Assembly: GCA_027063305.1 (NCBI GenBank)
Contig: JAMORY010000032.1
Coordinates: 1-64,000, forward strand
DNA length: 64,000 nucleotides
Source of the DNA: Sulfurovum sp.
GTDB taxonomy: Bacteria > Campylobacterota > Campylobacteria > Campylobacterales > Sulfurovaceae
Reading direction: 5' to 3'
Within the stretch, counting starts at the first letter, position 1; every line of letters begins with the position of its first letter. Below the pieces are notes generated by a model. The model had not been told where the DNA came from. It was given only the letters and a program-made list of their open reading frames with translations, and made no database searches. The position numbers and the translations under genes were made by a program. This document shows positions 1 through 64,000 of the stretch, in pieces.

Positions 1-53
1 TGATGGGCATTTATCTTTTTTAGCTGATCTTCGTATGCGAACAGTCCTGGCAT
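1..53 (-). CDS. IS5-family transposase, N-terminal fragment (runs off the left edge)
   Basis: An ATG at 53 reads leftward into MPGLFAYEDQLKKINAH and then leaves the window. This opening (short leader, LFAYE, then LKKIN) is typical of IS5/IS1182-type DDE transposases. Only 17 residues are visible, so the catalytic triad cannot be checked. A purine-rich AGAAAG stretch precedes the ATG. The call rests on recognising the N-terminus and on the neighbouring putative terminal repeat. Confidence 0.5.
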   Translation of the reverse strand, partial: MPGLFAYEDQLKKINAH

Positions 54-126
54 CTTTCTTTTCCTCTTCTTCTTGATTATCTATTTTACCACTTTTCTGG
101 TTTGGGGTGGGTTTTTAGAGGTGCCC
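1..126 (-). mobile_element. End of an IS5-like insertion sequence, cut by the window edge
   Basis: The start of a transposase-like gene (see the next entry) is followed, on its upstream side, by a sequence ending in TTTTTAGAGGTGCCC at about 112-126. Read outward in reverse this begins GGGCACCTCTAAAAA, which looks like an IS5-group terminal inverted repeat. The following bases include CTAA, a plausible IS5-type target site. The other end is outside the window, so the repeat cannot be paired here. The family name is inferred from the transposase N-terminus and the shape of the end. Confidence 0.5.
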
Positions 127-378
127 TAAAAGAATATCTATTGGTATAAGACTTTTCTTGCTTAGGGATTTCTTTAGATTTCAATACATCCAATATGTCG
201 GTTCAAGAGTATTTTCCAAAATGCTGACAGAAGTGAGGCTGTAAAGCTCAGTTATAAAAAGCTGTTTAACGCTCTTTAAGTGTGTATTGACCCTTTCATA
301 ATTACTCCATCTTTTTATATAGATCACATCCATAATATTACCGCAAAAGATGGGGTATCTATTTTTTAGAAGCTAAGG
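127..378. other. Gene-free stretch between the IS end and ribB
   Basis: About 250 bases of AT-rich sequence with no credible reading frame, RNA gene or clear terminator. It lies just downstream of the ribB stop codon. It may include remnants of whatever the insertion sequence interrupted, but I see nothing specific. Confidence 0.5.
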
Positions 379-1413
379 CTACACCACCTCCACCTTCTCC
401 ACCACATCAAGCCCGAATCCGGCAAGTCCAACGAACTCGGTGTCTTTGTTCGTTGTAATGAGATTAATGTTCTTGATGCCGAGGTCTTTGAGAATCTGCG
501 CACCCACACCGAACTCTTTTGCCTGTTCTGCCGAGATGGTCTTGGTATCGAGGAATACCAGTACGCCTCCGTTGTTCTTGAGGTACTCAATGGCATTGTT
601 GAGGGCATTGAAGCGTTTATCATCCAAAATGAGGTCGATGTCGCTGCCGATGTTGTGGAACTTGACGTTGGCGGTCTCATGGATCTTGTAAAACTGAATG
701 ACCGTATGGGTTCTCTCAAGATGATCGGTATAAGTGTGTTTTTCTACCTTCATCCCTTTGAGAATGGTCTCTTCACTGCTTACTCTTTTGACCAGTTGCT
801 CATTGGCAAGGCGGTATTCGACGATATCCGAGATGTAAACAATACAAAGGTCATGCTCGGCAGCAAACACTTTGAGGTCATCCATGCGCGCCATGGTACC
901 ATCCTCTTTGATGATCTCGCAGATCACCCCTACCGGTGCCAAACCTGCCAGTTTACAAAGGTCGACCGAACCTTCCGTATGCCCCGTACGTACCAGTGTT
1001 CCCCCGTCTTTAGCGATAAGTGGGAAGATGTGCCCCGGACGAACGAAGTCCTCCGCTACGGTTAAGGGATTGGCAAGTTTACTGATACAATCATCACGCT
1101 CTGCCGCGCTAATGCCTGTTGTTGCCGTAGCAGAGTCAATGGAGACGGTAAATGCCGTTTCATGGTTGGAGTCGTTACGGCTGACCATTGGCATAAGATC
1201 AAGCTTTGACGCCAACTCCTTTGTAATAGGGGTACAGATAAGCCCTCTTGCCTCTTTTGCCATAAAGTTGACCATCTCCGGAGTGGAGAAGGTTGCGGCA
1301 TAGACAAGATCGCCTTCATTCTCTCTATCCTCATCATCCATCATAATGACCATCTTCCCGCGTTTGATCTCATCAATAGCTTTTTCTACACGTTGTATTG
1401 CGTCTGTTGACAT
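379..1413 (-). CDS. ribB: 3,4-dihydroxy-2-butanone 4-phosphate synthase with a degenerate GTP cyclohydrolase II tail
   Basis: This makes the four-carbon unit of riboflavin from ribulose 5-phosphate in the cytoplasm. Residues 1 to about 200 are the RibB domain, with the acidic metal and substrate motif DDEDRENEGDL at 26-36 and RTGHTEGSVDL near 143-153. The C-terminal part (about 205-344) is shaped like GTP cyclohydrolase II and keeps a GVGAQILKDLGIKNINLIT segment. It lacks the cysteine ligands for catalytic zinc, so it is probably not a cyclohydrolase. This degenerate RibBA form is known in Campylobacterota. A TATAAT-like box and a GAGGAT ribosome site precede the ATG. A separate ribA would be needed elsewhere. 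Confidence 0.93.
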   Translation of the reverse strand: MSTDAIQRVEKAIDEIKRGKMVIMMDDEDRENEGDLVYAATFSTPEMVNFMAKEARGLICTPITKELASKLDLMPMVSRNDSNHETAFTVSIDSATATTGISAAERDDCISKLANPLTVAEDFVRPGHIFPLIAKDGGTLVRTGHTEGSVDLCKLAGLAPVGVICEIIKEDGTMARMDDLKVFAAEHDLCIVYISDIVEYRLANEQLVKRVSSEETILKGMKVEKHTYTDHLERTHTVIQFYKIHETANVKFHNIGSDIDLILDDKRFNALNNAIEYLKNNGGVLVFLDTKTISAEQAKEFGVGAQILKDLGIKNINLITTNKDTEFVGLAGFGLDVVEKVEVV

Positions 1414-1506
1414 ACATAAATCCTCAAATATAGTGATGTTTTTTCTCTATAATTATAGCGACTCTCACATCATTTTTAGATTTTTTTCATTTTTTTCAAA
1501 AAACCC

Positions 1507-1535
1507 TTGACAAGCTTTGCAATTGGTGCTATAAT
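1507..1535 (+). promoter_or_regulatory. Sigma-70 promoter of the tRNA-Gln/tRNA-fMet unit
   Basis: TTGACA at 1507-1512 and TATAAT at 1530-1535 are separated by 17 bases, a perfect consensus promoter. It lies about 33 bases before tRNA-Gln and probably drives both tRNAs. Confidence 0.85.
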
Positions 1536-1567
1536 GCCGTCCACATAAGCAATGAAGCTTATCCGAT

Positions 1568-1642
1568 TGGGGTATAGCCAAGCGGTAAGGCAACTGGTTT
1601 TGGTCCAGTCATTCGGGGGTTCGAATCCCTCTACCCCATCCA
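1568..1642 (+). tRNA. tRNA-Gln (anticodon TTG), CCA encoded
   Basis: The acceptor stem TGGGGTA pairs with TACCCCA. The anticodon stem-loop is ACTGG-TTTTGGT-CCAGT with anticodon TTG, and the T arm contains GGTTCGAATC. The discriminator T is followed by encoded CCA. It is the first gene after a strong promoter and is followed 36 bases later by the initiator tRNA. Confidence 0.95.
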
Positions 1643-1678
1643 TTTGGATCTTCGGATTCATATACTTCTTTTAACTGT

Positions 1679-1755
<77 letters not shown>

Positions 1756-1969
1756 AATCAATTTAACCCACTCATTCAGATTATAAGTGAAATTCACCTC
1801 TAATTCCTTAGCAAACTCTTCGAAAAATACCTCATACGTCGTCTTATCAAAAGTATATCTTGTAGTATCACCTTATAACCTCCTTTACGTTACCATAATC
1901 GAAGTATAACGGGATACCTATGGAGGGATAAGGGCATTTTGGGTCGTTTCTTTTTTTAAAAATGCCTAC
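1756..1969. other. Spacer between initiator tRNA and cca
   Basis: No gene is called here. The minus strand has a short open frame at about 1760-1865 with no good start that runs into the antisense of the tRNA. It may be a degenerate gene remnant, but nothing identifies it. Confidence 0.4.
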
Positions 1970-3490
1970 TTAGCAAAAATGATGTGTGATATAGGCAATC
2001 GCCTCTTCTTTCGTATTGAACAGACCATCCATCTGCTTTTGATAGATATCTTCCAGTATCTCTTTGAATCGAGGAGAGGGTTTCATGCCAAGGGCGATCA
2101 AGTCTCGTCCTTGAATCAACGGCTTTAGAGGCTTTTCTTTTACCTCTAGCTCCTCTGCCCGTGAAATCAGCCATTTCCCGGAAAGATACTCCCTGCTTCC
2201 TGCTCCCTGCGCTTTTAGCTCTCCTCTACCAAAGTGGTCTGCAGTTGCGACAAGCACAAGCTCTTTAATGTTCACCTTGGTTGCCAGTCGTCTAATAGCG
2301 CCGTCTTTGGCTCCTTGTGCATAGAACTGCGAAGGTTTGAGATGATGTTCGACCAAAGGGAGAATAGTTTCGATGAAGTCGTGTTCATTGGTAAGACGGT
2401 ACAGAAAGGTACGGGTAGGTTCGATACCGGCTTTTTCGTGACCGATCGCGCGGATATGCTTTGCGGAGTGAATAGTGAATAGTGAATGATAAATAGTGTT
2501 GGTATGCATTTCTTTCAAAATGCTTTTATTTTTGTTGTATTCTTGCCAATATACTATTTCACCATTTTCAAGCTCAATAGTCGTTGTAAGTGGTTTACCA
2601 AAGTCATGACATAGAACAGCGAACAAAAGCTTCAGCTTTTGTTTATCACTGATTTTTAATTTTTCATTTTTAATTTTTAATTCACCCTGCATGGCATCTA
2701 ATGCCATCAGAGTGTGTACCCACACATCTCCCTCAGGGTGCCATTTTGGATCTTGCGGACACCCTATGAGCGCATGCAGTTCCGGGTAATAGCGCTTTGT
2801 AATGCCCCATTCACGCATCAGCTCAAAACCGACAGACGGTTTGGGTGCTTTGAGAAGGAGTTTTCTCCACTCTTCGAATATACGCTCTTTGGGAAGCTCT
2901 TCGAGCATACCTTCATCGACCATCTTTTGACAAAGCCTAGCTGTCTCCTGAGCTACGTTAAACCCAAAGCGGGCGGCAAACTGTACGGCACGGTAGACAC
3001 GAAGCGGGTCTTCTACAAAGGTAGCATCATCAATATGTCTCAAAACGCCTCTTTTGAGATCATCGAAGCCACCGTATGGGTCAAGCACCTCACCGCTGAT
3101 GATGTCATAGCCCATCGCATTAATGGTAAAGTCACGCCGCTTTGCCGCCGCTTTAAAGCTTAGTGTACCATCGACCGTCACATCAAAACCTCTGTGCCCT
3201 TTACCTGTTTTTTGCTCAGTACGTGGGAAAGAGAAATCATACTCCTCCTCTCCTACTCTCAGCTTGACGATCCCAAAACTCTTACCCACCTGATTGACAC
3301 TGCCAAACGAGGAGAGTACCGCTTCAAGTGCCTCTAGCGTCTTTAGTCCATACACTTCAATATCATAGTCCTTAACCGCTTTTTCCATAAGCATATCACG
3401 CACGGCACCACCCACCAACATGGCACGTGCACCCTTACGGTGAAGTACTTCGGTGATCGTTCGTACTGTTTGCGGCAGATCGGTTCTCAT
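1970..3490 (-). CDS. cca: CCA tRNA nucleotidyltransferase with HD domain
   Basis: This adds or repairs the CCA end of tRNAs. The N-terminus has the nucleotidyltransferase motif LVGGAVRDMLMEKAVKDYDIEVYG (GG plus DxD metal ligands) and RRDFTINAMGYD, followed by the RNA-binding ARFGF region. The second half has an HD-type motif, LLFAVLCHDFGKP. At 506 residues it is longer than usual. Part of the excess comes from three low-complexity stretches that look like intergenic repeats read in frame: KIKNEKLKI (DNA about 2646-2692), IYHSLFTIHS (about 2464-2500) and GAGSREYL (about 2183-2222). Its ATG directly abuts the TAG of the upstream methyltransferase-like gene, so the two form an operon. Confidence 0.92.
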   Translation of the reverse strand: MRTDLPQTVRTITEVLHRKGARAMLVGGAVRDMLMEKAVKDYDIEVYGLKTLEALEAVLSSFGSVNQVGKSFGIVKLRVGEEEYDFSFPRTEQKTGKGHRGFDVTVDGTLSFKAAAKRRDFTINAMGYDIISGEVLDPYGGFDDLKRGVLRHIDDATFVEDPLRVYRAVQFAARFGFNVAQETARLCQKMVDEGMLEELPKERIFEEWRKLLLKAPKPSVGFELMREWGITKRYYPELHALIGCPQDPKWHPEGDVWVHTLMALDAMQGELKIKNEKLKISDKQKLKLLFAVLCHDFGKPLTTTIELENGEIVYWQEYNKNKSILKEMHTNTIYHSLFTIHSAKHIRAIGHEKAGIEPTRTFLYRLTNEHDFIETILPLVEHHLKPSQFYAQGAKDGAIRRLATKVNIKELVLVATADHFGRGELKAQGAGSREYLSGKWLISRAEELEVKEKPLKPLIQGRDLIALGMKPSPRFKEILEDIYQKQMDGLFNTKEEAIAYITHHFC

Positions 3491-4171
3491 CTATTTTCGT
3501 ACGATCCTCATCATCGTATCCCCACCTTTTTGAAACTCATAAGCTGTTTTTTCAAGGCTCACATCATACCCCTTCTCTTGCAGGTACGCCATTACCGGTG
3601 TAACATAAGGAGACGACTCGCTTTGCAGTGTCACCAAAGGAAAAATACGCACCTCTTTTGACACTCTTAACATCTCCTCTATGGCTTCTTTATGGAATGC
3701 TTCATCCAGATGGTCACTGTAGAGAAAAAGCAGATGGGAACTGAGTGCCAGATCGAAGCTATTATCTTCGAACGGAAGATTTGGAAGCGAAGCGTTCACA
3801 TAACGCCCCTCCTCTTGACCCTCCTCATAGTCCATCAAGAACTCCATCATCGCCTCAATGCGCATATCAAGCAGTGCTTCAGGGTCGGGGATGTTCTTCC
3901 AGACAAATTTGTCCATATTGGCTTTGACCTGTGCCATGACATCATCGGTCACATCATCGATACGCTGCATGATCTCCTTTTTACTATAAGCGTAAAGCGG
4001 GTCGATAGAGACAACTTTCCCTCTCTCCATATCGACCTCGGTATTGAAACTGCTCGGCCCGTCACCACAACCCAGGATCTTTTTGCTCTTGATATCCTCT
4101 TTGGAGAGGTTGAACATTGTCATATACTCTTTCATGCTGCGTCCCCACGGGACGATATTTTCCAGTTTCAT
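3491..4171 (-). CDS. SAM-dependent methyltransferase-like protein
   Basis: A 226-residue cytoplasmic protein with a class I methyltransferase-like glycine motif, KILGCGDGPSSFN, near residues 30-42. An acidic residue follows in VVSIDPLYAYS, and the segment NSFDLALSSHLLFLYS resembles motif IV to VI. The substrate is unknown. Its stop codon touches the cca start, so a role connected with RNA is possible but not shown. The family resemblance is seen in the motifs; the function is not established. Confidence 0.7.
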   Translation of the reverse strand: MKLENIVPWGRSMKEYMTMFNLSKEDIKSKKILGCGDGPSSFNTEVDMERGKVVSIDPLYAYSKKEIMQRIDDVTDDVMAQVKANMDKFVWKNIPDPEALLDMRIEAMMEFLMDYEEGQEEGRYVNASLPNLPFEDNSFDLALSSHLLFLYSDHLDEAFHKEAIEEMLRVSKEVRIFPLVTLQSESSPYVTPVMAYLQEKGYDVSLEKTAYEFQKGGDTMMRIVRK

Positions 4172-4342
4172 TCACTATCCTTAGATGTAAGCACATCTTT
4201 TTTGTGTAATTGTACCAAATAAGCACTCAGATTGTACGTTACATTTTTTGAATGAACCATTGAAACGTTCCTGTAGTATACACTTCATCCGTTTCATTTT
4301 TAATTGTTCTACTTACACAAGTAGGAATAGCTTTGGCGATGT

Positions 4343-4708
4343 CTAATGAAAAATATCTATAACACTATGAGTAATGATCTTACTGTCATTCTTCTCCGGT
4401 AACTTTGTATATTTACAGTCTGTTATGATCTCTTCTACGATCATACGTATCGTTTTATTTGTTAGATGTTTTGTCTGACCGAACATGATACCCTTCATAC
4501 TACCGCCATACGTACCTTTTTGGTAGCCATGAAGTGCTCGTTCGATCTCTTCGGCAGACATTTGGCGTACGATCTTCGAAGCATTGAGCGCTCTTCGCTC
4601 AAAATGTTCTCCGTGACACCCTCGACACGTTTGTGTCAACTCTGATGCGCTTGAACCGGAGATCATCCCTATGATCATCAATGTTATACCTATACGCTGT
4701 CGTTTCAT
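4343..4708 (-). CDS. Small secreted c-type cytochrome
   Basis: A 121-residue protein with an N-terminal signal peptide (MKRQRIGITLMIIGMISGSSAS) and one haem c attachment site, C28-R-G-C31-H32. The middle contains the conserved MSAEEIERALHGYQKGTYGG and a downstream GIMFGQTKHLT, where Met73-74 could be the distal haem ligand. The pattern is that of cytochrome c553-type proteins, though the C-terminal tail after the last helix is longer than usual. It probably carries electrons in the periplasm. It is transcribed away from the nitroreductase gene. Confidence 0.8.
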   Translation of the reverse strand: MKRQRIGITLMIIGMISGSSASELTQTCRGCHGEHFERRALNASKIVRQMSAEEIERALHGYQKGTYGGSMKGIMFGQTKHLTNKTIRMIVEEIITDCKYTKLPEKNDSKIITHSVIDIFH

Positions 4709-4850
4709 CTGCCATCCTTCATCTGATTAAGACGATTTTATTACAAGATTATCTTCGTTTTCTTATAATTAAAGGCGATTTTTAAGATATATTTTAAGAA
4801 ATTGGATTTTATTTTTTGATACACTTCTAAAAATCACCGCAGGAGTCATC

Positions 4851-5483
4851 ATGATCCAAAACAAATTTTCAGAAGCGATGGCATTTCGACATGCCTGTAA
4901 AATCTTTGATGAAAAAAAGAAAATAGATGAAGAGACACTATACTATATTTTAGAAGCCGGACGTCTTTCTCCCTCTTCATTTGGAATGGAACCGTGGAAG
5001 TTTCTTGTTATCTCTTCTTCTACACATAAAGAGGCACTAAGACCACTCTGTTGGGATCAGGCACAGACCACAAGCTGTTCGCATCTCATTATCCTTCTTG
5101 CAGCAATAGAGAGTGTCAAACCGCAAAGCGGCATACCACAGCAGCGCTTTGCCAGACGTCATCTCTCTCCTGCACAGATCGATGCCTATATTTCACGTTA
5201 CAGTAGTTTTTTAAAGGAGACGTTCGAAAGTGACGAGCGTACATTTGCATGGAGCAGTAAACAGTGCTATATTGCACTTGCGAATATGATGCAGGCGGCA
5301 GCATTCGAGAAAATAGACTCATGTCCGATAGAAGGATTTGAAAAAGAGAAGGTTGAAGCATATCTCAAGATAGATACGACCCAATATCAAGTTGCGGTCA
5401 TAGTCGCACTTGGGTACCGTCAGAACGAGCAGGGAGAGCACTTACGTCTCCCCTTTGAAGAGGTTGTCACCTTTATGGAGTGA
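4851..5483 (+). CDS. NAD(P)H-dependent nitroreductase family oxidoreductase
   Basis: A 210-residue flavoenzyme of the NfsB/RdxA family. FMN-binding features are visible in the opening RHACKIFD, in LSPSSFGMEPWKFLV, and in the C-terminal VIVALGYRQNEQGEHLRLPFEEVV. These enzymes reduce nitro groups or quinones with NAD(P)H; the physiological substrate is unknown. An AGGAG ribosome site sits before the ATG. It converges with the rhodanese gene, whose stop lies two bases away. Confidence 0.85.
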   Translation: MIQNKFSEAMAFRHACKIFDEKKKIDEETLYYILEAGRLSPSSFGMEPWKFLVISSSTHKEALRPLCWDQAQTTSCSHLIILLAAIESVKPQSGIPQQRFARRHLSPAQIDAYISRYSSFLKETFESDERTFAWSSKQCYIALANMMQAAAFEKIDSCPIEGFEKEKVEAYLKIDTTQYQVAVIVALGYRQNEQGEHLRLPFEEVVTFME

Positions 5484-5485
5484 TA

Positions 5486-5884
5486 TTACTTAACGGTTGG
5501 TTTTCCTTTCTTGATCCAACCGTTCTCAATTCCGCCTTCAAGCTCATAAATATGCTTATACCCCATCTTGTCAAGCCCCTCTCCCAATGCTTTGGTACGG
5601 TTTGCATGTGCACAATAGATAATGAAAGGCTCATTCTTATCCTTTACAAGATGTCCTAAATTGAAGAACCACTCCGCAACATCGGCATTTCCCTGTGGTG
5701 TAAAGAACATCATCTTATGAGCGCCTTTAATGATCCCTGTCTGTTTCCACTCGCCCGGCGTACGGATATCGATCACCGGAACCCCTTTGGCTTGAAGCTT
5801 AAGCAGTTCATCTGCATTGATAGTTTTAAACTCTGCAAAGAGAGAGACACTTAAGAGTGAAAGTGTAAGTAGTATTTTACGCAT
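5486..5884 (-). CDS. Periplasmic single-domain rhodanese
   Basis: The protein has 132 residues, an N-terminal signal peptide (MRKILLTLSLLSVSLFA) and one rhodanese domain. Active-site Cys91 lies in the loop CAHANRT after FIIY. VPVIDIRTPGEW and YELEGGIENGW are the other conserved elements. It could move sulfane sulfur or handle thiols in the periplasm, which fits a sulfur-oxidising epsilonproteobacterium; that role is inferred. Confidence 0.85.
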   Translation of the reverse strand: MRKILLTLSLLSVSLFAEFKTINADELLKLQAKGVPVIDIRTPGEWKQTGIIKGAHKMMFFTPQGNADVAEWFFNLGHLVKDKNEPFIIYCAHANRTKALGEGLDKMGYKHIYELEGGIENGWIKKGKPTVK

Positions 5885-5977
5885 AATGGTATCCTTTGTA
5901 ATATGAATGAATGGTAGAAGTGTACTGGAGAAAGGTTAATAAGAGGATATGGGACCGTAACGATCCCATTGCAAAGA

Positions 5978-6826
5978 TCAACTTGCTTTTTTGTTAAAGA
6001 GTTTCAGCAGGTCCGCTAAAGTCTGATGCATATCGCCACGATCAACGATCATATCGATAAGTCCATGCTCAAGCAAAAACTCCGAACGCTGAAACCCTTC
6101 AGGAAGGTCGACACCAACGGTCTGCTTGATCACACGCTGTCCGGCAAACCCGATAAGTGCGCCTGGTTCAGCCATGATGATATCTCCAAGCATCGCGAAC
6201 GAGGCAGAGACCCCACCCATGGTCGGATCGGTCAGTACTGAGATATACGGAAGCCCTTTATCACTCAGACGTTTCAATGCCGCAGAGGTCTTGCTCATTT
6301 GGAGTAGTGAATAGGTACTCTCTTGCATTCTTGCACCACCCGATGCGGAGACAATGATAACACCGCACTCCTTCTCCATCGCACGGTTGACCGCTCGTAC
6401 GATCTTTTCACCCTCGACCGAACCAAGACTTCCTCCCATGAAAGCAAAGTCAAAGACCACCAACTCCGCAGGTGTTCCTCCGATAGTACAGCTTCCGCTT
6501 ACGACTGAGGAGGTTTTACCCGTTTTGGCTTTAGCCTCTTCAATACGTTTTTTATAGGACTTTTTGTCACTGAACTTCAACGGATCGACCGGAGCTAGTG
6601 AAGCATCATGCTCTTCAAAACTCCCTTCATCCGCGATCGATGCAATACGCTGATCGGCACTGATACGGAAGTGGTGGTTACATTTGGGACAGACATTCTG
6701 CTTTGCCTCTACCTCCTTATAGTACATCAATGAGGTACACTTAGGACATTTGATCCACTGGTTAGGCGCTTCTTGCTTTGCGCTGTCTTTTCCGAAAAGG
6801 TTGCTGAACATGCTACTGAATTCCAT
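5978..6826 (-). CDS. accD: Acetyl-CoA carboxylase carboxyltransferase subunit beta
   Basis: The beta half of the carboxyltransferase moves the carboxyl group from biotin carboxyl carrier protein to acetyl-CoA, giving malonyl-CoA for fatty acid synthesis. An N-terminal zinc ribbon has Cys27, Cys30, Cys46 and Cys49. The crotonase-like core includes SGGARMQEST and DPTMGGVSASFAMLGDI. The length (282) is normal. It overlaps the end of the upstream inositol-monophosphatase-like gene by 14 bases, so the two are translated as a unit. accA would be elsewhere. Confidence 0.96.
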   Translation of the reverse strand: MEFSSMFSNLFGKDSAKQEAPNQWIKCPKCTSLMYYKEVEAKQNVCPKCNHHFRISADQRIASIADEGSFEEHDASLAPVDPLKFSDKKSYKKRIEEAKAKTGKTSSVVSGSCTIGGTPAELVVFDFAFMGGSLGSVEGEKIVRAVNRAMEKECGVIIVSASGGARMQESTYSLLQMSKTSAALKRLSDKGLPYISVLTDPTMGGVSASFAMLGDIIMAEPGALIGFAGQRVIKQTVGVDLPEGFQRSEFLLEHGLIDMIVDRGDMHQTLADLLKLFNKKAS

Positions 6827-7571
6827 CTCTTTCTTCCTCTAACTGTTTCAATTTTTCTATCATGGTCTCTAGTTTTTCGACCATACTTTTATCTTTCGAT
6901 ACTATAACATAATCTTGCTCAACGACCACTTCAAGACTTTCACAAAGTGCCAATCCCGCTGCAAAATCGTAAATTCGAAACGTTCCCATAAAAAGTACGA
7001 ACGAAACGGTATGGGCATAAGCCAAAGAGAGTGCAATAGCACCAGGTGCCCTGAACTTCACCCCATCAGCTCCCATAAGTGCTACCATCGCAGGATAAGC
7101 ATAGGCTTTTTCAAAAAGTCCGATCTCAGACTTTGGCGATATTTGCGGTGTTTGAAAGCCAGTACCAAAAAGCTTGCCTCTTTGTAACACTTCACCAGGA
7201 ACCTTAAAGAAAATATCACCGTTAGCGAGGTTACAGACCACTGCCGCATCAAGGATACCCTCGGCATTGACCCTAGCGACCGAAGTACCATAGTAAGGGA
7301 ACAGGGAGAGCGCATTGGAAGAGCCGTCAATGGGGTCGATAATGATCTGGGAATCTCCCTCACCGATAGCCCCAGACTCCTCAGACTCGATACGGCCAAA
7401 AGAGCCTAGATGCTTTATGAAGACGGCTTCTGCAAAAAGATCGAGTCGAGAGCTTACATCTCCACCCGCTCCAATGTCGGTCTTTTCAAACAAAATACCT
7501 TCAGTACCATTCTCAAGAGCTTTTGCTATCTCTTCATTGGCATCGATACAGGCTTGGATAAAATCGTTCAA
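6813..7571 (-). CDS. Inositol monophosphatase family phosphatase
   Basis: A 252-residue metal-dependent sugar or nucleotide phosphatase. Glu64-Glu65 and the motif DPIDGSSN at 79-86 are the magnesium-binding signature of the family, where DPIDGTTN is usual. A second acidic site is in IYDFAAGLALCESLE. The substrate could be inositol phosphate, a 3',5'-bisphosphonucleotide or fructose bisphosphate; sequence alone does not decide. It overlaps accD by 14 bases. A GGAGGA ribosome site precedes the ATG. Confidence 0.85.
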   Translation of the reverse strand: MNDFIQACIDANEEIAKALENGTEGILFEKTDIGAGGDVSSRLDLFAEAVFIKHLGSFGRIESEESGAIGEGDSQIIIDPIDGSSNALSLFPYYGTSVARVNAEGILDAAVVCNLANGDIFFKVPGEVLQRGKLFGTGFQTPQISPKSEIGLFEKAYAYPAMVALMGADGVKFRAPGAIALSLAYAHTVSFVLFMGTFRIYDFAAGLALCESLEVVVEQDYVIVSKDKSMVEKLETMIEKLKQLEEERDGIQ

Positions 7572-7606
7572 GGAGGATCCTTTGGATTATTAAGGAGATA
7601 GGAAAT

Positions 7607-7749
7607 GGGACTTTAGTCCCGTCTCAATGGAAAACCAACTGGTATTTGGCGGGACTAAAGTCCTGATTCCACATTATAACAGGTAGGCTAAAGCCTACCC
7701 TACTGAACACTACGCGCTACACGCTGAACGCTTCATCGCAAAGCGATGA
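7607..7749. repeat. Cluster of four REP-like palindromes between gltB and the accD operon
   Basis: Four short perfect hairpins lie in about 140 bases. They are GGGACT-TT-AGTCCC at 7607-7620, GGGACT-AA-AGTCC at 7651-7663, GGTAGGCT-AA-AGCCTACC at 7682-7699 and TCATCGC-AAA-GCGATGA at 7733-7749. The first three share a stem-AA/TT-stem plan typical of REP elements moved by RAYT transposases in other bacteria. The last abuts the gltB stop codon and may act as its terminator. Confidence 0.75.
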
Positions 7750-10700
7750 TCATTCCCCTTTTTTATTCGCTTCCATCGTTGGTCTTGCACCTCTTGGTAC
7801 GACCATCCAGAACTTACGTATGGATGTTCGGGCATTGTCGAGGATCTCTTGGGCTTTTTTACTTCCGGTCTTCTCTACATAATCTTTAAGCAGACGTTTA
7901 AGCTCGAACATCTCAAAATCCCACTCATCGGTATCGATACGGATCGCTTCGACAAGTTCAGGGTTGAGCTTTTCATAGAACGTTCCCTCTTCATCATAAA
8001 CGAATGCTTTACCGCCTGTCATACCCGCACCGAAGTTCACACCTGTCTTACCAAGAATAACCACCGTACCACCGGTCATATATTCACAAGGGTGATCTCC
8101 CGTACCTTCCACAACGGTTGTCGCACCGGAGTTACGTACGGCAAAACGCTCACCTACTTGTCCTGTAATATAGAGCGTACCGCCGGTCGCTCCGTAAAGA
8201 CATGTATTTCCACCTAGTGCGAACTCAGGCCCTGATTTGGATGAAGTGATAACGATACGCCCACCGTTCATCCCTTTACCGATATAGTCGTTTCCTGCAC
8301 CATTGACATTGATAGTCACACCTTTAGAGAGGAAAGCACCTAGCGATTGCCCTGCGACACCTGTAAGGTTAATGGTGATGGTGTCTTCAGGAAGCCCTTC
8401 GTTACCGTGTCTTTCTGCGATCTCTCCTGAAATTCTCGTACCGAAACTTCTGTTGAGGTTGGTGATCTCTTTATTCAAAACGACCGGTGTGCTCGGGTCT
8501 TCAATAGTCGGCATCAACTCCGCAACAATCACTTTTTCATACTCGTTCTGATCGTACGGTTCATTGAACGGCACTTGACAGGTGTCGACACCCTCTACCT
8601 TTTGGATGAGCTGTTCAAGGTCGAACTTCTTCGCGAACTCATCGTCGATCACCTTAAGAAGCTCTGTCTTACCTACGATCTCTTCAAGGCTTCTGTAACC
8701 TAGTGAAGCGAGGATCTCACGTACCTCTTCGGCAAGTAGGGTGAAGTAGTTGATCACCTTCTTCACGTTCCCTTTAAAGCGTGCTCTAAGATGCGGATCT
8801 TGTGTTGCGACCCCTACGCCACAGGTATTGAGGTGACAAACACGCAGCATCATACATCCAACAATTACCAATGCACCCGTACCGAACGCATACTCTTCCG
8901 CTCCGAAGATCGCTGCTTTGACGACATCGAGTGCCGTTTTAAGCCCCCCGTCGGTCTCGATACGTACTTGTCCTCTTAGGTTATTGGCTTTAAGAGCATT
9001 GTGCGCCTCTACCAATCCAAGCTCCCACGGGTTTCCTGCGAAACGGATAGAACCGATCGGTGCGGCACCTGTACCACCGTCTCCACCGGAGATAATGATC
9101 TTGTCGGCATACGCTTTGGCAACACCTGCTGCGATCGTTCCTACGCCTGCTGTAGAGACAAGTTTGACCGCGACTTTCGCGTTAGGATTGATCTGCTTCA
9201 TATCAAAGATCAACTGTGCAAGATCTTCGATGGAGTAGATGTCGTGGTGTGGCGGTGGTGAAATAAGCGTGACACCCGGTTTGGTGTATCTGAGCTTCGC
9301 AATAAGCGGTGATACCTTACTTCCCGGAAGCTGTCCACCCTCACCCGGCTTCGCACCTTGTGCCACTTTGATCTGGATCTCTTCTGCTGAACGCAAATAC
9401 TCCGGTGTTACCCCGAAACGTCCTGAAGCGATCTGTTTGATCTTGGAGTTCTTAATGGTCCCGTAACGCTCTGGGTCTTCTCCACCCTCACCGGAGTTCG
9501 ATTTACCGCCAAGTGTATTGAGCGCTTCTGCTAAAACTTCATGTGCTTCCTGAGAGATGGATCCCATGGACATCGCCGCAGATGAGAAACGTTTGAGGAT
9601 CTCTTCGATAGGCTCTACTTCATCGATACTGATAGGCTCTTTTGGCGAATTGAGCTCAAAGAAGTCACGGATGAACTTCTTATCACGCTTATCGATCATC
9701 TCAGAGAGCTTTTTATAATCCTCTTTGCTTCCTGTCGCTGCGACAGTCTGGATAGCCGTGATGACAGGTCGTGAGAAGTCATGGTACTCTTCACCTTTTT
9801 TATACTTATAGAACCCACCTTTATAAAGTACGTTCTTCTTCCCTTCGAAGGCATCGGTAAAGGCACGGCTGTGATAGGTGTTCAGACGCTGATCGATATC
9901 GTCGTACCCTAGACCTTTGAGAAGTCCTACCGAACCGGCAAAACACTCATTGACGATCTCATCGCTCAAACCGATCACATCAAAGAGTTTGGAGTTTCTA
10001 TATGATGAGATAGTAGAGATACCCATTTTGGACATAATCTTAAGCAGTCCCGCACCCATTGCACGTCTTAGACGTCTAAGCGTGGTAGGCATATCATCGG
10101 TCTCATCTTTCATCAACTGCTCTACTGTGTAGTAGAGAAGGTACGGGTAGACTGCTGCTGCACCATAACCGATCATACATGCAGCCGAATGAGGGTCGAA
10201 CACTTCACCCGTTGCAGCAACAATACTTACAAGGTGTCTGAGCTTCTGCTCGACAAGTACTTGGTTCAAGCGTCCGATCACCATAAGCATCGGGATCACT
10301 TTGGTCTTTTCCGAAAGATCACGATCATCAAGGATAACCGTTCTAATAGCATTGTCACGTACATCAGCAACAATCTTCTCGACCAATGATTCAAGACTTC
10401 CTTTGAGATCTTCCGTATAGGTTGTAGAGTAGCTTGCCACTTTGTATGCCGGATCATACTTCTCGTTCCCCTCGGTACCGAACTCTTGCAAAATAGCGAA
10501 TTTTTCCGCAGACATAACCGGAAGTACGGTCTTAAGACGCTTTGCATGCTCCGCATCATCACTTAGCACGTTTCTGATCTCACCAAAACCGGTGTTGAGA
10601 CTCGTTACGGTCTTTTCACGGATCGGATCTATCGGCGGGTTTGTCACCTGCGCGAATTTTTGCTTGAAGAAGTCCGTAAAGTTACGTTGTTCGGTCGAGA

Positions 10701-12168
10701 ATGCGGCAATAGGCGTATCATCCCCCATAGCACCTGTGGTCTCTTTACCTTCAAGTACCATCGGCTTGATCACCTCTCTCATCACTTCAAGTGTAAAGTT
10801 GAAATAACGCTGTTTGGCTTCCATCTCTTTATGGTCGCTTGAACACTTATCTACCTGTGTAGTAGGAACGAACTCTTGAAGATAGCTCATGTTCTCACTA
10901 AGCCATTTATTATACGGGTGCATTGATTTGAGGTAATCATCAATGTCATTCGACTTGAGTACCTTCCCGAACTTAAGGTCAACACCCATCATCTCACCCG
11001 ATTGCAAACGTCCACGCTCGACGATCTGCTCCTCAGGTACTTGAAGCACACCATACTCCGAAGTAATAAGGAGTCTGTTATCTGTCGTAATGATATATTT
11101 CGATGGTCTCAAACCGTTTCTGTCAAGTACACATCCGATGTAGCGACCGTCTGTCATACTCACAGCAGCCGGTCCGTCCCATGGTTCAAAACAAGTAGAA
11201 GCATACTCATAAAAAGCTCTTAGATCACTGTCCATCTGTGAAGCATTGTGCCATGGCGCAGGAATGAGCGAACGCGCCGCTTTAAAGAAGTCCACACCAT
11301 TGACACGGAGGAACTCCATAAAGTTATCAAGACTGGCAGAGTCCGACATACCGTCTTGAATGACATCCATTAGACGTGTCATCTCTTCATCGGTAAAGAC
11401 TTCGGACTTCACCGCTGCCATTTTGGCTTTGACATTGAAACGGTTGGCAGTGACCGAGTTGATCTCACCGTTGTGTGCGATCATACGGAATGGCTGCGCC
11501 AGTCTCCACTCAGGCAGTGTGTTAGTTGAGAAACGCTGGTGGAAGAGACAGAAAGAGATCTTGAAGTTCTCATCGGCAAGATCCTGATAGAACTCTTTGA
11601 TGTGCGTTGGCATTACCAACCCTTTATAGGAGACCACTTTGCTTGAGAATGACGGGATGTAGAAATCTCTGTCATCTTTTAGCGCATGTTCGATCTCTTT
11701 TCGGGAGAGGTAGACGAGTGCATCGAAACGCTCGGAAGCTACCACACCATTTGGTGCGACAAAGACCTGTTTAATGGTTGGAAGTGTCGACAAGGCTTGC
11801 TCACCGAGTGCATTGGTATCGACCGGTACGGTACGTGTATAGATCACTTCAAGATCATTGTTGTTACACACTTTTTCGATCATGTCAAAGTCACTCTCAT
11901 TACGAGAGAAGACCATAGCTACGGCATACTGCTCCGGAAGATCGACACCCTCTTTTTCTGCTACGTACGAGAAGAAAGAGCGTGGTAGAGAGAGAAGCAG
12001 TCCTGACCCATCACCCGTTTTTCCGTCCGCTGCAATCGCACCTCTGTGCATCATACGCGAAAGCGATGTTACGGCATCCTCAAGATTTTGATGTGTCGGT
12101 GTGTTATCGATAGAACAAAGCAGCCCGAACCCGCAGTTGTCCTTGAACGAGGTATATAGATCTCTCAT
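7750..12168 (-). CDS. gltB: Glutamate synthase large subunit
   Basis: This makes two glutamates from glutamine and 2-oxoglutarate, the main route of ammonia assimilation together with glutamine synthetase. The 1472 residues follow the family order: N-terminal class II glutaminase domain with nucleophile in NCGFGLLC, a central linker, an FMN-binding synthase barrel (GEGGEDPERYG, PPPHHDIYSIEDLAQLI, GGDGGTGAAP) and a C-terminal beta-helix rich in G (GAFLSKG to GGKAFVYDEEG). The iron-sulfur cluster motif CMMLRVCHLNTC (C-x5-C-x4-C) is intact. The nucleophilic Cys is about 12 residues in, so the N-terminus must be processed or the start lies later. The small subunit gene gltD is not adjacent. Confidence 0.97.
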   Translation of the reverse strand: MRDLYTSFKDNCGFGLLCSIDNTPTHQNLEDAVTSLSRMMHRGAIAADGKTGDGSGLLLSLPRSFFSYVAEKEGVDLPEQYAVAMVFSRNESDFDMIEKVCNNNDLEVIYTRTVPVDTNALGEQALSTLPTIKQVFVAPNGVVASERFDALVYLSRKEIEHALKDDRDFYIPSFSSKVVSYKGLVMPTHIKEFYQDLADENFKISFCLFHQRFSTNTLPEWRLAQPFRMIAHNGEINSVTANRFNVKAKMAAVKSEVFTDEEMTRLMDVIQDGMSDSASLDNFMEFLRVNGVDFFKAARSLIPAPWHNASQMDSDLRAFYEYASTCFEPWDGPAAVSMTDGRYIGCVLDRNGLRPSKYIITTDNRLLITSEYGVLQVPEEQIVERGRLQSGEMMGVDLKFGKVLKSNDIDDYLKSMHPYNKWLSENMSYLQEFVPTTQVDKCSSDHKEMEAKQRYFNFTLEVMREVIKPMVLEGKETTGAMGDDTPIAAFSTEQRNFTDFFKQKFAQVTNPPIDPIREKTVTSLNTGFGEIRNVLSDDAEHAKRLKTVLPVMSAEKFAILQEFGTEGNEKYDPAYKVASYSTTYTEDLKGSLESLVEKIVADVRDNAIRTVILDDRDLSEKTKVIPMLMVIGRLNQVLVEQKLRHLVSIVAATGEVFDPHSAACMIGYGAAAVYPYLLYYTVEQLMKDETDDMPTTLRRLRRAMGAGLLKIMSKMGISTISSYRNSKLFDVIGLSDEIVNECFAGSVGLLKGLGYDDIDQRLNTYHSRAFTDAFEGKKNVLYKGGFYKYKKGEEYHDFSRPVITAIQTVAATGSKEDYKKLSEMIDKRDKKFIRDFFELNSPKEPISIDEVEPIEEILKRFSSAAMSMGSISQEAHEVLAEALNTLGGKSNSGEGGEDPERYGTIKNSKIKQIASGRFGVTPEYLRSAEEIQIKVAQGAKPGEGGQLPGSKVSPLIAKLRYTKPGVTLISPPPHHDIYSIEDLAQLIFDMKQINPNAKVAVKLVSTAGVGTIAAGVAKAYADKIIISGGDGGTGAAPIGSIRFAGNPWELGLVEAHNALKANNLRGQVRIETDGGLKTALDVVKAAIFGAEEYAFGTGALVIVGCMMLRVCHLNTCGVGVATQDPHLRARFKGNVKKVINYFTLLAEEVREILASLGYRSLEEIVGKTELLKVIDDEFAKKFDLEQLIQKVEGVDTCQVPFNEPYDQNEYEKVIVAELMPTIEDPSTPVVLNKEITNLNRSFGTRISGEIAERHGNEGLPEDTITINLTGVAGQSLGAFLSKGVTINVNGAGNDYIGKGMNGGRIVITSSKSGPEFALGGNTCLYGATGGTLYITGQVGERFAVRNSGATTVVEGTGDHPCEYMTGGTVVILGKTGVNFGAGMTGGKAFVYDEEGTFYEKLNPELVEAIRIDTDEWDFEMFELKRLLKDYVEKTGSKKAQEILDNARTSIRKFWMVVPRGARPTMEANKKGE

Positions 12169-12358
12169 ATTTCCAACCTTAAAAAATAGAATAGTTACAC
12201 AGATAAGGACTGTGTGAAATGGGGACGATTATACTTAAAAGTACGTTAGAATTACATTAATAGCGGCGTTTGCGGCGTATTGAGATGGTAAGGAGGTAAC
12301 ATACTCTTAATCTGAATCTGACTATAATTTTCACTACCATTTCCAAGAAAGGATCGGC

Positions 12359-12976
12359 ATCAAAGGGTTTATACTTAGCGTTAGAAACGCCAAGAACGAA
12401 GACAGCATCGCACGTATCTTAAGTGAACACCATATACGAACCTATTACCGGTTCTTCGGCGCACGACACTCGATATTGCAACTTGGAAATCTCATTGACT
12501 TCGAGATTGAGGGGGAGGATGGACGTTTTCTGCCCCGTTTACGTTCCCTCTCTCATATAGGATTTCCTTGGCTCTTTGAGCGGAACCGGCTTCTACTCTG
12601 GCACAACTTCATTCAAAAATTCGACCCTCACCTTCAAGAGGCCGACGAGATAGACCCTTTTTACTTCCATCTTCTTTTGCAGGCAGCCAAACGATGGAAG
12701 AAGCAGAACCCCAAACGCATCATATGCGAAAGCTATATCGCCCTACTCGACCATGAAGGGAGACTCTACCCTGAAGAGCACTGCTATATCTGTGAGGGAC
12801 GTATTGAAGAGGAGATCGCATTGATGCAGGCGTTCAAACCGGCACACCCACGCTGTATCTACAGTCCTGCACTCCCTTCAAAGAAGATCTTCGATCTTTT
12901 CAGAAGCCACAAAGCGACCTTTCTCGATGATCACGAGATAGATCTGCTCTATGAAGTTGTGATGAAAGGCTTCTAA
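12359..12976 (+). CDS. recO: DNA repair protein RecO, apparently starting at an ATC codon
   Basis: RecO helps load RecA in gap repair. The frame from 12359 gives 205 residues, the usual length in Campylobacterota, and begins (after the start) KGFILSVRNAKNEDSIARIL, the family's N-terminal beta-barrel. Conserved pieces follow: RFFGARHSILQLG, NPKRIICESYIALLDHEGRL and a CYIC zinc-type pair. No ATG, GTG or TTG lies between the upstream stop at about 12309 and this region. The first standard-type start is TTG at 12476, which would remove the N-terminal barrel. An AAGAAAGGA ribosome site sits correctly before ATC at 12359-12361. It overlaps the convergent neighbour by four bases. Confidence 0.82.
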   Translation: MKGFILSVRNAKNEDSIARILSEHHIRTYYRFFGARHSILQLGNLIDFEIEGEDGRFLPRLRSLSHIGFPWLFERNRLLLWHNFIQKFDPHLQEADEIDPFYFHLLLQAAKRWKKQNPKRIICESYIALLDHEGRLYPEEHCYICEGRIEEEIALMQAFKPAHPRCIYSPALPSKKIFDLFRSHKATFLDDHEIDLLYEVVMKGF

Positions 12977-14871
12977 CCCTCCTCCTCTTTACACTTCGCT
13001 TTAAAATACTCAAGATACTCCAAAAGCGCTACAGGCTTGGCAAAGAGATACCCTTGGTAGATATCGCACTTCTTATCTTCGAGATACTTACGTTGATACT
13101 CATGCTCCACCCCCTCTGCGACCACTGTCATATTGAGTGTTTTTCCCATAGCGATAATGGTATCGAGCAGAATATTCTTATTGCCATCTTCAGGAATGGC
13201 ATCGATAAACGCCTTATCGATCTTCAGTTCATCAATGGAGAGTTTATCGAGATACGAAAGTGTCGAGTATCCCGTACCGAAATCATCAAGGGAAATACCA
13301 ACATTGAGCGACTTGATCTTGTTAAGCTTATGTGCCATCTCCTTGTTATTCTCCATCATAATACTCTCCGTGATCTCAATGGAGAGCTGGCGTGCATCAA
13401 TACCGTACTTCTCTATCGAAGTTTTGATGATCTCATACATATCCTCATGCTGGAATTGCCGGATGGAGATATTGATAGAGAGCCGGAGCTGTTTTTGCGG
13501 GTTGATCTCGTTAAACCATGCGATCGAGCGACACGCCTCATCGATGACCCAGCGTCCAAGTTTCAATATCAGCCCAGTACTCTCCGCAAGATCGATGAAC
13601 TTATCGGGATAGATCAGACCGAGTTTCGGATGCTGCCAGCGTAACAGTGCTTCGGCTGCGACCATTTTATTCCCTTCGAGTGAGACCTTCGGCTGGAAAT
13701 GGAAGAGAAACTCTCCGTTATCGATAGCAGATGACATATCCTGTATCAGGTTCATCTCCGTATGTACATAGGTATTGAAGTGCTCTTCAAAGAAGGTGAA
13801 ACTGTTACGTCCGATACTTTTGGACTTATACATCGCGATATCGGCATTCTTCATCAGGTCGACAATGGTCTTTCCATCCTCAGGATAGAGCGCTACACCG
13901 ATACTGACCGAGACATTGAGCTCATAATCGTTCACCTCCCACGGCTGGCGTATCAGGTCCATCAGCTCATGCAATTTGACCGTCAGGTCGATCTCATCGA
14001 TATTCTTCATGACGATCACGAACTCATCTCCACCGATACGGGCAAAAATATCATTGTCTTCCAACATACGTTGAATACTTCCTGCGATTCGTTGCAATAG
14101 AATATCACCTACATCATGGCCTAGTGTATCATTGATATGTTTAAAATGGTCAAGGTCAAGGAAAAGAACGGCAAAACGATTCCTTTTATGGTAGTTGTCA
14201 AGAAGTAGTTTCTCCATCAGTACCTCAAGATGAAGACGGTTGGAGATACCTGTTAACGCATCGTGGTAGAGCATATTGGATATTTTATGGTTTACTTTAT
14301 TGTGTTCTGTAATATCACGGACGATCCCCTCTACACCGATGAACTCATCAGAGTCGTTAAAACAAGGGTACTCTGTAAGCTCTAAGGTACGCTCTTCTCC
14401 TTTATGGGTAAATACCGATATCTCATAAGGCATATTGTATCCATATTTTGGCAGAAGCATCTTCGTATCGATATCACAGTAAAGCCCTTGGGTTAACAAC
14501 AGTCCATGCTGCCGAATGAATTCATCTCCGCTAAAACCTAACATTCCCATTACGGATGCACTGACAGAGAGCATCTTACCGTCAGCATCTTTCGTATAGA
14601 AAAAATAGTATGGTTTTTTATTGGGGAACAGTTTCTCGTAACGCTTATTGATCTTTGAAAGACGTGTCAATGCATGATCGGGATAATGCTTCTGTGTCGG
14701 CTTTGTCGTTCCTTTAGAGGAAGCATTGAGCATCTTCTCCCAAAATATCCTATCTTCATCGGCTTTATTATATGCTTTATTGACCGCATCAAGTAATGCA
14801 ACAGCCTGAAGTTCATCCAATTTACCGTCAAACCCGATCGTATGTAGCTGATATTTTAAGAGAGGATTCAT
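12973..14871 (-). CDS. PAS-GGDEF-EAL cyclic-di-GMP signalling protein
   Basis: A 632-residue regulator of cyclic di-GMP. Residues 1-75 are an uncharacterised helical leader, and about 75-190 form a PAS/PAC sensor. About 205-360 hold a diguanylate cyclase domain with intact IGGDEFVIV, and about 380-625 an EAL phosphodiesterase with EALLRWQH, DDFGTGYS and VVAEGVE. Both active sites look complete, so the protein could make or break the messenger depending on input. No transmembrane segment is seen, so it is probably cytoplasmic. Confidence 0.92.
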   Translation of the reverse strand: MNPLLKYQLHTIGFDGKLDELQAVALLDAVNKAYNKADEDRIFWEKMLNASSKGTTKPTQKHYPDHALTRLSKINKRYEKLFPNKKPYYFFYTKDADGKMLSVSASVMGMLGFSGDEFIRQHGLLLTQGLYCDIDTKMLLPKYGYNMPYEISVFTHKGEERTLELTEYPCFNDSDEFIGVEGIVRDITEHNKVNHKISNMLYHDALTGISNRLHLEVLMEKLLLDNYHKRNRFAVLFLDLDHFKHINDTLGHDVGDILLQRIAGSIQRMLEDNDIFARIGGDEFVIVMKNIDEIDLTVKLHELMDLIRQPWEVNDYELNVSVSIGVALYPEDGKTIVDLMKNADIAMYKSKSIGRNSFTFFEEHFNTYVHTEMNLIQDMSSAIDNGEFLFHFQPKVSLEGNKMVAAEALLRWQHPKLGLIYPDKFIDLAESTGLILKLGRWVIDEACRSIAWFNEINPQKQLRLSINISIRQFQHEDMYEIIKTSIEKYGIDARQLSIEITESIMMENNKEMAHKLNKIKSLNVGISLDDFGTGYSTLSYLDKLSIDELKIDKAFIDAIPEDGNKNILLDTIIAMGKTLNMTVVAEGVEHEYQRKYLEDKKCDIYQGYLFAKPVALLEYLEYFKAKCKEEEG

Positions 14872-15023
14872 TCTTTTTTGCCTAAATTTTGGATTTAACT
14901 AAGAGTATTTATCGTTGATTATGGCGTAACAATATCTTTAAATGATAACAAAAAACAGTTTTTATTGATTTTATATCCCAAAGAGAAAAAAAAGATGTTT
15001 TATAAAATAACGAAAGGAAGAGT

Positions 15024-15055
15024 GCTATCCTCTTTTTTAGGGGAAAAAGGATAGC
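15024..15055 (-). terminator. Hairpin terminator downstream of the yjdM gene
   Basis: GCTATCC at 15024-15030 pairs with GGATAGC at 15049-15055, extended by TTTTT/AAAAA after a two-base bulge. It lies about nine bases beyond the stop codon of the minus-strand gene. Confidence 0.6.
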
Positions 15056-15063
15056 TATGGAAG

Positions 15064-15411
15064 TTACGCTTTTTTCACGAACTCCTGCTTGAGTTTGATA
15101 GGTCCTACACCCGGTACTTTACAGTCGATATTGTGACCATCGTTCCCTTCTACAAGGCGGATACCTTTGATCTTGGTTCCTACTTTGATCCCACTGCTGC
15201 TTCCTTTGACCTTCAGGTCTTTAATGACAGTGACCGTATCACCGTCGGCAAGGATGTTACCGTTGGCATCTTTTACCACAAGTCCCGCCTCCTCTTCCGA
15301 AGCTGCCGCATCTTTGCTCCACTCATGTGCACACTCGGGGCAGATGTAGAGATTGCCGTCTTCATAGGTGTATTCACTGCCGCACTGCGGACAATTTGGT
15401 ATATTTTCCAT
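15064..15411 (-). CDS. yjdM: YjdM/PhnA-type zinc ribbon protein
   Basis: A 115-residue cytoplasmic protein with an N-terminal zinc ribbon ([15 protein letters not shown]...[10 protein letters not shown]) and the conserved C-terminal module [28 protein letters not shown] followed by [17 protein letters not shown]. This is the family historically named PhnA. It is not the phosphonoacetate hydrolase, and its biochemical function is uncertain. The hairpin at 15024-15055 probably ends the transcript. Confidence 0.9.
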
Positions 15412-15459
15412 AAGGTTTCCTTTGTTTTGTTTTGCGTATTTTACTCTTTTTTATTAAAA

Positions 15460-15942
15460 CTACTCAACCAGCTTCATCCGTGCAATCAGTCCTACGGTAC
15501 TGGTATAGCCCACCTCCGTAAAGCGTAGCTTACCCTTGGCATCGTAAATGAAGGTCGTAGGAAAGACCTTGATATTAAAACGCTTCGCCCACTCCCCATT
15601 GCTGTCATTATATACCTTAAAGTGCAGATCATATTTTTTCATATATGCTTGGAGATCACTATCTGCACCCGAATTGATCGCAATAGTGATAACATCATAC
15701 TGCTTGGAAATGCGGTCGATATTGGATGCTTCCATTTTACAAACCCTGCACCATGTCGCCCAGAAGTGGATAATGACCGGATGGGTGGGTTCGAAGCGGT
15801 AACGTGCACCATCCAAGAGTGTGAGTGTGCTTTGAGGCAGTCTGTCGTTCGTTAATTCAGGCTGCCTGAGATAACTGATGATATTTGTCAATATAAAAAC
15901 GGATACGCTTAAGAGAAGTAACTCTTTGAGTATCTTTTTCAT
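15460..15942 (-). CDS. Membrane-anchored thioredoxin-like (TlpA/ScsD type) protein
   Basis: From the ATG at 15942 this is 160 residues: one N-terminal membrane anchor (LKELLLLSVSVFILTNIISYL), then a thioredoxin fold facing the periplasm with redox motif WCRVC after IIHFWAT and the cis-proline strand KVFPTTFIYD. It probably reduces or relays disulfides, for example in cytochrome c maturation or metal resistance. I prefer this start because its ATG overlaps the TGA of the upstream kinase gene in the form ATGA, which suggests translational coupling. An alternative ATG at 15963 adds seven residues. Confidence 0.85.
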   Translation of the reverse strand: MKKILKELLLLSVSVFILTNIISYLRQPELTNDRLPQSTLTLLDGARYRFEPTHPVIIHFWATWCRVCKMEASNIDRISKQYDVITIAINSGADSDLQAYMKKYDLHFKVYNDSNGEWAKRFNIKVFPTTFIYDAKGKLRFTEVGYTSTVGLIARMKLVE

Positions 15943-16814
15943 GCCTTTAACCTCTTTAGGCACTGCTCCACCCCACCGATGTATGCACCGCCATAGAGTG
16001 CCGCATGCACCAACAGAGGATAGATCTGATAAAGCGGCGATTTGGTTTTGTAGAAATCTTTACTGAGCGGATGCTCTATCGTATAATTTTTCCAAAAATC
16101 CTTACCGAAAGTCTCAAACATCGCAATGAAAGCCAACTCCATCTCACGATCGGCAAAGTAGATGGCAGGGTCTATCAGTGTCGCACCTTTGCGGTTAAAG
16201 AGGATATTCCCACTCCAAAGGTCTCCGTGGATCAAAGAGGGAATAATGGCACTCAGATCGATGCGTTTGTAAATATCGCGGCTTAAGTTCTCCAAACGCT
16301 TCAGCAGTGCCGGAGAGATCATCCCCTTATCATAGCAGATACGCACCATCGGCATGATACGCATCTGCCCCAAAAAAAGCCCCCAGTTATACTGCGTCTG
16401 CTCATTGCACTGAGGAAAAGGACCGATCGTCGTATCGTACCAATAGCCGTACATTCTGCTCTCATTGCTCACGCTGTGTAGTTTTATCAATATCTCGGCA
16501 GCTGCCCTCTCCTGCTCTTCTACTACAAGCGTATCTGTTTCAATATACGCTGTGAGAAGATGGGTTTTGGAAACATCAAAGACTCTTGGTACAGCAATTT
16601 CATATTTGCGAATATCTTCCAGCATATTTGCTTCTATTTGAAGCCTGTCCGATACATCTGAGGTTTTAAGGAGAAATTTCTGTGTAGGTGTTTGAAGCGT
16701 GCAGATCACCCCGATCTGCCCTTGTGTCAGAAAGTCAACAGAGAGTATCTCTTCGTTGAGAATATTTTGAAAATAATTTTTATCTATCTGCATCATGGAT
16801 ATATCACTTTTCAC
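15939..16814 (-). CDS. Fructosamine kinase family protein
   Basis: A 291-residue kinase-like protein of the fructosamine/ketosamine 3-kinase family, whose members phosphorylate glycated amines so the sugar falls off. The catalytic loop LIHGDLWSGNILF and the metal motif LIDPAIYFADREMELAFIAMF are intact. The C-terminal YQIYPLLVHAALYGGAY is characteristic. It overlaps the thioredoxin-like gene by an ATGA junction. Protein deglycation is the inferred role. Confidence 0.9.
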   Translation of the reverse strand: MKSDISMMQIDKNYFQNILNEEILSVDFLTQGQIGVICTLQTPTQKFLLKTSDVSDRLQIEANMLEDIRKYEIAVPRVFDVSKTHLLTAYIETDTLVVEEQERAAAEILIKLHSVSNESRMYGYWYDTTIGPFPQCNEQTQYNWGLFLGQMRIMPMVRICYDKGMISPALLKRLENLSRDIYKRIDLSAIIPSLIHGDLWSGNILFNRKGATLIDPAIYFADREMELAFIAMFETFGKDFWKNYTIEHPLSKDFYKTKSPLYQIYPLLVHAALYGGAYIGGVEQCLKRLKA

Positions 16815-16868
16815 AGTTAGGAGTTCTGAGCTCTCAGTTTCTCATTTCTTATTATTTCCCGTCACTCA
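16815..16868. repeat. Short AT-rich repeat-like spacer
   Basis: The spacer between the kinase and the ribbon-helix-helix gene reads as a run of related pieces built from GAGTTCT, GAGCTCTCAG, TTCTCATTTC and ACTCATTACCC. It resembles other low-complexity spacers in this window, such as 56809-56912. No gene is present. Confidence 0.4.
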
Positions 16869-17087
16869 TTACCCAATATCCAGCCCATCCCAGAACTCAT
16901 CATAGTCAAGGTTGGTCATACTCGCATCCTCTTCGATACCTTTTTCAATCAGTTTCTGTTGTTCCTCTTCAAAATAGCGTTGAAGTGCCTCTTCTAGCAT
17001 GGTATTGATATCTTTATGCAATAGCTCCGAAAATGCCTGTAGATTATCTACAGTATCAGGTTTGAGTGTTATGGTAAAATCGTTCAT
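16869..17087 (-). CDS. Ribbon-helix-helix-type small protein, antitoxin-like
   Basis: A 72-residue protein: an N-terminal strand (MNDFTITLKPDTVDNLQAFSEL), two helices (DINTMLEEALQRYFEEEQQKLIEKG) and an acidic tail ending FWDGLDIG. This plan matches CopG-like ribbon-helix-helix antitoxins, whose tail binds the toxin. No toxin gene is adjacent; instead the ATG overlaps the TAA of the MoxR gene by one base (TAATG). It may be an orphan antitoxin or a small regulator. The fold is inferred. Confidence 0.6.
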   Translation of the reverse strand: MNDFTITLKPDTVDNLQAFSELLHKDINTMLEEALQRYFEEEQQKLIEKGIEEDASMTNLDYDEFWDGLDIG

Positions 17088-18100
17088 TATTGTTTCGCCC
17101 TTTGTATCATGATCTCTCTTTCACTTGGTCCGTGCTCTTTGGGTGCAGGTACCTGCTCTACGATAATATCTATCACGTCATCGGCACTTCTGTTATTCAG
17201 TTTCGCATGTTCACTAATGATCAGACGGTGTCGGAACACCTCATGGATCACTGCCAGCACATCTGCTTGCGCTACCTCAACAGCTCCTCTGAGCCATGCA
17301 TGTGCCTGTGCACACTTCTGTAGGGAGATAGAGGCTCTTGGACTTACACCAATATCGATCAGCACACCAAGTTGTTTGCTATATCGCAGCGGATAACGGG
17401 TAGCAAAGACCAGTTCTATCATATAACGCCCTATCGCTTCACTCACCGCTGTTTTAGCCACCTCTTTTTGTGCTTGGAAGATCACCTCCTGACTCAGCTT
17501 CTCTTTCACCTCATGTTGTACCAAAGATTCGTTCTGCAACATCTTAAGCATCTGATACTCCGCTTCCATAGAAACATAGTCGATCTTTACATGCATCAAA
17601 AATCTATCTTTCTGCGCTTCGGAGAGCGGATAGGTACCCGACTGCTCGATAGGATTTTGCGTCGCCATAACCATAAAGAGCTGAGGAAGCTTGATGGTCT
17701 GTCCTGCAACACTTACCTGCTTCTCCTCCATCGCTTCAAGCATAGCGGACTGTACCTTAGCCGGTGCACGGTTGATCTCGTCAGCTAAAATGATATTTCC
17801 GAATATTGGACCTTTATGAAAACGAAATACCCGCTTTCCATCCTCTTCATACAAACGCTCTTCTCCTACCACATCCGACGGGGAGAGGTCAGGTGTGAAC
17901 TGAATACGAGAGTAGCGTGCATCAATATGGTCGGCGATCGCTTTAACCGTACGGGTTTTAGCCAGTCCGGGAAGCCCTTCGACCAGAATATGCCCATCGG
18001 CCAAAAGTCCGATAAGAAAACGCTCTATGACATGCTCTTGCCCAAGTACCCTTTCATTGGCATGTTCCCGAAGTAGTGCTATTCCCTCTTTCGCTGTCAT
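17087..18100 (-). CDS. MoxR-family AAA+ ATPase
   Basis: A 337-residue AAA+ protein with Walker A GLPGLAKT, Walker B IILADEINRAPAKVQSAMLEAMEE, sensor MVMATQNPIEQSGTYPLSEAQKDRF and the C-terminal lid domain with DIGVSPRAS. MoxR proteins act as chaperones that mature metalloenzymes or help von Willebrand-domain proteins. Usual partners (DUF58 and VWA genes) would be expected nearby but are absent; the next gene in the transcript is the small ribbon-helix-helix protein. The target is therefore unknown. Confidence 0.93.
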   Translation of the reverse strand: MTAKEGIALLREHANERVLGQEHVIERFLIGLLADGHILVEGLPGLAKTRTVKAIADHIDARYSRIQFTPDLSPSDVVGEERLYEEDGKRVFRFHKGPIFGNIILADEINRAPAKVQSAMLEAMEEKQVSVAGQTIKLPQLFMVMATQNPIEQSGTYPLSEAQKDRFLMHVKIDYVSMEAEYQMLKMLQNESLVQHEVKEKLSQEVIFQAQKEVAKTAVSEAIGRYMIELVFATRYPLRYSKQLGVLIDIGVSPRASISLQKCAQAHAWLRGAVEVAQADVLAVIHEVFRHRLIISEHAKLNNRSADDVIDIIVEQVPAPKEHGPSEREIMIQRAKQ

Positions 18101-18257
18101 TGCTGTATACTCTTTTTATTTTATTTTAACAATTTTTTATAAACAAGCGGTTGAAAGAGGTCGCATCAATAAGCGCTTTGTTTAACGTAAATCATGTTAA
18201 TATCCTATGCTAAAATCGTACCATAAGGTACTTTATCCCAAATATATCGAGTAACCC

Positions 18258-21200
18258 ATGACCATTTCTCCACGGTACTTTATGATCCTAATCCTCCTCA
18301 CCTCTCAAGGTGAGGCACAATATACTCCCAAAAACCAACAGCCGATACAACATTCAAAAGAGAATGAACATTTTGCACCTATCGATCGACGATGTCCTAA
18401 AGATCAGAAATGGACGGATGCCAATCTTGAAAAATGGCTCCATCTTAGCGGCAAAAGACTTCACCAACTGAAAGTCGTGCGTGCTCTGGACAATCAGGCT
18501 CTCTGTACATTGCCGGCAAAGACACTTGCACGTGCACTCTCAAAAGTTGAGAACCCTCCCCGACCGGACAAGCCTGATGCTGCAATGCAATTTCGTATGG
18601 AACAGTTGAGCGTCAACGGTGTGGTCAGACCTGATGGACTTATCAATGCGATGAAGCAGCTTGACAGAATTGAGTCATTTACACAGCAGTTCATCCAAAA
18701 ACAAGCTAAGACCATTAGTGTGTCACGTGATAACTGGGTACCACTTGGTCCAGGGAATATCGGAGGAAGGATCAGAACACTATGGGTACATCCTAAAGAC
18801 CCAAATCTGCTTTTTGCAGGTAGTGTCGGCGGTGGTATCTGGAAAAGTACGGATGGAGGAGCCAACTGGCATGCTGTCGATGATTTTATGGCCAGTCTTG
18901 CTGTCACATCCATTGTTGCAGATCCTCGCACAACAGATGACATTGCTACGACCGTACTCTATGCCGCAACAGGTGAAGGGGTTTATAATATCGATGCACT
19001 CAGAGGGTATGGGCTATTCAAGTCCGTCGATGGTGGTGAGACATGGCAACATCTTCCATCTACAGATCCGACCACGGAAGATAGTGACTGGTACTACGTC
19101 AACCGTATTGCGATCAATCATGACGGTGTTATGATCGCCGTAGCGAGAAGCAATGCTGTCTTTACATCCAGTGATGATGGGGATACATGGTCAAAAAGTG
19201 AACCCGGCCCCAACTGGTACACTGTCATGGAGGATGTCAAGTTCGATCCTAATGACGATAGTAAAGCGATCGTAGGTTCGGTGAACGGGAACTGCTACTA
19301 TACCACAGATACAGGAACTACTTGGACAGAATCCAATATTGTCGATGCATCGGATTCATGGTTGAGCGGAAGGGTCGAACTCTCATATGCTGCTTCCACT
19401 GCAAATAAGATATATGCCTCTGTAGACAACAATAACGGTGAGATATACCGATCTGATGATGGTGGTGTCACATGGGAGCTGGTGGACACCCCTGAGCATC
19501 TTGGAAATCAAGGGTGGTATGCCAATGCGATCTGGGTCGACCCTACAGATGATGCACATCTTGTTATTGGTGGTCTCGACCTCTATCAAACAACCGATGC
19601 AGGAGATAACTGGACGAAGATCTCTACATGGTGGCTCTCCCCGAACTCTCCTCATGCAGACCACCATGCGATCGTTAGTGATCCAGGATACAATGGGGAT
19701 AGTGACAAAAGAGTCTATATTACAAATGACGGCGGGCTTTATAAAGCTGATGACATTACCGCTACTGATGACTCCGATGATACAGACAATGGTTGGGAGA
19801 ATATCAACAACGGCCTTGCCGTAACACAGTTCTATGGTGCCGCTGCACTTACCGGTTCGCGCATTACAGGAGGGACACAAGATAACGGTACCCTTTTAAA
19901 TATCGATATCAACAATAGCTCATGGGATAAGGTATTTGGTGGAGATGGCGGATTCTCTGCAACATCCACACAAGTAACCGATGGTGAGTATTACTACTTT
20001 GGGGAGTATGTCTACCTTCAGATACACCGATCGGACAATGGTGCAGGCAGTAGCTACATTTATGAGAACGGTCTGGATGATGCAGGAGACAATGCCAACT
20101 TCATCGCACCTTTTGTTATGGACCCCAACGATAACAACACCATGCTTGCCGGAGGAGAAAGTCTATGGAGAAGTACCAATGTCAGTACAGAAGATGAAAA
20201 TGATATCAACTGGACAAAGATCAAAGATCCTGTTGACGGAACAAAAATAAGTCAAATAGCTATTGCAGAGGGGGATTCCGATCTTATTCTTGTAGGCTAT
20301 AACAACGGAAGTATCTATAAGACGACAAACGGTACAGCGGTCTCACCTACATGGACACAGATACATGATGACGTCTCTAAACATGTTCTTGCACTACTGA
20401 TAGACAAAGATGACCATGACATATTGTATGCAGGATGGGGAGGATTCGACTCGGACAATCTTCAAAAGTCTGATGATGGAGGGAATTCCTGGAATACTAT
20501 CAGTGATGCCCTTCCCGATGTACCGATGAGAACCATAGAAAGACACCCCACACGTTCGGATTATCTCTATGTAGGAACGGATGTCGGTCTCTTTACCAGT
20601 GAAGACCAAGGTGGTACATGGCTTACGGTAGACAAAGGCCCAGCCAATGTATCTGTTGAGAAACTCTTCTGGTATGACGTGGTACATGGCTTACGGTAGA
20701 CAAAGGCCCAGCCAATGTATCTGTTGAGAAACTCTTCTGGTATGACAATGAGACATTAGTCGCAGCAACACATGGACGAGGTCTTTTCAGAGCCAAGATC
20801 GAACTTGAACCATGTGAGGAAGTACGCAGATTACTCAACGCTTACCACTGGACACTTGTAAGTTTTCCATGTGATACGGGAGATAATGGGGTAGAGGCAC
20901 TACTGGGAAAAGCGTTGGGTACCTATGGGAACAGTGATGACTGGGTCATGTATGAGCAGACAGGTGAAGATAACTATATCGGGGGCAATACAGCAAAACG
21001 TATGCTTGATGCCAATGATACTGTCGAACCGGGTAAAGGCTACTGGATCATTACTGCAACCGATAGGAATATGACGATAGACCATACCCTTTCAGGTTTG
21101 GCTTTCACCTCTGAACGGAATGCATCAGACTTCGATATTACCAACAGCTACTTCACGACAGTACATGTACGTCAGCTTCCCAATTCGGATGAGAATGGTA

Positions 21201-21517
21201 CGAAAAAAGTGATGTTAGGGAATCCGTTCCCTCGTTCAGTACATCTTAATAATATCTATTTTTCCCATGATGATGCAAATAGTAGCTATAATCCGATGAG
21301 CGATAATAATGATAGCGATGAAAACCCTAATGCTCCATATATTGACGGTACTGTCTATACTTTTGATAAACAGAGTACCAATAACGTGGACTATGAAGCG
21401 ATCAGCCCTGATACACCAGGGTTCTCAAACTTGATCTCACCTATGAGAGGATTTTTTATTATTCTAAAATCAGGAAGTACGGGAAGCAACTATATGGCTT
21501 TCCCTTATGAGAAGTAG
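18258..21517 (+). pseudogene. Large secreted Asp-box (BNR) repeat protein, frameshifted by a 68-bp duplication
   Basis: The ATG at 18258 starts a signal peptide (YFMILILLTSQGEAQ) and then a beta-propeller type protein with at least eight Asp-box motifs of the form S-x-D-x-G-x-T-W: STDGGANW, SVDGGETW, SSDDGDTW, TTDTGTTW, SDDGGVTW, TTDAGDNW, SDDGGNSW and SEDQGGTW. These occur in sialidases, VPS10 and Ycf48-like proteins. The first frame stops at 20697-20699. The stop is caused by an exact 68-bp tandem copy (20611-20678 and 20679-20746). Removing one copy joins both parts into one frame of 1063 residues ending at 21517. The second part (LVAATHGRGLF to the end) contains a further cell-surface-like beta domain. 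No sialidase active site is evident. Confidence 0.8.
20611..20746. repeat. Exact 68-bp tandem direct repeat inside the Asp-box gene
   Basis: Copy one is 20611-20678 and copy two is 20679-20746, both starting GTGGTACATGGCTTACGG and ending TTCTGGTATGAC. I see no difference between them. Because 68 is not a multiple of three, the second copy shifts the frame. Confidence 0.95.
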
Positions 21518-21540
21518 CCCCAATAATAAGGCTACTTTCT
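21512..21540 (+). terminator. Hairpin terminator after the Asp-box gene
   Basis: AAGTAGCC at 21512-21519 pairs with GGCTACTT at 21530-21537, followed by TCTT. The stem overlaps the stop codon at 21515-21517. Confidence 0.6.
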
Positions 21541-21737
21541 TAAAACAGCGTATCTCTCGACCCGTTCGGAGAAGGAAGAACCGGTACAAAGAAGAATCGC
21601 AGCTGCCAGTCGTTATGAAAATTATCCGGCCATAGTAGTACGCCTCCATACCGATCTTCACAGGTAGCGGCCCGATTTTATACCCTCCTTTACAAAACAT
21701 GGTATAATCCTGATCATTTAAAAAGAAGGTTCGTTCG

Positions 21738-22595
21738 ATGAAACAACGCATTTCTTTGGTTCTTGGAAGTGGCGGTGCCCGAGGGTTGGCGCATATCGGT
21801 ATTATACGCTACCTAAAAGAGCATGGTTATGAGATCGTCTCCGTATCGGGGTGTTCCATGGGTGCACTTATTGGTGGATTTTATGCTGCGGGGAGACTCG
21901 ATGCATACGAAACATGGGTCAAAGAGCTCGACGCTTTCGATATAGTCTCCCTACTCGACTTTGACGGAGAAGGCGGTCTGGTAGAGGGGAAAAGATTGAT
22001 GCGGGAACTTACCCGAATACTTGGCAAAGACATAGCGATCGAGACACTTCCCATTCCCTATACCGCGGTCGCTTCGGATATTGATGAGGAGAAAGAGGTG
22101 TGGTTGCAAAAAGGGAGTCTTATCAATGCCATACGCGCTTCCATCGCCATTCCTATTTTCTTCGCTCCGTTTCAGTTGGAGGGGAAAAGACTTGTTGACG
22201 GTGGGGTACTCAACCCCGTCCCTATCGCACCGACCTTCGGAGACCAAAGCGATATGATCGTCGCAGTAAACCTCAGTGGGGAGATGGCACACAAAGATCT
22301 GCTTGGCATCCCCTCTTCCAAAGAGACGCAACTTGTTGAGAAGTTCACGAAATACCTCTCCAAACTCACCTTTACCAACCCGCTTTTCCAAAACGATACG
22401 CTTCAAGTTGCAAACAGCGCTTTCGATACGATGCAAGCTAATCTCAGCCGTATGAAACTCGCTGCCTACCCACCTGACATTGAGATCACCATTCCACGGG
22501 ATCTATGCGGCACATTGGCGTTCAATCGTGCCAAAGAGGTCATCGATTACGGCTATACCAAAGCGCAAGAGGTTTTCCAAAACGACCCTTCGTAA
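21738..22595 (+). CDS. Patatin-like phospholipase (RssA/NTE type)
   Basis: A 285-residue serine hydrolase with oxyanion motif GSGGARG at 10-16, nucleophile elbow GCSMG (Ser40) and the catalytic aspartate in DGGVLNPVP. It probably removes acyl chains from phospholipids at the inner membrane face. No signal peptide is visible. A TATAAT box at 21703-21708 and a GAAGG ribosome site precede the ATG. It is a single gene, convergent with the TRAP permease gene. Confidence 0.9.
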   Translation: MKQRISLVLGSGGARGLAHIGIIRYLKEHGYEIVSVSGCSMGALIGGFYAAGRLDAYETWVKELDAFDIVSLLDFDGEGGLVEGKRLMRELTRILGKDIAIETLPIPYTAVASDIDEEKEVWLQKGSLINAIRASIAIPIFFAPFQLEGKRLVDGGVLNPVPIAPTFGDQSDMIVAVNLSGEMAHKDLLGIPSSKETQLVEKFTKYLSKLTFTNPLFQNDTLQVANSAFDTMQANLSRMKLAAYPPDIEITIPRDLCGTLAFNRAKEVIDYGYTKAQEVFQNDPS

Positions 22596-22768
22596 CTATT
22601 AACGCGGGAAAAGAAACTATACCTGAATGCGGAGTTGCCACTTCTCCCCGTAATTGTCCGATTTTTCGACATTGTAGTAGGCATGCAACTACGCTGTTGC
22701 GGAAATTTTCTCGAACTTTAACACTTTTCCTTCGAACCGTTTTATTATGTATTATAGCGTCAATCTAT

Positions 22769-24640
22769 CTACTTCCCGAACAGATAGATCAGATCGGGAA
22801 AGAGCACGATAATAAGAAGCGCTAAAAGTTGCAACGCAATGAACGGCACCACCCCACGGTAGATCGCACCCGTGCTTACCTTCTCACCCGCCGCACCCTT
22901 GAGGTAAAAGAGCGCGAACCCAAACGGCGGCGTAAGGAAACTCGCCTGTAAATTCATCGCAATGAGGATGGCGAACCAGATAGGGTCTATGCCAAAACTC
23001 GCCACGATCGGCACCAAAATAGGCACCACCACAAAGGCGATCTCGATAAAGTCAATAAAGAAACCAAGCAGGAAAATGACCCCCATTGCAATAAGAATGA
23101 ATGTCCACTTATCCCCGATCTCTCCGGTAAAAAACTGTAATGCCATATCGCCCCCGCCCAGTTCGTTAAAGACCAAAGAGAACGCCGTAGCACCGATGAG
23201 GATCATAAAGATCATCGCCGTAAGCTTGACCGTCTCCACCGCCGCGTAGCGCAGCAGCGCCATGTTGAAAACACGGTTGTACGCAGCCAATGCCATGGCA
23301 CCAAGTACCCCAATGGCAGCCGATTCCGTAGGCGAAGCGATACCCACAAAGATACTCCCAAGCACAGCCCCAATAAGCAGCAGCGGCGGGATGATCGCTT
23401 TAAGTGCGGACTTGAGCACTTCAGCGTAAGGCTTCTGAAGTACAATAGCAGGCGCGGCATCTTTGTTAAAGAACGCAACCGTTAGGATGTAGAGAATATA
23501 GAGAATGATAAGAAGTATTCCCGGTACCACCGCCGCTTTAAAGAGGTCACCCACGCTCAGATGCATCTGATCACCCAGAACGATGAGTACAATAGAGGGT
23601 GGAATGAGCTGCCCCAGCGTCCCCGACGCAGCGATACTCCCACTTGCCAAAGAGGGAGAATAGCCGTGCTTGAGCATCAAAGGCAGAGCGATAAGGCTCA
23701 TCATCACCACTGAAGCCCCGACGATCCCCGTACTTGCCGCGAGTATCGCTCCTACAAGCACCACCGAGACCGCCACGCCTCCTCGCACCGAACCAAAGAG
23801 CTGCCCCATCGACTCAAGCAGCGTTTCCGCCATCTTCGACTTCTCCAAGATTAGCCCCATAAAGATAAACAGCGGCACCGCCATGAGCGTAATGTTCCCC
23901 ATGATCCCGTAGGTACGGTACGGCAGCATCTCCAGCACATGCAAGCCCACTTCATCGGCGATGAGCGCAAAGAAGAGTGCCGTTGCCCCAAAGACGAACG
24001 CCACCTGAAAGCCGAGCATCAACAGCACAAGCGCCATAGCGAACATCAAAAAGACCGGATCGAACCAGAATGCCATACGGTTGTACCATGCCATATAAAT
24101 GAGGGTCGCTACGAGGGCGACCCCTACGAGGATTTTAAAGAGTAACGCTTTGTTCTTGAGTTTATGATAAGCTTTGAACACTTCACTTACCGCCTGTACC
24201 AGCAACAATACAAACCCAAATACAAGTACCGCCTTGATGATCCAACGGTTGCTCAAGCCTCCCGGATCGGACGATACCTCATGCTGCAAATAACTCTGCA
24301 ATGCCATATCGTACGCATCGGCAATGAACAGAAGTGAGAAAGGAATGACCAACAAGAGCATGGAGAGTATCTGAACTATTGATTTCACATCAAGTAAGTA
24401 GCGCTCAAAGAAGATGTCCACCCGCACATGCTTGTCATGCTTAAGCGCATAGCTCAGCCCCAAAAGGAATACCGCATCAAACAAATGCCATTCGACCTCC
24501 TGAAGAGCAATTGAACCGGCTGAGAAGAGGTAGCGCATCATCGCATCATACGAAACAAGCAATGAGAGCGCTACCACCAGCACCGCTGCCAGTAGACCGG
24601 CATATTTGGAGAGTCTGTCTAAATAGTAGGAGAGTTGCAT
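22769..24640 (-). CDS. TRAP transporter, fused small and large permease subunits (DctQM)
   Basis: The protein has 623 residues. About 1-165 form the four-helix DctQ part, with the WHLFDAVFLLGLSYALKHDKHVRVDIF signature, and about 190-623 the twelve-helix DctM part with GIVGASVVMMSLIALPLML and TPPFGFALFYLKG. TRAP systems import carboxylates and similar solutes with a sodium gradient and a periplasmic binding protein. No DctP binding-protein gene is adjacent, so the substrate and partner are unknown. The gene is followed in the transcript by nothing and preceded by ccdAB at zero distance. Confidence 0.93.
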   Translation of the reverse strand: MQLSYYLDRLSKYAGLLAAVLVVALSLLVSYDAMMRYLFSAGSIALQEVEWHLFDAVFLLGLSYALKHDKHVRVDIFFERYLLDVKSIVQILSMLLLVIPFSLLFIADAYDMALQSYLQHEVSSDPGGLSNRWIIKAVLVFGFVLLLVQAVSEVFKAYHKLKNKALLFKILVGVALVATLIYMAWYNRMAFWFDPVFLMFAMALVLLMLGFQVAFVFGATALFFALIADEVGLHVLEMLPYRTYGIMGNITLMAVPLFIFMGLILEKSKMAETLLESMGQLFGSVRGGVAVSVVLVGAILAASTGIVGASVVMMSLIALPLMLKHGYSPSLASGSIAASGTLGQLIPPSIVLIVLGDQMHLSVGDLFKAAVVPGILLIILYILYILTVAFFNKDAAPAIVLQKPYAEVLKSALKAIIPPLLLIGAVLGSIFVGIASPTESAAIGVLGAMALAAYNRVFNMALLRYAAVETVKLTAMIFMILIGATAFSLVFNELGGGDMALQFFTGEIGDKWTFILIAMGVIFLLGFFIDFIEIAFVVVPILVPIVASFGIDPIWFAILIAMNLQASFLTPPFGFALFYLKGAAGEKVSTGAIYRGVVPFIALQLLALLIIVLFPDLIYLFGK

Positions 24641-24946
24641 TTAAAATCCTGTAACAAGAAAGTCGATGGCGTTGATGAGTTCTGAAGAGCGGTGCGAGAG
24701 CGTTCCAATGCGTTCACCTATAGTCTCTAAAAGCACACCTCCCATCTCAGGAACGGCGGCATAGAGTACTTCTCCTCCTATTTCAACGGGAAGATACAAT
24801 CCTTCCACCTGCCGCATGTTTCTGATCAAAGGGATGACAAGGCGTGTACCCAGAGATTCATGAAATTCATGTTGTGCATCGACAAGATAAGGGATCAGCG
24901 AAGCCGTACTCTCATTCGCATTGCGGTAAATATCGAACTGTGCCAT
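24641..24946 (-). CDS. ccdB: CcdB-family toxin (gyrase poison type)
   Basis: A 101-residue protein that opens MAQFDIYRN, carries LVDAQHEFHESLGTRLVIPL and ends ELINAIDFLVTGF. These match CcdB, which traps DNA gyrase. Its start overlaps the stop of the ccdA-like gene by one base, the standard order antitoxin then toxin. Its stop directly abuts the start of the TRAP permease. Chromosomal copies are often remnants or anti-addiction modules; whether this one is active is not visible. Confidence 0.9.
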   Translation of the reverse strand: MAQFDIYRNANESTASLIPYLVDAQHEFHESLGTRLVIPLIRNMRQVEGLYLPVEIGGEVLYAAVPEMGGVLLETIGERIGTLSHRSSELINAIDFLVTGF

Positions 24947-25191
24947 TAGATGCGTCCGATCATCTGGGCAAATGTACCTCGCTTGGCAACACGGCGGTTA
25001 TTCTCCTCAATTGCCTCTTTATTCTTCTCAATCCACTCCTCTTTCATCTTTTCCCGTATGATCCGCTCCAATTCACTCTCCAAAGTAGCGGAGAGGTTGA
25101 TCTTATAGGCTTTCGCTTTGGCGATCAGATCACTGTTGACAGAAATATTCGTCGCTTTCTTGGGTGCGTCTATGCTGTAAATATGACTCAT
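24946..25191 (-). CDS. ccdA: CcdA-family antitoxin
   Basis: An 81-residue protein with an N-terminal ribbon-helix-helix part (KKATNISVNSDLIAKAKAYKINLSATLESELERII) and a charged C-terminal tail ending RRVAKRGTFAQMIGRI. The tail is the toxin-binding segment of CcdA proteins, where a FxxxxR pattern is conserved. It is expected to neutralise the downstream CcdB and repress the operon. Confidence 0.88.
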   Translation of the reverse strand: MSHIYSIDAPKKATNISVNSDLIAKAKAYKINLSATLESELERIIREKMKEEWIEKNKEAIEENNRRVAKRGTFAQMIGRI

Positions 25192-25228
25192 ACGTATTCC
25201 TTATGCGTATATTGAGTGTATTGTAACA

Positions 25229-26023
25229 TTATTTCCAGTAGGTATCAAGCCTCACATTCCACCCCTTGCGCCATCGCTCTTCACCCCGTGCGGGCGGAGA
25301 GTTCTTGATGCGGCGGCTAAGCATCGCTTTGGCGGAGTCGGCAAAGGCTTTGTACTTATTTGGGTTGGTCTCATCAAGATGTTCAAGCACTTGCAGCAGC
25401 CCCCACCCCTGCCCTTTGTAGCGTTCGCTCTTAAGCGTTCCTTCACCCTTGAAGTTGGTGTAGTCTATGAGGATGTAAAGCCCTCTCTCATCGATGCTAC
25501 CGTCTTTGTTGTAGAGCATATGGTTAAAGCGCCGCTTGATCATTGCTGCTTTTTTCGGGTCATCGATGGTATCAAGCATTTGCGGCAGCGCTTTCATCAT
25601 CCGCCGAGCCATGAACATCGCCTGATAGTCCATCGTTTGCTTGAGGAAATTGAACAGCCGCATATAGTAGACACTCTTTTGCTTCTTCGCCCAAAAGAAC
25701 GCCTCTTTACTCTGCCATGGGAAATCACTCTGCGGTGTAATACCCTTGGGAAGTTTCACACCTCTTTCTTGCATATAGGTAAGCACCATCGGAAAGACCT
25801 CACGAAAACGCTCCGTATGTCCTTTGGGAAACCATATGAAATGCCCGATACCAAGCGAAGCAAAATCCTCTCCTTTGTTCCACCAGATAAGATACTTGTC
25901 TTTCCCCGCTCCTTCATTGAGCCACACTTTTTTGGCAATGAATTGTGCCTGCTCCTGTGTCAGTTTCAACGGTACGGCAATAAGCAGCCCAGATAGAAGC
26001 AATAGCGCTATTGCATGTTTCAT
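25229..26023 (-). CDS. Secreted protein of unknown function
   Basis: A 264-residue protein with a signal peptide (MKHAIALLLLSGLLIAVP). The mature N-terminus holds KVWLNEGAGKDKYLIWWNKGEDFASLGIGHFIWFPKGHTERF, which has the look of an enzyme site: an acidic residue near a small-residue loop, then GIGHFIWFPKG. The arrangement is faintly like lysozyme folds, but I would not assign that. Similar uncharacterised secreted proteins exist in Proteobacteria. It lies 13 bases after the Sel1-repeat gene, so they are likely co-transcribed. Confidence 0.6.
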   Translation of the reverse strand: MKHAIALLLLSGLLIAVPLKLTQEQAQFIAKKVWLNEGAGKDKYLIWWNKGEDFASLGIGHFIWFPKGHTERFREVFPMVLTYMQERGVKLPKGITPQSDFPWQSKEAFFWAKKQKSVYYMRLFNFLKQTMDYQAMFMARRMMKALPQMLDTIDDPKKAAMIKRRFNHMLYNKDGSIDERGLYILIDYTNFKGEGTLKSERYKGQGWGLLQVLEHLDETNPNKYKAFADSAKAMLSRRIKNSPPARGEERWRKGWNVRLDTYWK

Positions 26024-26035
26024 TTTCTTTCCTTT

Positions 26036-27568
26036 TCAATACGTATAGTACCCATAATGCGTCATGATCAACCAGAAAGTCGTTGATCCGTTAAAGTTCT
26101 GACAAGACCTTTGCCGATTATAGTTTTTAAAACCGTAACAGGCGTTGGTTTTGATCCCCTCGCGACAGACTCTTTGTTCACCGTAATCTTTCAGTCCGTA
26201 ACAGGCATCTCCCCCGGATCCCTCACGGCACACTCTTTGTAAACCGTAATCTTTCAATCCGTAGCAGGCATCTCCTCCCGTACCTTCCAGACACACCCTT
26301 TGGGGACCATACTCCTTAATACGGTAACAGTCGTTCTTGCGAATGCCTCTAAATGCATTCTTTAACTGATCTCTGATATTTGAAGCGGAAGAACAGGCAT
26401 CGGAAAACCCCTTGCTACACCCTTTTTCTAAAAACCGCAAAGCCTGATGCCGGTCTCGGCTTGTTCCTTCACCGTTGGCATACATCACCCCCAGATTAAA
26501 ACATCCGACACCCAACCCCAGATCACAACTTTTTTTATAGTAGGTTAACGCTTTATAGTTATCCAAAGGGAATTGGTGCGTTCCCTCGTCATATGCCATA
26601 CCCACAGCATTACATGCTTCCGCATTACCCTGATCACAAAAGCTTCGATAGAGGTCATATCGCCGTTTTTCATTCTCTTTTTTCAAACGTTCGTTCTCCG
26701 CATCAAGCTCTTCTTGTACCTTGGCTAGTTTTGCATCGAACTCCAACGACTCGATACGCTCTTCATACATCTTTTTAATACACGCTGCATCATTGCCGCA
26801 TGCATTACGTTTTTTCAACCATGCCCGTTGCGCCACATCTTTACGGCGGGCTTTTACCGCACCGTAAACCTCGACAAGCTTCATATCCAATGCACTAAGG
26901 TTGTCATCTGCACATATGGTATGTTCGGTTTTATTCAGCCTTGAAGCATTACACCATGAAGGGATTGTACCTTGATCCGTACTACCATCCTCTTCGGTTA
27001 CAATCTTGATCCACTCTCCATACGCCCAACCTGTTTTCCCGGATTTTAATACTTTAACCTTATACCATGAGCCTTTTTGAGCAAGTATTGTTAACTTGTT
27101 ATCGGGGTAAAGCTTCCCAATTTGTCTACCGTTAGGTTTTGAACGCAGGGTAAGGAATCCGTCTCCGTTCGGATCGAGATTATACACAATACCTATCTTG
27201 GCTGCTTTATGGTTCGTTTTTGAAGATGCCGTTATAAGATCGATCAACTCTCTACGTGTTTTACAGACAGACTTGTCTGCATTACATATGATTTTCACTC
27301 CTTTGGAGTTGGTTATTTTGGTACAGGTACTCTGTACTTTTGTCAAATAGAAATATCGACCGTCATTGCTGATGGCGAGTTTACACTCCGGTGTCGTATA
27401 CCCGCCGAAACGTACCATTTTTGCATTGACTTCTCCAAATTGGACATTTTCACCAATATGTACTTGAATATCTTTTTGGGGTATGTTCTTTGCATTCAAT
27501 AGCGTAACCATACTATACAACAACAGCCATCCAACTCTTTTCATACTTCTCTCCACCTCTATTTTCAT
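26036..27568 (-). CDS. Secreted SH3-like, LprI-like and Sel1-repeat protein with Cys-rich tail repeats
   Basis: A 510-residue exported protein. The first membrane segment (GWLLLYSMVTLLNA) follows a short basic start. Next come an SH3-like bacterial domain (GFLTLRSKPNGRQIGKLYPD to GWAYGEWIKIV), a lysozyme-inhibitor LprI-type segment (CADDNLSALDMKLVEVYGAV with CGNDAACIKKMYEERI), a coiled-coil stretch, and two Sel1 repeats (ACNAVGMAYDEG, GCFNLGVMYANGEG). The end (about residues 412-494) is four tandem copies of a 21-residue unit of the type DACYGLKDYGxQRVCREG. The role is probably in the envelope. Confidence 0.8.
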   Translation of the reverse strand: MKIEVERSMKRVGWLLLYSMVTLLNAKNIPQKDIQVHIGENVQFGEVNAKMVRFGGYTTPECKLAISNDGRYFYLTKVQSTCTKITNSKGVKIICNADKSVCKTRRELIDLITASSKTNHKAAKIGIVYNLDPNGDGFLTLRSKPNGRQIGKLYPDNKLTILAQKGSWYKVKVLKSGKTGWAYGEWIKIVTEEDGSTDQGTIPSWCNASRLNKTEHTICADDNLSALDMKLVEVYGAVKARRKDVAQRAWLKKRNACGNDAACIKKMYEERIESLEFDAKLAKVQEELDAENERLKKENEKRRYDLYRSFCDQGNAEACNAVGMAYDEGTHQFPLDNYKALTYYKKSCDLGLGVGCFNLGVMYANGEGTSRDRHQALRFLEKGCSKGFSDACSSASNIRDQLKNAFRGIRKNDCYRIKEYGPQRVCLEGTGGDACYGLKDYGLQRVCREGSGGDACYGLKDYGEQRVCREGIKTNACYGFKNYNRQRSCQNFNGSTTFWLIMTHYGYYTY

Positions 27569-27592
27569 GACATCAATTCTACCGTATTAACT

Positions 27593-28315
27593 TTAGCTTT
27601 TCACACTCACAACCTCACCCGTCTCCACACAATACGCACTAAGCATCCCATACCCGCTGCGGGCCATGTAACACCCCGTATCGACATTGACATAGTGCGG
27701 CTGTACCTCTGCACCGTAAGGTGTGACGGTATGTCCGAAGATATTGAATATCTTGGCATCTTCATCCGGTTCTCTACGGTTCCACAGCGCCATCTCCAAA
27801 AAGGTCTTGTACATTGCATCGCTGTGTCGCAACCCCCATACTGTAGCTATAGGTGCGTGCGATACCACAACCGGTTTGCCCGAAGCGTGTTCGACATCCA
27901 GTTCAATATAGAGCGGGAGTTGGCGTATCCATCGGATATCGTCTTTGAATACGGCTAGTTTCTCTTTGGCATCGGAGGCAAGCACCGGTTTTCCCTCTTC
28001 AAGTTTGATGAGTCCGTAAGACTTCAGTGTAGCAATACCCCCGTTACTGTACCATATATTATGCGTTCTGATAGGTTCGTTCTGTTCGACAAAAACGGCA
28101 AAAACACTGCCGAAGCTATCCATCAGTTCTTCATGGTTGCCTTTGACACACAAATACCCGCCTTCACGTACGAACTTCACCACCTCCGCACTCTGAGAAC
28201 CCCGGTCTATGAGGTCTCCGACAAAGACAAGTTTGGCATCTTTTGGCAGCTTATCGACCAGACGCATTAAAGTTTCATAGTGTCCGTGTACATCACCTAT
28301 GACATAATGTTTCAT
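27593..28315 (-). CDS. PPP-type metallophosphatase (serine/threonine or diadenosine polyphosphatase-like)
   Basis: The 240 residues carry the calcineurin-like signature in order: GDVHGH at 7-12, GDLIDRG, GNHEEL, then SHAP and the C-terminal GHT and NVDTGC. These residues bind two metal ions. Bacterial relatives dephosphorylate proteins or cleave dinucleoside tetraphosphates; sequence does not separate the options. It is a single gene or the tail of the YheT-like transcript 57 bases upstream. Confidence 0.88.
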   Translation of the reverse strand: MKHYVIGDVHGHYETLMRLVDKLPKDAKLVFVGDLIDRGSQSAEVVKFVREGGYLCVKGNHEELMDSFGSVFAVFVEQNEPIRTHNIWYSNGGIATLKSYGLIKLEEGKPVLASDAKEKLAVFKDDIRWIRQLPLYIELDVEHASGKPVVVSHAPIATVWGLRHSDAMYKTFLEMALWNRREPDEDAKIFNIFGHTVTPYGAEVQPHYVNVDTGCYMARSGYGMLSAYCVETGEVVSVKS

Positions 28316-28372
28316 AACGATCCTACCTTTGTCTCACATACTTTATCATACACATATGTATACTTTTCCATT

Positions 28373-29350
28373 TCATTTTTCTTCAAAAAACACTACGATC
28401 CTCTCTTCGAGCCAATACTCCAGCTTAAACAAACTCCCCGAAACAAACCCCACATGTCCACCGTGTTCACTCACTTCAAGCGTAACAGCATCTGAAAGTT
28501 CTTCTCTGTTTGGAAGCACCTCCGGTGTCATGAACGGATCATCTTTGGCATGAAGTATCAGCGTAGGGGTGACAATATCTTTGAGATACTGCCTCGAAGA
28601 TGAAGCTTCATAGTAGGCTTGCGCTGAGCTAAAACCATGCATTTTAGCTGTGTAGAGATCATCGAACTCCCGAATGGTCTTGATGGTACGTACCCTTGCC
28701 TCATCGATACCCAGATAGTGTTGCATATCGAACAGTTGATACTTCTTGAGCAAACTCTCTTTCAAAGGACGTAACAGATAGCCCTGATAGAGCTTGGCAA
28801 ATCCCTTTTCAAGTGTGTCTGCCGAGATATCCAGCCGCATGGGTACTGAAACCGCCACAGCCGAACGAAGCGGTACATCACCACCCCACTCTCCAAGCAG
28901 TTTCAACAGCATATTCCCACCGATGGAAAAGCCTATGGCATATAATGGCACATCAGGGTAAGTACGATGCAGATGCGCTATCCACGCTTTGGCATCTGCC
29001 GTATCACCGCTGTGGTAAGCTCTGGGCTTTTTGTTCGGACGGCTTGCGCATCCTCTAAAGTGCATCAATACAGAGGCATACCCCGCCTCATCTAACGCCT
29101 TCATCGCACCGATGATATAGGGAGATTCCACAGAGCCTTCCAAACCGTGAAAAAGCACAACTAACGGCTTCTCTTTTGAAGGAGTATCTCCATACCAGAC
29201 ACACTCCACCTCATCACCATCCTCAAGCGAAAATACCTCCGTTCTTGCTCCCTTAAGTCTATCCTTTCTGGCAAAAGTGGCAAAGAGGGTTTGGAGGTGT
29301 GGGTTTTGCAGGAGTGGTGCTGGTTTGAAAGTCATATTTCTCTTCATCAC
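28373..29350 (-). CDS. yheT: YheT-family alpha/beta hydrolase
   Basis: A 325-residue serine hydrolase with LFHGLEGS (oxyanion region), the conserved FRGCASRPN and AYHSGDTADAKAW, nucleophile elbow GFSIGG, and catalytic HAKDDPFMTPEVLP and EHGGHVGF near the end. The substrate is unknown, probably an ester. An alternative ATG at 29335 (MTFKPAPLL) fits the family start better. It lies just outside the left end of the integrated element. Confidence 0.88.
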   Translation of the reverse strand: MMKRNMTFKPAPLLQNPHLQTLFATFARKDRLKGARTEVFSLEDGDEVECVWYGDTPSKEKPLVVLFHGLEGSVESPYIIGAMKALDEAGYASVLMHFRGCASRPNKKPRAYHSGDTADAKAWIAHLHRTYPDVPLYAIGFSIGGNMLLKLLGEWGGDVPLRSAVAVSVPMRLDISADTLEKGFAKLYQGYLLRPLKESLLKKYQLFDMQHYLGIDEARVRTIKTIREFDDLYTAKMHGFSSAQAYYEASSSRQYLKDIVTPTLILHAKDDPFMTPEVLPNREELSDAVTLEVSEHGGHVGFVSGSLFKLEYWLEERIVVFFEEK

Positions 29351-29505
29351 TTATACTTTTAAATAGGGTGTTCGTAAAAGGTCTCTTAGTTTATCTCTTA
29401 CAAATTCTACACATTTATGACTGTTCGATAGCTTTGGTTAAAGAGGTGATCAAAATATTATTATGAGTGTTTTTAATTGAGTAAAATAAGCATGAATAAA
29501 AATGG

Positions 29506-29533
29506 ATGGCGGACAGTGAGGGATTCGAACCCT
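29506..29533. repeat. Left attachment site (attL) of the element
   Basis: These 28 bases, starting ATGGCGGACAGTGAGGG, are identical to the 3' part of tRNA-Ser at the right end, including the encoded CCA. The identity stops at ACCCT on the right and before ATGG on the left. Confidence 0.95.
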
Positions 29534-30012
29534 ACTGTAAAATCACTATAGCCCTTATTTACGGGATTTAAATAAAAATAAGTTAGCTGTTGGCACACTA
29601 AAAACTAACTTTTTTGGCAGACTCTGCCAAACTATTCATCTACTTTCTATATTTACCTATCCATTTTATTCATTAATAGTTACAAAGATGGGGATTCGAA
29701 CCCCTCGGATGGCTAGCAAGGGAACAGCTCTAACCTCCGTAATATAGGGCTTTGTTAGGGTTAATTGTATCTAAAAAAATATAAATGTCAGTAGATAATG
29801 GGCGTTACTTACTGACAATTTGGCTGACATCTATTGGCCATAATAAATACCCCTATTTAGATTTAATTAAGGTCTATCATGTTAATGTTCTGTTGAATTT
29901 AGTACCTATCGGTACCTGAATGAATCGAGTGTTTCGGTTACTGAACCAGTGTAACAAATCAGTAATCAGTCTTACTTTTTTCTCCTATCTCTTCAATCTT
30001 TTAAATATAGGC
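29534..30012. other. Left-end region with palindromes, an arm-type site and a tRNA-like fragment
   Basis: There is no gene in this 480-base stretch. It holds GTTAGCTGTTGGC at 29582-29594, whose exact inverse lies before the integrase gene. AAGTTAG/CTAACTT followed by T-rich sequence (about 29580-29613) is a likely terminator. Two perfect palindromes follow: TTTGGCAG-ACT-CTGCCAAA at 29613-29631 and TGTCAGTA/TACTGACA at 29786-29817. Between them, on the minus strand, is a tRNA-like piece (about 29679-29758). Such dense repeats fit integrase and excisionase binding. Confidence 0.6.
29679..29758 (-). pseudogene. tRNA-like fragment
   Basis: On the minus strand ACAAAG pairs with CTTTGT as an acceptor stem at a tRNA-sized distance, and GGGG-TTCGAAT-CCCC forms a T arm. 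GGTTAGAGC resembles the 3' half of a D arm. The anticodon arm does not fold well and the D stem is not complete, so this is probably a decayed tRNA gene carried by or captured at the element's left end. Confidence 0.45.
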
Positions 30013-30018
30013 TATAAT
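30013..30018 (+). promoter_or_regulatory. Minus-10 box of the 50-residue basic protein gene
   Basis: A perfect TATAAT lies 26 bases before the ATG at 30045. No strong -35 box is obvious. It would drive the coupled gene pair downstream. Confidence 0.5.
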
Positions 30019-30044
30019 TATACAAATCTGGATAGGGGTATTTT

Positions 30045-30197
30045 ATGAAAAAACATAGTTTTGCCAGGGCAAAAAGCTATAGATGCAAAACAAGGTCTAT
30101 GCAACGCTACATAAAATATCTTAAACGATTGAGATCTAAACGTGCAAGAAAAAATATAGATCAATGGCGTAAAACTAATGCTTGGGATGTTGCATGA
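30045..30197 (+). CDS. Small, strongly basic protein of 50 residues
   Basis: The frame from ATG at 30045 reads MKKHSFARAKSYRCKTRSMQ and ends KRARKNIDQWRKTNAWDVA. About a third of the residues are Lys or Arg, so it is likely to bind nucleic acid. It has its own TATAAT box, and its TGA overlaps the ATG of the next gene as ATGA, so the two are translated together. I do not recognise the family. It could be a regulator, an antitoxin or a small accessory protein of the next gene. Confidence 0.65.
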   Translation: MKKHSFARAKSYRCKTRSMQRYIKYLKRLRSKRARKNIDQWRKTNAWDVA

Positions 30198-30724
30198 AAC
30201 AATTATTTGAATTTGAAGAAAATAAAACATTTTTCGGTCTTGATGTCTATACACCTGGTGTAAAGCTTAGAGATATTGAGAAGTTACCTTTTGCTCAATT
30301 TTTTAAAGACTCTCATGTAGGCTCAACTATGGCTTTTATTAATGGTGAAAATTATATTTATCTGCATGATTGGGAAAGGTTTTGTAAAAGCTTTATTCAG
30401 CATGGCAAACATCGATATCAAGGACAAGTACCAGAAAGAAAAATGCCAATTAACATATATTCAATAACTAAATATGGTGAGCTTAGATTTAAGAGAACTA
30501 TTGATGCTCAAGACTATACATATTCTAACAGCTCGGGAAGTATGGATATTGAGATTAGGCACACAAAAAATGGAAAGATATTGCAGCTATATACAAAAGA
30601 ATTTTACCAAATGGGCATTGATGAATATTCCAACAATGAAGAAATCATGAAAAGAGTTTATTCATCAAATTATATCAACATTGATGACTGGTGGAAACTG
30701 TACAATAATTTAGATAGACGATAA
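30194..30724 (+). CDS. Unknown 176-residue cargo protein
   Basis: Starting at the ATG that overlaps the previous stop codon, the protein begins MKQLFEFEENKTFFGLDVY. It is rich in aromatic and charged residues and has no signal peptide or membrane segment. It ends NINIDDWWKLYNNLDRR. No known motif is evident. Its coupling to the 50-residue basic protein at the element's left edge is typical of accessory cargo, but I cannot name a function. Confidence 0.65.
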   Translation: MKQLFEFEENKTFFGLDVYTPGVKLRDIEKLPFAQFFKDSHVGSTMAFINGENYIYLHDWERFCKSFIQHGKHRYQGQVPERKMPINIYSITKYGELRFKRTIDAQDYTYSNSSGSMDIEIRHTKNGKILQLYTKEFYQMGIDEYSNNEEIMKRVYSSNYINIDDWWKLYNNLDRR

Positions 30725-30760
30725 AAGATTCTTAAAAATATGTCAAATTGCCATATTTTC

Positions 30761-30789
30761 TTAACACTTAGGAAATGTTAGGATATAAT
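30761..30789 (+). promoter_or_regulatory. Promoter of the restriction-modification operon
   Basis: TTAACA at 30761-30766 and TATAAT at 30784-30789 have a 17-base spacing. The methyltransferase ATG follows 27 bases later after an AGAGGAAG ribosome site. Confidence 0.7.
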
Positions 30790-30816
30790 TAACAATCACA
30801 AAGAGGAAGCCCAGTT

Positions 30817-32244
30817 ATGACAATCCACCTTACAGATCAATCACATACTAATTTACTAAAGACAATTGAGTATAAAGCATCTGTTTATGCAAAAACAACT
30901 TCTTCAAATCAAAAAAAAGAGCTAGGACAGTTTTTTACCGATTACCGCATAGCTGCTTATATGGCTAATCTTTTCTCATTCAAGCTACCAAAAACCAAGA
31001 CCATAGAGATCCTTGATTGTGGAGCAGGTCATGGGATCCTATCAATCTCTCTACTAAACATACTCATTCAAAAGGGTTATACTAAATTTGATCTTACTCT
31101 CTACGAGATTGATCCTGGTGTTTTACAAGATCTTCATCAAAATCTATTATCCTACAAAAAAGAGCATCCCAATATTACATTGAATTACAGAGTAATAGAG
31201 AAAAACTTTATATTGGATCCAGTCGAAAGAAAGTTTGATCTTATCATCTCTAATCCCCCTTACTTCAAATTAAAAAAAGAGTCACTAGAAGCAAAAGCAA
31301 TGGCACATCTTATACATGGGCAACCAAATATCTATATGTTCTTTATGGCTAAAAGTGCTGATCTGCTTAAAGAGACTGGGGAAATGGTATTTATTACTCC
31401 TCGGAGCTTTACCTCTGGAGCTTATTTCAAACGATTTAGAGAGTATCTCCTTGATGCAGTATCATTAGATCATATACACATTTTCAACACCAGAAGAGAA
31501 CACTTTAAAAATGAAAGTATTCTCCAGGAAACGATCATCACAAAGTTTTCAAAACAAAATACTCAAAATATTACTATTACCTCTAGTGAAGATAGTACCT
31601 TTAGCTATATAGAAGAACTCTCCACTACCAAAGATCTTATTGTGGAAAAATACCGTAATATTATTTGTATCCCATCATCTACAGATGATTTAGAAATATT
31701 AGATCTGTTTCATGCTGCACCTCATACATTACAAGATCTTGGATACAAAATCTCTACAGGGAAAGTAGTCACCTTTAGAAATAAAGAACTACTTTCTACT
31801 GCCCCTAAAAGTCTTTTTGATGAAGCAAAAGAATTTTGCCCATTACTCTGGATGCACAATTTTAAAAATGATAATCTCCTCTTTCCTCTGGATCATAAAA
31901 AAGAGCAATATATAGAGTTTTCAGATAGATCCAAGGCATTACTTATCCCTACACAAAACTACCTGCTTATTAAGCGTTTTAGCTCCAAAGAACAGCATCG
32001 CAGAATAAACATAGGATACCTTTACAAAAAAGATTTACTAAGTACCTATGTTGGCTTGGAAAATCACTTAAATTATCTTTATAGAAAAGATAGAGAATTA
32101 ACAAAAAAAGAGATGAAAAAACTTGGATCCTTTTTGATCTCTGCAGAAGTAGATCAATATTTTAGAATACTAAACGGAAATACTCAGGTAAACGCAGCAG
32201 ATATACTTAACCTGCCTGTACCGCCAGAACTATACAAAGGATAG
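30817..32244 (+). CDS. Type II adenine-N6 DNA methyltransferase (PstI/BsuBI type)
   Basis: A 475-residue DNA methyltransferase that protects host sites. It has the approach motif LGQFFT, SAM-binding motif I DCGAGHG at 67-73, and catalytic motif NPPY at 146-149, the mark of N6-adenine enzymes of the gamma class. The C-terminal half would be the target-recognition domain. It is followed after two bases by a BsuBI/PstI-type endonuclease gene, so the likely target is CTGCAG. That specificity is inferred from the partner's family. A CTGCAG site occurs inside this gene itself at 32140-32145. Confidence 0.9.
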   Translation: MTIHLTDQSHTNLLKTIEYKASVYAKTTSSNQKKELGQFFTDYRIAAYMANLFSFKLPKTKTIEILDCGAGHGILSISLLNILIQKGYTKFDLTLYEIDPGVLQDLHQNLLSYKKEHPNITLNYRVIEKNFILDPVERKFDLIISNPPYFKLKKESLEAKAMAHLIHGQPNIYMFFMAKSADLLKETGEMVFITPRSFTSGAYFKRFREYLLDAVSLDHIHIFNTRREHFKNESILQETIITKFSKQNTQNITITSSEDSTFSYIEELSTTKDLIVEKYRNIICIPSSTDDLEILDLFHAAPHTLQDLGYKISTGKVVTFRNKELLSTAPKSLFDEAKEFCPLLWMHNFKNDNLLFPLDHKKEQYIEFSDRSKALLIPTQNYLLIKRFSSKEQHRRINIGYLYKKDLLSTYVGLENHLNYLYRKDRELTKKEMKKLGSFLISAEVDQYFRILNGNTQVNAADILNLPVPPELYKG

Positions 32245-32246
32245 AA

Positions 32247-33191
32247 GTGTCGAGACTTAATGAAGCCAAGCAACTCTTAGCTGATCTTGGAGTACCAGAT
32301 CAATACAATAGTGATTTAATGCGATATGCTTTTTTAGCCCTTTTAGATATAGGAGATAGTTCTTCCTGGGGTGAGGCAACAAATGAAAAGCTTATGAGAC
32401 TTCATGACATTTTTGGCTATATTCAAAACACTTTTGATAAAACTTATGCAGAGAACTCTAGAGAAACCCTCCGTAAAAGAGTAGTTAAGGTCTTTGAACA
32501 GGCTCATATTGCTTTACGAAATATTGATGATCCAAGCAGACCTACTAACAGTGGTAAAACAAACTATTCTATATCCGATGAAGCCTTAACGGTTATTCAA
32601 AGCTATGGTACTCCAGACTATGAGGTTCAACTAGAAGAGTTCAAAAATAATTTTGTAACTCTCTCTGAACAATACGCCAAAAAAAGAGATTTGCATAAGA
32701 TCCCTTTGGTGATTGATGGAAAAGAGTTTGTGCTTTCTTCTGGATCCCACAATCAACTACAAGTTGATATTATCAACGAGTTCGCTCCTCGATTTGCTCA
32801 TGGTGCAAAACTACTCTATATTGGTGATACAGCAGATAAATACATCTATGTAGATACAGAAACTTTGGAATCTATTGGTATCCCTATATCGGAAGATGAT
32901 AAGCTACAATTGCCAGATGTAGTGCTATATGATGCTGAAAAAAATTGGTTATATTTGGTGGAAGCCGTTACTACACATGGACCAATAGATCAAAAACGCA
33001 TCAATGACCTTGAAATTATGTTCCAAGACTGCCCTGCTTATAAAATCTATGTTACTGCATTTCCAGATAGAGCTACCTTTAGAAAATATGCTGTTGATAT
33101 AGCATGGGAAACCGAAGTATGGCTCTCTGTTGATCCAGATCATATGATCCATTTTAATGGAGATAAGTTTATGGGTCCGTACAAAAACTAA
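32247..33191 (+). CDS. BsuBI/PstI-family restriction endonuclease
   Basis: A 314-residue type II restriction enzyme starting at GTG 32247, two bases after the methyltransferase stop. The family's C-terminal catalytic half is clear: LSSGSHNQLQVDIINEFAPRF, LLYIGDTADKYIY, LPDVVLYDAEKNWLYLVEAV and TTHGPI. The D...E-x-V arrangement in LPDVVL...LVEAV carries the metal site. Enzymes of this family cut CTGCAG. The linear order methyltransferase then endonuclease and the shared transcript help protect the cell. It converges on the three-gene operon at 33251. Confidence 0.92.
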   Translation: MSRLNEAKQLLADLGVPDQYNSDLMRYAFLALLDIGDSSSWGEATNEKLMRLHDIFGYIQNTFDKTYAENSRETLRKRVVKVFEQAHIALRNIDDPSRPTNSGKTNYSISDEALTVIQSYGTPDYEVQLEEFKNNFVTLSEQYAKKRDLHKIPLVIDGKEFVLSSGSHNQLQVDIINEFAPRFAHGAKLLYIGDTADKYIYVDTETLESIGIPISEDDKLQLPDVVLYDAEKNWLYLVEAVTTHGPIDQKRINDLEIMFQDCPAYKIYVTAFPDRATFRKYAVDIAWETEVWLSVDPDHMIHFNGDKFMGPYKN

Positions 33192-33250
33192 TTAAAAGGT
33201 ATAGGGATAAAAGGGTAATCCTTTACTTTGCAAATCTTTTAAAATGTCTC

Positions 33251-33937
33251 TTATGATTGTATTGTTTTTTTTATAGACCCTTTTATAATTGGCAATAAAA
33301 GTTTTAAGTTATTCTTATTAGTTTTTAGGCTTCCATTATGTGAAAGTTCAAAAACTGATTTCACATTATCTAATTCAAAACTACACTTGATTTTATTAAT
33401 TGTATATTTCTTTTTATCTAAGAAAATATCTATATCTTCTGATACATCAGACTGACTATTTTTCGCTGTCAGTTTAACGTCTGTATTTTCTGAAATATGT
33501 ATATCTTTACATTCAATACCATGTATTGAAAAATTATTAAATCTAGGTCTTAATAATTGAATTAGTTTCGATAAATCTAAACTCAATGGTTTAATGGCAA
33601 TATTAAATTTTGACATCGATGCAAAGCTGTTTAAAATATTTTGAACACCTCTTGGAGGATTAATCAGCTCTATCCCTAGTTGATTATTTTCAAGATTAAA
33701 TAATGTTTTTTCATAAATAACTCTTTGGTATATGGTAGCCTCATTCGTCAGAGGGTTTTCAATAGTTTCTTCTATTTCTTTCTTTGATATATATGATCCC
33801 TCCAAAATATCATCTCTTCGTTTGTGTGCAGTAAATCCATAATATTTTTCTTCTGTATAGACATCTGAAATTATGGCATCAACAACAGTATTATATTTTG
33901 AATTCCAAGCAACATCAAACCATCTAATTCTATACAT
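33251..33937 (-). CDS. Unknown protein, third gene of the three-gene cargo operon
   Basis: A 228-residue protein beginning MYRIRWFDVAWNSKYNTVVDA, with no signal peptide or membrane helix. It has a mixed alpha/beta pattern and a lysine-rich end (KKTIQS). I recognise no domain. It lies only four bases after the previous gene, so all three are surely one transcript. A role alongside the nuclease-like first gene, for instance as a sensor or inhibitor, is a guess from context. Confidence 0.6.
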   Translation of the reverse strand: MYRIRWFDVAWNSKYNTVVDAIISDVYTEEKYYGFTAHKRRDDILEGSYISKKEIEETIENPLTNEATIYQRVIYEKTLFNLENNQLGIELINPPRGVQNILNSFASMSKFNIAIKPLSLDLSKLIQLLRPRFNNFSIHGIECKDIHISENTDVKLTAKNSQSDVSEDIDIFLDKKKYTINKIKCSFELDNVKSVFELSHNGSLKTNKNNLKLLLPIIKGSIKKTIQS

Positions 33938-33941
33938 AAAC

Positions 33942-34994
33942 CTACTCCTCTTGTGATTTTATGTCATTGAAAACCTTAAATGCCGATGTTTCTAGAACTT
34001 TAGTATATTTTTCAGATTCTTCAGGTGTTAGAGGTCTCCTAGTTGTTGTATATTTATCTTTTTCCACAAAGCGATATGCACCTTTAGCGGCAAAGATAAC
34101 TTCTTCGGATTTAGATCCTGAAGATAAGCCCGCTTCAAATTCAATATGATTCCCATTTTTTTTCAATTCTTCTGACTTCCAGATAATTGAAGTAATAAAA
34201 TAACCATCATCTTTAAGTTTTTGGTATTCAGGGGTAGATAACAATCCTTTACCTTTAAAAGATGCATTCGTAATCATATTCAAAACATCCTCTTCTGCTT
34301 CTGGGTTATCTTCGTGATTAACACTAACCTTAATTACATCGAACATTTTACATTCATCAATACTATCTATGAGAGTGGTAAAATATTCAATTTTTTGACT
34401 ATGATTCCAGCCCTGTAGATCTATTTTATCTTCATTTATTTTTTCAGAAGTTTTTTGTTCTATCCCACTTAAAATACTTTCCATGATTTGATCTACTTTA
34501 TCATTCGATGGCTTGCTAATTATGCTTTCCCCTTTATTTTTAGTAATTTCAATTGTACTTTTTTTTCTAATTTTTTGACGTAATCTAGTCTTAGAAAAAT
34601 CTAGCTCATCATACTCTACTTCAAGAACAGTTTTATTAGGATTATCTGGTTTTGTTGTTACTTGTATTGTCGTGTTTCCATCGTTAATATTTTTAGTAAT
34701 AGCTTTTAATTGACTATCATCAATTTCCGTGTTAATTTTTGTAACCTTTGATTTCTCTTTTTTATGTGCAGGTGTTATATGTTCAATCAAAACATTTAGA
34801 TCATAATAATCATAAACCAATGAAGACAAATACCTAATAATGTCTTCTCTCGAATCTTCCGAGGAGAGCAGAATACCTTTATCACGAGCCAATTCTAATA
34901 GTAATGATATCGTCATAGTTCTTTTTGATGACATCAAGGCATCATATATATCTTTTTCTGTGAAGTAAATTCTAGATTCAGTTTGTGCTTTCAT
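33942..34994 (-). CDS. Unknown protein, second gene of the three-gene cargo operon
   Basis: A 350-residue protein. The N-terminal 65 residues (FTEKDIYDALMSSKRTMTIS, then LLLELARDKGILLSSEDSRE and a helix) look like a small helical domain of SAP or winged-helix size. A long lysine- and threonine-rich linker follows (about 75-165). The C-terminal 150 residues form a separate alpha/beta domain including GKGLLSTPEYQKLKDDGYFI and FEAGLSSGSKSEEVIFAAKGAYRF. The ATG directly follows the TAA of the nuclease-like gene with no gap. No family is recognised. Confidence 0.6.
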   Translation of the reverse strand: MKAQTESRIYFTEKDIYDALMSSKRTMTISLLLELARDKGILLSSEDSREDIIRYLSSLVYDYYDLNVLIEHITPAHKKEKSKVTKINTEIDDSQLKAITKNINDGNTTIQVTTKPDNPNKTVLEVEYDELDFSKTRLRQKIRKKSTIEITKNKGESIISKPSNDKVDQIMESILSGIEQKTSEKINEDKIDLQGWNHSQKIEYFTTLIDSIDECKMFDVIKVSVNHEDNPEAEEDVLNMITNASFKGKGLLSTPEYQKLKDDGYFITSIIWKSEELKKNGNHIEFEAGLSSGSKSEEVIFAAKGAYRFVEKDKYTTTRRPLTPEESEKYTKVLETSAFKVFNDIKSQEE

Positions 34995-35981
34995 TTATTC
35001 CATCCCTATCTCAATTTCGCTAAAATCCTTAACGATATTTGTTATTGATTCACATTTAATATTATTAAGCTTTTCGACAACTCCATCATGTTCATCAAAC
35101 TGTGTTTTATACTCATCCACTGCACTACTAAAATTTGATATTGCATATTTATCTGCATTTGCAATTCTTACAATGATTTTAGATGCATGTGAAATGAGTT
35201 GATAATGAAATAAATAATCTATAAGATATTGGAATTCTTCCTGACTTTCACCTTTTTTACTATAAAAAACAATAATTCCAAAATCATTGCTATTTTCATC
35301 ACTAGGATTAGTTTTAAATTTAATGATTTGCCATGTTGCAAATAGCATTTCAATTGTGGCAGATGAGTTCCAGGGATTTCTTGTAGGTTTTCGATCTAGT
35401 GTAGGGTAATAGAATGTATAGTTTGACTTATTGGGCAATATATCATCTCCACGAAGCACCTTAATATCATTAACAATAGTGATTAAATACTGTATTCGTT
35501 TTGGGGAGAAAACAAATATCTTGTTACTCATAGAGAGAGGGATCTCCCGTTTCGTAGCCTCATATAATGTTTGCTCAAAATCTTTATCAAAACTGTTATC
35601 ATGATTATAAACAAACAAAGCACTTATAATATCTGTATTCATAGCCTTAGACTGGTAGTTTTTTTGCCACTCTTCACTAAGTTGTGTACATTCACTTGCC
35701 ATTGCCAATGACTCTAAGGCTGTACGTATGCTTGTAGGTTTGATACTGCCTTTTGCATAACTTTTTAAATCAAAATTAATATTTATGTATTTTTGTTCAT
35801 AAGGATCTTCATATCTAAAAACAATATCACTAGGATGTGTAGTTTTTTTATGTTTCTCCTGTTGTACACATGCCCAGTTAGTATCCATTGGTCCTACATT
35901 TTCCCAGAAAAATTCTGAAAATATTTCTTTTGAAACTTTTTCCGCCATGATCGCTATATTACTTGTTTCTGCCAAATTCAT
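34995..35981 (-). CDS. PD-(D/E)xK nuclease-like protein, first gene of the three-gene cargo operon
   Basis: A 328-residue protein. Near the N-terminus are Glu14 in a helix (AEKVSKEIFSEFF), Asp52 in HPSDIVFRYED and Asp71-Leu-Lys73 in ININFDLKSY. A helix Glu, a beta-turn Asp and a D-x-K strand is the layout of PD-(D/E)xK nucleases such as restriction enzymes. The following helix SIRTALESLAMASEC fits too. The remaining 230 residues are unrecognised. Adjacent restriction-modification genes and its place in mobile cargo suggest a defence role, which is inferred. Confidence 0.6.
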   Translation of the reverse strand: MNLAETSNIAIMAEKVSKEIFSEFFWENVGPMDTNWACVQQEKHKKTTHPSDIVFRYEDPYEQKYININFDLKSYAKGSIKPTSIRTALESLAMASECTQLSEEWQKNYQSKAMNTDIISALFVYNHDNSFDKDFEQTLYEATKREIPLSMSNKIFVFSPKRIQYLITIVNDIKVLRGDDILPNKSNYTFYYPTLDRKPTRNPWNSSATIEMLFATWQIIKFKTNPSDENSNDFGIIVFYSKKGESQEEFQYLIDYLFHYQLISHASKIIVRIANADKYAISNFSSAVDEYKTQFDEHDGVVEKLNNIKCESITNIVKDFSEIEIGME

Positions 35982-36223
35982 CCCCTTATAAATTTATAAC
36001 ATTATCGTTGAGTCACCCAAAGGTGCGAATAAGTTTCAGGACGTTTAGATCATTGTAAAATTTATTTTACGAGGCTATAAACCCATCCTGCCTTTCTATT
36101 CAACTTCTAATTTATTCGATTTGTTTCGATTATATCGAAAAATAGCTTTTCCAACTCATCTTTAATAAAAATAGAAAACTATTTTAAACTATGTTATACT
36201 AATGAAAACTTTTGGAGAGATGT
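35982..36223. promoter_or_regulatory. Divergent intergenic region with a palindromic operator and an IS5-like end remnant
   Basis: This spacer separates the three-gene operon from the traK-like gene. It holds a perfect palindrome, TTTCGAT-TAT-ATCGAAA at 36124-36140, a likely repressor site. A TATACT box at about 36195-36200 and a TTGGAGAG ribosome site precede the traK-like ATG at 36224. The segment AAAGGTGCGAATAAG near 36018-36033 resembles an IS5 terminal repeat, but no transposase is present. Confidence 0.5.
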
Positions 36224-36631
36224 ATGGCAAAAAGTAGAAAATATGAAGATCGACTCCCAATTGGTGAAGCGATAAGAGAGTTTTACTCTGCACTTGATAC
36301 GATTGAGGAGTATTACACCAAAAAAGGGTACCGAAAAATGACTATGCTGCATAGAGTTCTCAAAGAGAAATTGAACTGGAAAATGCCCTACGATACTTTT
36401 AGGTATCACTTCAATAAAGAGTTTGGATCTAAAAGACAATCACCCTTAAAAGAGGATATGCCAAATAAGCCCATAGAGCAATTTTCTACCCAAGAGGAAC
36501 TCTCCATAGCCCCAAGCTCTCCAACGGCTAAAAAGCCATCTTCTGGACCTATTATCTTGGATCCTACAAGCAATAGTAAAAAAGTGGTGTATCAAGGAAG
36601 TACCAAAAATATTAAGAGGGATGAAATTTAG
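36224..36631 (+). CDS. TraK-like relaxosome accessory protein
   Basis: From the ATG at 36224 (GGAGAG ribosome site six bases before) this is 135 residues: MAKSRKYEDRLPIGEAIREFY, then VLKEKLNWKMPYDTFRYHFNKEFG and a Ser/Pro-rich tail. TraK of IncP plasmids binds oriT and has a similar short N-terminal domain with a YxTFxxYVN-type segment. The match is weak but supported by TraL and TraM homologues further along. A 13-bp stem hairpin with possible oriT character follows its stop at once. Confidence 0.5.
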   Translation: MAKSRKYEDRLPIGEAIREFYSALDTIEEYYTKKGYRKMTMLHRVLKEKLNWKMPYDTFRYHFNKEFGSKRQSPLKEDMPNKPIEQFSTQEELSIAPSSPTAKKPSSGPIILDPTSNSKKVVYQGSTKNIKRDEI

Positions 36632-36639
36632 TAAATAAC

Positions 36640-36687
36640 GATAAAAGAGGATATATAGCCTATATCCTCTTTTAAGGGTTATATGTG
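36640..36687. repeat. Hairpin repeat, copy 1 (possible oriT or terminator)
   Basis: AAAAGAGGATATA pairs with TATATCCTCTTTT around a five-base loop. About 48 bases here recur, with about 90 per cent identity, at 44353-44401 before the mobilisation genes. The right arm contains TATCCT, close to the IncP-type nic core. Confidence 0.7.
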
Positions 36688-36746
36688 GTGTAAAGTACGG
36701 CAATATATGGAAAATGCCAAAGGCAAATACCACATATTGCTACAGG

Positions 36747-36866
36747 CTACTTTGTCTCTGTAAGTTTGCCATACAGATAAAGCACAGGTGCGGCGATAAT
36801 GAGACCTACACACGCCCACCATGAGAGTCCAGATCCTCTTAGCTGTTTGTAGTAATTTATAATCAT
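36747..36866 (-). CDS. Small single-pass membrane protein of 39 residues
   Basis: The frame from ATG at 36866 reads MIINYYKQLRGSGLSWWACV and continues GLIIAAPVLYLYGKLTETK. It has one clear membrane helix with a basic N-terminal side. A strong GGAGGAAC ribosome site precedes it, 11 bases after the EexN-like gene stop, so the two are one transcript. It is too short for most gene finders. Its partner suggests a role at the envelope. Confidence 0.65.
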   Translation of the reverse strand: MIINYYKQLRGSGLSWWACVGLIIAAPVLYLYGKLTETK

Positions 36867-36877
36867 TGTAGTTCCTC

Positions 36878-37672
36878 CTATTTCATAGGCTGACTAAGCC
36901 CAAATACACCAAAGTTTCTAGCTGCTGCCATTGCGGTACGACATTTGAAGCTTTGCGTAAGTGCATTAGCTTCGTTCCACTTCATTTTTTTCTGATATGC
37001 TGCAACTTTTGTCGAACACTCATTAAACACTTTTTTAAGAGCCTCTTTGTCTCCAGACAGTCTTTTAATAGTGTCTTGCTCATCTTTTGCAGTTGCTCCC
37101 ATTGCTAAGTCACAATCTGCACTCTGAAATCCTTTTTCTTTGCAAGTTTTTTCCCTATAGGCTATAAGATCATCGCCCTGGTGTTGAGAGATAAGATCTA
37201 CCATTGCCTGATCTTTTCTTTTTAGTCTAAGCTCCTGGTACACTTTACATTTAGCGGAGACTCTACCAATAGCCAAGCCACATGAGTCTTTGATTTTGTA
37301 AAATTCTGCGTAAGGCATTTTCTTCTGGAGTTCCAGTTGTTCTTTGTAGTCTATTTCATATTGAGCATCTGCCTTAGCTTTCTCTTCAGCTCTTTTTTTC
37401 TGTTCTACTGCATATTTGGCTTTTTGTGCTGCTCTGCGGTGTTCAAAGTAAGATTTTTTAGCAGCTTTACACTCTGGATCTTTATCATACTTCTCTGCTA
37501 GTGCCATATCTCCTTTTCCAAGAGCGACAGCTACAGCCTTATCACAAAGTTTAAATTTTGATTGTGCTTCTTCTGGGTGTTTATCATAATAGGCTTTGTC
37601 ATGGTCGAAAAAACCTGCATTAGCAGAGATCGCCATAATTGACAATCCAAATAGTATAGATCTTAGTTTCAT
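36878..37672 (-). CDS. Exported EexN-like protein, possible entry exclusion factor
   Basis: The protein has 264 residues and a signal peptide (MKLRSILFGLSIMAISANA). Right after cleavage comes FDHDKAYYDKHPEEAQSKFKLCDKAV, then DPECKAAKKSY. The pattern of Tyr-Tyr, His-Pro-Glu-Glu, a Cys and a second Cys about 25 residues on is that of EexN-type exclusion proteins of conjugative plasmids. A long charged coiled-coil region and several further paired cysteines follow, which is larger than a usual EexN. It could block entry of a second related element. Confidence 0.55.
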   Translation of the reverse strand: MKLRSILFGLSIMAISANAGFFDHDKAYYDKHPEEAQSKFKLCDKAVAVALGKGDMALAEKYDKDPECKAAKKSYFEHRRAAQKAKYAVEQKKRAEEKAKADAQYEIDYKEQLELQKKMPYAEFYKIKDSCGLAIGRVSAKCKVYQELRLKRKDQAMVDLISQHQGDDLIAYREKTCKEKGFQSADCDLAMGATAKDEQDTIKRLSGDKEALKKVFNECSTKVAAYQKKMKWNEANALTQSFKCRTAMAAARNFGVFGLSQPMK

Positions 37673-37729
37673 TCTTCTTCCTTGTTCTAAAATTAAGTTA
37701 AGATTATATCTTAAGAGTTATGAAATTTT

Positions 37730-38305
37730 TCACTCTGCTTTTTGATATGATATTGCTGCTTTAGCAAATACATAATCGGGATGATCTTCTTCAAAGTTAT
37801 TTACCAACCATACAAGGTATTCATTTGGAAGATCTTTCCACATAGTACCTTTATATTTTCCGTAATTTATTCTTTTTTCAATATCAATTTGAGAAGAGCT
37901 ATTTCTTCTTTTTAATTCAGTATGTGCCATATACCAGTTATGATTTTCTTCTGTAGTTAACAACCATTGTAAATAATTTGTAGGTACTTCTTCCCATTTC
38001 TTACCTTGGTGCAAACCAAAGGAAACCCTTTGCTGGCAAAGTAAATCTTCTGTACGCTGAGAAACAGGGAAAGTAAATTCCACAGTAAACTCCAAAAGTT
38101 CTAATACCTGTCTTGCAGTATCTTGACTCCATTTTTTTCGTACAGACATCTGTGCCGCATCCTGACTAAAAAATCCTTGTCTACTATATGCAAAGTCCTT
38201 TAATTTTTCTATTGTCAAAGGATTAAGATTATTAAGGTTATGTATATAAAAAACAGTTTCATACTCTTTTGGCTCAACAGATAATTGAATTATTTCATCC
38301 ATCAT
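37730..38305 (-). CDS. Protein with two DUF3820-type repeats
   Basis: A 191-residue protein. The last 110 residues hold two copies of a motif: SFGLHQGKKWEEVPTNYLQW and NYGKYKGTMWKDLPNEYLVW, each followed by a helix. This GKYKG...W.DLP..YL.WL pattern is the DUF3820 motif, also seen at the C-terminus of some exonucleases. The first 80 residues are helical and may bind DNA (KKWSQDTARQVLELLEF). The function is unknown. It stops 14 bases before the next gene's coding end on the same strand, so it is co-transcribed with the upstream regulator. Confidence 0.6.
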   Translation of the reverse strand: MMDEIIQLSVEPKEYETVFYIHNLNNLNPLTIEKLKDFAYSRQGFFSQDAAQMSVRKKWSQDTARQVLELLEFTVEFTFPVSQRTEDLLCQQRVSFGLHQGKKWEEVPTNYLQWLLTTEENHNWYMAHTELKRRNSSSQIDIEKRINYGKYKGTMWKDLPNEYLVWLVNNFEEDHPDYVFAKAAISYQKAE

Positions 38306-38319
38306 ATGACTTCTTTTAA

Positions 38320-39087
38320 TTAAACTTTTTCTTGCAACCTAGCTACAAATTCTGGAATGTAAAATTCATTATTAAGATGTCCATTCCAGTCTATAATAGC
38401 ATCACTATTGTCTAAAATATATTGATCCTTTATTTCTATATATTTTTTTAAAGTTTTTTTTATGTCTTTTCCCTTGAAAGAGAAACTACTCATGAGTTTA
38501 TATACATATTCTGTCTTTTCTTCATATGTAGGTAACAAATTAGTTTTATATAATATAGAATAAAATGAAAACTTGATAGCTATTTCAAATTTTATAACAT
38601 CACTATCCTTAAGTGCAATATCTCGAACTAAAGTTTCCCAATCATCTATTGTGTTTTTTAGAATATACTCTTCAAGATCAGAAGTCATATTCATAATAGG
38701 CTTCTGAAAACTATCTCTTTTAAATTTTTCTAAATCATGAGATTTAACTGTAAATTCTTGTCCAAAGACATTATTGGTTTCCATTAGATAATAAATCAAT
38801 GTACTCTCAATATCTGTATTATTTTTTCTATGTAATAACTCATGATGATTTGTAATGTTTTGCCGAAAATAATTTAAAAATCTAAAATAAAAATCAATAT
38901 AAAATGTATTTTCCATAAAAAAATTATTATTAACATAACTTTTAAATAGATCAAAAAAATCTTTATATAAAACTTCTTTATCTATTCCTATTCTTATCAA
39001 TCGATAAAGCTCTGGTTTACTCTTCTTCCAATTTGTAATTGTATTCTGATTAACCCTAATCAATTTTGCTAAATCTTTATCTGTCAT
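38320..39087 (-). CDS. HTH regulator of the element
   Basis: A 255-residue protein with an N-terminal helix-turn-helix like phage repressors (DKDLAKLIRVNQNTITNWKK, then KPELYRLI). The rest is a long helical domain rich in Asn, Phe and Lys with no known motif. It is transcribed away from the excisionase-like and replication genes across a spacer carrying two similar dyads. It is most likely the repressor controlling excision and replication. That role is inferred from position. Confidence 0.65.
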   Translation of the reverse strand: MTDKDLAKLIRVNQNTITNWKKSKPELYRLIRIGIDKEVLYKDFFDLFKSYVNNNFFMENTFYIDFYFRFLNYFRQNITNHHELLHRKNNTDIESTLIYYLMETNNVFGQEFTVKSHDLEKFKRDSFQKPIMNMTSDLEEYILKNTIDDWETLVRDIALKDSDVIKFEIAIKFSFYSILYKTNLLPTYEEKTEYVYKLMSSFSFKGKDIKKTLKKYIEIKDQYILDNSDAIIDWNGHLNNEFYIPEFVARLQEKV

Positions 39088-39127
39088 CTAAATACCTCCT
39101 CTTATTTAAGAAATTATACCAAGAAGT

Positions 39128-39236
39128 ATTAAATATTATGATGTTTTTATAAAAAGTCACAATATTTAATATATATTTAAAGCTTATCAGGATAATATTA
39201 TCTAAATATTTATGATTATTTTTAAAAAGTCATAAA
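39128..39236. promoter_or_regulatory. Two related dyad operators between the regulator and the excisionase-like gene
   Basis: Site one (39128-39170) is bounded by ATTAAATATT and AATATTTAAT, a perfect 10-bp inverted repeat. Site two (39209-39236) is bounded by TTTATGA and TCATAAA. Both enclose the same core plan, ATGAT followed by TTTTT, a short A/T pair and AAAAAGTCA. Two matching dyads in a divergent spacer fit a lambda-like repressor switch. Confidence 0.65.
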
Positions 39237-39260
39237 TAAAATGATTTTATGAGGTGCATA

Positions 39261-39461
39261 ATGAATAACTGGATAACTCCAAAAGAAGTAGCAAATGGCA
39301 TTAAAGATTTACCACCAATACCTATCAATACACAAAATATTGCTAGATCTAAACGTCAATTACAATACTTGAAAATAGGTAATAGAGTTTATTACACATA
39401 TCAAGATTTAAAAAATTTTGTTGAAGCCAATATCAGAAAAGCTCAACCAAAGGCTGACTAA
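39261..39461 (+). CDS. Excisionase-like small HTH protein
   Basis: Sixty-six residues from the ATG at 39261, with a GAGGTG ribosome site eight bases before. MNNWITPKEVANGIKDLP, then RQLQYLKIGNRVYYTYQDLK NFVEANIRK is the plan of MerR-like winged-helix excisionases and helper proteins. Its stop overlaps the start of the replication gene. It might direct excision or repress the adjacent operon. Confidence 0.6.
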   Translation: MNNWITPKEVANGIKDLPPIPINTQNIARSKRQLQYLKIGNRVYYTYQDLKNFVEANIRKAQPKAD

Positions 39462-40303
39462 TGGCACTGATTAAACATTTTCCACACTATCTTAATGCAC
39501 GTAACGACAGAAAAATAAAAAAAGGAAGGTTACAGCTTGGCATAGAATTTGTTGGTATCTACTGGATGACATTAGAGGTGTTGGCAGAGCAAAAAGATTT
39601 TAAATATCCACTTGCAGACCTAGACATCTTAGCAGATGATTTTGGCACATCAATTCAAAAAGTACAACTTGTAATTACTCAATATGGATTATTTGAAATT
39701 GATCCTAATGAATAGTTCTTTTCTCCTGCACAAATCAAAGGACTAGAGCCATATCTTGAAAAACTTGAACATTACCGCCTAATGGGTATAAAAAGTGGAT
39801 TGGCACGAAAAAAGAAAACGCAAGAGCAAATAGAGAAGCTTAAAAAGTTGAGTCAGGGTGACTCAAATGAACTAGAGTTAAACGTAGGTTCAACATACGC
39901 TGAACAATTAACTAATACTACTAATAAACTAATTAATAAATCTAATAAACATACACACACAATAGATGAGTGGTTAGATGAATATTGTTTAGGCAAAACC
40001 CCTGCTTATAGAGCTTACATGATGAAACAAATCAATGAGCAGGATCCTATAGCTATCAAAACTTACAATGATTGGTACCAACAGCAAATTGAACAAGATC
40101 TCAAAGACGAGGAACAAAAAAAGATAGATACCTTTGACTACAACTTACTTGTAGGGCTATCACTTGGAGAAAAAACTATAAAACAAATTGTAGACGCAGG
40201 TAGTACCATCCACCTATTTTTTGACGATGGTACAGATGATTATAGTCAATCAAAAAAATCTTTATACGACTGGTACCAATTAAAACTGGAGGAAACAGCA
40301 TGA
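39461..40303 (+). pseudogene. Replisome-organiser-like gene interrupted by one in-frame TAG
   Basis: The first part (84 residues) begins MALIKHFPHYLNARNDRKIK and has the DUF4373 / Lin1244-like domain of phage and plasmid replication proteins, ending YGLFEIDPNE at TAG 39713-39715. The same frame continues without another stop: FFSPAQIKGLEPYLEKLEHY and MGIKSGLARKKKTQEQIEKL, which is the expected next part of the domain. Only the single TAG separates them. The whole frame would be 280 codons. The product is probably lost, unless the TAG is read through or is a sequencing error. Confidence 0.75.
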
Positions 40304-40572
40304 CAACACTACAAACATTTCTAATTGATTACTGCCAAGATAACTGGACTGTGGCAGCTTACTGGTTAAATATGGATCAAAATACTCTATCAGATCTGTT
40401 GGGAGCAGAACATGACTCAATGATCGATAATGATCTTATCCAAAGAGCCAAAGAACTTATGGATAGAGACATACCAAACAATGAGGTGGCAGCACTTGAA
40501 ATGGCATTTGAGGATCTACGGATCCGTATGGGGCGTTTTCAAAGTGCAGCTTATGAATTAATCAATAACTAA
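40300..40572 (+). CDS. Unknown 90-residue protein
   Basis: Starts at an ATG overlapping the preceding TGA (ATGA). The sequence MTTLQTFLIDYCQDNWTVAA, LNMDQNTLSDLLGAEHDSMI and an acidic helical tail shows no recognised domain. It is all helix by eye. It lies 15 bases before the TraL gene and may be co-transcribed with it. Confidence 0.55.
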   Translation: MTTLQTFLIDYCQDNWTVAAYWLNMDQNTLSDLLGAEHDSMIDNDLIQRAKELMDRDIPNNEVAALEMAFEDLRIRMGRFQSAAYELINN

Positions 40573-40587
40573 AAAGGAATAGACCAC

Positions 40588-41376
40588 ATGGCAAAAGAAA
40601 AAACAACCAAAAAACCAATAGTACATTTTGTGATGCAGGGTAAAGGAGGAGTGGGTAAAAGCAGAGTAGCGGCAACTCTCTTGGAGTTTCTCACAGAGAG
40701 GAATAATGGCAATGCTCTTGGACTGGATACCGATCCAAATAATAGATCACTTTCTGACATCAAAAGTTTAGATGTGGTGTTTCTAAATATCATGCCTGAC
40801 TCTGATACCGTGGATATAGCCAAGTTTGATGATCTGCTTATGTTTATGATGCAAAACGAAAGGGCAAAAGGTAAAGATCTTGTAATAGATGTGGGGGCTA
40901 CAACTTATCAGCCGCTCTATAGCTACCTTATCAAGAATGATGTATTTAACCTGCTCTCTGACTTTGAGCATTTTGTTCATATTCCTATAGCGATTGGAGC
41001 AGAGGCAGAGGCAGATTGTCTCTTGCAACTTGACAGTATGCTAAATGCTTTTGGAGACACCCCTACCTACATAGTCTGGGAAAATCAGTTTTTCTCTGCA
41101 AATGCAAAATCAGATCATGACATCGAAAAACTGAAAGCCTACCAAAAAAATAAAGAGAAGATCTTTGCTGTAATAAAAATGACTAAGAGAGATGTACTCT
41201 TTGAAAGTGCATTAGAGAAGATGACCAAAAACAAACAGATCTTTGCAGATGTGAATATGGATCCAGAATACAACATCTTAGAAAAATCCAGACTCCACAA
41301 AATAAAAACAGATTACTGGCAGATGCTCGATATCGTCATTCCAACTCAATCTGACAAAAAGGAGGAAGCTAAGTGA
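40588..41376 (+). CDS. TraL-like ParA-type ATPase of a P-type transfer system
   Basis: A 262-residue protein with a deviant Walker A motif, QGKGGVGKSR at 17-26, directly after IVHFVM. This is the opening of IncP TraL (a ParA/MinD-like ATPase). An acidic strand VIDVGATTYQP follows. Its stop overlaps the start of the TraM-like gene by four bases. In IncP plasmids traK, traL and traM are consecutive; here about 4 kb of other genes separates the traK-like gene from traL. Confidence 0.8.
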   Translation: MAKEKTTKKPIVHFVMQGKGGVGKSRVAATLLEFLTERNNGNALGLDTDPNNRSLSDIKSLDVVFLNIMPDSDTVDIAKFDDLLMFMMQNERAKGKDLVIDVGATTYQPLYSYLIKNDVFNLLSDFEHFVHIPIAIGAEAEADCLLQLDSMLNAFGDTPTYIVWENQFFSANAKSDHDIEKLKAYQKNKEKIFAVIKMTKRDVLFESALEKMTKNKQIFADVNMDPEYNILEKSRLHKIKTDYWQMLDIVIPTQSDKKEEAK

Positions 41377-41774
41377 ACGATGAAGAACTAAACCTCTTGC
41401 TGGAGGAGGTAAGGAAAAGAGGGTTAAGTATCTCGGAGAAAGATCCTGTCCTCTCGGTATTGGTTGGATATGACCTCTTATTTAGAACACATATCAAAAA
41501 TACAGATTTACTATTGCAGCAACACAAAGTAGATATGACATCTATTGGAGAGGAAAATTATCAAAAGATCCGATTATTAGCTATTGAGAAAATCTCTACT
41601 GGGCTTGACCAGGCACTAGACAAAATGGATACCTATACATTGAAAAAAATATCAGAAATCAATGATGTAGCACATGATGCTAAGCCTAAGCAGGAGATTC
41701 CAATTTTTTACTGGGTTTTTACACTCATGGCGGCTGCTTTAGGCTATATGCTCTGCCTATCGATTATAGGCTAA
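41373..41774 (+). CDS. TraM-like transfer protein
   Basis: A 133-residue protein: helical N-terminus (LLLEEVRKRGLSISEKDPVL), a middle helix and one C-terminal membrane segment (IFYWVFTLMAAALGYMLCLS). Size, topology and position directly after TraL match TraM of IncP-type systems, a membrane-linked protein of the relaxosome region. The overlap with TraL suggests translational coupling. Confidence 0.65.
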   Translation: MNDEELNLLLEEVRKRGLSISEKDPVLSVLVGYDLLFRTHIKNTDLLLQQHKVDMTSIGEENYQKIRLLAIEKISTGLDQALDKMDTYTLKKISEINDVAHDAKPKQEIPIFYWVFTLMAAALGYMLCLSIIG

Positions 41775-41799
41775 TCCCAATTCAACACAAAGGAAAAAC

Positions 41800-42588
41800 A
41801 TGAAAAAAATTACAATCTCAACAATTTTGGCAGCGGCAATTATGACAACTTCAGTTAATGCAGGATCCGTTGGAGGATTTGGTGGATCCTTAGAGAGCAC
41901 ACAATGGCTAAGATTTGGTGCAGAAACAGCAGATAGAGCCAATGCCTATACCAAGCAGCTACAACAGTATGCTATGCAGATCCAACAGTATCAACAGCAG
42001 GTACAGCAGTATGTCAATCAATTTAACTCTTATAAGATGATGCTCCAAAATATAGGACAACTACCACAGCAGCAATGGGATCAATTCTCTCAATCGGTCA
42101 TAGGGCTCAAACAGTCTTTAGACTTTGGGAAATCTTTAAATTTCACAGCCAGTAGCTATGATGCAGACTTTAAAAAAATGTTTCCAGGCTTTGATAAGTA
42201 TCTATCTGATGCAAAAAACGGAAACAGCTTTGAGCAGGAATACAAGGATCTCTCCGCTTCAACTAACGATACGGTAAATTCTGCTCTAAAATCTTTAGGG
42301 TTAAGAGCGAACGATCTACAGAATGATGAGGCAGTTATGAGACAGCTACAAACGCTTAGCTCCTCTGCTTCAGGACAAAAGGCGGCTATACAGGCAGCAA
42401 ATGAAATCGCTCTCCATCAAACGCATCAACTGAAAAAACTAGAGCAGACAGTTATACAACAAACAAGAGTCCAGAGTCAATGGATCTTAGATCAGCAGAA
42501 AAAAGAAGAGATGAAACAAGCAGCCAAAGAAGCCTATCTATCTGATTATGAAAAGCCAAGCAACACAGATGATAGACCAATGCCATAA
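41800..42588 (+). CDS. trbJ: TrbJ-like conjugative transfer protein
   Basis: A 262-residue exported protein with signal peptide (KKITISTILAAAIMTTSVNAG). It has a Gln-rich coiled coil (YAMQIQQYQQQVQQYVNQF) and the conserved C-terminal region RQLQTLSSSASGQKAAIQAA, NEIALHQTHQLKKL. This is TrbJ/VirB5-like of P-type systems, which helps build or tip the pilus. A TrbK-like lipoprotein follows. The last 25 bases including the next ribosome site recur at the end of that gene. Confidence 0.85.
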   Translation: MKKITISTILAAAIMTTSVNAGSVGGFGGSLESTQWLRFGAETADRANAYTKQLQQYAMQIQQYQQQVQQYVNQFNSYKMMLQNIGQLPQQQWDQFSQSVIGLKQSLDFGKSLNFTASSYDADFKKMFPGFDKYLSDAKNGNSFEQEYKDLSASTNDTVNSALKSLGLRANDLQNDEAVMRQLQTLSSSASGQKAAIQAANEIALHQTHQLKKLEQTVIQQTRVQSQWILDQQKKEEMKQAAKEAYLSDYEKPSNTDDRPMP

Positions 42589-42600
42589 GGAGACGGAACG

Positions 42601-42756
42601 ATGAAACAAACTATTCAAATCATTTTAGCAGCAGCTATTTTATTGAGTTTACAAGCGTGTAGCGACAAAAAGAATGACTATGACTTCAATGTGGATACAA
42701 CTGATCCTCAATCACCCTATTACATCAACCATGATGATGATAGACCAATGCCATAA
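42601..42756 (+). CDS. TrbK-like small lipoprotein
   Basis: Fifty-one residues from ATG at 42601: MKQTIQIILAAAILLSLQAC with a lipobox ending at Cys20, then SDKKNDYDFNVDTTDPQSPY and NHDDDRPMP. TrbK, between TrbJ and TrbL in IncP, is a small lipoprotein for entry exclusion; the position and size match, the sequence is not informative. The final DDRPMP and the following AAGGAG are a copy of the end of trbJ. Confidence 0.65.
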   Translation: MKQTIQIILAAAILLSLQACSDKKNDYDFNVDTTDPQSPYYINHDDDRPMP

Positions 42757-42768
42757 GGAGGATGCGTA

Positions 42769-42990
42769 ATGCCTACAAAAGATCAAGCAAAAATAATTAA
42801 GAACTATATAGAAGTATTTTTTGCAGCCTTTTTGATTGTCTCTTCTCTGTCATTCCTCGTATGGAATCAAGGTAATCATTTTAGCAATAGTGGAGCCATT
42901 GCATTTTTTATCGCAGGGGTGCTTATCATTATCAAGGCAAACTGGGAGTACAAACAGCGTAAACATCAAGAGCAGGAGCCAGAAGAATGA
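42769..42990 (+). CDS. Small two-pass membrane protein
   Basis: A 73-residue protein with two membrane segments (IEVFFAAFLIVSSLSFLVW and GAIAFFIAGVLIIIKANW) and a basic, then acidic tail. Its TGA overlaps the ATG of trbL. No family is recognised; its place in the trb cluster suggests a membrane role in transfer. Confidence 0.6.
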   Translation: MPTKDQAKIIKNYIEVFFAAFLIVSSLSFLVWNQGNHFSNSGAIAFFIAGVLIIIKANWEYKQRKHQEQEPEE

Positions 42991-44348
42991 AAAAATTATT
43001 CTTGATACTTCTTGGTGTCATACTGTTATCTGATTTTATCTTTGCATCAGGTAATAATATAGGATCGGATGTAGTTTTAAACTATTCGATCCATACATCA
43101 AAATGGTATCCAGTATTTAAACAAGCTTCACAGTTTATATTCTGGGCATTAGCAGTTATTGAACTCATTTGGATCTTCTCAATAAAGGCAATTGAAGGGA
43201 GTTTAGAGTTATCTGGAATTTTTGCCCAGTTAATAAGACTAACTTTTCTTTAGGGTGTTTGGAATGTCTTTTTCGCACATCCTGAATTTTTTGATACTCT
43301 CATTGGAAAAATGACTTCTACTGGCTTAAAAGGTAGCAGTTTTTCCATATTAGCAGATAGAGCCAATGCCGCAGCAGGTGTCTCTACGGTTATATCGGTA
43401 GATCACTTAACAGATAGTGCCTATCTCATTCTTGGGACTATTGGAGAGAATCAATCTTTTTGGCATCCTGTAGATTCTATCATTTTAGGACTCATTGGAC
43501 TAATGGCTGCCGGTGGTGTTCTATTTTTAGCTCTTCGCCTAGTTGCAACATATGTGAAGTTTCTTATCACTGTTTATGCATCGGTACTCTTCTTCGCCTT
43601 TGGTGCTATGCAAACGACACGACATATAGCGGTCAATGCCATATTCGCCATGCTAAGAGCAGGTACAGAATATATGCTAATCAAACTTATTATAGGGCTT
43701 TCTATAGCTAATATTATATCTTATGTGCCAAAAGCCATGATGAGCTATGGATCCCTTGTAGCCTTACTCATTATGGTACTTCTCATTGGAGCATTAGCCC
43801 AAATGGTGCACGGTCTTGTAGAGGGGTGGTTTAGTGGCATGGGAGCCCAAACAAGCGATCATGCAGCATCAGTACTCAAAGGAGCAGCAGCAGGAGCAGC
43901 GGTTGGGGCAGCGGTTGGGGCAGCAGGTGGAGCAGCGGCAGGACTTTCAAGCGTTAAAGCCGCAGCCGCAGCCGCAGAAACAAAAAACTCAATGGAAAGT
44001 GTTAAATCTGCTACTGGTGCAGGTAGCAGTACAGCAGAACAAAACGGTAAAGGCACACAAAAGACAGGTAACTTTAAAAAGACTAAAGCATCTGCTACGG
44101 TAGCATCATCCGCAGCAGCAGGAGCTCTTAGCGGTGCAGTAAAAGGCTTGACAGGTTTCTCCACACATGGAGCAGGACGAAAAAGCGGTGCGGCAGTTGC
44201 ATCTATGCTAACTGGTACGCCAAATAAGGATCAAGAGAAAAAAGGCTCTGGCGATAATGACTCTGAAAAGGTAGAGGGATCTATAGCCTCTGCTAAGTCA
44301 AAATATGTCTCTGGAGTACCTGGATCTGGAGGCAATGATGATGTCTGA
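42987..44348 (+). pseudogene. trbL: TrbL/VirB6-like channel protein interrupted by one in-frame TAG
   Basis: The first 88 residues (MKKLFLILLGVILLSDFIFA to ELSGIFAQLIRLTFL) are the TrbL N-terminus: signal, then a membrane segment FWALAVIELIWIFSI. TAG follows at 43251-43253. The frame continues without a break as GVWNVFFAHPEFFDTLIGKM and the polytopic core with six or so membrane helices, then an Ala/Gly-rich tail. TrbL forms the inner-membrane channel of P-type transfer. A downstream ATG at 43311 could restart translation, but without the first helix. Intact length would be 453 codons. Confidence 0.8.
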
Positions 44349-44352
44349 TAAT

Positions 44353-44401
44353 GATAAAAGAGGATATGTAAGCCTATATCCTCTTTTAAGAGTTATGTGT
44401 G
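44353..44401. repeat. Hairpin repeat, copy 2 (candidate oriT upstream of mobilisation genes)
   Basis: AAAAGAGGATAT pairs with ATATCCTCTTTT. The 49 bases match copy 1 at 36640-36687 at about nine of ten positions. It ends ten bases before the accessory protein gene and before the relaxase. TATCCT resembles the IncP-type nic core. It may also end the trb transcript. Confidence 0.65.
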
Positions 44402-44410
44402 AGGTTTATC

Positions 44411-44791
44411 ATGGCTAGACCACGAAAAGCAGAGGAAGATAAAAGAGCTTATCGTACTACCGTATGGGCTAGTAGAGAGGAACATTTGATTATGCAAACA
44501 AGAGCTAGAGCTACTGGACTATCACTTAGCACCTACCTCCGTAATCTTGGATGTTCATATCCTATCAAAAGCAGAGCCGATCAATATCTACTCTCTTTGT
44601 TGGTATCTGCCAAAAATGAATTAGGCAGACAAGGAGGTCTTTTAAAATTGTACCTCTCTAAAACAGATAGAAAAGAGAATTTAGGAAGTAAGACTCCAGA
44701 GGATATTGATTACATTTTGGAGAGTATAGAGCAGAAACAAAATCATCTGATTTCTATAGCAGAGCAGGTGCTAAGGGAAATGAAAAAATGA
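44411..44791 (+). CDS. MobC/TraJ-like relaxosome accessory protein
   Basis: From ATG at 44411 this is 126 residues: MARPRKAEEDKRAYRTTVWA, SREEHLIMQTRARATGLSLS, TYLRNLGCSYPI. A strand-helix-helix of this kind with a T-L-S-x-Y/F-L-R segment is the ribbon-helix-helix of MobC and TraJ proteins, which bind oriT and recruit the relaxase. The TGA overlaps the relaxase ATG. An upstream GTG at 44399 is less likely as a start. Confidence 0.8.
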   Translation: MARPRKAEEDKRAYRTTVWASREEHLIMQTRARATGLSLSTYLRNLGCSYPIKSRADQYLLSLLVSAKNELGRQGGLLKLYLSKTDRKENLGSKTPEDIDYILESIEQKQNHLISIAEQVLREMKK

Positions 44792-46422
44792 TAGTCAAAC
44801 AAATTCCTAAAAAACAAGCAGGTAAAGGCTCATTTGGAGGTCTTGCCGATTACATCTTGGATAAAGCCAATGGCGGAGAAAAAGTCGATTGGATAGAAGC
44901 TAGCAATCTACCTTTTGAAGATATAGACAGCAATATTGCTTTTGTCCAGGAAGTACAAAAAATGAATGCCACAGCAAAGGGAGATCAAGTATTGCATTTT
45001 GTTTTTAGTTTCCAAGAGGGAGAGATCCCTAGCAGAGAAGTACAACATGATATAGAGGGTGAGTTTATCCGCACTCTTGGACTGGAAGATCATCATAGGA
45101 TCTCTGTAGCTCATAACAATACCAATAACTATCATGTGCATGTAGCGGTTAATATGATACACCCTGAGACGCATACGCTTGTAGATCCATATAGAAGTAA
45201 AATGAAACTCCAGAAAAAGGCAGCAGAATTGGAAGTAAAACATAAACTTCAAACCGATAACCACATACCAAACTATATCCTTGAAGAGCAAGGCATTAAA
45301 AAAGCTGCTGCCACCTCTCCTACTCCAGAAAAAATCAAAAGCCAAGAAATCCACTCTGGAGTAGATAGCCTTTTAACTTGGATCAAGGAGGAAGCCTTAG
45401 AGGACATCAAAGAGGTACTCAAAGATCCTAAATCATCCCTGGAGGATTTACACCAGGTATTAGCAGATTACAATCTGGAGATCAAGCCTAGAGGTAACGG
45501 TATTGTCATTGCAGACAAGACCAGGAAACTATTTGTAAAAGCCTCCGATGTTCACAGAGACTTATCCAAAGGTAAGCTTACTAAGAGGTTTGGAGAGTTC
45601 AAAACCTCTAAAATTACTACCACTCCAAAAAAGAAATTCGGCAGACCAGTAAACGAGTATTGGAAACGATACCAGGAACTATCTACACAGAAGAGATCCA
45701 CCAAAATAGAAGAGTTACGACTTGAAAAGTTAGCAAGAGAGACACTTAGAAAACAGATCAAAGAGAAATATGCAGCACGGATCCAAAAGATCCAAGCAGA
45801 TCCTCTTATCAATAAACGACACAAAGCAGAGGCAAGAAAAAAAGTCTATGCACAGCGTAAGGCAGAATTGGCAGCACTTACCAAGACATTTAGTGAAAAG
45901 CGTACAGAGATCTACTCCAGGACCAAACAGACATCCTACAAAGAGTACCTAATGGAATTGGCACTCTCTGGAGATGAGGGAGCATTAAAAGAACTCCGAA
46001 AACAGAAACAAGAGATCAAGCCAGATGATAAGGTACTGATGCACCCTAAGAAAAAAGTATCACACTCCATCTTTAAGAGTTTCATATCCAAGATTACCAA
46101 ACAGGGTAATGCAGTTTATGAAGTTGGTAAAAACTCAACTGTAACGGATAAGGGAGATCATCTTAAACTCTCTTTGGAATCCAAGAGTGATGAGGCAATG
46201 CTACAAGCCCTTAAAATGGCGGTAGCCAAGTATGGTAATACTTTGGATATTCAAGGCAATCTTGAATTTAAAAAGCGTGTACTCATGGTAACTCAAAAAT
46301 ACGAGCTAAAAGTGAACTTTGCAGATCCGCAGATGCAGAAGATCAAGAGTGAGATGCAGAAACAGACTCAAACACAAAATACAAACAAAACCAAAAACTC
46401 TAAGAAAGGAATATCAAGATAA
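44788..46422 (+). CDS. MOBP-family relaxase (TraI/VirD2-like)
   Basis: A 544-residue DNA-nicking enzyme that cuts oriT and pilots the strand. The catalytic residues fall at the same numbers as in RP4 TraI: Tyr22 (GLADYILD), Ser74 (LHFVFSF) and His116 in NYHVHVAVN, with His109 in SVAHNN. The nuclease domain spans about 1-260. A lysine-rich coiled-coil region and a C-terminal domain (residues about 420-520, AMLQALKMAVAKYGNTLDIQG, like LPD7-type) follow. The gene overlaps both neighbours. Confidence 0.93.
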   Translation: MIVKQIPKKQAGKGSFGGLADYILDKANGGEKVDWIEASNLPFEDIDSNIAFVQEVQKMNATAKGDQVLHFVFSFQEGEIPSREVQHDIEGEFIRTLGLEDHHRISVAHNNTNNYHVHVAVNMIHPETHTLVDPYRSKMKLQKKAAELEVKHKLQTDNHIPNYILEEQGIKKAAATSPTPEKIKSQEIHSGVDSLLTWIKEEALEDIKEVLKDPKSSLEDLHQVLADYNLEIKPRGNGIVIADKTRKLFVKASDVHRDLSKGKLTKRFGEFKTSKITTTPKKKFGRPVNEYWKRYQELSTQKRSTKIEELRLEKLARETLRKQIKEKYAARIQKIQADPLINKRHKAEARKKVYAQRKAELAALTKTFSEKRTEIYSRTKQTSYKEYLMELALSGDEGALKELRKQKQEIKPDDKVLMHPKKKVSHSIFKSFISKITKQGNAVYEVGKNSTVTDKGDHLKLSLESKSDEAMLQALKMAVAKYGNTLDIQGNLEFKKRVLMVTQKYELKVNFADPQMQKIKSEMQKQTQTQNTNKTKNSKKGISR

Positions 46423-46655
46423 TGCTACTAGATAGAATAGATCAAAAACTCGATGAAATATTACAGATCCACAGAAGCCTACCTACATGGATACCTTTAT
46501 CACAACAGTATGCAGAAGAGTGTGGCTATAAAACTATAGATGGTTTGCGTAAATGGTGCTATAACAACCTGCCTCCAGAGCTATTTGAAAAACATGGAAA
46601 AAACTGGTTTATCCATGTATCAGCTCTTCATTTGGTAAAGAGAAAGGTAGTATAA
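46422..46655 (+). CDS. Small HTH-like protein before the integrase
   Basis: A 77-residue protein: a short coiled N-terminus (LLDRIDQKLDEILQIHRSLP), then WIPLSQQYAEECGYKTIDGL, RKWCYNNLPPELFEKHGKNW and FIHVSALHLVKRK. The pattern of a helix-turn-helix followed by a wing resembles excisionase or AlpA-like proteins. It overlaps the relaxase stop and its TAA lies within the integrase TATAAT box. It is a candidate recombination directionality factor. Confidence 0.6.
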   Translation: MLLDRIDQKLDEILQIHRSLPTWIPLSQQYAEECGYKTIDGLRKWCYNNLPPELFEKHGKNWFIHVSALHLVKRKVV

Positions 46656-46675
46656 TGTGTACGCCAACAGCTAAC
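46651..46675 (+). promoter_or_regulatory. Integrase minus-10 box with an overlapping arm-type site
   Basis: TATAAT at 46651-46656 precedes the integrase start. At 46663-46675, near the expected transcription start, lies GCCAACAGCTAAC, the exact inverse of 29582-29594 at the left end. Binding there could repress the integrase. Confidence 0.6.
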
Positions 46676-46689
46676 GAAAGGAAACTAAG

Positions 46690-47748
46690 TTGGCAAGAGT
46701 AACCGTTAATAAGTTTAATATCATCATCCTTGATGATACAGTCAATGGCAAACGCCATAGGCTTACTACAGGAAAAAAAGCAGATGATAGACTATTATCA
46801 TGGTATAAAAAACATTCGGATGAAGAGTTTAAACGACTCTATGAACATAAGTTTGGAAGCATCTCCCAAAAGTTGATCTCTTTTAGAGAGTATGGAGAGT
46901 ATATCTTAAAGATCTCGGATAATGATCGTTCAAAATTCTCTCAAAAAGAGGTTATGCAACAGTTTAATAAATTGTGTGAAACTTTTGGAGATATGGATCT
47001 TTCCCAGATAAGAGCAAGTCATATACTCAAATGGCAGAATGAGTCTGGTTTTGCTCCAAAGACGATACTCAATTATAGAGGTACGCTAAACCTTATTTTA
47101 AAGATGGCTCTTTATGACGAGATTATAGCAAAAAATCCTCTGGAGGTAGTAAAGCCGCCAAATAAACAGTATAAAGAAATATATGTATTCTCCCAGGAGG
47201 ATATGAAAAAGCTTATCGATCATAGCGATGGGCAATTTAAAAATCTTTTGATGTTTAATTTCTTTGCAGGGCTTAGAGGATCTGAAATCATAGCTTTAAA
47301 GTGGGAACATATCGACTTTAAATCTGAAACGATTACTATCGCTCAAAGAGTAAGACAAGGCGATGAAGATCAAACAAAGTCTAAAAGGGTGCGTATCATA
47401 GATATGCTACCACAAGCAAAAGAGGCATTAAAACGGCAGCAGTTACTTACTGGGCTAAAAAGTGAGTATGCTTTTGTTACACAATATGGGCAAAGATACA
47501 ATACTGAAAACACTCTAACTAAAAAGCTAAAAGAGCTTTGCATAGAGTGTGGAATCCGTCCTGGTACGATGAAAACATTAAGAAAAAGTTGTAATACAAT
47601 GCTTAAACAGTATGGTATGCCAACGGATTGGATTTTAGATCAATTAGGTCATATTGAAGATGGTGTAAACAGAGAACACTACACAGGTAAAATCAAGCCT
47701 GATATGTCAAAAATTGGCAGAGTTTTGGCAGAGTTAAATTTTGGATAG
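46690..47748 (+). CDS. int: Tyrosine site-specific integrase
   Basis: The 352-residue recombinase starts at TTG 46690 after an AAAGGAAA ribosome site. The N-terminal arm and core-binding domains precede the catalytic domain with Arg196 (FFAGLRGSE), Arg298 (KTLRKSC), His321 (QLGHIED) and nucleophile Tyr331 (REHYTG). The usual first His of the box II H-x-x-R is Lys295. It lies 30 bases from the 28-bp attachment core in the tRNA-Ser 3' end, and catalyses integration and excision of the element. Confidence 0.95.
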   Translation: MARVTVNKFNIIILDDTVNGKRHRLTTGKKADDRLLSWYKKHSDEEFKRLYEHKFGSISQKLISFREYGEYILKISDNDRSKFSQKEVMQQFNKLCETFGDMDLSQIRASHILKWQNESGFAPKTILNYRGTLNLILKMALYDEIIAKNPLEVVKPPNKQYKEIYVFSQEDMKKLIDHSDGQFKNLLMFNFFAGLRGSEIIALKWEHIDFKSETITIAQRVRQGDEDQTKSKRVRIIDMLPQAKEALKRQQLLTGLKSEYAFVTQYGQRYNTENTLTKKLKELCIECGIRPGTMKTLRKSCNTMLKQYGMPTDWILDQLGHIEDGVNREHYTGKIKPDMSKIGRVLAELNFG

Positions 47749-47777
47749 TCTTAAAATCCGTGTTTTAGGGGATTGTT

Positions 47778-47805
47778 ATGGCGGACAGTGAGGGATTCGA
47801 ACCCT
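47778..47805. repeat. Right attachment site (attR) within tRNA-Ser
   Basis: The 28 bases are identical to 29506-29533 and form the 3' end of the intact tRNA-Ser gene, including the T arm and the encoded CCA. Confidence 0.95.
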
Positions 47806-47869
47806 CGGTACCCTTACGAGTACGCATCCTTAGCAGGGATGTGGTTTCAGCCAACTCACCCAACTGTCC
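47779..47869 (-). tRNA. tRNA-Ser (anticodon GCT), CCA encoded; integration target
   Basis: On the minus strand GGACAGT (47869-47863) pairs with ACTGTCC at the 3' end, followed by discriminator G and encoded CCA. The anticodon loop CTGCTAA gives GCT, and a long variable arm marks a class II tRNA. The element inserted at its 3' end and kept the gene whole. Confidence 0.95.
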
Positions 47870-48065
47870 GCAAATGAAGGATGTAAAGCAAGTAATTTGT
47901 TTTACGGGGGGAATTATGCCTACTAGAAACTTAAATAAACTTTAAAATAGCTATCTTTTACTTTTTTTGTTCTCTTTTTTCTTCCAGGCTAGGTAATAGT
48001 GGGGTAATAATTGCGCGATATAATCGAAAATACTACGTATTATCTAACTTATAGAGGGTAAAGAG

Positions 48066-50708
48066 ATGAGATTACTACGACATTCACTGGTTCTTACCAT
48101 ACTGATCCTGTTCACACTGCTTGGTTCCGCATTTTTTACATACCAGACTTTCGAACAGTTCCATAAACAACAGCAGATACGCCCTGGCATACATGCTTCC
48201 ACATACCTCAAAGAGCTGTCTATACTGATCGATACCATTGACAATGAGGCATTAGAGAGTGCATCATATCTCATACGCCGTACATCAACATCGATGCAGA
48301 TGATGTTGGCCGCACGTGAGAAGACCGACCGTACACTGCTTTCACTCTATCGATCCATTGAAGGAGCGAAACATCTTCAGACACAAGCGGCACAACTGCA
48401 AAAAAGTGTCTCTAAACTACACCGCTCAAGAAGAGCGGTCGTTGCACTTCCAGATAGTGTCATACCTACTATGTTCGAACACTATTACATCGCTATCGAT
48501 ATGCCTTTGGTGCAGCACCTGGATACGATGCTGTTTACCTCTGCATTCGACAAGGAAGCAGCGGAGATACGTCTTTATCAAAAGATACTCACACTTCGTA
48601 TCAACACCGATTTCGAAACACTTATCGGCTATACGGCACTTGCATACAATATGCCACTTAGCACCAAAGAGGTCGAGATACTCAAAGAGATCCAAAATAA
48701 AGAGACTCCACCACACTTTAAGAACTATATCGACGAGACCTCGGCGATCATCCTCTCCTCTATCCTTGAAGAGAGTGATTTTAAAGACCTGACACGTACA
48801 GACAGAGCAGCACTGATCGAAGGTGCTTCAAGCGGTACCTACGGTCTGAATGTCGTAACATGGCTTGAGAAGAACAAAAAGAAACAAGAGGCACTCGCGA
48901 AAGTTGAGAAGCAGCTCTATGAAATGATGAAAGAGAAAGAGAAGGAGCGTACATACAATATCTATGTTCCTATGGCACTCTATGCCCTACTCTCTATCAC
49001 ACTTCTCTATACAGCGTTCAGGCTACTGCTCTTACGTGCAAAACAGATCAAGAACAAGAAGCTCTATGATGATACACGCAGGGATATCGAGCTTGTCTTT
49101 ACTCCTGAGGAGCAAAAGAAACTTCATAGACTTATCGAGAGCGGGAATGTCGATATGATCTACAAGTTCCTGATACAGGCGATCAAGGATGCCAATCATA
49201 CAAAAGATCTCTTCTTAGCCAATATGTCCCATGAGATACGCACCCCACTTAACGGTATCGTCGGATTTACACAGCTTTTAAAAGAGACACGTCCTACAGA
49301 AGACCAAAAAGAGTTCATTGCCGTTATTGAGAAAAGTTCGACTCACCTGCTTAAGATCGTGAACGATATTTTAGATCTTGCGAAGATCAAAGCACAGAAG
49401 ATCGAACTTGAATCCATTCCGTTCGATCCGCTAGACCAGTTTGAAAATGCGGTTGAGACCTATGCAGGGAAAGCCCTCAAAGAGAACATTGACCTAAATG
49501 TCTTTATCGATCCACACCTGCCTACTCCGCTTCTTGGCGATCCTACCAAGATCTCACAGGTACTGGTAAACCTTATTAGCAATGCCATTAAGTTCACCCC
49601 TAAAAACGGAGAGGTCAGTGTAACCGTTGAGCGACGCAGTGAGAGCGACCATGAGGTAGAGATCTATTTTGCCGTCTCCGATACCGGTATCGGTATCTCA
49701 AAAGAGCAGCGTCAAAAGATATTTCAAGCCTTCTCTCAAGCTGATGTATCGACCAGCAGAAAATATGGAGGAACTGGACTGGGACTCTCCATTTCCGGTA
49801 AGCTTATTGAACTGATGGGTGGGAAACTCGGTATCCGCAGTATCGTCCATGAGGGATCGACGTTCTATTTTACGCTGAAACTTTCTAAAACAGCAGAAAC
49901 CAAACCAAGAGAGTGTGAACGCTTCGATGGCGTACGCATCGGTATACTCGATCCACATATGAACCATACCTATCTGCCAAACGATAACCTTGCCAAATAT
50001 CTTGGCTATACCGGTGCACAGGTCGTTCACTATACCGACAATACACTGATGAGAGACCGTGAGGAGGATCATCTTCCACCGATACTCTTCATCGACCATA
50101 AGTTCAGACAGCGTGGAGGAGAGCTTGAAAAACTACTCACACTCGATAGCCGAATCATCCTTCTGACCACAAGTGACCAGAAGCGCAATTTGCAACGCTA
50201 CCGCTCAGAGATCTCCAAGATACTCTATAAACCGGTAACGTTCCATAAGACCATGCGTGCACTCAGCCAAAAAGAAGATACCGTCGAGAAACAACAAGAG
50301 GTAACATTCAGTGACCTGCATATCCTTGTTGCAGAAGACAACAGTATCAACCAACAACTTATAGCAAGGGTACTCAACAATATCGGTGTCGATGTCACTA
50401 TTGCCAATAACGGTGAAGAGGCATTGGAGCTTAGAAAAAAAGGTGAGTTCGATATGATCTTCATGGATATCGAAATGCCTGTTATGGGAGGAATGGAAGC
50501 TACAGCAAAAATATTAGGGTATGAAAGAGAGGGGCAAAATAAGCATATACCTATCATCGCACTGACTGCCAATGCACTTAGTGGTGACAGAGCTAAATAT
50601 CTGGGTGTGGGGATGGACGGCTATCTTGCCAAGCCGATCGACCTATCCGCACTTCGGGAACTTCTTTTATCGTACTTTCCCGACAAAGAGCAAGGGGTAC
50701 AGCTCTAG
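48066..50708 (+). CDS. Hybrid sensor histidine kinase with NIT-like sensor and receiver domain
   Basis: An 880-residue inner-membrane sensor. Two membrane segments (about 8-28 and 297-322) enclose a 265-residue periplasmic domain that looks like a NIT (nitrate/nitrite-sensing type) helical bundle, with the ASYLIRRTSTSMQMMLAAREKTDRTL segment. A HisKA domain has phospho-acceptor His near 389 in NMSHEIRTPLNG. A HATPase has SNAIKF, DTGIGI and GTGLGLSI. A degenerate middle receiver follows (about 620-735), then a true receiver with Asp near 801 (FMDIEMPVMGG). The output target is unknown and no separate regulator gene is adjacent. Confidence 0.9.
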   Translation: MRLLRHSLVLTILILFTLLGSAFFTYQTFEQFHKQQQIRPGIHASTYLKELSILIDTIDNEALESASYLIRRTSTSMQMMLAAREKTDRTLLSLYRSIEGAKHLQTQAAQLQKSVSKLHRSRRAVVALPDSVIPTMFEHYYIAIDMPLVQHLDTMLFTSAFDKEAAEIRLYQKILTLRINTDFETLIGYTALAYNMPLSTKEVEILKEIQNKETPPHFKNYIDETSAIILSSILEESDFKDLTRTDRAALIEGASSGTYGLNVVTWLEKNKKKQEALAKVEKQLYEMMKEKEKERTYNIYVPMALYALLSITLLYTAFRLLLLRAKQIKNKKLYDDTRRDIELVFTPEEQKKLHRLIESGNVDMIYKFLIQAIKDANHTKDLFLANMSHEIRTPLNGIVGFTQLLKETRPTEDQKEFIAVIEKSSTHLLKIVNDILDLAKIKAQKIELESIPFDPLDQFENAVETYAGKALKENIDLNVFIDPHLPTPLLGDPTKISQVLVNLISNAIKFTPKNGEVSVTVERRSESDHEVEIYFAVSDTGIGISKEQRQKIFQAFSQADVSTSRKYGGTGLGLSISGKLIELMGGKLGIRSIVHEGSTFYFTLKLSKTAETKPRECERFDGVRIGILDPHMNHTYLPNDNLAKYLGYTGAQVVHYTDNTLMRDREEDHLPPILFIDHKFRQRGGELEKLLTLDSRIILLTTSDQKRNLQRYRSEISKILYKPVTFHKTMRALSQKEDTVEKQQEVTFSDLHILVAEDNSINQQLIARVLNNIGVDVTIANNGEEALELRKKGEFDMIFMDIEMPVMGGMEATAKILGYEREGQNKHIPIIALTANALSGDRAKYLGVGMDGYLAKPIDLSALRELLLSYFPDKEQGVQL

Positions 50709-50711
50709 CCC

Positions 50712-52295
50712 CTACACATCGGTCGCGACCTTATAGGTCGGATCGTCCTCCTCATAGGTACAGAAAGGCCCTGCGATCTTGAGGGTCTTTTTACAATCCT
50801 CCGAAAGGTGTCTGAGCGTCAGCTTCTTACCTGCTTTACGATACTTCTCTGTCAACGCATCGATCGCTTCTGCACCCGATGAGTCCATTACCCTTGCATT
50901 TTTAAAGTCGATGACCACCTCTTCAGGATCGTTCTCTACATCGAACTGTTCATTGAATGAAGTGACCGAACCGAAAAAGAGCGGACCGTCAAGCTCATAG
51001 ACCTTCTTGTTCCCCTCCGTATGTGTACGTGCAAAGATACGCGCATGCTTCCATGCAAAGACAAGTGCGGAGATGATGATACCGGCAATAACCGCAACCG
51101 CAAGGTCTTCAAAGATGGTAATAACCGTTACTACGACCAATACGAACGCATCGGACTTCGGCATATGCTTGATACGTTTGATCGAAGAGAACTCGAACGT
51201 CCCGATACTCACCATGAACATAATCCCCACCAATACCGCAATAGGAATAGCTGAGATGACATCGGAGAAACTCACGACAAGAGTGATGAGCAAGATAGCC
51301 GCAGTGAATGAAGAGAGCCTTCCAAGTCCACCGGAGGTGAAGTTGATGACCGACTGTCCTATCATCGCACACCCAGCCATACCGCCAAAGAGTCCTGCCG
51401 TGGTGTTACCCAGTCCAAGTGCGATACACTCTTTATTTCCGGAACCACGTTTACCGCCCATCTCATCAAGTACAGAAAGCGTAAGCAAAGACTCGATCAG
51501 CCCCACCAACGCCACAATGACCGCTGTAGGCAAAATGACCTTCAAGGACTCCCAACTAAAGAGCAGATGCCAATCAGGCATGACAAAGTGAGGGAAAGAG
51601 ACGTTCGAGAGGTCTGCCATATCGCCTACGGTCTTGGTATCGATATGCCCGAAGTAGACCACCAAGGTGATCACAACGATCGCAACCAACCCAGCCGGCA
51701 CGGCCTTGCTCAGCTTTGGCAAAAACTGCATGGTCAGCATGGTCGCTGCAATGATGATATACATGACATAGTTCTCTTGGATACTCGCTTTAACGATCTC
51801 GATCCATGAGTGATACTGCTCCATATGTGAGGGTGCCAAGAACGGTAACTGAGCAAGTGCAATGACAATGGCAAGACCGTTGACGAACCCAAAAAGTGCC
51901 GGTTGCGGTACAAGACGGATGAACTTCCCCATCTTCAACAACCCGATAGCGATCTGAATGAGCCCTGCAATGATCGAAGTGACCAGGATATAGTGCAAGA
52001 CCATCATCGAGAGCGCTTCGGTATCAAGACCCGGATAGTGCTGTTTGACCCACAACCCCAACGATACGAATACCACCGCAACCGAACCGGTCGCTCCCGA
52101 GATCATCCCCGGTTTACCACCCAGAATGGATGTGATAAGCCCAATGATAAACGCCGCATAGAGTCCCACCACAGGAGAGACCCCTGCAATAAATGAAAAC
52201 GCGATCGCTTCTGGCACCAATGCCACAGCGACCAACGCACCTGAGAGTATGTCGTTTTTAATATTCTGTCTGGAATATTTCTGTATATCGAACAA
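50712..52295 (-). CDS. SulP-family anion permease with STAS domain
   Basis: A 527-residue transporter with the SulP opening (NDILSGALVAVALVPEAIAF, then GVSPVVGLYAAFIIG), about a dozen membrane helices, and a C-terminal STAS domain (LFFGSVTSFNEQF, VVIDFKNARVMDSSGAEAID). It probably moves sulfate or bicarbonate. In autotrophic relatives a bicarbonate role is as likely as sulfate; sequence alone does not tell. It converges with the histidine kinase, three bases apart. Confidence 0.9.
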   Translation of the reverse strand: MFDIQKYSRQNIKNDILSGALVAVALVPEAIAFSFIAGVSPVVGLYAAFIIGLITSILGGKPGMISGATGSVAVVFVSLGLWVKQHYPGLDTEALSMMVLHYILVTSIIAGLIQIAIGLLKMGKFIRLVPQPALFGFVNGLAIVIALAQLPFLAPSHMEQYHSWIEIVKASIQENYVMYIIIAATMLTMQFLPKLSKAVPAGLVAIVVITLVVYFGHIDTKTVGDMADLSNVSFPHFVMPDWHLLFSWESLKVILPTAVIVALVGLIESLLTLSVLDEMGGKRGSGNKECIALGLGNTTAGLFGGMAGCAMIGQSVINFTSGGLGRLSSFTAAILLITLVVSFSDVISAIPIAVLVGIMFMVSIGTFEFSSIKRIKHMPKSDAFVLVVVTVITIFEDLAVAVIAGIIISALVFAWKHARIFARTHTEGNKKVYELDGPLFFGSVTSFNEQFDVENDPEEVVIDFKNARVMDSSGAEAIDALTEKYRKAGKKLTLRHLSEDCKKTLKIAGPFCTYEEDDPTYKVATDV

Positions 52296-52448
52296 TGCCG
52301 TATCCTTATGAAAAAATTTCGGAATTTTACCATAATTGTCTATTATGGGGTTAATGGAGTGCTACTCCCCTAAAAAAGGGCATTTGTTAATCTTCCATAA
52401 ACCCTCATCATTTATAATTTCTGTTTCCAAAACAGATAACAGGAGGGA

Positions 52449-52742
52449 ATGATGAAAAAAAAGAACAGAGCGCTTCACCTTGAGATCAGTGCTATCCTTC
52501 TGAAGTACGACCCTATGGACGTAGGCGCTGCCATCATTGAAGATGACGAGTATGACCTTGAAGCGGCAACAATCCTCTCTCGCATCAGGGAGGTACACTC
52601 CAAAGAGGAACTGACTGACATCGTCTATGAGGAATTCCAGAGCTGGTATGGCAAGGATGCTGTGGGAGAGCGTGACCTTTATGAGAAGATGGCTTCCGAG
52701 ATATGGGAAGTCTGGCACCGCTACAACAAGAGTGCGGCATGA
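52449..52742 (+). CDS. Conserved-type small acidic protein before sixA
   Basis: A 97-residue acidic protein (KKKNRALHLEISAILLKYDP, EVHSKEELTDIVYEEFQSWY, EIWEVWHRYNKSAA) with an AGGAGGG ribosome site and two adjacent ATGs. It is helical and has no known motif that I recognise. Its TGA overlaps the ATG of sixA (ATGA), so they are coupled. Confidence 0.7.
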   Translation: MMKKKNRALHLEISAILLKYDPMDVGAAIIEDDEYDLEAATILSRIREVHSKEELTDIVYEEFQSWYGKDAVGERDLYEKMASEIWEVWHRYNKSAA

Positions 52743-53212
52743 AAAGGCTCTACCTTGTCCGCCATGCCAAATCGAGCTGGAAGGATTTCACCCTTAACGA
52801 CTTCGACAGACCCCTGAACAAACGCGGCAAGCGTGACGCACCCTTTATGGCACAAAAACTCAAAGAGATGGGAGAGAAGCCCAACATCATCATCTCCTCA
52901 CCTGCCAAACGCACCAAAAAGACAGCACAGCATTTCACCCGGACATTTGATGTACCGCTCATCCTTGATGACCGTCTTTATGAAGCGTATACCAGTGATT
53001 TTGAAGCTGTACTCAAAGAAGCCTTTGAAAGGTATGAGAGTGTCATGCTGGTCTCTCACAACCCTGGTCTGACCATGTTCAATGACGAGATCTCTAACAA
53101 ACCCATCTTCAACATTCCCACCACAGGCATCGTAACCATAGACATCAAAGAGCTTGACCCGTTCAAAGGGAAACAGCGCTTTTTTATTTACCCCAAACAG
53201 TACTATTCGTGA
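52739..53212 (+). CDS. sixA: Phosphohistidine phosphatase SixA-like
   Basis: From the overlapping ATG at 52739 this is 157 residues of the histidine phosphatase superfamily: catalytic LVRHAKSSW with His8, DRPLNKRGKRDA, SSPAKRTKKTA, and the second catalytic His in LVSHNPGLT. SixA removes phosphate from histidines of phosphotransfer proteins. It converges with the AMMECR1 gene with a 10-base overlap. Confidence 0.9.
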   Translation: MKRLYLVRHAKSSWKDFTLNDFDRPLNKRGKRDAPFMAQKLKEMGEKPNIIISSPAKRTKKTAQHFTRTFDVPLILDDRLYEAYTSDFEAVLKEAFERYESVMLVSHNPGLTMFNDEISNKPIFNIPTTGIVTIDIKELDPFKGKQRFFIYPKQYYS

Positions 53213-53760
53213 TACTCCTCCACCTGATAGACGAATATCTCAGGATGGTTCTCCAAACAGTTTCCCAGTAGCCCTGCCTTTTGGCACAGGTGGGCAAAAA
53301 AGTCTTCAAAGCGCGGCAGCTGCTCCCACACCTGCGGCAAAAAGGTCGCCTGATAGCCACCTAGTTTCAAAATGACCCCATCAACTCCCGGACGCACTTT
53401 CGCTTTGAGGTCTGCGACCGAACTGTAAGGTAGCGGCTTCGGTGGGGTAAGCAAAGAGACCTCGATGGTAACGGCATCGAACTCTTCGGGTGTAAGTGCA
53501 TGAAAACGCGGATCACCGAATGCCGCACTCTTGGCATTTTTCACAATGTCATCATAAAGAGGCTGATGTGCGATAATAGAACCGATACACCCGCGCAGCG
53601 CCCCGTTCTCTTTGGTGTTGAGCGTTACGAATGCCGCCCCCTCTTCATTTAGCCACGGGTTTTCTTCTCTGAGTCTCTCTTTGTCCACCCCGTACGCCAT
53701 CCCCAACTCTTCGGCAATAGCGGCACGGGCAAGTTTTAGCAATACCTCTTTCTTATTCAT
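53203..53760 (-). CDS. amrA: AMMECR1-domain protein (AmmeMemoRadiSam system protein A)
   Basis: A 185-residue AMMECR1 protein with the hallmark LRGCIGSI and a following HQPLYDDIVKNAKSAAFGDPRF. The ending FFAHLCQKAGLLGNCLENHP is conserved. It belongs to a three-gene cluster with a Memo-like protein and a radical SAM enzyme; the joint reaction has not been established as far as I know. The start lies one base after the Memo stop, so they are one transcript. Confidence 0.92.
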   Translation of the reverse strand: MNKKEVLLKLARAAIAEELGMAYGVDKERLREENPWLNEEGAAFVTLNTKENGALRGCIGSIIAHQPLYDDIVKNAKSAAFGDPRFHALTPEEFDAVTIEVSLLTPPKPLPYSSVADLKAKVRPGVDGVILKLGGYQATFLPQVWEQLPRFEDFFAHLCQKAGLLGNCLENHPEIFVYQVEEYHE

Positions 53761-53761
53761 T

Positions 53762-54568
53762 TCATATCTCCTCTCTAAAGGCTACACTCGCATACCCGAC
53801 CACCTGCGACTTGTCACCGCTTGCATCGGCACTGGTACGGTAGTCGAGTATATGTGGCCTAAGCCCTCTCTCCTTTGCCGTACGTATCATCGCTTCCACA
53901 CCGATCTTCCCGCACGCTTCACACCCTTGATGCAGTAGTGTCGGATCAAGCTTCATAACGGCATCCAGACAGATGCTGTCTAATCTTTGCGCCTTTTGGA
54001 TGTCATAGTAGTGGCTCAAGTCCGTACTGATGACAACACCGGTTCCATGCCCATGCAACAGATCGTTGATAATGAGAGAAAGATGCTCCGGACCCTCTTT
54101 GCCATAGACAAGTTCCACCACCGAAACATCAGGCATATAGTACTTAATAAAGGGCATCTGTACTTCAGTACTATGCTCTGCATGGGCATCGGGATGGAAC
54201 GTCATACCGAACTTCTCTTTCAGTCTCTCCACAACTCCTCTTGCTATAGGCAGTCGACCTAGCGGTGTTTCGTAATTCTCATAGTCTGAAACCGATACTC
54301 CCTCCAGATAGACCCTGTGGCTTGGACCTATCACTACCACACGTTCAAGCTGTTGTGCACCTAAAAGGCGCAGTGCGACATTGGCGGTAAAACCACTGTA
54401 GACATAACCTGCATGCGGGACGATGACGGCATTGGTTCTCATGGAAAGCAGCTCGTTCATATTGATATGCTTGTCGAGTATTGTATTGTAATGCTCTATC
54501 ATTGCCACTATTTCAGTAGCACTTGCAGGATAGAACTGCCCTGCTACCGCCGTTTCTCTTACACGCAT
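53762..54568 (-). CDS. amrB: Memo-like protein (AmmeMemoRadiSam system protein B)
   Basis: A 268-residue protein from MRVRETAVAGQFYPASATE. This start at 54568 has an AAGGAG ribosome site six bases before; an upstream ATG at 54601 adds 11 residues. Conserved metal-type histidines are in IVPHAGYVYSG, GPSHRVYLEG, AEHSTEVQMPF and STDLSHYYD, plus CGKIG. Memo proteins resemble class III extradiol dioxygenases in fold. It is the middle gene of the cluster. Confidence 0.92.
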   Translation of the reverse strand: MRVRETAVAGQFYPASATEIVAMIEHYNTILDKHINMNELLSMRTNAVIVPHAGYVYSGFTANVALRLLGAQQLERVVVIGPSHRVYLEGVSVSDYENYETPLGRLPIARGVVERLKEKFGMTFHPDAHAEHSTEVQMPFIKYYMPDVSVVELVYGKEGPEHLSLIINDLLHGHGTGVVISTDLSHYYDIQKAQRLDSICLDAVMKLDPTLLHQGCEACGKIGVEAMIRTAKERGLRPHILDYRTSADASGDKSQVVGYASVAFREEI

Positions 54569-54626
54569 TTGCATCTCCTTTTTACAATAAACACTTTTCA
54601 CAAAGAAAGCCTACCTATACTCCTCA

Positions 54627-55634
54627 CTACTTCCAGACTCCTTCAATGATATTGCTGCATGCCGGACAGCGGTCACCCTTCATGTGGTTCGTAACTTCGG
54701 CATAACCGTTACGGCTGATAAGCAGCGTTTGGCAGTGCGGACACTTGGTCGTCCCCTCCACACCGATATTGCCCAGATAGATATACTGCAAGCTCTCCTC
54801 TTCACCGATCGCTTTGGCTTTGAGCAGGGTCGCCAGTTTGGTCGCATCGTGCGCTTTCATCTTGTAGTTGGGGTAGAAGGCGCTCAAGTGCCACGGCACA
54901 TGCGTACCAAGCTCCTGCGAGATAAAGCGTGCCATCGCGCGTATCTGCTCCTCGGAGTCGTTATGCCCCTCAATGAGCAGTGTCGTCACCTCTACCCAGA
55001 TGCCTCGCTCCACCATCCGTTTGAGTGTCGCCTTGACCTCTTCAAGCCCGCCTTTGAGCACCTTTTTATAGTAGCTGTCATCCCAGCTTTTCAAGTCGAC
55101 ATTGGCCGCATCGACCCATGAAGCCATATCGTCCACCATCGCCGCAGACTCGAAGCCGTTGGTGACAAAGATGTTCTTAATGCCCCTCTCTTTGGCGATC
55201 AGCCCGATATCTTTGGCATAGGGGTAGAAGATGGTCGGCTCATTATAGGTGTAGGCGATCGAGCGTGCACCGTGTTCAATGGCAAGATCGACCATCTGCT
55301 CGGGGCTGACCGCAACCGCTTCATTGACCTCTTTACTCTGGGAGATATCCCAGTTCTGACAGAAAGGACATTTGAAATTGCACCCCACCGTCCCGAACGA
55401 AAGCACTTTGGAGTTGGGCAGCAGATGATAGAGCGGTTTCTTCTCCACAGGATCCACATGCACCGCAACAGGATGCCCGTAGACAAGCGTCTTAAGCACA
55501 CCCTCCACATTCTGGTTCACACCGCAGATCCCCACCTGTCCCTTTTTGAGCTCACAAGCGTGTTGACAGAGGTTACAGACGATCTTTCCGTTCTCTTTGG
55601 GCGTATAGTATTCAAATCTTTCATGCGTTGTCAT
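54627..55634 (-). CDS. amrS: Radical SAM enzyme of the AmmeMemoRadiSam cluster
   Basis: A 335-residue enzyme with the iron-sulfur cluster motif C85-x3-C89-x2-C92 in GTVGCNFKCPFCQNW. An N-terminal Cys set (CNLCQHACELKKGQVGICGV) and a C-terminal zinc ribbon (CPHCQTLL, CPAC) frame the barrel. It resembles pyruvate-formate-lyase activating enzymes in motif but belongs to the group found with AMMECR1 and Memo proteins. The substrate is not known with confidence. It heads the three-gene transcript. Confidence 0.92.
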   Translation of the reverse strand: MTTHERFEYYTPKENGKIVCNLCQHACELKKGQVGICGVNQNVEGVLKTLVYGHPVAVHVDPVEKKPLYHLLPNSKVLSFGTVGCNFKCPFCQNWDISQSKEVNEAVAVSPEQMVDLAIEHGARSIAYTYNEPTIFYPYAKDIGLIAKERGIKNIFVTNGFESAAMVDDMASWVDAANVDLKSWDDSYYKKVLKGGLEEVKATLKRMVERGIWVEVTTLLIEGHNDSEEQIRAMARFISQELGTHVPWHLSAFYPNYKMKAHDATKLATLLKAKAIGEEESLQYIYLGNIGVEGTTKCPHCQTLLISRNGYAEVTNHMKGDRCPACSNIIEGVWK

Positions 55635-55755
55635 GGCTTTAACCTTTATGTGTATTGACTAAAGTTTATTTCATTATATCACTAAGGTTCAAAGATGTCA
55701 AATTTTAGAAAGTTTTTGTATACTCCGCTTATAGAACGACCAGAAGGAAAAAGCC

Positions 55756-56808
55756 ATGAAGCTACTTGTCAGCGCACTCGAACCCTCATCGAACCTCCAC
55801 CTAAAAGAGGTACTTAAACATACGCAGAACGTGGAACTTATGGGTATTTTTGATGCACGTATCGATGCGGGAATCCCACTTTACGACATTACCCAAATGG
55901 CGATCATGGGTGTTGTCGATGCCATCAAGAAGCTGCGCTGGTTCTTCAAGGTCGCCGATGAGATGGTCGCACTGGCAAAAGAGGCGGACAAGGTCTTGCT
56001 GATGGACTCTTCGGGCTTCAACCTCCCTCTTGCCAAGAAGCTCAAAGCCGCCTACCCCGATAAGGAGATCATCTACTACATCCTCCCTCAGGTCTGGGCA
56101 AGCCGACCCAAGCGTGTTGAGAAGCTGGAGAAGTACTGCGACCACCTGCTGGGTATTCTGCCGTTCGAAGTGGACTACTACCCGCAGAAAAAAGCCCGCT
56201 ACGTCGGGCACCCTCTGCTCGATGAGATAGACGCGGTGTGCCACCCCGAACGCAACAAAGACTGCATTGCATTCCTGCCCGGAAGCCGAAAGAGCGAAAT
56301 AAGCCGTCTTATGCCGGTCTTTGCCAAGCTACGCAAAGCGCTTCCGAACACGCGTGCGCTGCTGGTCGTCCCGCCTCATTTCGACCGCGACACCATCGCT
56401 GCACTCTACCCCCAGCACCGTGAGTTCGAGATCATCCGCAACACGCAGGAGGCTCTGGCACAATCGGAGTTCGCTTTCATCTGCTCAGGTACGGCAACCC
56501 TCGAAGCCGCCCTCATCGGCACCCCCTTCACCCTAGCCTACATCGCAAAGAAGATCGACTTCTTCATCGGCACGAAGATACTGGGCATCACACAGGTCGG
56601 ACTGGCGAACATCATTCTCACCCACTACAACAACACCACCTTGCATAATGAACTTTTGCAAGAAGATGTCACCGTTGACAATCTGCTCGCAGAATACTAC
56701 AATACCGACCGAAAAAAATTCACCGACAAAACTAATGAACTCAAAGCCTACTTGGGACACGGAAGCTCGGAGAATGTAGCGAAAGTCATAATGAGTAACA
56801 AGGAATGA
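55756..56808 (+). CDS. lpxB: Lipid-A-disaccharide synthase
   Basis: A 350-residue glycosyltransferase that joins two acylated glucosamines in lipid A synthesis at the inner membrane. The start KLLVSALEPSSNLHL, IIYYILPQVWASRP, GILPFEVDYY, ARYVGHPLLDE, FLPGSRKSEI and ICSGTATLEAALIGTPF are all family motifs. A TATACT box lies before the gene. A repeat-like spacer separates it from queH. Confidence 0.95.
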   Translation: MKLLVSALEPSSNLHLKEVLKHTQNVELMGIFDARIDAGIPLYDITQMAIMGVVDAIKKLRWFFKVADEMVALAKEADKVLLMDSSGFNLPLAKKLKAAYPDKEIIYYILPQVWASRPKRVEKLEKYCDHLLGILPFEVDYYPQKKARYVGHPLLDEIDAVCHPERNKDCIAFLPGSRKSEISRLMPVFAKLRKALPNTRALLVVPPHFDRDTIAALYPQHREFEIIRNTQEALAQSEFAFICSGTATLEAALIGTPFTLAYIAKKIDFFIGTKILGITQVGLANIILTHYNNTTLHNELLQEDVTVDNLLAEYYNTDRKKFTDKTNELKAYLGHGSSENVAKVIMSNKE

Positions 56809-56912
56809 GGAATGAGTAACCGAAATAGAAACAGAAGTATTGCACAGCAATACATACCAAAATCATTCATTATTCATCATTCATCATTCACCCCCTCTCC
56901 GGAGGAGACGAC
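56809..56912. repeat. Low-complexity ATTCATNN repeat spacer
   Basis: This 100-base spacer contains GGAATGAGGAATGAG and a run of CATTCATTATTCATCATTCA. The heptamer-like ATTCATN unit is the same type as one inside the cca gene. No gene, hairpin or spacer-repeat array is present. Confidence 0.6.
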
Positions 56913-57998
56913 ATGTTAGTGCATATCTGCTGCGCCGTAGACAGCCACTACTTCCTCCAGAAACTCCAAAAAGACTACCCTGAGGAGAAGCTTGTAGGTT
57001 TCTTCTACGACCCCAACATCCACCCCTACTCCGAGTACTGTCTGCGCCTACTTGATGTCAAACGAAGCTGTAAGATACTGGGTATCGAACTGATCGAGGG
57101 TGAGTACGACACCCAAAACTGGCTTGATGCGGTACGTGGTCTGGAGAAAGAGCCCGAGAAGGGAGCGCGTTGTGCGGTCTGTTTTGACAGACGCTTTGAG
57201 GTCTGCGCACAAAAAGCGGCCGAACTGGGAGAGAAATATTTCACCTCCACCCTGCTCACCTCTCCCAAAAAGTCGCTCAAACAGCTCAAAAGTGTGGGAG
57301 ATGCGTTGGGAGAACGCTTCGGTGTCATCTTTGTCGCACCTGATTACCGCAAAGCTTCCGGTACACAGGAGCAGAACATCATGGCAAAAGAGGATCAGCT
57401 CTACCGCCAAGACTACTGCGGCTGTCTTTTCGGGCTGACCATGCAGCGAGACCAGCAGCAGAAACTTGCCGATGAGCTCTTTGTTCCTCTCTCAGGTCAG
57501 ATACAGCCCGAATCGATCGAAGCGCGTATCGCCCTCTACGAAAAACGCTGGGATATGGAGGGGCAAGGCGCCCCCTACAAGATCACCAAGCAGCGTTTTC
57601 TCAACTGGCGGCTGAAGTTCGCACAGCTGAAGGTGCGCAAAGCAATCGTTGCTGCCCACATTCTCCCCTACTCGACACTGCGAGGCAACTACACCAGAGG
57701 AAAGATCGAATATACATTGGGCATACTGCACTACATGAGCCGGGACGAAGTGAAGTTCATGGAACTCTCCGAGTACAACTGCCTCATGCAGACAGACTAC
57801 GCCACCGTCACTCAGCTGATCTTCGATCCGCCTGCGTTCGAGAAGGAGGTGGCGCTAAGAGCCCTGCTTCAGCTTGACCCCTATGACCTCTCCACACTCG
57901 TTGTCGTCGAGCATATTCCGCAAAACAAGATAGAACTGCTCCTTGATGCCCAAACCTATGAGGATGTCAAAGAGGTACTGATACCACTCAAGAATTAA
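56913..57998 (+). CDS. queH: Epoxyqueuosine reductase QueH with C-terminal extension
   Basis: QueH makes queuosine from epoxyqueuosine in tRNA anticodons. The first 180 residues show its cysteine plan: Cys6-Cys7 in VHICCAVDS, Cys87 and Cys90 in ARCAVC and a later YCGC. FFYDPNIHPYSEY and TSTLLTSPKKS are conserved. About 180 more residues (MEGQGAPYKITKQRFLNWRL and on) form an extension seen in relatives; I do not know its role. The GGAGGAGA ribosome site precedes ATG 56913. Confidence 0.9.
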   Translation: MLVHICCAVDSHYFLQKLQKDYPEEKLVGFFYDPNIHPYSEYCLRLLDVKRSCKILGIELIEGEYDTQNWLDAVRGLEKEPEKGARCAVCFDRRFEVCAQKAAELGEKYFTSTLLTSPKKSLKQLKSVGDALGERFGVIFVAPDYRKASGTQEQNIMAKEDQLYRQDYCGCLFGLTMQRDQQQKLADELFVPLSGQIQPESIEARIALYEKRWDMEGQGAPYKITKQRFLNWRLKFAQLKVRKAIVAAHILPYSTLRGNYTRGKIEYTLGILHYMSRDEVKFMELSEYNCLMQTDYATVTQLIFDPPAFEKEVALRALLQLDPYDLSTLVVVEHIPQNKIELLLDAQTYEDVKEVLIPLKN

Positions 57999-58063
57999 AC
58001 CGAATTTCAACATCTTTACGCTAAAATAATCAGATTTTAATACTATATCTAAAAGGTTTATCT

Positions 58064-58513
58064 GTGCTATTTAACGTTGTTGAAATTCAAAAGATCCTTC
58101 CACACCGCTACCCGTTCCTTCTTGTTGACCGTATTACCGAACTGAAAGAGGGTGAATATATCGAGGGGTACAAGAATGTTTCGATCTCCGAGCCGGTCTT
58201 CCAAGGACACTTCCCCGGTCACCCGATCTATCCGGGTGTTATGATCATCGAGGGAATGGCACAAGCAGGCGGTGTATTGGCATTTAAAAGTATGGACAAT
58301 GCGACCCAAGAAGAGATCGAGAACAAAGTAGTCTACTTCATGAGCATCGACAAAGCGAAGTTCCGCTCCCCTGTCACCCCCGGCGACCAACTTGTCTACA
58401 AGCTCAACGTCATCAAGAACAAAGGTGCTGTATGGCAACTCGATGCAAAAGCCTATGTTGATGACAAGATCGTTGCACAAGCCGAGCTTAAAGCAATGAT
58501 CGTCGATAAGTAG
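58064..58513 (+). CDS. fabZ: 3-hydroxyacyl-ACP dehydratase FabZ
   Basis: A 149-residue hotdog-fold enzyme that removes water from 3-hydroxyacyl-ACP. The start is GTG at 58064 after AAAGG. Catalytic His and Glu lie in [20 protein letters not shown]. It is followed after six bases by lpxA, the usual order, which balances fatty acid and lipid A supply. Confidence 0.96.
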
Positions 58514-58519
58514 GTCCCT

Positions 58520-59299
58520 ATGTCAAATATACATCCGACCGCTGTCATTGAAGAGGGGGCTATCCTGGGGGAGAATGTCTCGGTAGGTGCATTTGCCTAT
58601 ATTGGGGCGAACGTTAAGATCGGTGCCGATACAAGCATCGCTTCCCATGCCGTCATCGACGGCTATACGACCATCGGAGAACGTAACCGTATCTTCCCGC
58701 ATGCTGCGGTAGGAACCATCCCACAAGACCTGAAATACCACGGAGAGAAGAGTGAATTGATCATCGGGGATGACAATACCATCCGTGAGTTCACACTGCT
58801 CAATCCGGGTACCGAAGGTGGCGGTATGGTCACAAAAGTTGGTAACCATAACCTTCTTATGGGCTATGTCCACCTCGGACACGACGTTATTCTTGGCGAC
58901 TACTGTATCCTTGCCAACGGTGCCACCCTTGCAGGCCATGTCGAACTGGGTGACCATGTGGTCATCGGCGGACTTACCCCGATACACCAGTTCGTACATA
59001 TCGGCAATTACGCCATGATAGGCGGAGCCAGTGCCGTAGCGCAGGATATCCCTCCTTACTGTCTGGCAGAGGGGAACCGTGCCGTACTCAGAGGATTGAA
59101 CCTTACAGGACTTAGACGCAAGATCGAACGTGAAGAGATCAATGCGCTAAAGAGTGCCTACCGTGAGCTCTTCGAACAAGGAAAACCGCTTCAAGGGGTC
59201 GCTCAGGAGTTATACTTGGAGAGTGACTCCACACACGTTAAAGCGCTATGTGACTTCATTCGGACATCCAAGCGCGGAATTCCGTTTACCAGAAAATAG
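58520..59299 (+). CDS. lpxA: UDP-N-acetylglucosamine acyltransferase LpxA
   Basis: A 259-residue left-handed beta-helix enzyme for the first step of lipid A synthesis. Hexapeptide repeats fill the first 190 residues. MGYVHLGHDVILGDYCILAN includes the catalytic His near 120, and QFVHIGNYAMIGGAS follows. The C-terminal helices end GIPFTRK. Six bases separate it from fabZ. Confidence 0.96.
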   Translation: MSNIHPTAVIEEGAILGENVSVGAFAYIGANVKIGADTSIASHAVIDGYTTIGERNRIFPHAAVGTIPQDLKYHGEKSELIIGDDNTIREFTLLNPGTEGGGMVTKVGNHNLLMGYVHLGHDVILGDYCILANGATLAGHVELGDHVVIGGLTPIHQFVHIGNYAMIGGASAVAQDIPPYCLAEGNRAVLRGLNLTGLRRKIEREEINALKSAYRELFEQGKPLQGVAQELYLESDSTHVKALCDFIRTSKRGIPFTRK

Positions 59300-59366
59300 T
59301 ATGATAGAAAGAACCAAACCATTATTGACCATATAGAAATAATATAATTTTAAATGAGGATAGACC

Positions 59367-60608
59367 ATGCCAAATAAAACATGTAGTTTTTGTTCATCCG
59401 CAGAAACCGAAGAGAATCCACTGATCGCAGGAGAGAATGCCTATATCTGCTCCAACTGTGTGATATCCGCCTACAAGATCCTCTTTGGTGAGGAAGATGT
59501 CTTTGATGACGATATTTTCGAAGATGAGAATCGTCTACAACAACCGTTGACACTCTATACGCCAAAAGAGATCCATGCCATGCTTGATGAGTATGTCATA
59601 GGTCAGGAGAATGCAAAAAAGACCCTCTCCGTTGCCGTCTATAACCACTATAAGCGTATCTTTAGACACGATAGCGTCAACAACGATACGGAGATCACAA
59701 AGTCCAACGTCCTGCTTATTGGCCCTACCGGTTCAGGGAAGACCCTCTTGGCTCAAACCATTGCGAACTTCCTCAATGTCCCTATCGCTATTGCCGATGC
59801 AACCAACCTGACAGAAGCGGGATATGTCGGTGAGGATGTAGAGAACATTCTGACAAAGCTTCTTATGGCAGCTGACGGTGACGTGAAACGTGCCGAGCAA
59901 GGGATCGTCTTTATCGACGAAGTGGACAAGATCGCCCGTATGGGAGAGAACCGCTCCATTACCCGTGACGTATCTGGTGAAGGGGTACAGCAAGCCTTGC
60001 TCAAGCTCATCGAGGGATCTGTCGTCAATATCCCGCCCAAAGGGGGACGTAAGCACCCTAATCAGGACTTCATCCAGATAGATACATCCAATATCCTCTT
60101 CATCTGTGGAGGAGCGTTCGACGGGCTTAACGATATTCTAAAACGCCGTCTGGGTGCGAACGTTCTTGGTTTCGGACAGAACAAACGCTCCAAAAAAGAG
60201 GAGGAGAACCTCCTTCACATGGTCGAAGCCGACGACCTTGTCGCTTACGGGCTTATCCCGGAACTGATCGGTCGTCTGCATATCTTTGCAACGCTCAATG
60301 AGATCACCAAAGAGGATATGGTACGTATTCTTGTCGAACCGAAGAACTCTTTGGTCAAGCAGTACCAGAAGCTCTTCGAGATCGATAATGTCAAACTGAC
60401 GTTCGAAGAGGAGGCTTTGGCGCTCATTGCACAAAAAGCACTCGATAGAAAAACAGGGGCTCGTGGACTTCGATCGATCATGGAAGAGATTCTGCTTGAT
60501 ATCATGTACGAACTTCCGGAACTCAGTGGCTATGAAGTGGTCATTACCGAAGAGGTTGTCGCAGAGGGAGCAAAACCCCTCTACATTAAAGATAAAAAAA
60601 TAGCATAA
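59367..60608 (+). CDS. clpX: ATP-dependent protease unfoldase subunit ClpX
   Basis: A 413-residue AAA+ unfoldase that feeds ClpP. The N-terminal zinc finger has Cys6, Cys9, Cys28 and Cys31. Walker A is [11 protein letters not shown], Walker [13 protein letters not shown], and sensor II lies in [32 protein letters not shown] is the conserved loop. It is in line with lpxA and mreB. Confidence 0.97.
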
Positions 60609-60629
60609 GATATATTAAAGGAATAGAGA

Positions 60630-61664
60630 ATGTTTAAGCGACTTATGGGAATCTTCTCCAACGACTTGGCTATCGACCTTGGAACAGCAAATACCCTTGT
60701 ACTTGTTAAAGGACAGGGGATCAGCATCAATGAACCGTCCGTTGTTGCCATCCAATATGACAAACACGGGCAGCAGCGTATCTTGGCAGTAGGTCAAGAA
60801 GCCAAAGACATGGTCGGAAAGACCCCGGGGAACATTCGTGCGATCCGTCCGATGAAAGACGGGGTTATTGCCGACTTCGAAGTAACCGAAATGATGATCC
60901 GTTACTTTATTGAAAAGGCACACAGAAGAAAAGGTTTCTTCTCCCCTCGTATCATCATCTGTGTCCCTTACGGTCTGACACAGGTCGAGCGCCGTGCGGT
61001 CAAAGACTCCGCAGAGAATGCAGGTGCACGCTATGTCTACCTCATTGAAGAGCCTATGGCTGCGGCGATCGGTGCAGGGATTCCGGTTAAAGACCCTAAC
61101 GGGAACCTTGTCGTCGATATCGGCGGGGGTACGACCGAGATCGGGGTGACCTCTCTTGGCGGACTGGTACAGAGTAAATCGATCAGGGTTGCGGGAGATC
61201 ACATCGACCAAGCGATCGTCGATTATGTCAAAAAGAACTTCAACCTCCTTATCGGTGAACGTGTTGCTGAAGAGCTCAAGATCAAGATCGGTACGGCTAT
61301 CCCTCTGGGTGAAGAGCTTGTCACTACGGTACGCGGTCGCGATCAGGTCGAGGGAAGTCTCAGCTCCGTTGAGATCACCTCCGAGCATATCCGCTCTGCA
61401 ATGAAAGACTCCATCGAGCAGATCGCCGATGCGCTCAAAGATGTCCTTGAGCAGACACCACCGGAGCTTGCAGGGGATATTGTCGAGAACGGTATCGTCC
61501 TGACAGGAGGCGGTGCACTTATTAGAGGATTGGACAAATACCTCTCCGATATCGTCAAACTCCCTGTCTATATCGCAGAAGACCCGCTACTTGCCGTTGC
61601 AAAAGGAACAGGAAAAGCACTCGATGAGATAGACCTGCTACAACAAATGGCGTATGAAGACTAG
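60630..61664 (+). CDS. mreB: Rod shape-determining protein MreB
   Basis: A 344-residue bacterial actin that guides side-wall growth. Phosphate loop 1 is LAIDLGTANTLV and phosphate loop 2 LVVDIGGGTTEIGVTSLGG; the adenosine loop is IVLTGGGALIRGLDKYL. It overlaps mreC by 11 bases. Confidence 0.97.
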   Translation: MFKRLMGIFSNDLAIDLGTANTLVLVKGQGISINEPSVVAIQYDKHGQQRILAVGQEAKDMVGKTPGNIRAIRPMKDGVIADFEVTEMMIRYFIEKAHRRKGFFSPRIIICVPYGLTQVERRAVKDSAENAGARYVYLIEEPMAAAIGAGIPVKDPNGNLVVDIGGGTTEIGVTSLGGLVQSKSIRVAGDHIDQAIVDYVKKNFNLLIGERVAEELKIKIGTAIPLGEELVTTVRGRDQVEGSLSSVEITSEHIRSAMKDSIEQIADALKDVLEQTPPELAGDIVENGIVLTGGGALIRGLDKYLSDIVKLPVYIAEDPLLAVAKGTGKALDEIDLLQQMAYED

Positions 61665-62706
61665 AATTACCATCATTATACTCCTACTACTCATCTTAGG
61701 AGTACTTCTAACACGGAACGATGAGCGTATCACCAATACGCTCTTAAGTGTCATCAATCCCATCAAACAACAATACAAAGCATTCACACAAGAGATCGAG
61801 GATAAAGGTGAGAGCTACCTTTTCCAACAAGAGACCATTGAGAAACTACGCAAAGAGAATCATATTTTAAGAAAACGTCTTCTTGAACAGACACACTATA
61901 TCATTCAAGTCAAAGATATCTACGCCACCCTCCCCCAGCTTAGTAAACTACCGGTCAAGAGCATTGCCCTGACAAGTACGATCTCCTATGTCAAGCTCAA
62001 TAGTTTTTCTCAGATCATCCTGACAAAACCCAAAGGGCTTCAACCCAAAAAGATCTACGGACTGATGCAAAAGAGTGTCGTAGCGGGAATAGCGCAACTC
62101 AAGAACGATCAACTCTACGGATATCTCACCTCCGATCCTAAATGCCGCTTTGCCGTATTTGTAGGAAAAGAGCAGGCTCCGGGGATCGCCATAGGCGTAA
62201 AGAAGAACACCATGATCGTCAAGTTCATTCCGAAATGGTACAATATCTCCGTAGGCGAGAAGGTCGTCACATCAGGACTAGACCGTATCTTCTTTGCGGG
62301 TCTGCCTGTCGGTGTCGTGACCAAAGTCGATGTTCAAAGCGCCTATAAGGTCGCCTATATCAAAACCTATGCCGACCTTTTTCACCCTAAGGTCTTTTTC
62401 CTGATCCAAGATGCATCGCGTACTTTGACAGAGCAGTTCGATAGGAACGCGACATCCCTGCCTCATCGTATCGCTACGGAGCACAATAGCACTATCATAC
62501 CACAAGGAGAGCTCAATATTACAGAGCCGCATATCTCCAGTATCCCAAGCCGTATCGATCAGACGCAAGAGACACAGATCGAACCGGAGACCCCGGCCGA
62601 AGAGCATACGCCGCCGCCAAAACCCAAGCATAAGGTCCGGACGAAACCCAAAAGAACATACCGTCCGAAGAAACAAGCGCCCCCTTCAAGCCTCGATCTC
62701 TTTTGA
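61654..62706 (+). CDS. mreC: Rod shape-determining protein MreC
   Basis: A 350-residue bitopic protein: an N-terminal membrane anchor (ITIIILLLLILGVLLT), a coiled coil (LFQQETIEKLRKENHILRKR), then two beta domains with YGYLTSDPKCRFAVF and VVTSGLDRIFFAGLPVGVV. The last 60 residues are Pro/Lys-rich. It links MreB with wall synthases. mreD is not next. Confidence 0.93.
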   Translation: MKTRITIIILLLLILGVLLTRNDERITNTLLSVINPIKQQYKAFTQEIEDKGESYLFQQETIEKLRKENHILRKRLLEQTHYIIQVKDIYATLPQLSKLPVKSIALTSTISYVKLNSFSQIILTKPKGLQPKKIYGLMQKSVVAGIAQLKNDQLYGYLTSDPKCRFAVFVGKEQAPGIAIGVKKNTMIVKFIPKWYNISVGEKVVTSGLDRIFFAGLPVGVVTKVDVQSAYKVAYIKTYADLFHPKVFFLIQDASRTLTEQFDRNATSLPHRIATEHNSTIIPQGELNITEPHISSIPSRIDQTQETQIEPETPAEEHTPPPKPKHKVRTKPKRTYRPKKQAPPSSLDLF

Positions 62707-62714
62707 TCCCTATC

Positions 62715-62742
62715 AAAAAGCCCTTGTTTTAAGGGCTTTTTT
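62715..62742 (+). terminator. Rho-independent terminator after mreC
   Basis: AAAAAGCCCTT pairs with AAGGGCTTTTTT around a TGTTTT-type loop, eight bases past the stop codon. The T-run marks a strong intrinsic terminator. Confidence 0.9.
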
Positions 62743-62791
62743 GGGCATTTTCAAGTATAATATCAAACTAAAATTTAAGGTGTAATTCCCC

Positions 62792-64000
62792 ATGCCAAAA
62801 CGCGAAGATATCAAAACCATTCTACTTATCGGATCAGGCCCTATCGTCATCGGACAGGCTTGTGAATTTGACTACTCAGGAACACAGGCGGCTAAAACGC
62901 TTAAAGAGCTCGGCTATCGTGTTGTACTTATCAACTCCAACCCTGCAACTATCATGACCGACCCGGAGTTCGCTCATAGAACCTACATCGAACCGATCAC
63001 CGAAGATGTGATCGCAAAGATCATCGAAAAAGAGAACGTCGATGCGATCCTTCCTACCATGGGTGGACAGACCGCACTTAACGTTGCGATGAGCATGTAT
63101 GAAAAAGGGATGCTTGAGAACGTTGAGTTCCTCGGTGCCAACCCTGCTGCGATCAAAAAAGGTGAGGACAGACAAGAGTTTAAAGAGGCGATGATCAAGA
63201 TCGGTATGGACCTGCCTATCTCCCAGTATGCCTATAACATGGATGAGGCGCTCGATGCTGCCAAGAAGATCGGATTCCCGCTGATTATCCGTGCATCCTA
63301 TACCCTTGCCGGAGGTGGTTCGGGTGTTGCTTATAACATGGATGAGTTCAAAGAGATCGTCAAAGGCGGACTTGAAGCCTCTCCTATCTCGGAGATCCTC
63401 ATCGAAGAGTCACTTCTAGGGTGGAAAGAGTATGAGATGGAAGTCATCCGTGACCGTGAGGACAACTGTATCATCGTCTGTTCCATCGAGAACTTCGACC
63501 CGATGGGTGTTCACACCGGAGACTCCATCACCATCGCTCCTGCACTTACACTGACAGACAAAGAGTATCAGCGTATGAGAGATGCCTCTTTTGCCATCCT
63601 AAGAGAGGTCGGGGTCGATACGGGAGGTTCTAACGTACAGTTCTCCATCAACCCTGAGACAGGTCGTATGATCGTCATCGAGATGAACCCTAGGGTCAGC
63701 CGTTCTTCCGCACTCGCTTCCAAAGCGACGGGATACCCTATCGCCAAAGTGGCAACCCTTTTGGCAGTCGGTTACACCCTCGATGAGATCACCAACGACA
63801 TTACAGGAACCCCTGCATCGTTCGAGCCGGTCATCGACTACATCGTGACCAAGCTTCCACGCTTTACCTTCGAGAAGTTCCCAATGGCAGATTCTACTCT
63901 GACAACGGCAATGAAATCCGTAGGGGAAGTGATGAGTATGGGGCGTACTTTCAAAGAGTCGTTCCAAAAAGCGCTCTGCTCTCTTGAAACGGGACTTACA
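62792..64000 (+). CDS. carB: Carbamoyl-phosphate synthase large subunit (partial, runs off the right edge)
   Basis: The first 403 codons of CarB, which makes carbamoyl phosphate for arginine and pyrimidines. The family start [36 protein letters not shown], the ATP-grasp motifs [15 protein letters not shown] and [20 protein letters not shown] are intact. About 680 further residues are expected. The ATG follows AAGGTGTAATTCCCC. Confidence 0.97.

Follow-up and report, generated by a model that had tools for sequence, protein, structure and literature searches.

Comparison with related genomes makes it close to certain that recO in this Sulfurovum genome starts at an AUH codon (AUC, AUU or AUA). 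In the window, by which we mean the whole stretch of 64,000 nucleotides that was analysed, the codon is the ATC at 12359 to 12361 on the forward strand. Our assignment relies on the window sequence and on the homologous codon of relatives. The comparison shows that the trait reaches beyond one genome; it is conserved in the lineage, being shared by most members of the genus and present in several other genera of the family.

The recO frame and its product

The recO frame is open on the forward strand from 12311 to a stop at 12974 to 12976 and is closed on its 5′ side by an in-frame TAA (12308 to 12310, forward strand). The ATC is followed from 12362 by KGFILSVRNAKNED, and the coding sequence that it opens (12359 to 12976, forward strand) comprises 205 codons and a stop. 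The initial annotation had held that no ATG, GTG or TTG precedes the conserved N-terminus of RecO; between the TAA and the TTG at 12476 to 12478, the first canonical codon in the frame, this is indeed the case. A start at that TTG would drop residues 1 to 39, in agreement with the loss of about 39 residues given in that annotation. The protein length of 205 residues from the ATC, also claimed there, was reproduced by computation and compares with the 204 positions of the NCBIfam RecO model NF010483. In a profile search this model scored 264.2 bits (cut-off 137), with residues 18 to 221 of the open frame on model positions 2 to 204, so that the protein belongs to the RecO family along its whole length. 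Model position 2 is the residue right after the ATC; since the match starts at this position, the ATC occupies the place of the family start. The Pfam model RecO_N_2 (PF13114) identified a RecO protein as well, with 85.4 bits against a cut-off of 27. In the C-terminal half, C142, C145, H163 and C166 are invariant in 30 aligned family members; we take this Cys/His set to have a zinc-site role. The RecO of H. pylori (HP0951) and of other epsilonproteobacteria belongs to the same divergent family, both by the family model and by a published account, which describes the H. pylori protein as a distant orthologue that takes part in recombination (PMC2475510).

recO has an AUH codon at its conserved N-terminus and a Shine–Dalgarno (SD) site before it, but lacks a canonical start that could be used; among the late-start ORFs of the window it stands apart. 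We surveyed 59 non-overlapping open reading frames of at least 110 amino acids, 13 of which have at least 20 codons before the first canonical start. Apart from recO, gltB and an ORF in a reverse frame at 15055, these were used in profile searches, ten in all. Four gave no match, one (39716 to 40303) had nothing beyond a marginal NCBIfam match that starts at residue 6 and scores 19.5 bits where 271 are required, and in five the best match does not extend upstream of the first canonical start. For the ORF at 15460, a lesser match (NF010625) extends 20 residues further back than the best one. The profile searches thus gave evidence of the same trait in none of the ten late-start ORFs, and among ORFs with at least 20 pre-start codons recO alone could be shown to reach its conserved N-terminus before any canonical start. 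We note that in the ORFs 20678 to 21517 and 25187 to 25996 (both forward strand) and 62876 to 63409 (reverse strand) 64 to 79 codons precede the first ATG, GTG or TTG, with no Pfam or NCBIfam match. A TraI/MobP-type relaxase (NF041893, 408.9 bits) is encoded at 44710 to 46422 on the forward strand, near a tRNA-Ser (47779 to 47869); the two possibly mark an integrated mobile element.

Upstream region and initiation machinery

A TATAAT at 12323 to 12328 (forward strand), 30 nt 5′ of the start codon, is the probable −10 element of recO, with its activity predicted. Across the family an exact TATAAT starting between −40 and −18 is found in 52 of 73 AUH recO genes, as against 2 of 68 ATG genes, and the gap from the end of the box to the start codon is mostly 21 to 33 nt in the AUH genes. 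The SD site AAGAAAGGA lies at 12345 to 12353 on the forward strand, its last A followed by 5 nt (TCGGC) and then the ATC, which upholds the earlier view of a properly spaced ribosome site. Both the site and its close spacing are conserved in AUH relatives, and most AUH genes have a TATAAT and an SD site just 5′ of the start. Within the genus, 35 of 57 AUH genes show an aligned spacing of 4 nt between SD and start; among the 9 ATG genes with an SD match, 7 show 10 nt. The predicted SD energy is −6.1 kcal/mol for AUH against −4.4 kcal/mol for ATG genes in the family; within the genus the predicted means are −7.5 kcal/mol (ATG) and −6.3 kcal/mol (AUH; p 0.011), the ATG spacing being longer. The idea that a weaker codon goes with a stronger SD was rejected, as it holds only family-wide and is reversed inside the genus. 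We saw no leader structure that would hide the recO SD (z-score −0.34), and codon 3, which is GGG in 26 of the 57 genus AUH genes, gave no firm pattern. In several outgroup recO genes (families f6, f8 and f20; loci L226, L230, L244, L249 and L255) a TATAAT- or TAAAAT-like box sits only a few nt before the ATG, an arrangement that would suit a leaderless mRNA.

The neighbouring open frame at 7750 to 12168 on the reverse strand is divergent from recO; by its protein sequence it is presumably gltB, the glutamate synthase large subunit. This gene adjoins 49 of the 57 genus AUH recO genes and was not found in the available stretch for the other eight. With gltB divergent, translational coupling to a forward-strand gene upstream is unavailable to recO. 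In the genus the gap between gltB and recO is mostly 160 to 200 nt where recO has AUH, and in most cases about 87 nt where it has ATG. Most ATG recO genes of the genus begin right after GATTATAC, which in AUH species lies about 100 nt upstream. The element that carries GATTATAC in the window (12216 to 12260, between the two genes) is conserved in AUH and ATG relatives alike; its minus-strand reading, GTATAATC, is possibly the −10 box of gltB.

Two loci, L027 (ATC, with an SD) and L035 (ATG), have recO genes that are 91.6% identical (around base 1490), and their similarity stops 11 nt before the start. As the upstream DNA differs, start codon and upstream DNA changed together in this pair. Two routes to one RecO dose suggest themselves, a good promoter with a weak start or a weaker promoter with ATG. 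On independent branches about three of five pairs agree with a link between AUH and TATAAT and about none oppose it (median p 0.25, not significant), five pairs being too few for significance.

The initiator tRNA-Met (1679 to 1755, forward strand; anticodon CAT) has the G-C-rich anticodon stem GGGCTCATAACCC and is the sole match to GGGCTNATNACCC in the genome; the search pattern was left open at the first anticodon base, and the one initiator-type stem found has CAT. The IF3 of the genome looks ordinary: it aligns over its full length with IF3 chains of known structure (5lmn, 160.6 bits). Altered decoding machinery was ruled out on these two grounds; presumably a standard initiator tRNA decodes AUC, subject to the usual scrutiny by IF3. 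We considered infC as an AUH comparator in the genus and set it aside, its start being TTG both in the genome of the window and in every relative whose locus the motif could read (15 of 30).

The start codon among relatives

The initial annotation had asked for a comparison with close relatives, and its case for the ATC is strengthened by the result: the codon is AUH in many independent assemblies, and ATG, GTG or TTG in the sampled genomes beyond the family. A contig search gave 11 relatives, whose homologous codon is ATC in eight, ATT in one, ATA in one and ATG in one, the ATG relative having 52% identity; 10 of the 11 are thus AUH. In the genus sample recO was matched in 70 of 78 genomes, and three matches without an N-terminus were dropped. 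The remaining 67 starts are ATC (49), ATT (5), ATA (3) and ATG (10), so that 57 of 67 are AUH. A separate start tally of 78 rows takes in the 11 contig-search loci. In the family, recO was matched in 151 of 175 genomes, and 80 of the 81 matches beyond the genus were read, a partial match (G109) being left out; the 147 starts comprise 73 AUH, 68 ATG, 4 GTG and 2 CTG. Family genera other than that of the window account for 16 AUH starts in 80. All of these fall in four genera: g2 (11 of 11), g6 (2 of 2), g10 (1 of 1) and g4, where the 11 starts are 2 AUH, 2 CTG, 1 GTG and 6 ATG; genera g3, g5, g7, g8, g9 and g11 together have none in 55. We note that the g4 loci L149, L151, L155 and L156 (ATA, CTG, ATT and CTG) show a variety of weak starts within one neighbouring genus.

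The order sample gave a recO match in 275 of 298 genomes. Outside the family, starts were read in 79 of about 246 matches, a non-random set from the better-scoring matches listed, covering 11 families; these are ATG (66), GTG (11) and TTG (2), with no AUH. Given none in these 79, the AUH start of recO is most simply derived within the window's family. A second recO with an ATC start (L228; G425 contig 72, 2473 to 3087) lies on a 3.1-kb contig of an assembly from another family. It closely resembles the recO of the window's genus, scoring 353.5 bits where the other copy in G425 scores 250.1; as a probable contaminant contig it was left aside from the order count.

That the true recO start lies elsewhere, whether upstream, through a frameshift from another frame or downstream with a shorter protein, we regard as highly improbable. 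Its support is that 10 of the 73 AUH genes carry an in-frame ATG, GTG or TTG upstream of the AUH codon, which makes an upstream start possible for those genes taken alone; in at least two of the ten (L028 and L051) this codon overlaps the −10 box or the SD. The other 63 have none in the interval from the upstream stop to the AUH codon, and in 14 of the 73 this interval is free even of codons a single base off ATG. Stops lie directly 5′ of the AUH codon, for example 2 to 5 codons off in L039, L060, L063, L067 and L018; in L039 a single codon separates stop and ATC. The conserved SD at the AUH codon and the divergent upstream gene also argue against a start elsewhere. A downstream start would lose the conserved N-terminus; moreover, the next canonical codon lies anywhere between codons 5 and 78, its position not conserved. 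Codons 2 to 39 of recO are under purifying selection, with a median dN/dS of 0.087 (65 pairs) compared with 0.053 (28 pairs) in the rest of the gene; pairs with unusable estimates were dropped and dS is near saturation. The survey of the 73 AUH genes rules out an upstream start, a frameshift or a downstream start as a general explanation. A sequencing error or a pseudogene, for which we found nothing in favour, can be practically dismissed, since the codon is AUH in so many genus genomes, four single-contig genomes included (ATC, ATT, ATC and ATC), and an internal stop is absent among the recO matches listed in the genus. Error in particular is ruled out by the relatives with AUH at the homologous codon, and it is very unlikely that reads would turn up ATG at 12359 to 12361.

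Selection on the codon and a proposed role

ATC is preferred among the 57 genus AUH starts, 49 of which use it where 22 (sd 3.4) would be expected from the Ile codon use of the same genes; the rows are related, hence the comparison is not a probability. One supported clade comprises 35 species, of which 34 have AUH and one has ATG. The AUH starts of this clade changed codon 4 times, compared with 2 to 12 changes at eight conserved Ile columns, thus at the low end yet inside the range. G is as scarce at the third base in 7 of 37 fourfold columns too, so its scarcity is not extreme by itself. At a start codon, however, G at this base would restore AUG, the codon that selection normally favours. 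For scale, a published survey reports one AUG-to-AUU switch reconstructed among 61,358 ancestral AUG starts (PMC5622118).

We consider it probable that the AUC is real and kept, and that IF3-sensitive weak initiation together with a good promoter sets a low, steady dose of RecO. Drift would instead have the ATG decay to ATH without penalty, little RecO being needed, and the codon passively retained without a role. We find this unlikely. It would fit the roughly 12 changes between AUH and canonical starts on the gene tree (a quick tree of 143 of the 147 rows with many weak forks) and the CTG or GTG starts also present in g4 and g7. Against it stand the purifying selection on RecO (dN/dS 0.05 to 0.09), the excess of AUC and the persistence of AUH in the 34 clade species, one change from ATG, at a median dS of 1.5 to 2.3. 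AUH, rather than GUG or UUG, is the form of start most rejected by IF3. This lends something to a regulated switch, in which RecO synthesis would follow the IF3 level or the state of translation and RecA loading would rise at limiting IF3 or in certain growth states. There are precedents: IF3 is reported to repress the GTC-started sigR of Streptomyces, infC* mutations raising SigR (PMC5472188), and the yield of the AUA-started ccpN of S. aureus is described as shifting with the medium from about 10% to 30% of AUG, highest in rich medium (PMC13009471). The TTG start of infC in the genus would make the classical IF3 loop at least weaker, and in the Streptomyces account a stress response through the sigR GTC codon could not be shown (PMC5472188). 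We therefore hold a switch to be possible though rather unlikely. A fixed low RecO dose is the best reading, an IF3-responsive dose being possible.

In the preferred reading of a low, steady dose, recO starts at AUC, which the ordinary CAU initiator tRNA would decode despite a mismatch at the third position. IF3 would reject most initiation complexes on AUH, leaving few proteins per recO mRNA, while the close SD and the consensus −10 promoter just upstream would keep the gene expressed. The net result would be a low and steady supply of RecO, the RecA-loading mediator. Given the precedents (PMC5472188, PMC13009471) it is plausible, as the initial annotation had proposed, that the ATC start limits RecO synthesis; the low yield, the control by IF3 and the benefit of the AUH start are what we infer. 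The AUH start most likely acts as a dose-setter, by analogy with infC, sigR and staphylococcal ccpN.

Conserved AUH starts are a known kind, to which recO adds. As in infC (AUU in E. coli, ATC in Streptomyces, AUA in S. aureus), the AUH start of recO stands behind an SD, and ATC is a documented start (PMC5472188, PMC13009471). Unlike infC, recO encodes no translation factor, so there is no built-in self-feedback, and infC of the window's genus itself uses TTG. Streptomyces sigR resembles recO in having a non-canonical start conserved in one genus, from which alone it is known according to that account, and in being misannotated by gene finders (PMC5472188). Its codon, however, is GTC, it has an antisigma partner to balance, and its IF3 dependence is proven whereas we infer that of recO. 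Staphylococcal ccpN (AUA) and cvfC1 (AUU) likewise combine a conserved AUH start with a strong SD, and AUU and AUA starts of this kind are reported to yield about 10% of AUG in S. aureus (PMC13009471). They are other genes in another phylum and have extended SD pairing, in contrast to the ordinary AAGGA/AGGAG of recO. For recO in this clade, our literature search turned up no description of a non-canonical start; the absence is weakly supported, as several result lists consisted mostly of unrelated papers.

It is a doubtful but possible extension that the lineage ties RecA loading to initiation fidelity, the consensus promoter and the IF3-rejected AUC giving a low-noise, low-dose RecO that rises as IF3 or fidelity drops. 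If true, recO would be strongly transcribed yet sparingly translated; this pairing is reported to give less noise at a cost and to be strongly depleted among genes (PMC6325141). Start prediction limited to ATG, GTG and TTG would truncate or misplace RecO. The family offers a natural series of AUH/AUG switches. To our knowledge, only a few conserved AUH starts are well documented in bacteria, namely infC and a handful of others; recO, with its AUC start in dozens of species, would extend them to a gene beyond translation and stress regulation.

Follow-up and report, generated by a model that had tools for sequence, protein, structure and literature searches.

The 64,000-nucleotide window of Sulfurovum sp. 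DNA analyzed here contains three abutting minus-strand ORFs with 0- and 4-base spacing, and it raises the question of what the three proteins are and how they might act together. The initial annotation described them as an anti-phage-type operon encoding proteins of 328, 350 and 228 residues, and this layout agrees with the ORF coordinates. Values of dN/dS between 0.05 and 0.20 for each of the three genes, obtained against three relatives at 52-98% amino-acid identity, indicate that the trio is protein-coding and under purifying selection. A search of the operon's surroundings gave no terminator-like site. Each product matches a PADLOC profile over most of the profile's length:

34995-35981, minus strand: Hp1, 328 aa (PADLOC PDLC03004 Hp1, E = 2.8e-62; AlphaFold2 pLDDT 94.9; VIA neighbors)
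33942-34994, minus strand: Hp2, 350 aa (PADLOC PDLC03005 Hp2, E = 1.5e-25; weak N-terminal profile matches)
33251-33937, minus strand: Hp3, 228 aa, predicted RdgC-like fold without the tip domain (PADLOC PDLC03006 Hp3, E = 1.4e-8; AlphaFold2 pLDDT 96.3; Foldseek; VIA)

In a P2-like prophage of E. coli, a trio flanked by the phage portal and DinI genes matches the same three models from end to end (792, 820 and 520 bits), suggesting that this locus, or a closely similar one, is what the PADLOC models represent, and a Vibrio phage record carries a homologous trio annotated as Rst_3HP__Hp1, Hp2 and Hp3. Rousset 2022 reported that a three-gene system of the P2 hotspot, lacking any clear domain, confers protection against phage P1 (PMC9122126), and DefenseFinder lists Rst_3HP as mostly prophage-borne (PMC9090908). 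The P2-hotspot position and the Rst_3HP naming suggest that the protective system of Rousset 2022 is of this trio type. Judged by homology, the Sulfurovum trio is a divergent member of the known Rst_3HP anti-phage system. It resembles the system of Rousset 2022 in having three genes in the same order, near-full-length homology and a location on a mobile element, but it is distant from the E. coli type (Hp1 36-38% identical, Hp3 about 19% identical) and resides on an integrative element of a Campylobacterales genome, whereas E. coli Rst_3HP resides on a P2 prophage. The match of all three proteins to 3HP supports the earlier reading of an anti-phage-type operon. The same matches, with the Vibrio phage annotation, show that the set, which the annotation did not recognize as a named defense system, does have a name; homology of all three to a known defense system, which the annotation had itself listed as evidence against an unknown system, is what we found.

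A search for the same gene trio elsewhere, which had been proposed as a check, recovered it widely. Profile scans returned 80 genomic and 80 viral-contig loci. The trio is complete in 165 of 174 loci, and the nine incomplete ones are consistent with contig ends or fragments. Gene order is Hp1-Hp2-Hp3 in every scored locus (151/151), and neighboring genes overlap by a median of 4 bases at either junction, ORF starts having been assigned mechanically. Carriers in the genomic profile scan include Pseudomonadota, Verrucomicrobiota, Desulfobacterota-type bacteria and one cyanobacterium, and Pf filamentous phages and plasmids also carry the trio. Closer to home it is sparse: apart from the genome's own copy, one of the 60 relatives searched has it, and among 397 genomes sampled from the phylum 2 carry it, the Sulfurovum genome included. 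In phages and plasmids, neither Hp2 nor Hp3 was found without Hp1 and paired with another effector; every Hp2 or Hp3 record had Hp1. A viral-contig scan with the single Hp1 protein gave zero matches, whereas the alignment-based scan did find loci. On a haloarchaeal (Halobacterium) plasmid, profiles made from bacteria only found all three genes (E = 7e-23, 3e-16 and 3e-16), here permuted to Hp3-Hp1-Hp2 (L012:5298-8261); PADLOC gave no detection of this trio. The divergent Campylobacterales and haloarchaeal members widen the family well beyond the P2 prophages of its first description. Two loci are distinctive in other respects: a viral contig has about 1.3 kb between Hp2 and Hp3, possibly an insertion in the operon (L137:9050-12079), and on an Aliarcobacter plasmid the trio adjoins an AAA ATPase/HNH pair matching PADLOC PDC-M01A/B and Septu PtuA (L002:4634-7418).

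The initial annotation placed the Sulfurovum trio in the cargo of a mobile element beside PstI-like genes, and both placements hold. The features that define its surroundings are as follows:

29506-29533, no strand: left 28-bp direct repeat, putative att site
30817-32244, plus strand: Type II N6-adenine DNA methyltransferase of a BsuBI/PstI-type restriction-modification (RM) pair, which travels with the trio
32247-33191, plus strand: BsuBI/PstI-type restriction endonuclease (Pfam PF06616, E = 1.2e-60)
46690-47748, plus strand: tyrosine-recombinase-like integrase, assigned from its sequence and its position beside the tRNA-Ser gene (47779-47869)
47778-47805, no strand: right 28-bp direct repeat, putative att site, overlapping the tRNA-Ser gene

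The flanking repeats, the integrase and the tRNA-Ser gene together mark the trio as cargo of an ~18.3-kb integrative element (29506-47805), which also encodes relaxase-like, secretion-like and ParA-like genes, as judged from sequence. The G+C content of the trio (29.6%) is below that of the flanking chromosome (45-48%), which fits horizontal gain. PADLOC and Pfam matches identify the adjoining genes as a BsuBI/PstI-type RM pair, and in a Lamellibrachia-associated epsilonproteobacterium (L015) a related element carries the RM pair and the trio together as a single block (91% nucleotide identity). Elsewhere in the element, a 180-aa ORF that immediately precedes the methyltransferase gene (30182-30724 for the ORF) had no significant match in PADLOC or Pfam, and the protein encoded at 37730-38305 contains QSregVF_b-type repeats (Pfam PF12843, E = 5e-11) and is also similar to the C-terminal end of certain DNA polymerase III epsilon homologues. 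As element cargo, the trio might simply serve to maintain the mobile element or to process DNA, without a defense role in this host, and a nuclease together with an RdgC-like protein would suit recombination too. We regard this as very improbable: homologues occupy the P2 defense hotspot and Pf phages, the three-gene P2-hotspot system was reported to be protective (PMC9122126), the trio's neighbors are an RM pair here and Septu/PDC-M01-like genes in Aliarcobacter, and its distribution in the phylum is sparse.

The first gene had been singled out as PD-(D/E)xK nuclease-like, and the predicted structure agrees. In the AlphaFold2 model of Hp1, made from 79 sequences, residues 1-150 adopt the PD-(D/E)xK core of a helix, a three-strand meander, a helix and a strand, with elements at H3-23, E48-58, E65-75, H82-99 and E116-126. 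Foldseek against the PDB gave no match at E <= 0.001, its top matches being chance-like; the PD-(D/E)xK set emerged upon VIA re-alignment, in which the neighbors of Hp1 are mostly enzymes of this class, led by HamA (Z 8.9), XisH (8.4) and FokI (7.9) and including NucS, Can2, Card1, SduA and NucC. Because the individual Z scores are middling, the weight of the assignment falls on the mutual agreement of these neighbors and on the invariant residues. Pro50, Asp52, Asp71 and Lys73 are invariant in 79 of 79 diverse homologues, and the candidate active-site codons lie at these positions:

35967-35969, minus strand: Glu5, conserved acid of helix 1 (78/78, with one gap)
35826-35828, minus strand: Asp52, motif I (HPxD), invariant in the homologue alignment
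35763-35771, minus strand: Asp71-Leu72-Lys73, (D/E)xK motif, with Asp71 and Lys73 invariant

Of the residues proposed from the sequence at the outset, Asp52 and Asp71-x-Lys73 therefore stand, whereas Glu14 does not, as it is Glu in just 31 of 79 homologues and the invariant acid of helix 1 is Glu5. The Halobacterium homologue has Glu-x-Lys at the (D/E)xK position, and NCBI has independently given the E. coli Hp1 the product name PD-(D/E)XK nuclease domain-containing protein. We confidently predict that the N-terminal domain (about residues 1-150) is a PD-(D/E)xK nuclease. For residues 164-315, the VIA matches included the N-terminal domain of RPB5 (Z 8.8) and a segment of Avs3 (Z 5.7). SCOP places the RPB5 N-terminal domain in the restriction-endonuclease-like fold, suggesting that the RPB5-jaw-like C-terminal domain of Hp1 (about 155-328) is probably a second, inactive copy of a nuclease-like fold; no sequence repeat between the two halves was detectable.

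The third gene product provides the more unexpected structural link. The AlphaFold2 model of Hp3, made from 92 sequences, has E. coli RdgC as its best Foldseek match in the PDB (E = 1.1e-6, probability 1.00), and VIA aligned the two over 214 of 228 residues (Z 11.3, 5.7 A). The next VIA neighbors are Iml3 (9.6), CENP-L (8.6), CENP-N (7.5) and lambda RexA (5.4), phage RdgC proteins in the BFVD viral structure library match Hp3, and depositors of Pf-phage GenBank records independently labeled Hp3 "RdgC-like exonuclease." By sequence, the similarity of Hp3 to RdgC is marginal and not significant, with profile comparisons not above shuffles, and Hp3 matched no Pfam family at all, the RdgC family PF04381 included. 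At 228 aa, compared with about 303 aa for RdgC, Hp3 also differs in being encoded with a nuclease and in lacking the two-helix tip domain that RdgC has between strands 4 and 5; in the model, strands 44-60 and 67-83 are joined there by just a short turn (61-66), with no inserted helices. Given the missing tip helices and the absence of significant sequence similarity, we call Hp3 RdgC-like in fold rather than RdgC; the model predicts that it has the full-length RdgC fold, in common with E. coli RdgC (PDB 2OWL, 2OWY) and with lambda RexA, Iml3/CENP-L and Chl4/CENP-N.

What is known of this fold suggests how Hp3 could act. RdgC assembles into DNA-binding ring dimers, its tip domain helping ring closure, and it inhibits RecA; DNA binding by RdgC homologues is non-specific; the heterodimer of Iml3 and Chl4, which contacts DNA, has the RdgC fold, and RexA is a relative (PMC11077077). 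RexA, like 3HP, is associated with phage exclusion and is itself a DNA-binding protein, but it works with RexB, and Iml3-Chl4 is a centromere heterodimer, neither having a known nuclease partner. Moreover, DNA binding by RexA does not correlate with phage exclusion (PMC11077077), and a clamp role for Hp3 in defense therefore does not follow from the shared fold by itself. The inhibition of RecA by RdgC (PMC11077077) would also fit a recombination-interference or anti-plasmid/anti-MGE module that is not specific to phages, in which the RdgC-like part would block RecA-type strand exchange or circularization and Hp1 would degrade the stalled DNA. The carriage of 3HP by phages, plasmids and an integrative element is in keeping with such a module. 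As a prophage, P1 lives as a circular plasmid. It is also the sole reported target (PMC9122126). We nevertheless consider this reading rather improbable, since Hp3 lacks the tip domain that aids ring closure in RdgC and no plasmid-interference data were found in the literature searched.

Hp2 is the least well defined of the three proteins. Its N-terminus has weak profile similarity to Ashwin/DUF4518, and this segment is possibly a small SAP/HeH-like helical motif. Profile comparison gave no support for Hp2 as RdgC-like by sequence, nor for Hp2 as a possible paralogue of Hp3 or RdgC, the comparisons not rising above block shuffles. Searches of solved-structure sequences with Hp1, Hp2 and Hp3 profiles returned nothing relevant, and neither Hp2 nor Hp3 matched a helicase in PADLOC, Pfam or NCBIfam. 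The constant placement of Hp2 next to Hp3 suggests that the two are partners.

We propose, with moderate confidence, that 3HP is an anti-phage system, here borne on an integrative element, that combines an RdgC-like DNA clamp, formed by Hp3 and probably Hp2, with Hp1 as its nuclease effector. The clamp would engage invading phage DNA or its recombination or replication intermediates and would recruit or license Hp1, a metal-dependent PD-(D/E)xK DNA nuclease acting through Glu5, Asp52, Asp71 and Lys73, to cut. What the analysis itself shows is family membership, the conserved trio, the predicted nuclease fold of Hp1 with its invariant site and the predicted RdgC-like fold of Hp3. That DNA would be the substrate, that Hp2 would pair with Hp3, that the nuclease would be licensed and that the Sulfurovum copy would defend against phages are steps we infer. 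Among the closest known systems is Hachiman, whose HamA nuclease is the top structural neighbor of Hp1 and which, as proposed here for 3HP, pairs a nuclease with a DNA-engaging partner; the partner in Hachiman is the HamB helicase, whereas the 3HP trio has no helicase match and one of its partners is RdgC-like instead. We found no published 3HP mechanism in the open-access literature searched. The main rival to the clamp model is abortive degradation of all DNA, in which Hp1 would be released once Hp2-Hp3 sensed a DNA structure induced by the phage, and would then degrade host and phage DNA indiscriminately, killing the cell. Several structural neighbors of Hp1 are indeed suicide or signal-activated nucleases (NucC, Can2, Card1), and the non-specific DNA binding of RdgC homologues would afford little discrimination of self from non-self (PMC11077077). 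Against abortive infection, which we judge unlikely, none of the three proteins matches a known signal-sensing domain, and toxicity data for 3HP were not found.

Returning to the clamp model, we speculate that Hp2 and Hp3 could pair as an RdgC-like heterodimer, the prokaryotic equivalent of Iml3-Chl4 (CENP-L-CENP-N), and that this clamp would close around foreign DNA and license the tandem PD-(D/E)xK nuclease. Discrimination would then depend on the topology or recombination state of the DNA and not on its sequence or modification. This extension is tentative and, taken as a whole, doubtful; if true, 3HP would represent a distinct mechanistic class of defense. The nuclease and RdgC-like assignments are a useful lead, partly already present in GenBank product names. 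With a nuclease fold assigned to Hp1 and the RdgC/RexA/Iml3 fold to Hp3, what had been three "hypothetical proteins" becomes a model of a nuclease plus a DNA clamp that can be tested, and Hp3, with its predicted fold, would provide a second link between the RdgC fold and phage exclusion, after lambda RexA.
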